A stretch of 29,627 nt of DNA from a virus, in the IMG/VR virus record IMGVR_UViG_3300025131_004451, positions 1 to 29,627 of that record; one strand, given 5' to 3'. The position numbers were made by a program, and so were the translations under genes. A model generated the notes under the pieces. It saw nothing but the letters and a program-made list of their open reading frames with translations. It searched no databases and was not told the DNA's origin. Below are positions 1-29,627 of the stretch, one piece after another (positions within the stretch are counted from its first letter, which is position 1; the number at the start of each line of letters is the position of its first letter).

Positions 1-972
1 TCATTTAATCTCTCCTTTCTCTACCATTGTGGAAAGGATTTTGGTGAGGTCTGCCGCTCGGGATTTATTTACTCCATCTAAAGAGTACCATCCCTTGGAC
101 GGAGAGGTTACTACCCCACTCTTGTATGCGGAGGAGGTAAGACCATAATCAAGAGATAATCCTTCATTATACATAAGTTTAAACTCACAATCTTGGTATG
201 GCACTGTAACCTTATTTTTAACACACTTAATTGTTCCCTTGATTCCAATCGGATTTTTCATCTCATCATATAAAATATCTCCTTTAGCAGATACTGTTTC
301 TAGTGACACAGCACAATAATACAATAAGGCTTTACCTCCCCCTGCTTTAGTTCTGGGATCACCAAAAACTAGACCAACTTTACTGCGTACCTGATTAACA
401 ATAATCAGCGCAGCTTTATGTTTACGTAACAAGGGGTTAATACGGCGGAGACATTGTCCCGCGACTTTAGCTCTCAAGGCACCAGAAATCTCTCCATGAG
501 CGCCTAAATCTCCCTGCATCTCTTTTCGGGTGGGAGATACACCAATGGAGTCGTACCCAATAACAATAGGCGTATCCTTATCTTTCTCACGAATGGCTAT
601 AATAGCGTTCTCAATGGTCTCAAAACAATCTTCCATTGTTTCGGGCATCGTATAAATTAACTTCTCAGAATCAACCCCAAGAGCTTTGGCAAAGGAGGGG
701 GAATAGGCGTGTTCGTTATCCACCATTACAGTATAGAAACCCTGCTTCTGCGCTCCTTTAAAGGCGTGGGTCAGGAATACCGTCTTTGCGGTGGAGGATT
801 CGCCGTAAATCTCTGTGATGCCTCCGATAGGGAAACCACCCTTATACTGTCCTGAGATAATCTTGTTTAGCGCGTAAGAGCCCGAATCAACAAACCCAAA
901 GACTTGTTCCTCCTCAGAGAGAAGGTTAGCCCCTTCGAGCCTTTTACAGATGTCATCTAAAATACTAGCCAT
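1..972 (-). CDS. recA: RecA/UvsX-family recombinase
   Basis: This is a complete 323-residue strand-exchange recombinase that forms an ATP-dependent filament on ssDNA for recombination-dependent replication and repair. Visible are Walker A GESSTAKT (residues 57-64), the catalytic glutamate in DNEHA (E88), Walker B VIGYDS (D141) and the NQVR switch (193-196), followed by the glycine-rich L2 loop. These resemble bacterial RecA more than T4 UvsX. The length is slightly below the usual 350, so the acidic C-terminal tail is short. ATG at 972 is preceded at four bases by CTATAATA, with no Shine-Dalgarno at normal spacing. The gene follows a probable virion gene and sits apart from the other recombination genes (gp32-, UvsY-like, gp46/47) at 11-20 kb. 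The family call is secure; RecA versus UvsX naming is a matter of degree. Confidence 0.95.
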   Translation of the reverse strand: MASILDDICKRLEGANLLSEEEQVFGFVDSGSYALNKIISGQYKGGFPIGGITEIYGESSTAKTVFLTHAFKGAQKQGFYTVMVDNEHAYSPSFAKALGVDSEKLIYTMPETMEDCFETIENAIIAIREKDKDTPIVIGYDSIGVSPTRKEMQGDLGAHGEISGALRAKVAGQCLRRINPLLRKHKAALIIVNQVRSKVGLVFGDPRTKAGGGKALLYYCAVSLETVSAKGDILYDEMKNPIGIKGTIKCVKNKVTVPYQDCEFKLMYNEGLSLDYGLTSSAYKSGVVTSPSKGWYSLDGVNKSRAADLTKILSTMVEKGEIK

Positions 973-976
973 GACC

Positions 977-984
977 TATTATAG
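977..984 (-). promoter_or_regulatory. CTATAATA start-proximal box for recA
   Basis: Read on the minus strand, CTATAATA ends four bases before the recA ATG. A weak -35-like TTCAAA lies 16 bases further upstream. At this spacing the predicted transcription start falls on or next to the ATG, which would give a leaderless mRNA. The same box and spacing recur at other gene starts in this window. Confidence 0.6.
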
Positions 985-1013
985 TCATAGCTAGTAAAAT
1001 TTGAACGCTACTT

Positions 1014-1952
1014 TTAGCTATAATCGTGACGAGACACGTCGTATTCCGATATAGGTCCACCTTCTGCGCGGGTGAATGCAAACAGGCAGCCCTGGGCTCT
1101 AGGTCCATCCTTGCCTGCTACGGCAAGCTCCCAATTAAACAGATGCCGTCCATCAGCAATATTATTACCGACTTTGTCCAATACATCCCTGCTAAAAGAG
1201 AGTTGCTCATTAGCAGCTAGATAAGGTCCATACAAGGCGCCTTCCCAGTTGGCATTAAAAGGGGCATATCCGCGCCAGACCACATTGCGGTCCAGCTCGG
1301 GGAACTTGTCCATGGTCTCGTGATCGAGAAGCCAAAATTTCCCGAATACGGTCTCCTGATTATGCGTGTACGAGGTCATGGGGAACCGATCCGTACCAAC
1401 CGAAGAAACGCCAAAGGTATAGGTCCACCCCATGGTGGTATGGTCTATTTCTGTGTCGGTAGATGACCACGCTCGTCTACTATAAAACTTTTGCGAAGTC
1501 TGGAGTTCTCCTGCAGGTCCTAAACCTCCTTCTGTAACAGCACCATAAGTATTACCATTAGCATCTGCGCTGGTTGCCAGAACCGTAAACTTTTGAGGTT
1601 GTTGATACGCAGAAGTTGAGAATCTATCATAAGACTTCCGAACGCGCACATTGGCGGTCACCTTACCCCATACTGTGGTTACTATGGGGGAGCCAGAAAC
1701 AACGGTGCTGGTCGGTACAGTAGAGGATAAACTAAAATCCCTAGGGCTAACATTCTCCCAGCTATACTGGGGTGCGCGGAAATAATTTACAGATAGCCAC
1801 TGTTCTGTAATACAGTGGGGACCTCCGAAACTACCTGAAGCGCCGACAAATCCTGATGCCGGTGATAAACCTGATACAGTAACGTTTCCGGTTCCGCCTG
1901 ATACGTTAACGGGAGGGGAGATATTTGTGGGGGAAATTGGGGATGGAGCCAT
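1014..1952 (-). CDS. Probable virion structural protein, unrecognised
   Basis: I do not recognise this 312-residue protein. The first 45 residues are rich in Pro, Gly, Ser and Thr (an MAPSPISPTN start, then GGTGN and SGSFGG stretches), like the flexible linkers of tail or fibre proteins. The rest is rich in aromatic residues, Asn, Ser and Thr with few Lys, which suggests a beta-rich exported or virion protein. No signal peptide or membrane segment is visible. It has a Shine-Dalgarno-like GGTAGG about ten bases before ATG 1952, with a small hairpin just upstream. It lies between two short charged proteins and recA. A tail, baseplate or fibre-associated role is an inference from composition only. 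Confidence 0.5.
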   Translation of the reverse strand: MAPSPISPTNISPPVNVSGGTGNVTVSGLSPASGFVGASGSFGGPHCITEQWLSVNYFRAPQYSWENVSPRDFSLSSTVPTSTVVSGSPIVTTVWGKVTANVRVRKSYDRFSTSAYQQPQKFTVLATSADANGNTYGAVTEGGLGPAGELQTSQKFYSRRAWSSTDTEIDHTTMGWTYTFGVSSVGTDRFPMTSYTHNQETVFGKFWLLDHETMDKFPELDRNVVWRGYAPFNANWEGALYGPYLAANEQLSFSRDVLDKVGNNIADGRHLFNWELAVAGKDGPRAQGCLFAFTRAEGGPISEYDVSRHDYS

Positions 1953-1964
1953 ATTATTTTTACC

Positions 1965-1980
1965 TACCTATATCTAGGTA
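1965..1980 (-). promoter_or_regulatory. Small hairpin before the 312-residue gene
   Basis: On the minus strand TACCTA, GATA, TAGGTA forms a perfect 6-bp stem with a four-base loop. Its 3' arm overlaps the Shine-Dalgarno-like AGGTAGG of the gene starting at 1952. It could modulate ribosome access or be a short terminator for the 59-residue gene, although the run of T expected of a terminator is absent. Confidence 0.3.
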
Positions 1981-2004
1981 AGCAAACGACTTCCTATGCA
2001 TCTT

Positions 2005-2184
2005 TTACTTAGATTTTTTTGTCTTCTTTCCGAAGAGGCTCTTTTTAGAAGACTTCTCCTTAGGGGGAGGTACTTCCTCAACTTCCTCTTCGACAACTTC
2101 TTCGACAACTTCTTGGGCAGCTTGAGCCGCCTCCGCACGAATTCTAGCGAGTCTTGCTCTGCGTCTTTGGTGTATATTTGCCAT
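2005..2184 (-). CDS. Small highly charged protein (59 aa)
   Basis: I do not recognise this protein. It has three blocks: an Arg-rich N-terminus (HQRRRARLARIR), a Glu/Val-rich acidic middle with VVEEVVEEEVEEV, and a Pro then Lys-rich basic tail ending in KKTKKSK. The pattern suggests an extended or coiled-coil protein that binds nucleic acid or an acidic partner. An upstream in-frame ATG at 2208 would add eight residues. ATG 2184 is preferred because a CTATATAA box ends four bases before it, the spacing seen at several other starts here. It starts just after the end of the 73-residue gene and precedes the probable virion gene, so a virion-assembly role is possible but unproven. Confidence 0.6.
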   Translation of the reverse strand: MANIHQRRRARLARIRAEAAQAAQEVVEEVVEEEVEEVPPPKEKSSKKSLFGKKTKKSK

Positions 2185-2188
2185 GCAA

Positions 2189-2196
2189 TTATATAG
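2189..2196 (-). promoter_or_regulatory. CTATATAA start-proximal box
   Basis: CTATATAA on the minus strand ends four bases before ATG 2184. It is a two-mismatch variant of the CTATAATA box at other gene starts. It overlaps the stop codon of the upstream gene (2189-2191). Confidence 0.4.
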
Positions 2197-2410
2197 TACC
2201 ACTAACACCTACATTTTTGGCGGTTTTTGGCGCTTTCTTTTTAATCGCTTTTTTCATGGCTTTAGATTGCGTTTTTACTTCTTCATACAAAGGCGCCAAG
2301 CCCGCGCATTTAAGAACGCCAGGAAGGTCTATTACTTCCCCGGGAACCACTCTCCGTAAAACTCCTAAATCCACGTACACATCTATAGTCTGAGTATTTT
2401 TAAATTTCAT
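2189..2410 (-). CDS. Small phage protein, unknown (73 aa)
   Basis: I do not recognise this protein. The first half looks like a small beta domain (KNTQTIDVYVDLGV, then a VPGEVIDLPG turn). The second half is Lys/Ala-rich and strongly basic (KKAIKKKAPKTAKN) before a short SGTI end. Short proteins with an N-terminal 'IxVxV...PGExIDLP' pattern are common among hypothetical phage genes near structural genes. Its ATG lies 11 bases inside the end of the GDP-mannose dehydratase gene, so the two are probably translated from one message. Function is unknown. Confidence 0.6.
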   Translation of the reverse strand: MKFKNTQTIDVYVDLGVLRRVVPGEVIDLPGVLKCAGLAPLYEEVKTQSKAMKKAIKKKAPKTAKNVGVSGTI

Positions 2411-3383
2411 TTTTCAATCGTTTCTCCACCATTTCTTCTATCATAGTTTGGAAGGTGTACTCCGGCGACCACCCTAACTTATTGGAAAGTTTAGAGGGAT
2501 CGCCTCGCAGAGTGTTTCCTTCGGTAGGGCGGTAGTATTTAGGGTCGATTATAACATAATCAGAATAGTTTAAACCGAGCTTAGAAAATACAATCTCGCA
2601 CACCTCTCTTACTGTGTGAGTTTCTCCCGTGGCGCATACCCACTCATCAGACGTATCATGTTGTAACATCATCCAGATTGCCCTTACAAAGTCTTTAGCA
2701 TGACCCCAATCACGACCCGCCTCTAAGTTTCCTAATGCCAGTGTTGTCTGTTGTCCTCTATAAATTTTAATAGCCCCTTCTACAATTTTGCTCGTAACAA
2801 AATCTATCCCGCGACGAGGCGATTCATGGTTAAATAAAATGCCATTTACTACAAACATATTGTATGAATTACGATAAACTTGACATAAGTTGTAGGCGTA
2901 TAGCTTACCGCAAGCGTAGGGGCTCACCGGGCGCATCGTCGTAGTTTCGGACCGTGTGTTGTTTCCTTCGTGCTCGGTCCCGTACATCTCGGAAGAACCA
3001 GCTTGGTAAATTTTAGCGGACTTGCAGTGCATACGTGCACATTCCAAAATAGTCTGTACTCCTATCAAGTCATTTTGTATAGTGAGGATAGGTTGTTCAA
3101 AACTAATCTTAACATGAGATTGGGCGGCAAAGTTATAAATTTCGTCAGGGATCACCTGCTGGAACAGTCGAGCCATTGCGCTCATGTCAGTTATGTCTAT
3201 ACTTTCTAAAATAAAATTCTCATTATCAATAACCGTGTTTAGGCGGGGGAGTGTAGCATCTATCGATGAGTGATGACGATGAATCCCCCATACTTTATAA
3301 CCTTTCTCTAAAAGTAACTCAGCGAGGTAGGAGCCGTCTTGTCCTCCGACCCCCGTAATAATTGCTTTGCGTGTATTTTTCAT
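2400..3383 (-). CDS. gmd: GDP-mannose 4,6-dehydratase
   Basis: Gmd is a short-chain dehydrogenase that converts GDP-D-mannose to GDP-4-keto-6-deoxy-D-mannose, the precursor of fucose, rhamnose, perosamine and related sugars. The Rossmann motif GVGGQDG is at residues 11-17, the SSEMYG segment holding the catalytic Ser/Glu is at 130-135, and the catalytic YxxxK is Y156/K160. The length of 327 residues fits the family (about 340-370), slightly short. The frame stays open upstream to 3419, but ATG 3383 is chosen because it forms a TAATG junction with the upstream gene and puts the Rossmann motif at the normal distance. No reductase or epimerase that would finish a specific sugar is evident in the window. 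Confidence 0.93.
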   Translation of the reverse strand: MKNTRKAIITGVGGQDGSYLAELLLEKGYKVWGIHRHHSSIDATLPRLNTVIDNENFILESIDITDMSAMARLFQQVIPDEIYNFAAQSHVKISFEQPILTIQNDLIGVQTILECARMHCKSAKIYQAGSSEMYGTEHEGNNTRSETTTMRPVSPYACGKLYAYNLCQVYRNSYNMFVVNGILFNHESPRRGIDFVTSKIVEGAIKIYRGQQTTLALGNLEAGRDWGHAKDFVRAIWMMLQHDTSDEWVCATGETHTVREVCEIVFSKLGLNYSDYVIIDPKYYRPTEGNTLRGDPSKLSNKLGWSPEYTFQTMIEEMVEKRLKNEI

Positions 3384-4681
3384 TAAATTTCTACCGGTTC
3401 TACTCCTTCTCCTACGCACGGGTAAGGAGAATCGCCTTCGATTATTTCAAAAGACGGACATGGGACAATAAACTTGCCTCCTTTATTTAAGTACTCAGAC
3501 TCCCTTATCTTAAACTCATTAATGAAGTGCCACGGGAGAACCAATAAGTAGTCAGGCTGCACTTCTCTCATTTTATCCTCAGAATAAATGGAGATATTGG
3601 TACCAACTGTCTTTAACCCATACTTATAAGGACTTCGTTCGGCTATACCATCAATATCCGAGCTATCTAATCCAAACCATTGAAGTAATGTATTTCCTTT
3701 AGTGGATGCACCATACCCCCAAATAGTTTTTCCTTTACTCTTTTCCTCTCGAATAAATTTCACTGTTTTATTTTTGAGCTCTGTAATCTTTTCAAAAAAT
3801 ATTTTATATGTCTCGGGGTCAGTAATCCTTTCTTTTTCTTCTAAGGCTTCAATACTTTCAACTCTATATTTAGCCACATCGCGGTAAGGCGATGTACGAA
3901 ACTTGGTATGATCGGCTTTATCTTTTCGAATATATAATCTAAAACTTCCACCATTGATATCATTTAACTTACAATCTACTACGTCCATACCCACCTGAGA
4001 TAGTAACTTCTTCATAGAATTTAAAGTATGGTAATAAACATGTTCATGGCAGATGTTATCGAACGCAAGTTGTCGCAACATTAGTGGGGTGTAGCTCATC
4101 TGAATCACTAGTAACCCTTCGTCATCGAGGACCTCGTCAATCTCTTTCAAAAAGGTGAGAGGGTCAGCAAGATCATAAAACATCGCGATAATTGAAATAA
4201 TTTTGGCTTTCTTATGACCAAACTTAGAATTTTTATAAGCGGCAGCGGAGAAAAAGTCTTGAATTACTAAGTCCGCTAGTTGCGATGATTCTTTATAATA
4301 ACTATCATCGCAAGGATCTACGCCTACCTTCTTAAAAGTATTAGGGATAAACTTAAACATAGTTCCATCATTACAAGCAATGTCCATGAAAATATCCCCA
4401 GGTTTCGTCGGAATAGAAGCTATACAATCCTCCGCAATATTCTTAAGTTCGTGAGTCATTGTAGCATTAATCCCAGAGCGGTACCAATACTTCCCATACA
4501 TTTTATGTGCGTCTGGAACATCTGTGAGTCGAGGAGCCTCAATCCCTTCGTCCATTACTAAAGTAAGAGGAGATTTATCCGAAATATTTCCTGTTGCGAG
4601 GTCATTATCTGACACAAAATCGGACACATGAATGTCTCCCAAGCTAAAAAGTTGGTCATGAAACTTAAAATACTTAATCAT
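3383..4681 (-). CDS. Sugar C-methyltransferase (class I SAM-dependent)
   Basis: This 432-residue protein has the architecture of NDP-sugar C-methyltransferases (NovU/TylC3 type): a class I SAM domain followed by a C-terminal C-methyltransferase domain. Motif I is DIACNDGT (100-107), the family-typical CHEHVYYH follows at 211-218, and the C-terminal GYGASTKGN is at 322-330. LPWHF and the closing IVPCPSFEII also match the family. The N-terminal zinc-binding region of this family normally has four cysteines. Here the equivalent region (about 1-30) has none, so the zinc site is lost. It starts the last part of the sugar cassette and has its own CTATAATA box four bases before ATG 4681, with no Shine-Dalgarno. 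It probably methylates a keto sugar, perhaps one derived from the Gmd product. Confidence 0.85.
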   Translation of the reverse strand: MIKYFKFHDQLFSLGDIHVSDFVSDNDLATGNISDKSPLTLVMDEGIEAPRLTDVPDAHKMYGKYWYRSGINATMTHELKNIAEDCIASIPTKPGDIFMDIACNDGTMFKFIPNTFKKVGVDPCDDSYYKESSQLADLVIQDFFSAAAYKNSKFGHKKAKIISIIAMFYDLADPLTFLKEIDEVLDDEGLLVIQMSYTPLMLRQLAFDNICHEHVYYHTLNSMKKLLSQVGMDVVDCKLNDINGGSFRLYIRKDKADHTKFRTSPYRDVAKYRVESIEALEEKERITDPETYKIFFEKITELKNKTVKFIREEKSKGKTIWGYGASTKGNTLLQWFGLDSSDIDGIAERSPYKYGLKTVGTNISIYSEDKMREVQPDYLLVLPWHFINEFKIRESEYLNKGGKFIVPCPSFEIIEGDSPYPCVGEGVEPVEI

Positions 4682-4685
4682 ATCG

Positions 4686-4693
4686 TATTATAG
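4686..4693 (-). promoter_or_regulatory. CTATAATA start-proximal box for C-methyltransferase
   Basis: An exact CTATAATA on the minus strand ends four bases before ATG 4681. It includes the stop codon of the upstream FkbM gene (4688-4690). No TTGACA-like -35 lies 16-18 bases upstream, which argues against an ordinary sigma-70 promoter and fits a T4-late-type promoter. Confidence 0.6.
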
Positions 4694-5380
4694 TTCGTTC
4701 CGCGTATAAAAATCGTTTATTTTCCAACGTTCTTTAAGAACATACCCGTGCTCACTCATATACTTTTCTATATCCGCGTCTGCGTAATTATTTTCTACTA
4801 CGAATAGTTTCACATCGTAAGCAGAGAAATCGAATCCTTTTAGCACATCTAATTCGGTGCCTTCGGTGTCGATAGAAATAAAGTCTATTTGTGATCGATT
4901 GTGGAAAGGGGTTCCCTTTACGGTATTTTCCAAAATATATGGCAACGTTCGGACCGGGACTGCCATATCTTCGCTCCCATTTATAATATGTTGGTGGGCT
5001 TCTACTAACCTCTTGTCAGGTTTGAGAGATGATAAAGAGGACATAATACTTTTTTCTCCAACATCAAAAATAGTAAGAGTAGCTGTGCTACCTTCTTCAC
5101 CCGAACCAACCGCGTAATAACGAACCAATTGGCGGTGAGCCTCTAAAGATTTAGAAAAGCCCGTATTGGGCTCAATACACAAAACATCCCAACCAAGATC
5201 CTCAAAGTATTTCGTATTAGACCCTTTAATGCCATCGGCAGCACCTACCTCGATACAACACCCCCGGGATTGGTTGGGAAAATATTTTTCAATAAATTTG
5301 TCCGTCTCCCACTGTCCATAATATTTGGAAGAAGCAATAGAGTCAATTTCCTCTTTATTTTTATCTACATTATAAGTCAT
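4688..5380 (-). CDS. FkbM-family methyltransferase
   Basis: This 230-residue SAM-dependent methyltransferase is of the FkbM type, which usually O-methylates sugars or polyketides. Motif I is CIEVGAADG (42-50), the acidic ribose contact is in VLCIEPN (67-72), and the family signature DFISIDTEG at 166-174 is followed by TELDVLKGFD. A Shine-Dalgarno GGAG lies about nine bases before ATG 5380, and the start overlaps the preceding gene's end by 11 bases. Its place in a glycosyltransferase run suggests it caps or decorates a glycan by methylation. The exact acceptor cannot be deduced. Confidence 0.88.
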   Translation of the reverse strand: MTYNVDKNKEEIDSIASSKYYGQWETDKFIEKYFPNQSRGCCIEVGAADGIKGSNTKYFEDLGWDVLCIEPNTGFSKSLEAHRQLVRYYAVGSGEEGSTATLTIFDVGEKSIMSSLSSLKPDKRLVEAHQHIINGSEDMAVPVRTLPYILENTVKGTPFHNRSQIDFISIDTEGTELDVLKGFDFSAYDVKLFVVENNYADADIEKYMSEHGYVLKERWKINDFYTRNEL

Positions 5381-6158
5381 TTCTTTTTCTCCATTCTTTT
5401 TGCATACGCTTAAAGACGTTGATTTCGTCTTCTCCTACATCCTGCATCCATGCCTGTGGACCTGTATTTTTAGATTGTTCCCAACACGAAATAATGACAT
5501 CATTGAATCCTCCCCTACGTGCCGCATCTAAGTTAGGATAAATACAGGCTTCGTGTGCGAGTCCTGGAGTAAGTAATGTGCGCCCTTCCGTAGGATGAGA
5601 GTTAGCGGTAGTTTCAAAAGCATGTGGGGTTCGAGCTCCTCTACTTTCCGCCAACTTCAAATATTTAAGAAGATGCGTACGTGTCCACACACAAGGTAGT
5701 AGAGAGGTAGTTACGAGGGCATGAGGGGCGTTAGAAGCGAGGTACCAATTACCTTCTAACAAAGACTCGGCTCGGTCCATGTAATCAGGCTGTAGATATA
5801 ACTTATCACCTTTGCCCTCTTCGAGAAGTTTCAATCCTTCTAATAGCCTCAGACGATGTGCCTCTAACAAAGGTTTAATAGGGTAATGGTCCTCAAAACA
5901 CATTAAAAAATAATCGTCAGGGCATCTTTCAAAAAATTCGATTAGGGGCTCACACCACCCACGTCCGTCATCTTGGTCACCCATAGAATGAAACGAGAAA
6001 TTTTCTTGCAATTCTATATCAGGTTTATCAAAACCTAGAACTACGCTCTGCACCTCAGATGCCCAGTTTTTTCTAAACAACTCCATGTAACCTTCTAATA
6101 AAAAGCTATACTTGTTGGAAGTTATTACATAATTTTTTAGTTTACCTAAATAACTCAT
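5370..6158 (-). CDS. Putative glycosyltransferase-like protein
   Basis: This 262-residue protein has features of a GT-A-like transferase but no classical DxD. NYVITSNKYSFLLEG at the N-terminus resembles the first strand and helix of phage and bacterial sugar-transfer proteins. The acidic segment DDYFLMCFEDHYPIK at 81-95 occupies the place where a metal/nucleotide-sugar motif is expected (E89-D90-H91). A hydrophobic LLPCVWTRTHLLKYL segment and late HEACIYPNLD fit a sugar-acceptor half. GGGGAAG before ATG 6158 supports the start. The gene sits between two other sugar genes with overlaps of 4 and 11 bases. A divergent glycosyltransferase is the best guess. Confidence 0.55.
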   Translation of the reverse strand: MSYLGKLKNYVITSNKYSFLLEGYMELFRKNWASEVQSVVLGFDKPDIELQENFSFHSMGDQDDGRGWCEPLIEFFERCPDDYFLMCFEDHYPIKPLLEAHRLRLLEGLKLLEEGKGDKLYLQPDYMDRAESLLEGNWYLASNAPHALVTTSLLPCVWTRTHLLKYLKLAESRGARTPHAFETTANSHPTEGRTLLTPGLAHEACIYPNLDAARRGGFNDVIISCWEQSKNTGPQAWMQDVGEDEINVFKRMQKEWRKRNDL

Positions 6159-6460
6159 TTGTCTTCCCCACTATAAAATTTATTTTTTCCGGTCCCCAAC
6201 AAATCATCAGCTGTTAATTCAAAAGTAGTATTTTTGGAAGCGGCTTTGTCCACTAATACACGCAATCCAGCATTAATTTGGTCTATTAAATTATTACGTT
6301 CTCTATTTGTTCCACTTACTTTAGCCAAAAATTCTTTCATTCTATCCTCGGGAATATCGGCTATATCATTGTGCCAATCCCGTCGCTGGTCTTCAAGGTT
6401 CCATAACCTAATATTAGCTATGGTAAGTTTATCCATAAGGTCTCCTATTGTGTCTGCCAT
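6155..6460 (-). CDS. DUF4254-like helical protein
   Basis: This is a 101-residue mostly helical protein. Its N-terminal pattern (TIGDLMDKLTIANIRLWNLE) resembles DUF4254 proteins, which occur beside glycosyltransferases in bacterial polysaccharide loci. DUF4254 proteins are usually longer, so this would be a short version. The rest is charged with a central helix pair and ends in a disordered GTGKNKFYSGEDK tail. ATG 6460 is used because the family pattern begins just after it. An internal ATG at 6436 has the better Shine-Dalgarno (GGAG six bases before). It overlaps its upstream neighbour by 16 bases and its downstream neighbour by 4. A helper of a glycosyltransferase is plausible; no catalytic residues are apparent. 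Confidence 0.55.
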   Translation of the reverse strand: MADTIGDLMDKLTIANIRLWNLEDQRRDWHNDIADIPEDRMKEFLAKVSGTNRERNNLIDQINAGLRVLVDKAASKNTTFELTADDLLGTGKNKFYSGEDK

Positions 6461-7341
6461 AGTTCTATAATTCGTTTAGCTTGTGCTACAGTAGTTTGGT
6501 GTTGAGCCACATGGTCGTATAACCCTTGGCAGTAGGTTCCGTAAAGTTCCTCCGTCATGGAATTATGTTGAACGAGGTGGTAAACCTCTCCAATCATCTT
6601 TTTGGGATAGTCCGTCATCGTATAAGGGGGGCAGTCGTCTATATCGGGGAAAAAGGGCACACATTTGTTAGCCATAATCTCCAAGTGTCTCATACAGTCC
6701 CACCCACCTTTCTTGTGCGTGATGCCATAAAGACTTTTCTCATAATCACTATAATACTCTTTCTCTGACTTAAAGGTGTAAGTTTCTAGTTTTCCAGGTA
6801 TAATCTGCGCCAACTCTTTTTCTTTTTTGGCTGTCCGGTCCGGAGGAACTAATTTTTCCTCAGGGATAGAGAAACTAATCGGGTGTAACATACTATGAGG
6901 TTCTTCTACAAGCTCTCTTTTAAAATACATATGTTTTCTATATTGTTCGAGTAGCTCATCTAAATCATGCCCATCAATAATAACAATCTCATTATCTTTG
7001 TAGTGCTGACATACTTCCTCGTAGTGCCTCGTTGAGCGGTACATACGTGAAAAAATAACACAGTCGTAAACTTTATTTTTTAAGTTTTCTTTTAGGTCGG
7101 CTTCCTCTATAACATTACGAAGCCCCGGCTCTAAGTTCCCACAAAGAGTAAACCCTTTCCCGTGGAAATTATTTGCAAACTCCGGAGGGATATCCGTGTA
7201 CATATGAAACTGGTCATACAATGTATGCACATCTTTACCTAGTAACGACTTAAGACCATGGTACACACAATCTCCCATGTAATCCACCGTTCTACTTACT
7301 GGAGCAATAGAAGGGTCCCATCCAAAAAATAAAATTTTCAT
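6445..7341 (-). CDS. GT-B-like glycosyltransferase, divergent
   Basis: This 298-residue protein begins with a beta-strand start typical of GT-B enzymes (MKILFFGWDPSIAP). It ends with a segment in which YGITHKKGGWDCMRHLEIMA is followed by CVPFF. This resembles the nucleotide-binding helix region of GT-B enzymes, where a conserved Arg or Glu precedes an 'A.G.P' turn. A DGHD motif lies near residue 125. The start at 7341 has AAGGAT five bases upstream and forms a TAATG junction with the gene before it. A role in transferring a sugar to a cell-surface or phage glycan is inferred from this and the surrounding cassette. Confidence 0.6.
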   Translation of the reverse strand: MKILFFGWDPSIAPVSRTVDYMGDCVYHGLKSLLGKDVHTLYDQFHMYTDIPPEFANNFHGKGFTLCGNLEPGLRNVIEEADLKENLKNKVYDCVIFSRMYRSTRHYEEVCQHYKDNEIVIIDGHDLDELLEQYRKHMYFKRELVEEPHSMLHPISFSIPEEKLVPPDRTAKKEKELAQIIPGKLETYTFKSEKEYYSDYEKSLYGITHKKGGWDCMRHLEIMANKCVPFFPDIDDCPPYTMTDYPKKMIGEVYHLVQHNSMTEELYGTYCQGLYDHVAQHQTTVAQAKRIIELWQTQ

Positions 7342-7895
7342 TAGTATCCTTGTTTATTCTCTAAGTGGTTTGTGTTTCCATCACCTCTGTACCAGTGATA
7401 GACATATAAGTGGTTCATTAAACCTAGTTTAATATTAGACTCTCTACATCGGATATGTAGCTGTCCATCTACACCTAGCATTCCTTCGGGGGCACCACCC
7501 AATTCCTTCCACACCGATTTCTTCACAATCATTACAACTCCAGACATATAAGGGGCATCCGTTACGTCAGCTACGCTGGCTAGCATATTGGGGCTCACTT
7601 GGGAAACCTCTCTACCTATACTCCGGTGGTAGCGCATATCATGGTTCTCTTCATCTACACCACCCATTTTTTGCCACGCACTTCCAATCCGATTGGTTCG
7701 ACAGGTAAAGAAGCCGTACTCTGGATTCTCGTCTATTGTTTTTTCAATAGTACTCATCCAGTCAGGAGTAGTGAACATGGCGTCGTGGTCAAGAAACACC
7801 GCCCAATCGTCATCCTCTAATAAATTCATGAATTTATTGTAAGCACCTCCTAGATTCTTTTCCAAATCGTAGGGTATTAGAGTGTAGATGTTCAT
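7341..7895 (-). CDS. Short GT-A glycosyltransferase (GT2-like)
   Basis: This 184-residue protein has a metal-binding DHD motif (D36-H37-D38) in WAVFLDHDAMF. It also has an acceptor-side segment with a glycine-rich GVDGQLHIRCRES at about 140-152, followed by HLYVYHWYRG. It is shorter than typical GT2 enzymes (250 or more). It lacks most of the N-terminal nucleotide-binding strand region before DxD, but the remaining domain is coherent and has no frame disruption. ATG 7895 overlaps the upstream stop as ATGA. It is probably a compact phage glycosyltransferase. An enzyme remnant cannot be excluded. Confidence 0.75.
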   Translation of the reverse strand: MNIYTLIPYDLEKNLGGAYNKFMNLLEDDDWAVFLDHDAMFTTPDWMSTIEKTIDENPEYGFFTCRTNRIGSAWQKMGGVDEENHDMRYHRSIGREVSQVSPNMLASVADVTDAPYMSGVVMIVKKSVWKELGGAPEGMLGVDGQLHIRCRESNIKLGLMNHLYVYHWYRGDGNTNHLENKQGY

Positions 7896-8608
7896 TTTAA
7901 ATCGGTAATTGCCTCCAGCAACTTTGAATCCAATTCTTTGCGTAATAGTTCGGCGTTAAAAACAACGCAGTGCCCTCCAATTTTTCCGTCAGGGGGAGTT
8001 AGGGTAGGACGTATTACATGGTCCATCCATAAATCACGGTACCCATCGTTATAAGTTTCGTTGTAGTGGGTTTGTGCTTCCTCAAAATCAACTCCGTGTT
8101 CATCACAAAGTTTTTTGGCATAGTCATGCCACGCAATACACACCCCATAATAAGAGGTGTCTAGTAACTTTGCTATTTCAGTTGCTTTGGCGCTTTCATA
8201 AACTTTACACTCAACACCTAAATCATGCTCGAAGTGGGTAGCGGCAGTATGTGCGCAGGGACCCCCAAATATCTTTACAAAAATTTTAATTCCTTTGTCT
8301 AGTTCGGGATGAATGCCTCTGATGGGGGAATGTGCTACGTTCGGGTGGGAACATGCAATTTTGTCGATGGTCCCCGGTGGTACGGTTGAATGAATGATAG
8401 TTATTCCAGGCTTTAATGTATCAATATACTCAGTCACCTGGGCTACAAAATCATAGCTGTAAGGAATACAGATGTTCAAAACGTCAACCCCACCTAAATT
8501 ATCATCCCGGTCTAGATCTTTAATCAGCGGGTAAAATTTATTCTCAACATAGACTTTATCTAAGCCTTGTCCAATTTCTCCGTATCCAATAATTCCTATA
8601 GTTTTCAT
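7892..8608 (-). CDS. UDP-sugar dehydrogenase-like NAD-binding protein, truncated
   Basis: This 238-residue protein resembles the first two domains of UDP-glucose/GDP-mannose dehydrogenases. The Rossmann motif GIIGYGEIG is at residues 5-13, HSTVPPGT at 73-80, the EIAKLLD lysine region around 144-150, and GGHC with the catalytic Cys at 214. Family members are about 430 residues and carry a C-terminal UDP-binding domain that is absent here, so the substrate may differ. ATG 8608 is chosen over an earlier in-frame ATG (8629) because it forms an ATGA overlap with the upstream gene and starts directly at the Rossmann strand. It probably oxidises or otherwise handles a sugar nucleotide or related acid in this cassette. 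Confidence 0.75.
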   Translation of the reverse strand: MKTIGIIGYGEIGQGLDKVYVENKFYPLIKDLDRDDNLGGVDVLNICIPYSYDFVAQVTEYIDTLKPGITIIHSTVPPGTIDKIACSHPNVAHSPIRGIHPELDKGIKIFVKIFGGPCAHTAATHFEHDLGVECKVYESAKATEIAKLLDTSYYGVCIAWHDYAKKLCDEHGVDFEEAQTHYNETYNDGYRDLWMDHVIRPTLTPPDGKIGGHCVVFNAELLRKELDSKLLEAITDLK

Positions 8609-9408
8609 AGCTCTAATAATTCTTTCCAAGCATCGAAGATTTTGTCTTCATCCCATAATTCAAATTCGGTTGTAGCGTTTTTATTACCATGGTACTTAAT
8701 ACCAGCACGAATACACTCCGCACGAACTCGACCAAAGGCTTCTGGGAGTTCGTCAGAATTAGATTGATAAACACAAGAGATAGAGTCGTAGATTTTTTGT
8801 CTATCCAGCTCCATGCCCATGTATATCACGTTCTGATTATAGTTTAACACTGGTTGTATAGCATCATTAAAGTACTTTTCATCTAAACTATTACCGTAAA
8901 TTAATACTTTTCTGCAACCGTCATCAAGAGCCCTCTTAACAGATACATGAGTCTGCTTTAAAGGACACACAGTACCGATGACCCCAGCTATCCCCTCAGG
9001 ATGATTACCTGAGTCCTTAACTCCTCTGATGGTGTTGGGGATCACGATACCTTCCTTACCCTGCCACTTCATCTGGTCATCACTGATAAACCTAATCTTA
9101 TCGAATCCAGCAGTCTGTTCCTCTAGCTGTTGTAGAGGGAAGATAGCTTTTTCATGACAGCTTAAAATAATCTTTTTGGGTAGAGGATGTCTTTCATTCA
9201 AATGAATAAAATGACCTATAATAATATCCCCCTCTTCCATTTTAAAATTGTGGATGAGATCCCCTTTACATTTGTCCAAGTGCCAGGGGTGCGGACCATA
9301 AAAGGTGCATGCGTGACCTCGTTCATTAAGTAAATCACAAAGCTCCATTAAAGAAAAGGTTGAGCCACCTTCTTTTGACCAACCACTAATTATTTTTATT
9401 TTATTCAT
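8605..9408 (-). CDS. GT-B glycosyltransferase (GT4-like)
   Basis: This is a 267-residue glycosyltransferase-like protein. The N-terminus KIKIISGWSKEGGSTFSL has the glycine-rich acceptor-loop pattern of GT4 enzymes. A linker with VIPNTI leads into a second Rossmann domain (GVIGTVCPLKQTHVSVKRAL). The C-terminal helix region is SDELPEAFGRVRAECIRAG, with the E7E-like spacing used to hold the nucleotide-sugar ribose. ATG 9408 is preferred to the upstream in-frame ATG at 9471 because GGAGAGAG lies just before it. It overlaps the previous gene by 8 bases. Donor and acceptor are unknown. Confidence 0.75.
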   Translation of the reverse strand: MNKIKIISGWSKEGGSTFSLMELCDLLNERGHACTFYGPHPWHLDKCKGDLIHNFKMEEGDIIIGHFIHLNERHPLPKKIILSCHEKAIFPLQQLEEQTAGFDKIRFISDDQMKWQGKEGIVIPNTIRGVKDSGNHPEGIAGVIGTVCPLKQTHVSVKRALDDGCRKVLIYGNSLDEKYFNDAIQPVLNYNQNVIYMGMELDRQKIYDSISCVYQSNSDELPEAFGRVRAECIRAGIKYHGNKNATTEFELWDEDKIFDAWKELLEL

Positions 9409-10186
9409 GTTCTCTCTCCAAGAATTGCCAAATATCCACATCATAGCACTCATTGTCTTGAAGAAAAACATCTTCTAGTTTTCTTCCTACGCCGGTAGTA
9501 TATCTGAATTTGGGGTCACGGGAAGGGACATCAGCCCTACCACGTGTTAATTTAATTTCATACTCCTCTTTAGACTTTACCCAGTAGTGGTTAACGCGAA
9601 ACAGTTCAGCGGTTGCTGGCTCGTTAAAGGGTCCCGGACACGGTTTCTTATGTTCGTTAACTGCTCCGCCTTGTGCGTACAGAAAGGAATGAGGGTTACC
9701 TGCGGGACAGAGAGTGAACTGGGGTTGTACTATAGACTTTACATGTTTATTCACCATTTCCCCACGGCGTGTATAGTTAAGAAGAACTCCCCCAGAGGGT
9801 CGTTTTTGGTGACCGTTAGACCCAAAGAATACTTCATTAACAGCAATACCTGCGTACTGCTCAAAATCTTTCAATCGAGTTTTGAGCACTCCGTTAGGGG
9901 CAAACAAAAACTCATCCAAATCAATAAATGCCATCCACTTAGACTGGTCCCTATACGCTGTAAGAGCATTATAGTAACAAGCCATCTGACACATGTCCAT
10001 CGTGTTGTAGGAGTAGGTAACCTCTCCAGACTGTATGTAAGGCAGAAGAAGCTCCTTAGTGTAGTCCGTACTCCCGTTATCATAAAGATAGAAGTGTTCT
10101 ACCCCAACTCTTTTGTGAAATTTCAGCCACTCTTCTAGGTTAGGGGCTTCATCCTTAATTATAGCTACAACGCTTAAGTAATTCAT
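9401..10186 (-). CDS. GT2/GT92-type glycosyltransferase
   Basis: This 261-residue enzyme has the complete GT-A pattern. It shows the N-terminal strand and KDEAPNLEEWLKFH, then HFYLYDNGSTD (D36) for the nucleotide, then the metal motif IDLDEF (D89-L-D91). The later NHYWVKSKEEYEIK segment is typical of the glycosyltransferase 2-like/GT92 group found in bacteria and phages. Length and motif spacing are normal. It overlaps its upstream neighbour by 4 bases. The sugar added is not predictable. Confidence 0.85.
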   Translation of the reverse strand: MNYLSVVAIIKDEAPNLEEWLKFHKRVGVEHFYLYDNGSTDYTKELLLPYIQSGEVTYSYNTMDMCQMACYYNALTAYRDQSKWMAFIDLDEFLFAPNGVLKTRLKDFEQYAGIAVNEVFFGSNGHQKRPSGGVLLNYTRRGEMVNKHVKSIVQPQFTLCPAGNPHSFLYAQGGAVNEHKKPCPGPFNEPATAELFRVNHYWVKSKEEYEIKLTRGRADVPSRDPKFRYTTGVGRKLEDVFLQDNECYDVDIWQFLEREHE

Positions 10187-11448
10187 TTGCTCAAAGGATT
10201 TTCTAATGTTACTTCCGAGGGATGGTCAGGTACCTTAAGGGGAGATGCTTCATAACCTTTCGCCGCTTTTAAAGCATCTTCCTTCATATTCATAAGCTCT
10301 CGGTATAGGTCTAGCCTACCCCCAATAACTTTGTTGATGTCATATAAATCATCACATAAAAGTTTCAAATTTCTACCCATCTCTTCCACGTGCTTAGGGT
10401 CTTTAATGCATTTAGTTAAGATCCTGTTCCACTCAGACTTGGAGTTTTTAGGGTCAATCAAATACCCTGTCTCACCATTAACAATAAGTTCGTCATAACA
10501 ACCAACATTAGTAGCAATAAGAGGGACACCGTATCGAGCACCTTCAATGGCTTTAATCTCTGATTTGGATTGGTTGAAGGGGTTATCGTCTAGGACTGCT
10601 AAGTTAATATCGATGTTGGTGTACATAGCACCATATTGATTAGGTGCCATGGCAGGATAGACACGATAATTCCTATGTCCTTTGAATCCCGTTTTAAAAA
10701 CTCGTTCATAACCATCCCAAACATCCTGTTGCCAATCAGGTTCAGGTCGTCCTGTTTTTTCATTAACAGGCATTTCAGGTCTACCATAGAATCCCCAATG
10801 TACTCTTTCCTTCCCTACCTTCTGATTAACGAGGTAGGGGATACCGGCGAAATGTTTTACGTCTACGTCATGGTGTATGCCACCTACCCAACCCATACGG
10901 GTTAGTTTCTTTGGTTTAGGTTGTTTGGCAAGGTTCCAATGAGGTAACGCGTAATCAATAGTATTCTTGATTACTACGAGGGCTCCCCTAACAAATTCTT
11001 GGATATACTCAGCGAATTTACGTTGCGTTACCGTAACTAAATCTACATTATTATAAATGTACTTAGTTACTTCATCTAACTGCTGTTCCTTATAAACCTT
11101 AAAGAGTCGGTGTCCTCCATACAAATCAGTCAGGAGGTCATCAGTATCAAAGTGAGTAAACTTCCCAAATTCATGTGCCTTCTGTAAAATATTTGCGGTG
11201 TACATTCCACCAAAATTATGAATATTCTGCGTAAACACAACATCCGCCCACTTTATGTTTTCGTACTCGAAGTCAGGCGGAGTCTGGCTTTTCTCCTCTG
11301 CATTCCAGTTTAATGGGTTATCATCCCAACGAATTTCTACATCGTCAGGATAAAGCTCCGCCAACTTCTCCATAGGAAGGAGGATGCGATAGTAAGCGCA
11401 TCCTCCATGGTTACTTGGGCAAGCTAAAATCTTTAGCTTATCAGACAT
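10183..11448 (-). CDS. Glycosyltransferase family 1/4-type protein
   Basis: This 421-residue GT-B glycosyltransferase opens the sugar cassette. The N-terminal domain begins ILACPSNHGGCAYYRI and includes HFDTDDLL near residue 140. The C-terminal nucleotide-sugar domain contains SKSEIKAIEGARYGVPLIAT, followed by NGETGYLI, the family hallmark with the ribose-binding Glu. Length is typical. A Shine-Dalgarno AAGGTGGA precedes ATG 11448. It starts three bases after the gp32-like gene, so the sugar genes probably share a message with replication genes. Confidence 0.88.
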   Translation of the reverse strand: MSDKLKILACPSNHGGCAYYRILLPMEKLAELYPDDVEIRWDDNPLNWNAEEKSQTPPDFEYENIKWADVVFTQNIHNFGGMYTANILQKAHEFGKFTHFDTDDLLTDLYGGHRLFKVYKEQQLDEVTKYIYNNVDLVTVTQRKFAEYIQEFVRGALVVIKNTIDYALPHWNLAKQPKPKKLTRMGWVGGIHHDVDVKHFAGIPYLVNQKVGKERVHWGFYGRPEMPVNEKTGRPEPDWQQDVWDGYERVFKTGFKGHRNYRVYPAMAPNQYGAMYTNIDINLAVLDDNPFNQSKSEIKAIEGARYGVPLIATNVGCYDELIVNGETGYLIDPKNSKSEWNRILTKCIKDPKHVEEMGRNLKLLCDDLYDINKVIGGRLDLYRELMNMKEDALKAAKGYEASPLKVPDHPSEVTLENPLSK

Positions 11449-11451
11449 ACG

Positions 11452-12219
11452 TTAATCCACCTTAAGGTCTTTTAAATGTGCCATGTAATCATCACTATCT
11501 GGCGCTTTGGTTTGGGAAGCGAGAATATCGGGATGAGTTCCTTTGGCATCAGCCTCCAATTCCAACATCATACCCTTAAGCTCATCATAGTCAGCGACCT
11601 TAATAAGACCGTGAATATCATGAAGTTCATCCATATAAATTGCGTTTTCAGCATCACTTCCAGCAGTACTTGATTTTGGTTTTGGCGAAGACTTATCATA
11701 GTTTGGCCACTGTCCCTGTGTATCTTTAACAATCTTGAAATCCCAACCTTCTTTTAGGTCAGTAATATCCCCAAAATCTTCGTCAAAGAAACAGTCGAGA
11801 ACCTTCCCGAAAAGCTTTTGTCCTACTGACAGAATCTTAACCGTATTATCCCTACGATCTACCACGTTCATGTAGTACCGCTTACGCGACTTGATTTGAC
11901 GTGCAAGGTCTTGAAGCTCTTTTCCTTTAGGAGTCTCTTTACCGATAGCGTTAATTTCTTTCCACATGTTATAATAAGTATCACATACAGGACACTTACC
12001 ATCTTTCACACGTGGGCAGTGATAATTCTTGTCATTAAGACGATGAATTGCAGTTTCAGCGTAAAATTCTTGGTTTGCTTCATCCTTTGCAGGAAGAACA
12101 CGCACCACAGATGTACCTTCGTCCATCATGAAGAATTTGCTCAGGAAATCGGAGTTGCCTCCACCGCCGGAATTATTAATCTCGGCATATTTTTTTCTTA
12201 GTTGTTCGATGTTAACCAT
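11452..12219 (-). CDS. 32: gp32-like single-stranded DNA-binding protein
   Basis: This is a 255-residue homologue of T4 gp32, the cooperative ssDNA-binding protein of the replisome. The basic N-terminal LRKKYAEI plus glycine linker corresponds to the cooperativity arm. The core has VVRVLPAKDE and a zinc-binding set with candidate ligands H59, C68, C76 and C79 (HCPR...CPVC). An OB-fold-like segment follows (RYYMNVVDRRDN), and the C-terminal part is acidic (ALELEADAK-like, then DSDDYMAHLKD), as in gp32, where the tail contacts partner proteins. It is somewhat shorter than T4 gp32 (301). It is adjacent to a UvsY-like protein and helicase. Confidence 0.88.
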   Translation of the reverse strand: MVNIEQLRKKYAEINNSGGGGNSDFLSKFFMMDEGTSVVRVLPAKDEANQEFYAETAIHRLNDKNYHCPRVKDGKCPVCDTYYNMWKEINAIGKETPKGKELQDLARQIKSRKRYYMNVVDRRDNTVKILSVGQKLFGKVLDCFFDEDFGDITDLKEGWDFKIVKDTQGQWPNYDKSSPKPKSSTAGSDAENAIYMDELHDIHGLIKVADYDELKGMMLELEADAKGTHPDILASQTKAPDSDDYMAHLKDLKVD

Positions 12220-12224
12220 AGTTT

Positions 12225-12668
12225 TTAAAGTTGTTCAATTAGTTTAGCTTCCGCTCGTTTGTTTGCGGACAGCTGTATTATTATATCCTTTTGGTGGTCC
12301 AAACTGGACACAATATTCTTACATAAATTAAATTTATGTGCCTTCACCACGAGACCGCGTTGAAGGGTTTGAAGCTCTGGTTGAATCTTTAGATAGGCAT
12401 CTAAAGCGCGGTCAGTCGTTTTAAGACCCGACTGCTTCATATCCTCTCTACGTGCTTCGCGAAACTCTGCTTCCCTTGTCTCACATATCAAATGGGCTCG
12501 ATCCATTTCCTTTTTCGCGTACGCCATTACCCCTGCAAAGAATGCAAAGGTGGAAGGATGTTTGGTCATCGCCTCCTGGAAGTTATACTCAGAAATAGCA
12601 ATGTACTTCTTAGTAATCTCCATGTAAGAATCTTCAATGTTATCGTAAATTTCTTTTATATCAATCAT
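12225..12668 (-). CDS. UvsY-like recombination mediator candidate
   Basis: This is a 147-residue all-helical protein. Its size (T4 UvsY is 137), its charge pattern and its position directly upstream of the gp32-like gene fit UvsY, which loads the RecA-type recombinase onto gp32-coated ssDNA. Visible features are an N-terminal acidic helix (IDIKEIYDNIEDSYM) and an Ala/Lys/Arg-rich middle with REAEFREARRED. A stretch DAYLKIQPELQTLQRGL then precedes a final helix with HKFNLCKNIVSSLDHQKDII. No catalytic motif is visible. The assignment rests on length, architecture and neighbours rather than sequence identity; a plain hypothetical protein remains possible. Confidence 0.5.
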   Translation of the reverse strand: MIDIKEIYDNIEDSYMEITKKYIAISEYNFQEAMTKHPSTFAFFAGVMAYAKKEMDRAHLICETREAEFREARREDMKQSGLKTTDRALDAYLKIQPELQTLQRGLVVKAHKFNLCKNIVSSLDHQKDIIIQLSANKRAEAKLIEQL

Positions 12669-13005
12669 CGTTTGTAAAAATAAATCGAAATAGTTCAGGA
12701 TTTAAACCTGCCATTTGTTGTATCATATTTGCGGTGACGGTGGTTAAAAACTCATTACCCAGTGTAGGAATCTCATCATCATCGTTCAATCCAAAAATCT
12801 CATACCCAATATGACAAATCTCATGAAACAAAGTTCCTTTATAATCCTCTGGACGTTGGTTAGGATCAACAGTTAGCAGATACTTATGAAACTCTACACA
12901 CCCATAAAGATTATCTTTTTTTAGAGACGATTGTTTGATATCAAAAGTTTTAATACCTGTGAATACTGTCATAGGATGAGTATACTTAGGAAATTTTTTA
13001 CTCAT
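12661..13005 (-). CDS. Small HExxH metallopeptidase-like protein
   Basis: This 114-residue protein carries a zinc-peptidase motif HEICH at 61-65 in TLFHEICHIGYEI. A downstream Glu (E85 in LGNEF) could be the third ligand. The layout resembles small ImmA/IrrE-like or SprT-like proteins of phages, reduced to the core helix pair and preceding strands. ATG 13005 overlaps the helicase stop by 4 bases and the 3' end overlaps the UvsY-like gene by 8. Phage proteins of this kind sit in replication operons; whether they cut a host repressor or another target is unknown. Confidence 0.65.
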   Translation of the reverse strand: MSKKFPKYTHPMTVFTGIKTFDIKQSSLKKDNLYGCVEFHKYLLTVDPNQRPEDYKGTLFHEICHIGYEIFGLNDDDEIPTLGNEFLTTVTANMIQQMAGLNPELFRFIFTNDD

Positions 13006-14282
13006 TGTTGTGTGATTGTTAATCGGGTATAATCGATTCGGATTGGTACAATGTAACGTGCCCTACCGTTTCGCGATTTCATGACAAACATACGAGCCTT
13101 ACCCTCGTCAAACTCCTGTTCTTTTTGGTTGATAGAAAACGCCAAATCACATACACGAATCTTACCATAAGAATCGGCTAACTCAGCATCAGTAATAATC
13201 TCGACTTCTTTACCTTTACGGTTCGTTTGGGTAGCAGTCCACACAAGACATTTATGCTCTACAGCAATACCGCGAAGCTCTTGTGCAATACGCTCCTGTG
13301 CCATATACTCAGACATGCTAACATCAGAATTCGTCATCAATTCAAGATAATCAATGACAATAATGTCGGGGGTAAAATCTTCGTAGTTACGCAACTGGTT
13401 TAAGTATGCACGAAAACCGGCTATCGTAAGTCGTTTAGTAGGAAACTCTTTAATCTTCAGTCGTCCCATATTCGGAGCGGCTTCTTGCATTTGTCGGAGG
13501 CGGTCATTAAGCATCTTAACACCGTCTTTCAACTGCGGTTGTTTAATACGAGTAAAAATACTATCCAAGCGTTGAGCGACACGATCCTCTGACATCTCCA
13601 AAGAAACGTATAGAACGTCCTTCCCGTCCATTACAGACCGAGCCGCTTGGTTAGCTAAAAACAAGGACTTACCTACACCAGGAGGTGCGACAACCATTGC
13701 TAATTCTTTAGGGGCAAGACCTCCCTCAAGCTCCTGATTGATAGTTTCAAAAGGAGTTCTAAACTGAGCGTTAACATGGGTGCTACTAAGTCTTTTATAT
13801 CGTTCTTCCACATCACCGAAGTAATCGGTGCCAAGGTCTACGTCCCGACTGACAGAGAGTGCTTGCCTAATCTGCTCTTCAATTTTGCCAAACTTCTTTT
13901 GTTTGAGGAGATCGATAGAATTAATAATAGCGTCTTTGAGGGATTGCTCCTTAGCAAACTCCTCAACCTTATCTAAGTAAAACTCTTCGTTCTCCAAAGA
14001 CTTTTCATCAACGGTATTAATTTCCCTAAGCTCTTCTTTGAAGTCCGACATCAATTCATTATCGGTCTTCATCTCCCTAATCTGTTCTAGGATTTGCTCG
14101 TCCGAGGGAAGCTTCTTGTAGGAGCTATAGTATTTTTTAATGACCGACCAAAACTTTTGGTGTTGCGGAAACTCAAAATATGAGTCCTTCACCATAGGCA
14201 TTGCCTGGACCAAAAAATTATCGTCAGACTTGGCGAGATATACAATCCCGCGTTGAATAGATTCTTGAAATGCGTATGCCAT
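13002..14282 (-). CDS. 41: DnaB/gp41-type replicative helicase
   Basis: This is a 426-residue RecA-fold hexameric helicase that unwinds the fork 5' to 3'. After an N-terminal helical domain (1-150), Walker A APPGVGKS is at 199-206. VLYVSLEMSEDRV follows at 223-235, and Walker B IIVIDYLELM with D311 comes after. WTATQTNRKGK and the C-terminal RNGRARYIVP segment fit the arginine finger and DNA-loop region. The frame runs upstream to 14348, but ATG 14282 is preferred: it overlaps the dUTPase stop as TAATG and AGGGGA lies about eight bases before it. No separate primase was seen in the window. Confidence 0.92.
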   Translation of the reverse strand: MAYAFQESIQRGIVYLAKSDDNFLVQAMPMVKDSYFEFPQHQKFWSVIKKYYSSYKKLPSDEQILEQIREMKTDNELMSDFKEELREINTVDEKSLENEEFYLDKVEEFAKEQSLKDAIINSIDLLKQKKFGKIEEQIRQALSVSRDVDLGTDYFGDVEERYKRLSSTHVNAQFRTPFETINQELEGGLAPKELAMVVAPPGVGKSLFLANQAARSVMDGKDVLYVSLEMSEDRVAQRLDSIFTRIKQPQLKDGVKMLNDRLRQMQEAAPNMGRLKIKEFPTKRLTIAGFRAYLNQLRNYEDFTPDIIVIDYLELMTNSDVSMSEYMAQERIAQELRGIAVEHKCLVWTATQTNRKGKEVEIITDAELADSYGKIRVCDLAFSINQKEQEFDEGKARMFVMKSRNGRARYIVPIRIDYTRLTITQQ

Positions 14283-14755
14283 TAGTTGTCCCCTGTTGAA
14301 CCGAAGCCACCTTCTCCCCGAAGAGTTTTGTTTAAAGGTGAGTTCCACTCATCAGAGTCCATAATGTGAATTTTTGGACAGTAATTTTTGGCACATATTA
14401 CCTGTGCGATGCGCTCACCTTTTTTAATATTAATAGGTGAAGAATTTAGGTTATGTAACATAACTTTAATTTCCCCCCTGTAGTCTTCATCAATGGTTCC
14501 TGGTGCATTGGGAATGATAAGTCCTTTTAGTCCCCATGAGCTACGAAGTCTAATTTGAGCTTCATACCCCGACATTAATACAAAGTGGAGTCCTGTTCCT
14601 ACTAGGGTGGTTGCTTGTGGATGAATCATAACATCTTCATTAGATGCGATATCGAATCCTGCGGCTCCCTCAGTCTTGTATTCCGGGTCTGGGTTCTGGG
14701 ACTTATTAAAAATGTACACCTTATCCATCTTCGTGAATTTTTCGTTATCCGTCAT
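14282..14755 (-). CDS. dut: dUTP diphosphatase (trimeric dUTPase)
   Basis: This 157-residue trimeric dUTPase hydrolyses dUTP to dUMP and keeps uracil out of DNA. All five motifs are present: AGFDIAS (32-38), RSSWGLKG (71-78), APGTIDEDYRGE around 84-95, GERIAQ (113-118) and the C-terminal RGEGGFGST (146-154). AGGAAA lies seven bases before ATG 14755. It works with the ribonucleotide reductase in dNTP supply. Its presence argues that the phage uses ordinary thymine DNA rather than uracil DNA. Confidence 0.96.
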   Translation of the reverse strand: MTDNEKFTKMDKVYIFNKSQNPDPEYKTEGAAGFDIASNEDVMIHPQATTLVGTGLHFVLMSGYEAQIRLRSSWGLKGLIIPNAPGTIDEDYRGEIKVMLHNLNSSPINIKKGERIAQVICAKNYCPKIHIMDSDEWNSPLNKTLRGEGGFGSTGDN

Positions 14756-15284
14756 GTCTGTTTCCTATGTGTCGTTGTTCAATTTCGCGGTCAATTTTAT
14801 CAGACGCATCGTCCGCTATTAGTTTGGCACGTTCTTTTCGAATGCGCTCTTTTTGTTCAGATGTCTTTGTATCATCTCGTTTGATTAAGCCTGCCTTTTC
14901 CTGAGCTTCGTAATTGGGCGTAACTTTAGAATAAGGGCTTGCAGCCGTGCCAGTTAATTGGTCTTCAGCATCTACCGCCTTCCTAGCTTCTTCGATTTGA
15001 AGCTTCATCCATTTATGTTCGGATGCAGCCCCTACCGTTGTATAGTGGGGATTAGTGTCTCCACCTACTGTTCCTGGTATATGGCATACAGCGAGTTTAT
15101 CCACAATCCATTGTGCATCATGGTCACCCCCAAAGGGACACGCCAGACCAGAAGGTACTAATTCAGGGGGATCTTCCCACACTGCGTGAAATGTTCCTCT
15201 CCCTTTACATTCTGGGTCGGGACAGGCGAACCTAAAACGAGTCGTCTCGTTCGTGTTTTTGTCTCCTGCGAATTCCATAGCCAT
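14745..15284 (-). CDS. Unknown protein with possible zinc site (179 aa)
   Basis: I do not recognise this protein. The N-terminal third has C21-x4-C26, C49 and C67-H68, which could bind zinc (RFACPDPECKG and ACPFGGDHD). The C-terminal third is a highly charged helix (EQKERIRKERAKLIADDAS). The start ATG 15284 is marked by CTATAATA ending four bases upstream and has no Shine-Dalgarno, so this gene seems to begin a transcription unit that continues into dut and the helicase. It overlaps dut by 11 bases. A DNA- or protein-binding adaptor is only a guess. Confidence 0.6.
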   Translation of the reverse strand: MAMEFAGDKNTNETTRFRFACPDPECKGRGTFHAVWEDPPELVPSGLACPFGGDHDAQWIVDKLAVCHIPGTVGGDTNPHYTTVGAASEHKWMKLQIEEARKAVDAEDQLTGTAASPYSKVTPNYEAQEKAGLIKRDDTKTSEQKERIRKERAKLIADDASDKIDREIEQRHIGNRHDG

Positions 15285-15288
15285 AATA

Positions 15289-15296
15289 TATTATAG
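15289..15296 (-). promoter_or_regulatory. CTATAATA start-proximal box
   Basis: An exact CTATAATA on the minus strand ends four bases before ATG 15284. No -35-like hexamer lies 16-18 bases upstream. It sits between the lipoprotein stop (15291, which it overlaps) and the next gene, and probably gives the unit from 15284 its own start. Confidence 0.6.
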
Positions 15297-15722
15297 CCGC
15301 TCTGCTACGAAAACGGCGAAATTTTCTGTGGTAGTCTCGTCACTACCTCCCCAATAAGTACACACACCGGTTATAAGTAATTTATTTTCGTCCATAGCAC
15401 CTTCGTAACAAGCGAACTTCCATTTATACTTCTTAAAATCAATATTAAACTCCGCCACTCCATCTGTAGTAATATCACCCTTAGAAGGTCTTATTCCTAT
15501 TCGTTTCCAGTCCGAGTTCCATACATGTACTATTTCAATTGCAAAGTAGCCCCCTCTTTCATCCGAAAATTCTACGTATACACTTTCCACTTCCCCTAAA
15601 TCCGTTGTGTGAGTGAGACGCCAAAAACCTACTAAATCCTCGGAATCCCAAGTCGGTACATATCCCTTACCGCCAGGACCACAGGCACCTACTAAAAGCA
15701 AAATACTTAAAAGAAATTTCAT
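15291..15722 (-). CDS. Putative phage lipoprotein
   Basis: This 143-residue protein has a short lipoprotein signal: MKF, a hydrophobic run LLSILLLVGA, then Cys14 followed by GPGGKG. That fits a lipobox (VGAC). The mature part is beta-rich and aromatic (DLVGFWRLTHTTD, YVEFSDERGG, WKFACYEGAM, YWGGSDE), like a small lipocalin-type barrel. No catalytic motif is seen. It starts with an ATGA overlap at the end of the ribonucleotide reductase gene. Phage lipoproteins are known from superinfection exclusion, spanins and lysogenic conversion. The first is possible here, but spanin is less likely because no partner is adjacent. Confidence 0.65.
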   Translation of the reverse strand: MKFLLSILLLVGACGPGGKGYVPTWDSEDLVGFWRLTHTTDLGEVESVYVEFSDERGGYFAIEIVHVWNSDWKRIGIRPSKGDITTDGVAEFNIDFKKYKWKFACYEGAMDENKLLITGVCTYWGGSDETTTENFAVFVAERL

Positions 15723-17623
15723 AATTCACAAACTCCATTTTTACAAGTTTCTATAGATTGGGCTTGCTCTTCAATTTTTCCTTCGATAATTAACTTATCC
15801 AAATCGAGAGAAGTAATGTCTACAGCTTCCAGGGGTTCATTGCCCCGCGAACCAGCACGGTAGAACGTAAACCCTTTCATGTCATTAGCGTACATCAGGA
15901 GGTCCTCGTAGAGGTTGGAGGGTTCGAATCCCTCCGGAAGGTTACAAGTCTTAGAAACTGCTGAATCAATGTATGCTTGTACCACCGCTTGAACTTTAAT
16001 ATGCTCCTCCGGCGTAACCTCATAAGCGCCAACACAGTGCCCCACATCCCGACCTCTAAGGTGAAGTTCTTTGAACAATGGGTCTACAACCACAGCTTCA
16101 TTCCAAATCCCATCAGTACCAGTCCGCCAACGACGCTTATATACAGGGGCGAATATTGGCTCAAGACCAGTGCTAACACCAAGAACCATAGAAATAGTTC
16201 CTGTCGGAGCCACAGTAAGTAGCACCGCGTTACGAAGTCCGTTCTTTTTAACATCAGATCGGATGCGAGATGGCAGCGTTTTAAAAAATTTCTCATCTTT
16301 TATTCTGTTCCAGTCGTAAGCGGGGAAACTCCCTTTCTCGCGTCCCAAGTACATGGAGGCTTTGTAGGCTTCGTTTCTTATAGTCGCAAATAATCGCTCC
16401 AAAAATTCCAAGCAGTCTTCCGACCCGTACCTGTACCCGGCTTTGATGAGGAAGTAGTGCAAACCGGTAATTCCCAAGCCGATACGCCGGGAACGGATTC
16501 CTGCTTCGTCACATTCCGGGATCGGAAAATGGTTCGCGGTAAGAATATTATCCAAGAACCTAGTGCCCGTACGAATCGTACGAGCCATCCTACGCCAGTC
16601 GATGTTGCCATCCATGTCAACCATGTTAGCAAGATTAACATGACCAAGACAGCAGTTACCATAGGCAGGAAGCACTTCTTCACCACAAGGGTTAGTAGAT
16701 GGCATATGCTCGAAATAAGAAACATTGGTGTATTCGTTAGCAAAATCGATATTGAAGATTCCCGGTTCTCCGGATTCAATCGCATTGTCTACAATGCGTT
16801 CCCAGAGTTCACAAGCGCGGATCGGTTTCTTCGTTGCTCCTGTAAACAGATCCGCATAGTGTTTAAGATGGTGAAGTTGGGCTCGTCCAAGTGCGTCCTC
16901 TTCGTCCTTAGCAACAACATCAATAGTGTCGTTACCTTCTTCAGAAGTACGCTCAACTTCATAAACATAATATTTATTTTGTCTTCCCCCAAATGTGAAG
17001 TGCCACTCCTCATCCTTTTCAACAGCCTCAATGAATCGTTTGGTAATGGCAACGGATATATTGAAGTTAGTTAATTCATTTCTGTCCAATTTAACGTGAA
17101 GGAACTCCAGAAAATCAGGGTGAGTAATATCTAGTATAGACATGAGTGCAGTTCTACGATTTTTTCCTGCACGAACATGATTTCCAATCTCATTAATCAT
17201 TCGCATCACCGAAATAGACCCGGGGGCGGAGTTTCTGATGTTTTGAATATTGTCCCCTTTAGGGCGAATTTTAGAGAAGTTAAAACCGATACCGCCCCCT
17301 CCACATGAAATCTTATACATATCGGATATAATTTTACCTATACTATCTACGGAGTCCTCAGGATCAAGGACGTAACAGTTAAGCATGTTCTGACGATTTC
17401 TACCAGAGCCGTATAGGATACGCCCCCCGGGACAGAAGTCTCCGCTATTGATTGCTTCGTAAAACTTCTGCTCATACTTCTCTCGATTTTCGGGGAACTC
17501 CGGATCAGCGGCTGCTGTAGCGACACGCTTCGCACATTGCTTCCAGGAATCTTCCCCAGGATAAGCGTACTTATCCATGAAAATGGTTTGCCCAAGGGAA
17601 CCTTCCTTGATCTCAAATCCCAT
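15719..17623 (-). CDS. nrdJ: Ribonucleotide reductase, class II (B12-dependent) type
   Basis: This 634-residue enzyme reduces ribonucleotides to deoxyribonucleotides. Conserved elements are CPGGRIL (64-70), the redox Cys in NCYV (C83), CGGGGIGFNFS (107-117), the radical-site motif NPCGE (311-315, C313) followed by NCCLGHVNLANM, APTGTIS, and a C-terminal Cys pair C627-x4-C632 for re-reduction. The C-terminal SKTCNLPEG and the lack of any small subunit nearby favour the adenosylcobalamin class. An insert of roughly 50 residues lies around 210-260 between the active-site halves. GGAG precedes ATG 17623 in a TAATG junction with groES. Class I cannot be excluded strictly, because a small subunit could lie outside the window. 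Confidence 0.9.
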   Translation of the reverse strand: MGFEIKEGSLGQTIFMDKYAYPGEDSWKQCAKRVATAAADPEFPENREKYEQKFYEAINSGDFCPGGRILYGSGRNRQNMLNCYVLDPEDSVDSIGKIISDMYKISCGGGGIGFNFSKIRPKGDNIQNIRNSAPGSISVMRMINEIGNHVRAGKNRRTALMSILDITHPDFLEFLHVKLDRNELTNFNISVAITKRFIEAVEKDEEWHFTFGGRQNKYYVYEVERTSEEGNDTIDVVAKDEEDALGRAQLHHLKHYADLFTGATKKPIRACELWERIVDNAIESGEPGIFNIDFANEYTNVSYFEHMPSTNPCGEEVLPAYGNCCLGHVNLANMVDMDGNIDWRRMARTIRTGTRFLDNILTANHFPIPECDEAGIRSRRIGLGITGLHYFLIKAGYRYGSEDCLEFLERLFATIRNEAYKASMYLGREKGSFPAYDWNRIKDEKFFKTLPSRIRSDVKKNGLRNAVLLTVAPTGTISMVLGVSTGLEPIFAPVYKRRWRTGTDGIWNEAVVVDPLFKELHLRGRDVGHCVGAYEVTPEEHIKVQAVVQAYIDSAVSKTCNLPEGFEPSNLYEDLLMYANDMKGFTFYRAGSRGNEPLEAVDITSLDLDKLIIEGKIEEQAQSIETCKNGVCEL

Positions 17624-17907
17624 TATTCGTTCTCCTTGTCCCAGCCGTAAACTAGAACATCTTCTTCCGGCAACACGAGATAAATATCTTCGTCTACCTT
17701 GATCTCTTGACCGGCGAATTGAGCGAAAATAACGTGCATCCCCTCTTCCCAGTGATCGCCTTCACACCCAGCGGCAACTCTTTCAACGTAACCTTCGCTA
17801 AGTTTCTTCTCCGTCATCGTTTCGGGGAGGACAATGCCAAATTTGGTCTGGGTTTCGCACTTTTTACGAGTAACTATCAATCTTTTTCCATTTGGGGTAT
17901 ATTCCAT
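17623..17907 (-). CDS. groES: GroES co-chaperonin
   Basis: This 94-residue Cpn10 protein caps GroEL rings. The N-terminal PNGKRLIVTRK strand, the mobile-loop region ETQTKFGIVLPETM, the GYVERVAAG strand and the C-terminal YLVLPEEDVLVYGWD all follow the GroES fold. Length matches (about 97). It lies in the replication operon between gp46 and nrdJ. It would work with host GroEL, as T4 gp31 does, for folding the capsid protein or other phage proteins. No phage GroEL is present in the window. Confidence 0.88.
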   Translation of the reverse strand: MEYTPNGKRLIVTRKKCETQTKFGIVLPETMTEKKLSEGYVERVAAGCEGDHWEEGMHVIFAQFAGQEIKVDEDIYLVLPEEDVLVYGWDKENE

Positions 17908-17920
17908 TTTTCTATGCTTT

Positions 17921-19531
17921 TTATTTAGTGATTTTGGTAAGATTATTACGTTTTACAACCTTTAAAGTTTCAGAATATTCTTCTAAAAGTGAAGTTAAAT
18001 ATTCATTATGAGTAATTAAGAACAATTTCTTGTGCTTTGTGAGTTGGTGAATAAGTTCAATTAAACCCTTTACACCGTCTGGGTCGAGATTCTCAGCTAC
18101 CTCATCAAAGAAAATGATGTTGGAGCGATCTTTCCCCGTTAAAAGAAGAAGGTCGTTAAGTCCCAGCATAACTGCTAGGGATACTCGCTTCTTCTCTCCT
18201 CCCGAAAGGGAATCAAAATAACATTCGACCCCGTTATTATAGACAGTTTCGCTTAAAGAATCATCAAATTTTATGATGAAATTTCCCTTGGTCAGAGTGC
18301 TTAGGTAGGAGTTGCACCGCTCATTTAGATATTCTAAAATATTACGGATAACATATTTAATTAACCCTGCTTCTGAGAAAGCATGTTCCCAGAATTTCTG
18401 GATGTCGTAGCCTTTTTGGGCATCCGTGGAAAGTTTTCCGTACTTACGAACTAACCTCTTTTCCTCGTTACGTTGCTTCGTGAGAATTTTTATTTCTGTA
18501 TCAATCTCTTTAAACCTTTCAATAGTCTCAAAATCAGCGGTGGTTACAGGAATTTGGAGAGCGTCAGCCTCTTTTCCTAAATCGTTAATTTTTTTCACAC
18601 ACGCTCTTTCTTCAGAGGACCATTTCTCTACATTTACTTCAAGAGTTTTTACCTTCTCTGAATTAGCATGTGAGAGCTTCCCACAATGCTCACAGTTAGC
18701 ATTCAGTAGATTCTTTATCATGGAATGGGATTGAAGAATACGGTCCCTCAGAACGTCTCTGTGTGCCACAGACCGCTCATACTCTAGATCCTTCTGGTGG
18801 TACATACGCTCCTGTTCTTGAATTTCAGTGAGGGACTTACCAAAAATAAATTTGTACTTCTCAGAAGAAAAATAAGATTTAGATTTTTTCTTCATCTCCC
18901 GCAGCTTCTTCAACTGAGCACCTATTTTATCAAGCTTATTTGTGCCATTACCTAAAAGGGCTAAATTAACTTTTTTATCGGTTAAGTACTTTGACTTAAG
19001 GGACTTAATCGTTGACCTATTCTTAAACAGGTCTCCCACCGATAGAAAGTTTTGAATGATGGCTCTCTTCTCCTCAGCCGTTGCAGTGATAAAATCGGTA
19101 CTATTCCCTTGCCCAAATACGATGGAAGCGAGAAAAACATTATGATTAATATTGAGAATCTGTTCTAAGTACTTCTGAGTAGCCTGTATAGATTCTTGCG
19201 AACAGTTCTCATCTCCTACTGTTACGGAAAGCATGGGCGCTCTTTTAATCCGTTCGATAACTGTATTCCCATTAACTGTAAGAACTACACGACACTTGCC
19301 TTTAGTGTGATAATTCTTAAGACTTTTGTCATTTGTCTTACGAATGGTCTTGCCAAACAGCGCAAACATAACAGCTTCGATAATGGTACTCTTACCTGCA
19401 CCGTTAGAGCCTGTAGGTTTAGTATCGAAGTTCTTACCTATAATACGAACAAGATTGCCGTAGGAATCAAAGTCTACAACAGCCTTTTTAACAGAAAGAA
19501 AATTATATATTTCTAATTTATTTAACTGCAT
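17921..19531 (-). CDS. 46: gp46-like SbcC/Rad50 recombination nuclease subunit
   Basis: This 536-residue SMC-type ATPase pairs with gp47 to resect DNA ends. The layout is classical: Walker A GSNGAGKST (41-49), Q-loop region with VFGQGNST (138-145), coiled coils, a zinc hook CEHC (C280, C283) in the middle, signature LSGGEKKR (442-449) and Walker B NIIFFDEVAE (471-480). It overlaps the gp47-like gene by 14 bases. Length is near T4 gp46 (560). Confidence 0.95.
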   Translation of the reverse strand: MQLNKLEIYNFLSVKKAVVDFDSYGNLVRIIGKNFDTKPTGSNGAGKSTIIEAVMFALFGKTIRKTNDKSLKNYHTKGKCRVVLTVNGNTVIERIKRAPMLSVTVGDENCSQESIQATQKYLEQILNINHNVFLASIVFGQGNSTDFITATAEEKRAIIQNFLSVGDLFKNRSTIKSLKSKYLTDKKVNLALLGNGTNKLDKIGAQLKKLREMKKKSKSYFSSEKYKFIFGKSLTEIQEQERMYHQKDLEYERSVAHRDVLRDRILQSHSMIKNLLNANCEHCGKLSHANSEKVKTLEVNVEKWSSEERACVKKINDLGKEADALQIPVTTADFETIERFKEIDTEIKILTKQRNEEKRLVRKYGKLSTDAQKGYDIQKFWEHAFSEAGLIKYVIRNILEYLNERCNSYLSTLTKGNFIIKFDDSLSETVYNNGVECYFDSLSGGEKKRVSLAVMLGLNDLLLLTGKDRSNIIFFDEVAENLDPDGVKGLIELIHQLTKHKKLFLITHNEYLTSLLEEYSETLKVVKRNNLTKITK

Positions 19532-20537
19532 CTTTAATCTCGGTTAGCCCCTTCAGCAATTCTTTCTTATCAAAAATAGTATCGCTGGCATTGATATACT
19601 CGTCTATCACTTTCTCGTCTAGGCTGAAGATACGGTTCTTAGGGATATACCCAGACTCAAACTTAGGGAGTACGTCTTCAAACACGAGCTCTAGGCTTTG
19701 GATAGGGTACTCAGCGAATATCTCGTCTCTCAACCTCTGCTCTGTATAGGAGTCTAGTTTATCCATCTTCACTCTCAGAATAGTGAAGAAGTCTTCGAAC
19801 TTGTGTATCTTGGCAAGCGCAGGAATCTCATCAATGGTTCCTACGATATGCTTGATACCTTTACCTATAGGCTTTTTAATAAGCTCTATTTCTTGGTCTC
19901 GGATTACTAACTCGTGCACAAATTTCTGTGCGTTTGCTTCCCCAAATGTATTAGAGTAAGCTGTGCCAAGTATTACGACGTTGTCATAAATTTTAGGTTT
20001 GTGGATGTGCCCCAAAAAAGCGAAAGGTTTCCCTCTAAAGTGCCATTTCTTTACACGAGCTTCGTATGCGTAGTGCCCGTTCGATACGCACTCATCAAAC
20101 CCGAAATGACCGAAGACTGGGTTCTTATTCTTTTTTAAATCGGCAATGATTTTATCCTCGTCCTCATAGTGGGGAATAAAATCAAAGTTCACATCTCCGA
20201 TACGAATGGTTTCAGTATCCTTTACGATGCGGGCTTTCTCCGAAAACAGAGAAAGAATAGTGTCCGAGGTTCCATCCTTGCGCAAGGTATCATGATTGCC
20301 TCGGTTAACGATAATATTTTTACATTTAATATTGTCCAGAAGGTATCCAAAAGCTAAGAGTTCTTCGCTTCGGGGGTTACGGCGCTCAAACACATCTCCG
20401 TTAATCACAACGTGAGAACAGGGCTTGTGGTTGGTCAAGTGGAGAAGTGTCTCTACTTGCCTGTCTAAAAATCCTGGAAAATAGTCGGCACGAAGATGTA
20501 AATCGGTAAGAATGACGACTTTACTGGTCTTTAACAT
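19518..20537 (-). CDS. 47: gp47-like Mre11/SbcD nuclease
   Basis: This 339-residue metallophosphoesterase is the nuclease subunit partner of gp46. The motifs are complete: TDLHLR (D12, H14), GDVF (D48), GNHD (N81, H82, D83), FGHFGFDE (H144) and GHIHKP (H177, H179). The C-terminal third is the capping and Rad50-contact region. Length matches T4 gp47 (339). It overlaps the polymerase gene by 17 bases and gp46 by 14, so all three are probably co-translated. Confidence 0.95.
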   Translation of the reverse strand: MLKTSKVVILTDLHLRADYFPGFLDRQVETLLHLTNHKPCSHVVINGDVFERRNPRSEELLAFGYLLDNIKCKNIIVNRGNHDTLRKDGTSDTILSLFSEKARIVKDTETIRIGDVNFDFIPHYEDEDKIIADLKKNKNPVFGHFGFDECVSNGHYAYEARVKKWHFRGKPFAFLGHIHKPKIYDNVVILGTAYSNTFGEANAQKFVHELVIRDQEIELIKKPIGKGIKHIVGTIDEIPALAKIHKFEDFFTILRVKMDKLDSYTEQRLRDEIFAEYPIQSLELVFEDVLPKFESGYIPKNRIFSLDEKVIDEYINASDTIFDKKELLKGLTEIKDAVK

Positions 20538-22038
20538 AATCTAAAATTTCTGCTTCATTAAGCAGGTGTCCTCCATTATCGAACTCAGCATCAATCATAT
20601 CCCCAAAAGAACGACCTGCTTCAACGTCAACAGCGAAAGGCACGACAAAGTCCAAGGCATACAAATGTTTGAAGTCATCGGTGCTTTCTAACACAAAACG
20701 CATAAGCTCAACAGTTTTTTGTAAATCTTTCTTTGAGCACTGCACTTCAACAGAGTCATGGACCGTAGCAAGGATCTGGGCATCTAACCCCGTAGCTCCC
20801 AAGTATTTTTGTAAGCGAAGAATTGAGTGCAGCATTAAATCAGAGGCGGAGCTTTGAATAACAAAATTCATACCTTGTCGCAACGCACGGTATTGATATT
20901 TCCTATTAGGACTTGTTACATTAGATAGATGTCTCCGACGCCCAAAAATGCTTACCGCATACCCATTTTCCCTCACGAACTTATGCACAAAATTAATCCA
21001 CTTAAAAACTCTTGGGAAAGAATCCTGATAAGCTTTAAAAATATTTTTACAGTACCCTACCGACTTACCTATCTGTTCTGCCAATTTTTTCGGACCGCCT
21101 CCGTAAACGATAAGAAAACTAACGCTCTTCGCGATCTGCCTTTCTTGTTTAGTTACATCCTTAGCATCCTTCCCAAATACAAGAGATGCTGTAAAGCTAT
21201 GCAAATCCTGTCCAGAGTTGAATGCTTCAATTAAATTTTTGTCCTTACAGCACTGAGCGAGGACTCTCAATTCTGCTTGAGAGAAGTCGGCGGCAACGAA
21301 CACCTTATCTTTATCCGCAGTCATCATGCTACGAAGATTAATAGGGTCGTCTTCATCAGGACGGGGTAAAGTGTGGAAAGAAATACCTTTACGGTGTTTA
21401 GGTCCTACCGAATAGGTTGAGCAACTCAAACGACCCGTGACCACGTTACCAAAGTTATAACTAGAGTAAACTCGACCATCCTCATTGTAAGCGACAGCTT
21501 TCTCAACCCCCTTAACATAAGTCTTGTGTTGTTTTATACGACCCTTATACTTTAACAGAAGTTGGATATACTCTTTTGCGTTTCCAGTTGCCGTGATAGC
21601 GACCTTCTGAAGATGAGCCTCTGTGATGGAAGGTGCCTTTGTTTTCTTAGAGAAGTCTACGGCTTTTAACCCAAACCCTTCTTTACTAAAAAGCAATAAA
21701 CCCATATCGGCATTGGACTTCGGGTTAACATCGTCAATTACTGATAACTCAGAGAGTTTAGTTTCTAGTTCTTCGATCTCCTTGGCAAGGAGTGTATCAA
21801 AACGAGACACACAGTCAGTATCAACCAAGATACCCCTATGCTCTACATCAGAGGCAACGACAAGAATATGTTTAAGAAGTTTAGAATAAACGTGATTTAC
21901 CCCTTTCTTCTTCATTTCTTTGGTCATCTGTTGATGCGCACGGAGAGTAAAATCCGCGTCCATAGCGTTTCCCAACGCCATCTCATCCAGTGGCATGTTT
22001 GCCCAGTCATGGGTTCCCCCGTCAGTTACGGTTAGCAT
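20521..22038 (-). CDS. polA: Family A DNA polymerase, C-terminal half of a split enzyme
   Basis: This 505-residue protein carries the polymerase domain and the tail of the 3'-5' exonuclease domain. It opens with DWANMPLDEMALGNAMDADFTL, where D27 corresponds to the ExoIII aspartate of Klenow (D501) and Gly23 stands where the ExoIII tyrosine is normal. Motif A is DFSQAELRVL (D251, E256). Motif B is RQIAKSVSFLIVYG with R300, K304, F308 (the E. coli Phe762 position) and Y312. Motif C is VHDSVEV (D428). The ExoI and ExoII motifs and the N-terminal domain are encoded by the separate gene at 23477-24448. In-frame stops just upstream of ATG 22038 show the frame cannot extend. Together the two proteins give about 828 residues, like one full phage PolA. 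Confidence 0.95.
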   Translation of the reverse strand: MLTVTDGGTHDWANMPLDEMALGNAMDADFTLRAHQQMTKEMKKKGVNHVYSKLLKHILVVASDVEHRGILVDTDCVSRFDTLLAKEIEELETKLSELSVIDDVNPKSNADMGLLLFSKEGFGLKAVDFSKKTKAPSITEAHLQKVAITATGNAKEYIQLLLKYKGRIKQHKTYVKGVEKAVAYNEDGRVYSSYNFGNVVTGRLSCSTYSVGPKHRKGISFHTLPRPDEDDPINLRSMMTADKDKVFVAADFSQAELRVLAQCCKDKNLIEAFNSGQDLHSFTASLVFGKDAKDVTKQERQIAKSVSFLIVYGGGPKKLAEQIGKSVGYCKNIFKAYQDSFPRVFKWINFVHKFVRENGYAVSIFGRRRHLSNVTSPNRKYQYRALRQGMNFVIQSSASDLMLHSILRLQKYLGATGLDAQILATVHDSVEVQCSKKDLQKTVELMRFVLESTDDFKHLYALDFVVPFAVDVEAGRSFGDMIDAEFDNGGHLLNEAEILDYVKDQ

Positions 22039-22210
22039 CTTTTAATTCTTTTATTATGTGTCCTAGTTCAAAAATAATATTAACGTAATGGGTGTTACTC
22101 TTGTAATCTTGTTGGGTAACTTCCCCCGCTTTCATTATAGCATCTCGGTACTCATTTAGAGCACGAATTACCTCATCAAATAATGGAGGGGGAAGTCCAG
22201 GTTTTAACAT
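22022..22210 (-). CDS. Small helical protein, unknown (62 aa)
   Basis: I do not recognise this protein. It has an N-terminal GLPPPLFDEVIRALNEYRD helix and a second helix VNIIFELGHIIKELKDA, with no Cys and no catalytic motif. Its end overlaps the polymerase start by 17 bases, and its start overlaps the stop of the next upstream gene by one base. It is one of the three genes separating the two halves of PolA. A protein-protein contact role would fit its all-helical form, but nothing proves it. Confidence 0.6.
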   Translation of the reverse strand: MLKPGLPPPLFDEVIRALNEYRDAIMKAGEVTQQDYKSNTHYVNIIFELGHIIKELKDANRN

Positions 22211-22464
22211 TACTGTGAGACGTGTTTAATCCTAAGGAAGCACCACTGAATGTTGTTACAAAAATCATTATCATCTACGTACTCATCAAGATGAGTTCTA
22301 AGATTGTTTAGTATAAACTTTGCTTCGTACTCAGGTACGTCAAAATAACGAGCGACCTTCCGTAGATTAAAACACCCTCGCGGGGCTACTACGTCAGGGT
22401 CCCATTTAACAAGGTCCCCTAACGCAGTAAACTGTTGTTCCAAGTTGTTTCCCGGAGTGAACAT
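22210..22464 (-). CDS. Small protein with HTH-like segment, unknown (84 aa)
   Basis: I do not recognise this protein. The middle, RKVARYFDVPEYEAKFILNNLRTHL (residues 35-59), looks like a helix-turn-helix or winged-helix element, followed by an acidic DEYVDDNDF and a last strand IQWCFLRIKHV. Three Cys are present (31, 69, 75). The gene is coupled by one-base overlaps to glutamine synthetase upstream and to the 62-residue gene downstream, inside the PolA split. A small regulator is possible but speculative. Confidence 0.55.
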   Translation of the reverse strand: MFTPGNNLEQQFTALGDLVKWDPDVVAPRGCFNLRKVARYFDVPEYEAKFILNNLRTHLDEYVDDNDFCNNIQWCFLRIKHVSQ

Positions 22465-23477
22465 TAGGCTAAAGTTTCCAAAAGTTTAGCTGTTACAAGG
22501 TAAGGGTCACAAGTGGCGGCAGGACGGCGGTCTTCAAAGTAACCGTACCCCTGAGTTTGTACATGAGAGGGAATACGAACGCTGGCGCCCCGGTCTCCAA
22601 AACCCCATGTAAACTCATCATAGCTAGAAGTCTCACACTTGCCACTCAAGCGCAAATCATTTCCTGCGCCATATACGTTAATGTGCCCTAGATGAGTCTC
22701 CTCTAGTTTACCCATAATTCTTTCTATCTCCTTCAGACCCCCGTTCTTGCGCGTCTTTTCCGTCGATATGTTCACATGGCACCCCGCGCCATTTAGATTT
22801 GGGTAAATCTTTGGGTGATACGAAATTCTCATGTTAAACTTTTCACTTCCTTTTTGAAGAATATAACGAGCTACCCACAAATCATCAGAGACTTTAAGAG
22901 CATCCTCTGGATTAGTTTGGAATTCCCATTGAGAAATCATTACCTCAGCGTTAGTACCAAACAAAGTAATACCCGCTTTATGGCAGTTTTCTAGATGCTC
23001 CTCAGCAACTAAACGTCCGATAACATTACCTGCGCCCACACCACAGTAGAAATCTCCCTGCTTAATGTCTTCTGGTACAAGGGGTTGCATCATTGGATCT
23101 GTTAAAGTGTATTCTTGTTCGAAACCAAACAATACACCCAGGTTACCGTGTTTCGAACCGGCGCCAACTATCTCCTCCCCATCCCTTAACTGTTCAGCCA
23201 ATAAACTTCGCATGTTCGATTCATGGGGTGTACCGTCAGGGTTCATAACCTCACACAGTACCATGTAATTACCCTCACTAAAAGGGTTCTTATACAACCG
23301 AACAGGCTTAAGTTTTCGATCAGAATCTTTTAAGTCTCCTTGTCCAGTGCTACCTCCATCGAACGACCACTCAGGTAATTCAGATAAAGTGTGTTTCTTA
23401 GAAAAGACTCTCGTCTTTGAACGTAGTTGGGGCATGTCTACAGACCCATCTAACCATATGTATTCTACAGTAATCAT
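22464..23477 (-). CDS. glnII: Glutamine synthetase type II
   Basis: This 337-residue enzyme makes glutamine from glutamate, ammonia and ATP. It belongs to GSII (eukaryote-like): EWSFDGGSTGQG at the N-terminus, FGFEQEYTL with catalytic Glu in the middle, NAEVMISQWEFQ, GAGCHVNIST and the C-terminal GYFEDRRPAATCDPY. It is close to the usual 350-370 residues and seems intact. The canonical 'PGQWEFQ' reads 'ISQWEFQ'. GGAG lies before ATG 23477, which overlaps the exonuclease stop as TAATG. The location between the two parts of the DNA polymerase is very unusual. Glutamine feeds purine, CTP and amino-sugar synthesis, so it may support both DNA replication and the sugar cassette. Confidence 0.95.
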   Translation of the reverse strand: MITVEYIWLDGSVDMPQLRSKTRVFSKKHTLSELPEWSFDGGSTGQGDLKDSDRKLKPVRLYKNPFSEGNYMVLCEVMNPDGTPHESNMRSLLAEQLRDGEEIVGAGSKHGNLGVLFGFEQEYTLTDPMMQPLVPEDIKQGDFYCGVGAGNVIGRLVAEEHLENCHKAGITLFGTNAEVMISQWEFQTNPEDALKVSDDLWVARYILQKGSEKFNMRISYHPKIYPNLNGAGCHVNISTEKTRKNGGLKEIERIMGKLEETHLGHINVYGAGNDLRLSGKCETSSYDEFTWGFGDRGASVRIPSHVQTQGYGYFEDRRPAATCDPYLVTAKLLETLA

Positions 23478-24448
23478 TAAAATTTCTCCAATTCTTGAGG
23501 GAAGTACTCCTTCACTAAATCCATAAGACCGTGCGGGAGATTTTCGTCAAGTAGCGAGTGCATAATTTTTGTATCACCAATATTATTAAAGTCTTTAATT
23601 CCAAAACTCATCAAAAACTTTAGGTCAAATTGGCAATTATGAAAAATTTTCTCGATGCTTGAATCTGCCATTAAATCACCGAGCCTCTCTCTAATGATTT
23701 CTTTTTCTTTATCATCGAATGGACTTTCACGATGATGGATAGGGACGGTAAAGGCTTTATTCTCTCCGTACGAAAATGCAATAGTGGACATCTCATCCTT
23801 CTTAAAATCTAAGCCGGTGGTTTCGATGTCTGCTCCGACAGCATCATAATCTTTGAGTACATCCATCTGTTCGGTGAACTCCTCAATGGTTTTACATAAC
23901 ACATACCCGGTTCCATCAAACTTATTTTTATTTAAAATAAACTTATTGTAGGCGTTCTCAATATCCTGGACAAACAACTTTCGTAATTTCGGTTCCAGGA
24001 ATACTAAGTCCGCGCTATAGGTCGGTACTACCGGACACCCTTCGTACCCAAACTCCTTTCCGCGCTTATTAAACAAACCAGACTTCTTAAGTAATGTCTT
24101 CATAGCCACATTACCTAAAGGAATAATAAGCTCAGGCTTAATCTGGTCTAAGTCCTTATACAAAAAGGGTCTATGGGTGTTATAATCAGCAGTCGTTAGA
24201 TCGTCCTCTGAGATGTTGGGTTCCCGAATAGCAGGAACAAACTGATAGTGCCCTTTCGGTATCCCAGTCTTTTCTAACAGGGTGCTGACGACGGCATACT
24301 CGTGGTCAGTGAAGTCATATAGGCTTCCGCGCTCACGATATTGGCATGATGTAATAAAAACAATCTTCTCATCCCCAATGTCTGTGGAAGAATAGTCTTT
24401 TGTTTTTTCGTCTTTATCGAAATTTTCTAGTAATTTTTCTAAATCCAT
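23477..24448 (-). CDS. PolA N-terminal half: UDG-like plus 3'-5' exonuclease motifs
   Basis: This 323-residue protein is the upstream half of a split phage family A DNA polymerase. Residues 25-170 look like the uracil-DNA-glycosylase-like fold found at the N-terminus of some phage polymerases (IIPLGNVAMKTLL, then YEGCPVVPTYSA). Its canonical UDG catalytic residues are not evident, so it may be structural. Residues 180-323 hold the proofreading exonuclease with ExoI DIETTG (D207, E209) and ExoII FHNCQFDLKFL (N271, D275). It stops at KEYFPQELEKF, before ExoIII, which is in the gene ending at 20521. ATG 24448 has a TCATAATA box four bases upstream and no Shine-Dalgarno, so it starts the long replication unit. 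Confidence 0.88.
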   Translation of the reverse strand: MDLEKLLENFDKDEKTKDYSSTDIGDEKIVFITSCQYRERGSLYDFTDHEYAVVSTLLEKTGIPKGHYQFVPAIREPNISEDDLTTADYNTHRPFLYKDLDQIKPELIIPLGNVAMKTLLKKSGLFNKRGKEFGYEGCPVVPTYSADLVFLEPKLRKLFVQDIENAYNKFILNKNKFDGTGYVLCKTIEEFTEQMDVLKDYDAVGADIETTGLDFKKDEMSTIAFSYGENKAFTVPIHHRESPFDDKEKEIIRERLGDLMADSSIEKIFHNCQFDLKFLMSFGIKDFNNIGDTKIMHSLLDENLPHGLMDLVKEYFPQELEKF

Positions 24449-24451
24449 TAT

Positions 24452-24459
24452 CTATTATG
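24452..24459 (+). promoter_or_regulatory. CTATTATG start-proximal box for the gp55-like gene
   Basis: CTATTATG on the plus strand ends four bases before the GTG at 24464, a degenerate copy of the CTATAATA-N4-start arrangement. It overlaps the opposite-strand box for the exonuclease gene, so the 15-base gap would serve both directions. Confidence 0.4.
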
Positions 24460-24460
24460 A
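24453..24460 (-). promoter_or_regulatory. TCATAATA start-proximal box for the exonuclease/PolA-N gene
   Basis: TCATAATA on the minus strand ends four bases before ATG 24448. The core ATAATA is identical to the exact boxes elsewhere. The 15-base gap to the divergent gp55-like gene leaves no room for a conventional promoter plus leader. Confidence 0.5.
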
Positions 24461-24463
24461 GTT

Positions 24464-24826
24464 GTGGGAAAACGCAAAAAAAAGAAACACTATATTGATA
24501 ATAAGAAGTTTGAAGAAACCATCTTTAACTACTTGGAAAATCCAAAGGACTATGAAGATGATCTTATCGGACAACTAGACTTACTAATTACAAGCATTCT
24601 CATATCCTTTAAATTTAAAGTTGATTTTGACGATGCTAAACAAGAATGTTTTGTGCTGTCTTTGAAGGTACTTAAAAACTTTACCCGTGAAAAGGGGTCC
24701 GCTTTCAATTACTTCACTACTGTTATAGTGAATAACTTGAAACTTATTTACACTAAAAATAGGAAATACCAGGAAAAGATGCAGCAGTATAAAGACAAGA
24801 AGATTAAGGCTTTCTTGGAGGAGTAG
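24464..24826 (+). CDS. 55: gp55-like late-transcription sigma factor
   Basis: This 120-residue basic helical protein matches the sigma-region-2-like core of T4 gp55, which directs host RNA polymerase to late promoters. The order of features is the same: a Lys-rich N-terminus then HYIDNKKFEETIFNYLE, a helix with ISFKFKVDFDDAKQECFVLSLKVLKNF, then AFNYFTTVIVNNLKLIYTK and a basic tail RKYQEKMQQYKDKK. T4 gp55 is longer (185). This protein lacks its C-terminal extension, where gp55 contacts the sliding clamp. The start is GTG at 24464, with no in-frame ATG nearby, and a CTATTATG box lies four bases upstream. It is one of only two plus-strand genes here. The start choice is less certain than the protein identity. 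Confidence 0.72.
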   Translation: MGKRKKKKHYIDNKKFEETIFNYLENPKDYEDDLIGQLDLLITSILISFKFKVDFDDAKQECFVLSLKVLKNFTREKGSAFNYFTTVIVNNLKLIYTKNRKYQEKMQQYKDKKIKAFLEE

Positions 24827-25127
24827 AGAAGAAGGAGTGAATTTTAGGATATTCCACATCCACTCTAACTTTCTTATTCACAAGATGAACCAATGATGGT
24901 GATGATGTTATTGAAAACGAAGCGAACGATTCAGGGAGATCCCAGCTGTTTACAAGATAAATGGTCTCGTGTCCTTCCTGTTGTTGCCATTCTTCGGCAA
25001 CTTCAAGCATCTTATCACACCATCTACACCAAGTTGAATAGTAGAAGACCGAAAAGTTTTTATGCTTCCGGTCCTTCAATACCTCGTTCAACTCTTGCTC
25101 AGTTCGTAACTTCGTCAGACTTCTCAT
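24804..25127 (-). CDS. Thioredoxin-like protein
   Basis: This 107-residue protein has a thioredoxin fold: VFYYSTWCRWCDKML with the redox pair C34-x2-C37, and a later SSPSLVHL segment with the cis-proline (P77). It could reduce phage enzymes such as the ribonucleotide reductase, whose C-terminal Cys pair needs a reductant, or act as a polymerase accessory as in T7. The start is placed at ATG 25127 because GGGGAAG lies six bases upstream. A GTG at 25139 is the alternative. Its 3' end overlaps the convergent gp55-like gene by 23 bases and its 5' end overlaps the previous gene by 29. Confidence 0.8.
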   Translation of the reverse strand: MRSLTKLRTEQELNEVLKDRKHKNFSVFYYSTWCRWCDKMLEVAEEWQQQEGHETIYLVNSWDLPESFASFSITSSPSLVHLVNKKVRVDVEYPKIHSFFSTPPRKP

Positions 25128-25473
25128 CGTCTTCCCCACTCAACTCTTCTTCAGCCATCCGCATAGCAGCATCGGCTTGGTCGGCGCTCATTTGTTTCAT
25201 GATTTCTTCTTTTTCTTCATCCGTCATGTTTTCAACGCGCTCATTTAGTTCAGCAGTAATCGCGTGGATGCCTTTGAAAAACAGAATACGGGCTAGAGTG
25301 TCGTTAGACATTTCCCCTCCTGTAAGGGCTTTTTTCAGAGCCTCCCATTGGTCAGTCTCTTCTTTATTTAATTTAATGTATAGCTTCATTCTTCGTTCTC
25401 CATCTCGGAGTTTAAAGTTACCAAAAGTTTCGCCATCAACGGCAAATGTGATTTTATCCTTAATGGCAGTCAT
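25099..25473 (-). CDS. Acidic helical protein, unknown (124 aa)
   Basis: I do not recognise this protein. The N-terminal third is beta-like and basic (KDKITFAVDGETFGNFKL). The middle is helical (LNKEETDQWEALKKAL, SNDTLARILFFKGIHAI), and the C-terminus is very acidic (MAEEELSGEDDEKSDEVTN). An RRMKLYIKLNKEE pattern is reminiscent of small phage proteins that bind DNA via an N-terminal ribbon, but this is weak. ATG 25473 has an exact CTATAATA box four bases upstream and no Shine-Dalgarno. It is divergent from the nuclease gene with an 18-base gap and is followed by the thioredoxin-like gene. Confidence 0.6.
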   Translation of the reverse strand: MTAIKDKITFAVDGETFGNFKLRDGERRMKLYIKLNKEETDQWEALKKALTGGEMSNDTLARILFFKGIHAITAELNERVENMTDEEKEEIMKQMSADQADAAMRMAEEELSGEDDEKSDEVTN

Positions 25474-25477
25474 AGTT

Positions 25478-25485
25478 TATTATAG
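25478..25485 (-). promoter_or_regulatory. CTATAATA start-proximal box
   Basis: An exact CTATAATA on the minus strand ends four bases before ATG 25473. It lies in the 18-base gap to the divergent nuclease gene (ATG 25492), whose own upstream bases include TTATAGTT at the same four-base spacing, a poor match. Confidence 0.6.
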
Positions 25486-25491
25486 TTAACC

Positions 25492-26007
25492 ATGTTAAAA
25501 AATATCGACTCAATCTTAGAATTTGGGGATTTCTCCAAAAAACGTCGCGTCAACAGCAAGCGCAAGGGCAGTAACTTCGAACGTAAGATAGCGAAGATAC
25601 TTAACGGGCGATTTGAAACTAAAGAGTTCAGTAGAACCCCCGGGTCGGGAGCTTTTGCCACTACCCATAGGAACCTTCCAGAACATCTCCGTATTCAGGG
25701 AGACTTAATTACTCCAGTTACCTTCCCTTTTGTAGTTGAATGTAAAAATGGTTACGATGTACAACTTGATGATTTATTCAAACGAAAAAGCGATTTCAAG
25801 TCTTTCGTCTCACAGGCTCAGAAGGACGCCTCTCACGCCGACAAGGATTGGATGGTAATCTACCAGAAGACGCGACGAATGGCTCTTGTAATCGTCGGGA
25901 AGCCGTATCAGATTAAACCGGAGCTAGTTCTAGACGGTATCTACTTTATCTATCCTCTTAATGAGTTCCTGAAGCTGTCTAACGAAGTCTTCGGCTTTCA
26001 TAGCTGA
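25492..26007 (+). CDS. PD-(D/E)XK nuclease, Holliday-junction-resolvase-like
   Basis: This 171-residue protein has the core of archaeal/phage Hjc-type or VRR-like nucleases. The first acidic residue is in GSNFERKIAKIL (E30). RTPGSGAFA follows at 48-56, and then QGDLITP with D71 and FVVECKNG with E83-x-K85 form the PD-(D/E)XK site. A gene of this type can cut branched DNA before packaging, as T4 gp49 does, or trim recombination intermediates. It is on the plus strand. Its last 78 bases lie antisense to the end of the 885-residue protein gene, and both frames read as plausible protein. No Shine-Dalgarno is obvious before ATG 25492. Confidence 0.8.
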   Translation: MLKNIDSILEFGDFSKKRRVNSKRKGSNFERKIAKILNGRFETKEFSRTPGSGAFATTHRNLPEHLRIQGDLITPVTFPFVVECKNGYDVQLDDLFKRKSDFKSFVSQAQKDASHADKDWMVIYQKTRRMALVIVGKPYQIKPELVLDGIYFIYPLNEFLKLSNEVFGFHS

Positions 26008-28587
26008 GTTACCGACTTCCAGTCCCGGAGCGTTTCCCCCTCCGCCCTTACAACTCATATTTTCCTTGGTCTTCTTAGAGGGATAACGGACCTCTTGGAC
26101 CTTAGAGTTGTCTTTAACACGGCGCGTTAATTCCTGTCCAGTACTAAGTGTAGTAGAGGTTCCTGTTACCTTTATCTTCGCCTTAGGGGTACCCTCAGGG
26201 TTTCCGTACCCCAAGACATCCTCCATAATCTGCTTATTAATTGCGTCCGACTCCGTACTTATGCACGTATCCTTTCCAGGCTCAGTAATAACCAGTAATT
26301 GATTTTGAGAAGCTGAACCTGCTTGCATCATTTCTATAGCTAGATTTGTTCTAAACCCAGGGTCATTTCTATGCTGGTTACGGTAAGCCTGGGTTAAAGT
26401 AGTCTCGATTCGTTTTCTAGCCTTCTCCTTATCAACACTTCCCTCGGGGGCATTCTCATACTCCTCAATATGTTTTTGGAGTTTCCCAAATGCCTTACCG
26501 TCAGGATAGGCCAGTTTGTTGATCTCGCCTTTGAAGATACTGTGTATACTTGCTCCGTTTAGCCCTTCAATTGCAGCCATCGTATCATGGGAAAACTGAA
26601 TCTCCCCCAGCTTATAGTTGTCAGCCGCTTCCGCGTCCTTTTTGTCAAATTTTTGGCCAAGATTTTTCGCAACCGTCTCTATGTAATTCAAAGCACGATT
26701 TCTAGCCGCCCTAGTATCGGGAGAAAAGCCTACAATCTTCCCTGTCTTCGGCGGATCTGTTTCCACGCCGTCGACTACAGCACAGCTGATTTTACCCATT
26801 TGGATTAATTCACCTCCGAACGAAAATTTCAGGTTTACACCTGTGGCGTCAGGTCGATCGTAATGGTCTCGGTTTTTATCGTCATCGGTTCCGAAGCTTC
26901 CCTCTCCTGAGTTCACATTAAATTTACCGTGTTGTTCAAAGGCTTCCAGGTGGGTTTTCCCTTCTTCTTCAGGACAAGTTACTTCAACATCTTGGGTGAT
27001 TTTCGCACCTATATTTTTACCAGCTTTAACCTGTCCCGTAGGACCTCTTCCTACTACGTTAAAATCACAGCCCTTAAACTGTGGGTCCGATACCAAAGGG
27101 TTCCACGAGTTTATCATGGTGGCAGTAAACCAGGCTAAAGCTTTAGAACCATCAACCTCTTCGCCCAGCTCTTTTTCAATCTGGTCCAAAATAAGGTCTG
27201 TACCAATCTCATTAATAGTAGCGAATTGATAGTCCGGGATTCTCCCGGCGTTCCGTTCTTCGGCTCCCCATATCAGAAGATTTAAATCAAAATTTTCTTC
27301 AGCCATCATATTTTTGATTGCTTCCTGCAATCCAGGGCACCCACGTGACGGATCTTGTTTGTGCCCACATTCCATCCATGCCTTAGCAATTTTGGGACCA
27401 TGTTCAGCCATTACTCCCGCCATTCCACGGTATGCGTTTGCTTTAGCTGCGTTTGTGCCTCCCCAGAAAATAGCAGGTTTGGGCTTACCTGAAGTATCGA
27501 ATCCGTTTTCTCCATATAAAGGATCCTTCTTCTTCAAACTATCATCATGGATTTGGACCATCATCTTGTATAGAGGACCATCTTGGTTATTTATTTGTAC
27601 ACCATAATTGTGGCCTCCCTCTTGGTACTCTACTGCAGCAGCAGCTAAAGGACCTCCGCAATACTGCCCATTAACAGGATCTGGAACCATATAAATACCT
27701 TTCTTCTGTGAATCTCTTTGCCCTCGCAAACGAAAACAATCGCGGAGGAACTTACGGTCAGCTTCCGACAGCTTTTCGCCGAGGTCTAGTTTCCTTTTAA
27801 TAGCAACCAAATTCAGGACGGTCTTCTCTAAATGTTTAACATCCTCGGCACATTCCGCCGCGTTCTCCTGAGCCTTTTGTACTCCTTCTTCTTGGGTTAA
27901 AGTGGATTGTGTGTCCTTGAGCTCTTTTTCCGGTAAATACGTCACGTCGAGAGCTTCGTCAGACCTTGCTCTAGCCGCTCTTCGCAAAGCTCCACTCCTA
28001 CCACCTCCACAGAGCTGGCGCATCATAGTTCTCATTGCGTCGTTATCGGACTCGAAACCCACGGATGCTAAAGCGTCTGCTGCTCTTTGTCCTGCGTCGT
28101 CGGCAACTTTTTGAGCCTCTTCCTCTACTTGCTTTTTTAATTTTGCGGCGCTAATGGTCTCTTGGGCAGTACCTTTTTCGTCTTCAGCGGCTTTTCGGCT
28201 TAACTCAGCTTCTTCGGGATTTTTTTTGTATGCATCAACAATGAGCTTCCAATCGGAATATATAAACGTGAACGTGCCGTTCCTGGGAAGACTTCCTGCT
28301 GCACCCAAACCTGCTCCTTTCTCGGTTGGGGGTTTAAACTTGATCTGCATCGTCACCACGCCTTTATTTCTCGATTCAGAAGAGTATGGCGTCCCTGGAT
28401 TAGCTATCGATTTCTCTTGGGCCATCCCCGGGTCTCCTCCCCGTTGGTCTTCGGGGGGATCTAGACCTGATAAATTCGCAAAGATGGAGGTCCACCGATT
28501 TACATTCTCAGGGGTAACCTCTTGCGCTTCTAGCAATATATTGTTCCCAGCAGCTTGGTACGCGTCGATGAATTCAGATAGTTCCAT
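25930..28587 (-). CDS. Large protein, probable virion component (885 aa)
   Basis: I do not recognise this protein. It starts with a short helical part (MELSEFIDAYQAAGNN), then a beta segment GTFTFIYSDWKLIVDAY near 103-119. A long Ala/Glu/Lys-rich coiled-coil follows (about 120-180, then again around 230-270 in AQENAAECAEDVKHLEK). From there it is a mixed Gly/Asn-rich body with many Cys (including QLCGGGR, SRGCPGLQ, NMSCKGGGG) and ends in a helical tail DFVRQLQELIKRIDK. No signal or membrane segment is seen. It is immediately downstream of tail tube and sheath genes, so a virion role is likely: internal head protein, tape-measure-like or injected protein. ATG 28587 has a CTCTAATA box four bases upstream. 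Confidence 0.6.
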   Translation of the reverse strand: MELSEFIDAYQAAGNNILLEAQEVTPENVNRWTSIFANLSGLDPPEDQRGGDPGMAQEKSIANPGTPYSSESRNKGVVTMQIKFKPPTEKGAGLGAAGSLPRNGTFTFIYSDWKLIVDAYKKNPEEAELSRKAAEDEKGTAQETISAAKLKKQVEEEAQKVADDAGQRAADALASVGFESDNDAMRTMMRQLCGGGRSGALRRAARARSDEALDVTYLPEKELKDTQSTLTQEEGVQKAQENAAECAEDVKHLEKTVLNLVAIKRKLDLGEKLSEADRKFLRDCFRLRGQRDSQKKGIYMVPDPVNGQYCGGPLAAAAVEYQEGGHNYGVQINNQDGPLYKMMVQIHDDSLKKKDPLYGENGFDTSGKPKPAIFWGGTNAAKANAYRGMAGVMAEHGPKIAKAWMECGHKQDPSRGCPGLQEAIKNMMAEENFDLNLLIWGAEERNAGRIPDYQFATINEIGTDLILDQIEKELGEEVDGSKALAWFTATMINSWNPLVSDPQFKGCDFNVVGRGPTGQVKAGKNIGAKITQDVEVTCPEEEGKTHLEAFEQHGKFNVNSGEGSFGTDDDKNRDHYDRPDATGVNLKFSFGGELIQMGKISCAVVDGVETDPPKTGKIVGFSPDTRAARNRALNYIETVAKNLGQKFDKKDAEAADNYKLGEIQFSHDTMAAIEGLNGASIHSIFKGEINKLAYPDGKAFGKLQKHIEEYENAPEGSVDKEKARKRIETTLTQAYRNQHRNDPGFRTNLAIEMMQAGSASQNQLLVITEPGKDTCISTESDAINKQIMEDVLGYGNPEGTPKAKIKVTGTSTTLSTGQELTRRVKDNSKVQEVRYPSKKTKENMSCKGGGGNAPGLEVGNSAMKAEDFVRQLQELIKRIDKVDTV

Positions 28588-28591
28588 ATTA

Positions 28592-28599
28592 TATTAGAG
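28592..28599 (-). promoter_or_regulatory. CTCTAATA start-proximal box for the 885-residue gene
   Basis: CTCTAATA on the minus strand differs from CTATAATA at one base and ends four bases before ATG 28587, where no Shine-Dalgarno is present. Confidence 0.5.
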
Positions 28600-28634
28600 T
28601 AGGCTTCCCTGATATTATATACCAAGAAAGCCTA
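28600..28634 (-). other. Inverted repeat around a TATATAATA box
   Basis: TAGGCTT (28600-28606) and AAGCCTA (28628-28634) form a 7-bp inverted repeat with a 21-base loop. No T-run follows on the minus strand, so a simple intrinsic terminator after the tail tube gene is doubtful. The loop holds GTATATAATA, so the structure may instead shape a promoter or a message end. Confidence 0.3.
28613..28622 (-). promoter_or_regulatory. GTATATAATA late-promoter-like box
   Basis: GTATATAATA on the minus strand lies 25 bases before ATG 28587. It shares nine of ten bases with the box upstream of the tail tube gene. It would give a leadered message, in contrast to the CTCTAATA box four bases from the same ATG. 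Confidence 0.45.
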
Positions 28635-28653
28635 AATATTTTCCAATTAAAAC

Positions 28654-29325
28654 TTATAAGATAGCTATCGGAGACATTACGGCATCGATATCAGAAGTCT
28701 CAGTGAACTGGACAGCGAAGTCGTAGCGTAGAGCCATCTCAATAGTATGGAATTCGTTAGTTGCGTAGTTAAACTCACCAAGCTTCCAGCCCTTAGGGTA
28801 GCACCCATAAAGGTTTACGTGAGTAATCGGGTTGCGGTGCGCATCCAATTGCCAAATGGTTACAGTTCTCTTGAAGATAGGAGCTTCAGTAATACCAGCA
28901 AGACCTTCTGGACTTGGGTTTACTTCGCTAGTGCCATTACCGAGACCACCGTAGTGAATACCGTAGACTGGGTCGTACACACTTCTCATCCACGCAAAAA
29001 GAGAGTCGGCAATATCACCTTTCACTAAATTATCAAAAGTAACAGTGATTTCATCAGGACTTGCTTTACCTGGATAGTAGAACTTTTCGTTTACACGATG
29101 AACTTCAATATCTTCAACAGTAAAGCCGGGTTGAGTAACTTGCTTGGCAGCGAGAGTTAGACGATCTTGAGAATCAAGACCCGGAACGTTAGAGAGAGCA
29201 CCAGCGAATTGGGGGATTTGAATTTCCCACGCGTATGCGCGGAAAGATTCCAAAGCATGGGATAAACGTGGGCTATCTGCAATTAATTCAGCAGCTCGTT
29301 GTACGTAATATTTTCCTGCAGCCAT
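28654..29325 (-). CDS. 19: Tail tube protein (gp19-like)
   Basis: This 223-residue protein matches the T4 gp19 tail tube family, whose hexamers stack to form the inner tube through which DNA passes. Typical features are an N-terminal FRAYAWEIQIP strand, VTFDNLVKGDIADSLFAWM followed by RSVYDPVYG, and the C-terminal LYGCYPKGWKLGEFNYATN followed by EFHTIEMALRYDFAVQF. The length is somewhat above T4 gp19 (163), mostly from an insertion near residues 115-145. Shine-Dalgarno GAGGT lies 11 bases before ATG 29325, and a CTATATAATA box is 18 bases upstream. It follows the tail sheath gene, the standard order in contractile-tailed phages. Confidence 0.9.
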   Translation of the reverse strand: MAAGKYYVQRAAELIADSPRLSHALESFRAYAWEIQIPQFAGALSNVPGLDSQDRLTLAAKQVTQPGFTVEDIEVHRVNEKFYYPGKASPDEITVTFDNLVKGDIADSLFAWMRSVYDPVYGIHYGGLGNGTSEVNPSPEGLAGITEAPIFKRTVTIWQLDAHRNPITHVNLYGCYPKGWKLGEFNYATNEFHTIEMALRYDFAVQFTETSDIDAVMSPIAIL

Positions 29326-29343
29326 AAGTATTTTTTACCTCAG

Positions 29344-29353
29344 TATTATATAG
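29344..29353 (-). promoter_or_regulatory. CTATATAATA late-promoter-like box for tail tube
   Basis: CTATATAATA on the minus strand lies 18 bases before ATG 29325, with the Shine-Dalgarno GAGGT in between. It resembles the T4 late promoter TATAAATA, and no -35 is needed for that class. It sits between sheath and tube genes, where T4 late genes also have promoters. Confidence 0.55.
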
Positions 29354-29355
29354 TG

Positions 29356-29627
29356 TTATACACTAGCAGATTGATTTGTGAGGTTAAGTTCGAATACTAA
29401 GATTTCAGCAGTCTTAGTAGGCTTAATAATAACCTTGCACCAAAGTTCGTTTCTATCAACGCGGAGTGGGGTGTTAGTACTTGCGTCACAGACAACAGAG
29501 AATTGAGTGATACCTCGTCTCTGCTGAATATCAGCTAATGCTGGGCAGATAACGTTTCTTACTGCTTCCCAAGTAATTGGGTCGTTAGGCTCAAAAACAA
29601 ATCTACGTGCGGCTTGAAGAACAAGTC
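29356..29627 (-). CDS. 18: Tail sheath protein, C-terminal part (cut by window edge)
   Basis: Only the last 90 codons are visible; the 5' end lies beyond the window. The reading frame gives LVLQAARRFVFEPND, then WEAVRNVICPALADIQQRRG, then FSVVCDASTN and the closing IIKPTKTAEILVFEL, and stops at TAA 29358-29356. This is the conserved C-terminal core of contractile tail sheath proteins. The '(F)EPND...V...L...G...F.V.CD...N' pattern and the 'KPT/ARxxxxI.L.F' strand are typical. It lies directly upstream of the tail tube gene, in the order sheath then tube. The sheath contracts around the tube during infection. Confidence 0.88.
   Translation of the reverse strand, partial: LVLQAARRFVFEPNDPITWEAVRNVICPALADIQQRRGITQFSVVCDASTNTPLRVDRNELWCKVIIKPTKTAEILVFELNLTNQSASV

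Follow-up and report, generated by a model that had tools for sequence, protein, structure and literature searches.

A family A DNA polymerase encoded in pieces, with a conserved break inside its exonuclease domain, in a clade of environmental phages

Background

Can the proofreading site of a family A DNA polymerase, the textbook example of proofreading by a single chain, be shared between two polypeptides? The question is raised by a locus in the window, that is, the whole stretch of 29,627 nucleotides analysed here (IMG/VR virus record IMGVR_UViG_3300025131_004451), in which an exonuclease gene (exo, encoding chain 1) and a polymerase gene (pol, encoding chain 2) are separated by a glutamine synthetase (GS)-like gene and two small ORFs. 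An earlier note, made from the sequence alone, had described the two genes as one PolA split within its exonuclease domain, with a proofreading site composed of two polypeptides, and had proposed either a functional two-subunit polymerase or a tolerated insertion of the GS gene and its two neighbours. It recommended alignment with a full-length PolA and a search of related genomes, and it named an intact polA in a close relative as evidence that would count against its reading.

Organisation of the locus

The five genes lie on the minus strand in the order exo, GS, 84-aa ORF, 62-aa ORF and pol (Table 1); exo and pol together encode 323 + 505 = 828 aa, and the three ORFs between them 337, 84 and 62 aa. 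The TAA of exo and the ATG of GS overlap as TAATG, an arrangement found at three joints of the block, as the GS stop overlaps the ATG of the 84-aa ORF and the stop of the latter overlaps the ATG of the 62-aa ORF, and the pol ATG is situated 17 nt inside the 62-aa ORF. Since adjacent genes always overlap by a few bases, the block has the appearance of a single compact operon that leaves no room for an intron. The in-frame stop that the earlier note had reported before the pol ATG is indeed present, as a TAA two codons upstream, and its coordinates, lengths and residue numbers for the split PolA all agree with the ORF list and the alignment.

Table 1. Positions in the window of the two polymerase genes, their key residues and the genes between them
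Feature	Position	Strand	Basis
Chain 1: UDG-like domain (about 10-174) and exonuclease domain with ExoI and ExoII (about 175-323), 323 aa	23477..24448	-	Pfam, PHROG, structure match
Chain 2: ExoIII segment and complete polymerase domain, 505 aa	20521..22038	-	ORF, Pfam, structure match
ExoI Asp, exo D207 = E. coli D355	23828..23830	-	alignment
ExoI Glu, exo E209 = E. coli E357	23822..23824	-	alignment
ExoII Asp, exo D275 = E. coli D424	23624..23626	-	alignment
Final residue of chain 1, F323 = E. coli F473, break point	23480..23482	-	alignment
ExoIII Asp, pol D27 = E. coli D501	21958..21960	-	alignment
pol G23, at the place of the ExoIII Tyr, E. coli Y497	21970..21972	-	alignment
Polymerase motif A Asp, pol D251 = E. 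coli D705	21286..21288	-	alignment
Polymerase motif C Asp, pol D428 = E. coli D882	20755..20757	-	alignment
Cargo: glutamine synthetase-like gene, 337 aa; family in 25/47 distinct loci	22464..23477	-	
Cargo: small ORF, 84 aa; family in 5 loci	22210..22464	-	
Cargo: small ORF, 62 aa; family in 15 loci; 17-nt overlap with the pol start	22022..22210	-	

Domain composition of the two chains

Pfam assigns the exo half to DNA_pol_A_exo1 (5.5e-19), with a weak UDG match (1.9e-4) that falls below the Pfam cut-off, and the pol half to DNA_pol_A (PF00476, 4.1e-82). Both halves match the same profile, phrog_17, at consecutive positions (555-785 for exo and 794-1244 for pol). Chain 2 contains motifs A, B and C with D705, R754, K758, Y766, H881 and D882 (E. 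coli numbering), which are invariant in 33/33 split and 7/7 fused sequences.

Modelled separately with AlphaFold2, chain 1 reaches a mean pLDDT of 86.5, falling to 73 and 57 in its last blocks (57 in the final residues), and chain 2 a mean of 87.8 with its first six residues disordered. Residues 175-323 of the chain 1 model superpose on residues 324-472 of the Klenow fragment (Z 15.9, 143 residues, 2.3 A) and the chain 2 model on residues 457-928 (Z about 34-37), a range whose start includes the disordered N-terminus, so the models cover complementary parts of one Klenow chain. At the N-terminus of chain 1, the match of model residues 10-174 to family 4 UDG/UdgX (Z about 18) confirms a predicted UDG-like fold, and the modelled order, with a UDG-fold domain ahead of the exonuclease, agrees with a UDG-exo-pol architecture. 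The top Foldseek match of chain 1 is the family A polymerase of phage phiLo (9qhs), aligned over both domains; chain 1 also resembles NrnC/RNase D-type exonucleases in sequence and fold. On inspection by eye, the first uracil glycosylase motif seems to be absent from the UDG-like domain.

Distribution and origin of the split

The pol protein and separate alignments of the two halves were used to scan IMG/VR, which gave loci L002-L025 and L027-L163; removal of duplicates left 47 distinct exo/pol pairs from environmental viral contigs. Identity among these pairs ranges from 46 to 100% for exo and from 55 to 100% for pol, and the halves share an ORF in none of them (0/47). The recurrence of an identical break in 47 distinct pairs rules out chance and errors of assembly. 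The closest homologues without a split that were found (L026 and L094-L103) are about 25-28% identical and are all single ORFs. In both trees the split group forms one clade relative to the fused homologues, with mixture-model support of 100/100, and the split has a single origin on the tree. The search of related genomes recommended earlier thus recovered the same split throughout, and unsplit versions only at this distant level of identity. Apparent further breaks in L025 and L158 were set aside as sequence errors because sbcD and sbcC are broken likewise. A frame break within the exo half of L048 was discounted as a single case.

The 13 longest relative records, which reach 101,674 bases and are all fragments, contain one PolA and one PF01612 domain, and no PolB, PolIII alpha or separate DnaQ-type exonuclease was detected above cut-off in these fragments. 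An intact polA was also looked for in these 13 longer relatives and not found, so the observation that would have counted against the earlier reading was not made.

Position of the break and proofreading residues

Alignment to E. coli Pol I places the break between F473 and E474 in 47/47 loci. F473 is itself an exonuclease active-site residue, and chain 1 terminates at the corresponding position (F in 27, Y in 5 and L in 1 of 33 sequences), the C-terminus lying exactly 48 aa past the ExoII Asp in all 47 loci. Chain 2 starts 27 residues ahead of the ExoIII Asp, or 30 or 31 in one subclade. Summed over the two chains, the distance from the ExoII to the ExoIII Asp is 75-79 residues, compared with 77 in E. 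coli and 69-86 in the fused homologues; no residues have therefore been lost or gained, and the two chains amount to one complete domain.

The equivalents of D355, E357, D424 and D501 are invariant in 33/33 split and 7/7 fused sequences, with D207, E209 and D275 on chain 1 and the fourth carboxylate, D27, on chain 2. The conservation of D27 could come in part from a structural role. The ExoIII tyrosine (YxxxD; E. coli Y497), which helps to position the reaction in DEDDy exonucleases, is a glycine in 33/33 split sequences and a tyrosine in 7/7 fused ones. To judge from the sequences, this replacement accompanies the split and could be either compensatory or weakening; as it is present in every split member, the exonuclease activity may be altered or weak. 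Compared with the definition of a DEDDy exonuclease (PF01612), the clade thus has the four carboxylates, lacks the ExoIII tyrosine and carries its motifs on more than one polypeptide.

Aligned in this way to a full-length PolA, the halves are not independent complete enzymes. Together with the Pfam and phrog_17 matches, the alignment bears out the earlier description of one split PolA and the catalytic residues named for it, and the invariance of the carboxylates on both chains supports a proofreading site composed of two polypeptides. Three features had gone unmentioned in the earlier note: the break directly after F473, the change of Y497 to glycine across the split clade and a second break in one subclade.

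Selection on both halves

Purifying selection acts on both halves, with dN/dS values of about 0.02-0.17 for exo, for pol and for the initial 60 codons of pol in the pairs that allowed an estimate; in several pairs the synonymous sites are at or close to saturation. In chain 2, the ExoIII segment (residues 16-33) has a mean entropy of 0.49 bits versus 1.51 for residues 34-60, and in chain 1 the last 24 residues have an entropy of 0.62 versus 1.26 for the exonuclease domain. Such a pattern in the alignments would be predicted for two edges that come together in a single active site; low entropy at both edges is expected neither from a dead exonuclease nor from chain 1 working alone.

Genes between the halves

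The interval between the halves ranges from a stop/start overlap up to 3.7 kb and draws on a limited repertoire of modules: GS (25 loci), the 62-aa family (15), the 84-aa family (5), ThyX (6), a PDDEXK_11 protein (6), a saccharopine dehydrogenase-like protein (3), DUF3310 and others. Mapped on a quick tree, GS requires a minimum of 9 changes of state, compared with 3 to 6 for the other modules. Five loci (L021, L049, L069, L148 and L086) carry no insert and are still split, the halves meeting in a stop/start overlap or a one-base gap, and a frame change restoring one ORF was seen in none of the five. As the split persists without an insert and the cargo varies, neither GS nor any other insert is what keeps the gene split. 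The insert-free state was considered as ancestral because L148 and L049 were basal on the quick tree, but the mixture model placed L148 inside the clade and the basal position was rejected.

A subclade with three pieces

In a single subclade (L019, L020, L021, L022, L023, L024, L054 and L058), chain 2 contains a further break, located in the thumb close to E. coli residue 620. Its first fragment, of 157 aa, finishes in ...AG-stop, and an ATGA there overlaps the start of the next, which is about 370 aa long; the contigs of L054 and L058 stop inside or ahead of the third piece. PF00476 is found in two adjacent parts in the three-piece records, with no other copy. This second break arose once on the tree (support 100). 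L147 and L149, in which a single ORF runs over the second break, belong to another subclade, which leaves the three-piece state with its single origin.

Proposed enzyme and alternative explanations

Directly observed are the split itself, where exactly it lies, how old it is relative to the clade in which it is fixed, the co-conservation of the two parts of the site, the purifying selection on both halves and the lack of an intact copy or another polymerase in the records searched. From these we infer, with good confidence, a non-covalent two-chain family A replicase of the UDG-exo-pol type, whose assembly would complete the proofreading site in trans. Chain 1 would provide the UDG-like domain and most of the exonuclease domain, ending at the active-site aromatic residue (E. 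coli F473), and chain 2 the segment leading into the ExoIII helix, with the D501 equivalent, followed by the thumb, palm and fingers. Binding between the chains is most likely non-covalent, with the ExoIII helix of chain 2 docking into the truncated exonuclease fold and completing the metal site. Proofreading would then be confined to the assembled enzyme, unassembled chain 2 could still polymerise without it, and the overlapping stop and start codons might couple the translation of the genes. The functional two-subunit polymerase envisaged earlier is thus rated the likelier outcome, in view of the carboxylates, the spacing, the selection and the lack of an intact copy in the relatives searched. 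We lean, by a small degree only, towards the broader proposal of an obligate multi-subunit replicase, in which the exonuclease subunit would be inactive until pol gives the last metal ligand, one subclade would have three subunits and the gap would be a site where metabolic cargo genes land repeatedly.

It might be that the chains assemble and that the exonuclease domain is only structural, proofreading being lost or marginal. The glycine at Y497 in all 33 split sequences, compared with a tyrosine in all 7 fused ones, speaks for this, as does the precedent of divPolA1, a phage PolA with an inactivated exonuclease (PMC11348598); divPolA1, however, loses three aspartates whereas the split clade loses none, its four metal ligands being invariant down to 46% exo identity, and with the ExoIII segment strongly conserved amid variable flanks and dN/dS low in both halves, we regard a purely structural role as rather unlikely. 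The two products might also work as independent enzymes without a joined site, that is, as a free exonuclease or uracil-DNA-binding protein and a free exo-minus polymerase. Polymerases without proofreading do work alone in other systems, and chain 1 resembles NrnC/RNase D-type nucleases and folds alone with good confidence, but such nucleases have within one chain the fourth carboxylate and the ExoIII helix that chain 1 lacks. Chain 2, for its part, would keep an ExoIII motif for no polymerase reason, and the model confidence of chain 1 drops (to 73 and 57) in the last blocks, where a partner would pack; independence is accordingly judged improbable.

Explanations that return the gene to a single product or treat its interruption as an accident fare less well still. 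Introns and inteins are frequent in phage polymerase genes, and the halves abut in the five insert-free loci, with a stop/start overlap or a one-base gap, as might suit RNA splicing, a split intein or ribosomal frameshifting. No Rfam intron was found in the window or in five relatives, however, and the interval is fully coding with overlapping genes; an intein has no room, as neither half carries extra residues; and frameshifting cannot span the 1.4 kb of other genes, nor was a canonical slippery heptamer seen at the abutting junctions inspected. Across the loci, moreover, the interval varies from no insert to 3.7 kb. A single-chain product is thus very improbable. The least probable explanation is a recent disruption, tolerated or decaying, by the GS and small-gene insertion that does separate the halves in the window. 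The clade-wide split with one origin (100/100), the at least 9 changes of GS, the five insert-free loci and the purifying selection on both halves refute it as a recent event. The earlier suggestion of a tolerated insertion is likewise not supported, since the inserts come and go while the split remains.

Comparison with known polymerases

The polymerase of phage PaBG has been described as UDG-exo-pol (PMC7412058), and the SPO1-like, PaBG-like and phiLo (9qhs) enzymes share the domain order of UDG-like domain, 3'-5' exonuclease and polymerase. They are single polypeptides, whereas the split clade uses two or three chains, is about 25-30% identical to them and has a glycine at Y497. The catalytic carboxylates of the E. 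coli Pol I Klenow fragment all have counterparts in the split clade, but Klenow is a single chain without a UDG-like domain. Other split enzymes have been reported. In the OM43 phages MEP401 and MEP402, a family A PolA occupies two ORFs with a small gene between them, a state common to a marine phage group (PMC10580990); by our alignment, the MEP401 break falls in the palm, immediately ahead of motif A (E. coli 699|700 instead of 473|474), and, unlike in the split clade, a complete exonuclease site stays on one chain and Y497 is kept. The replicative polymerase gp43A/gp43B of the T4-related Aeromonas phages 25 and 44RR also consists of two chains, like that of the split clade; the gp43A and gp43B of phage 25 co-purify and polymerise, and the split NrdA of Aeh1 is active (PMC2988022). 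As expected of a split polymerase of this type, the halves described here are contiguous without loss (spacing 75-79 versus 77). The gp43 enzymes belong to family B and are associated with a seg homing endonuclease or an untranslated insert, whereas no homing endonuclease or intron was recognised in the split clade. Split polymerases are thus already known; a PolA split through its exonuclease site or into three pieces is apparently unreported, as we did not find one in the open-access literature searched.

A long-lived natural split at the proofreading metal site would offer a direct test of whether proofreading can act in trans and respond to subunit ratio, and its halves could serve as natural parts for a polymerase of switchable fidelity. 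The three-piece branch bears on the degree to which a replicase can fragment while its sequence remains selected. Annotation pipelines will label such fragments as truncated, and surveys of virioplankton that rely on fidelity or on full-length PolA will miss or misread them. The phages with a split PolA are largely metagenomic; a scan found no relatives in the genome collection, and by tblastn no match in named phage genomes reached 60% identity. The top matches among named phages are annotated DNA polymerases of about 24-30% identity, and those of chain 1 include SPO1-type Bacillus phages.

Gene content around the split polymerase

The interval between the exonuclease half (exo) and the polymerase half (pol) of the split PolA is recurrently occupied by cargo genes, both in the window and at the equivalent place in relatives. 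These encode glutamine synthetase, ThyX, PDDEXK_11, a saccharopine dehydrogenase-like protein, DUF3310 and small ORFs, in combinations that change between loci. The glutamine synthetase of the window looks, by eye, like a eukaryote-type GSII (LPEWSFDGGSTGQ); its PHROG is a family of unknown function. One subclade (loci L019 to L024, L054 and L058) has its PolA in three pieces, the pol half being broken again in the thumb, where stop and start codons overlap as ATGA.

Features of the window and of its relatives
Feature	Locus	Position	Strand	Remark
Sugar-gene run	window	2400-12219	-	
Exo-pol interval	window	22022-23477		
Glutamine synthetase	window	22464-23477	-	phrog_21628
120-aa gene	window	24464-24826	+	adjoins exo, opposite strand
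885-aa gene	window	25930-28587	-	
120-aa gene counterpart	L024	4365-4766	-	equivalent place
Pol half with second break	L021	6001-7586		

Shine-Dalgarno-like cores were counted at the starts of both genes in 47 loci. They were rare upstream of exo (1/47, against a background of 17%) and at background level upstream of pol (9/46), a possible sign that the host does without such cores.

The 120-aa gene product resembles, by eye, a small sigma-factor-like protein; PHROGs gave no match. The 885-aa gene, without match in Pfam and PHROG searches, diverges far faster than its neighbours, with 24-45% identity in relatives in which exo, pol and sbcD keep about 79-96%. Finally, the sugar genes, for GDP-mannose dehydratase, a C-methyltransferase and two glycosyltransferases, lie in a run amid replication genes (gp32-like, DnaB, UvsX/RecA), an arrangement which suggests that the phage decorates with glycans.
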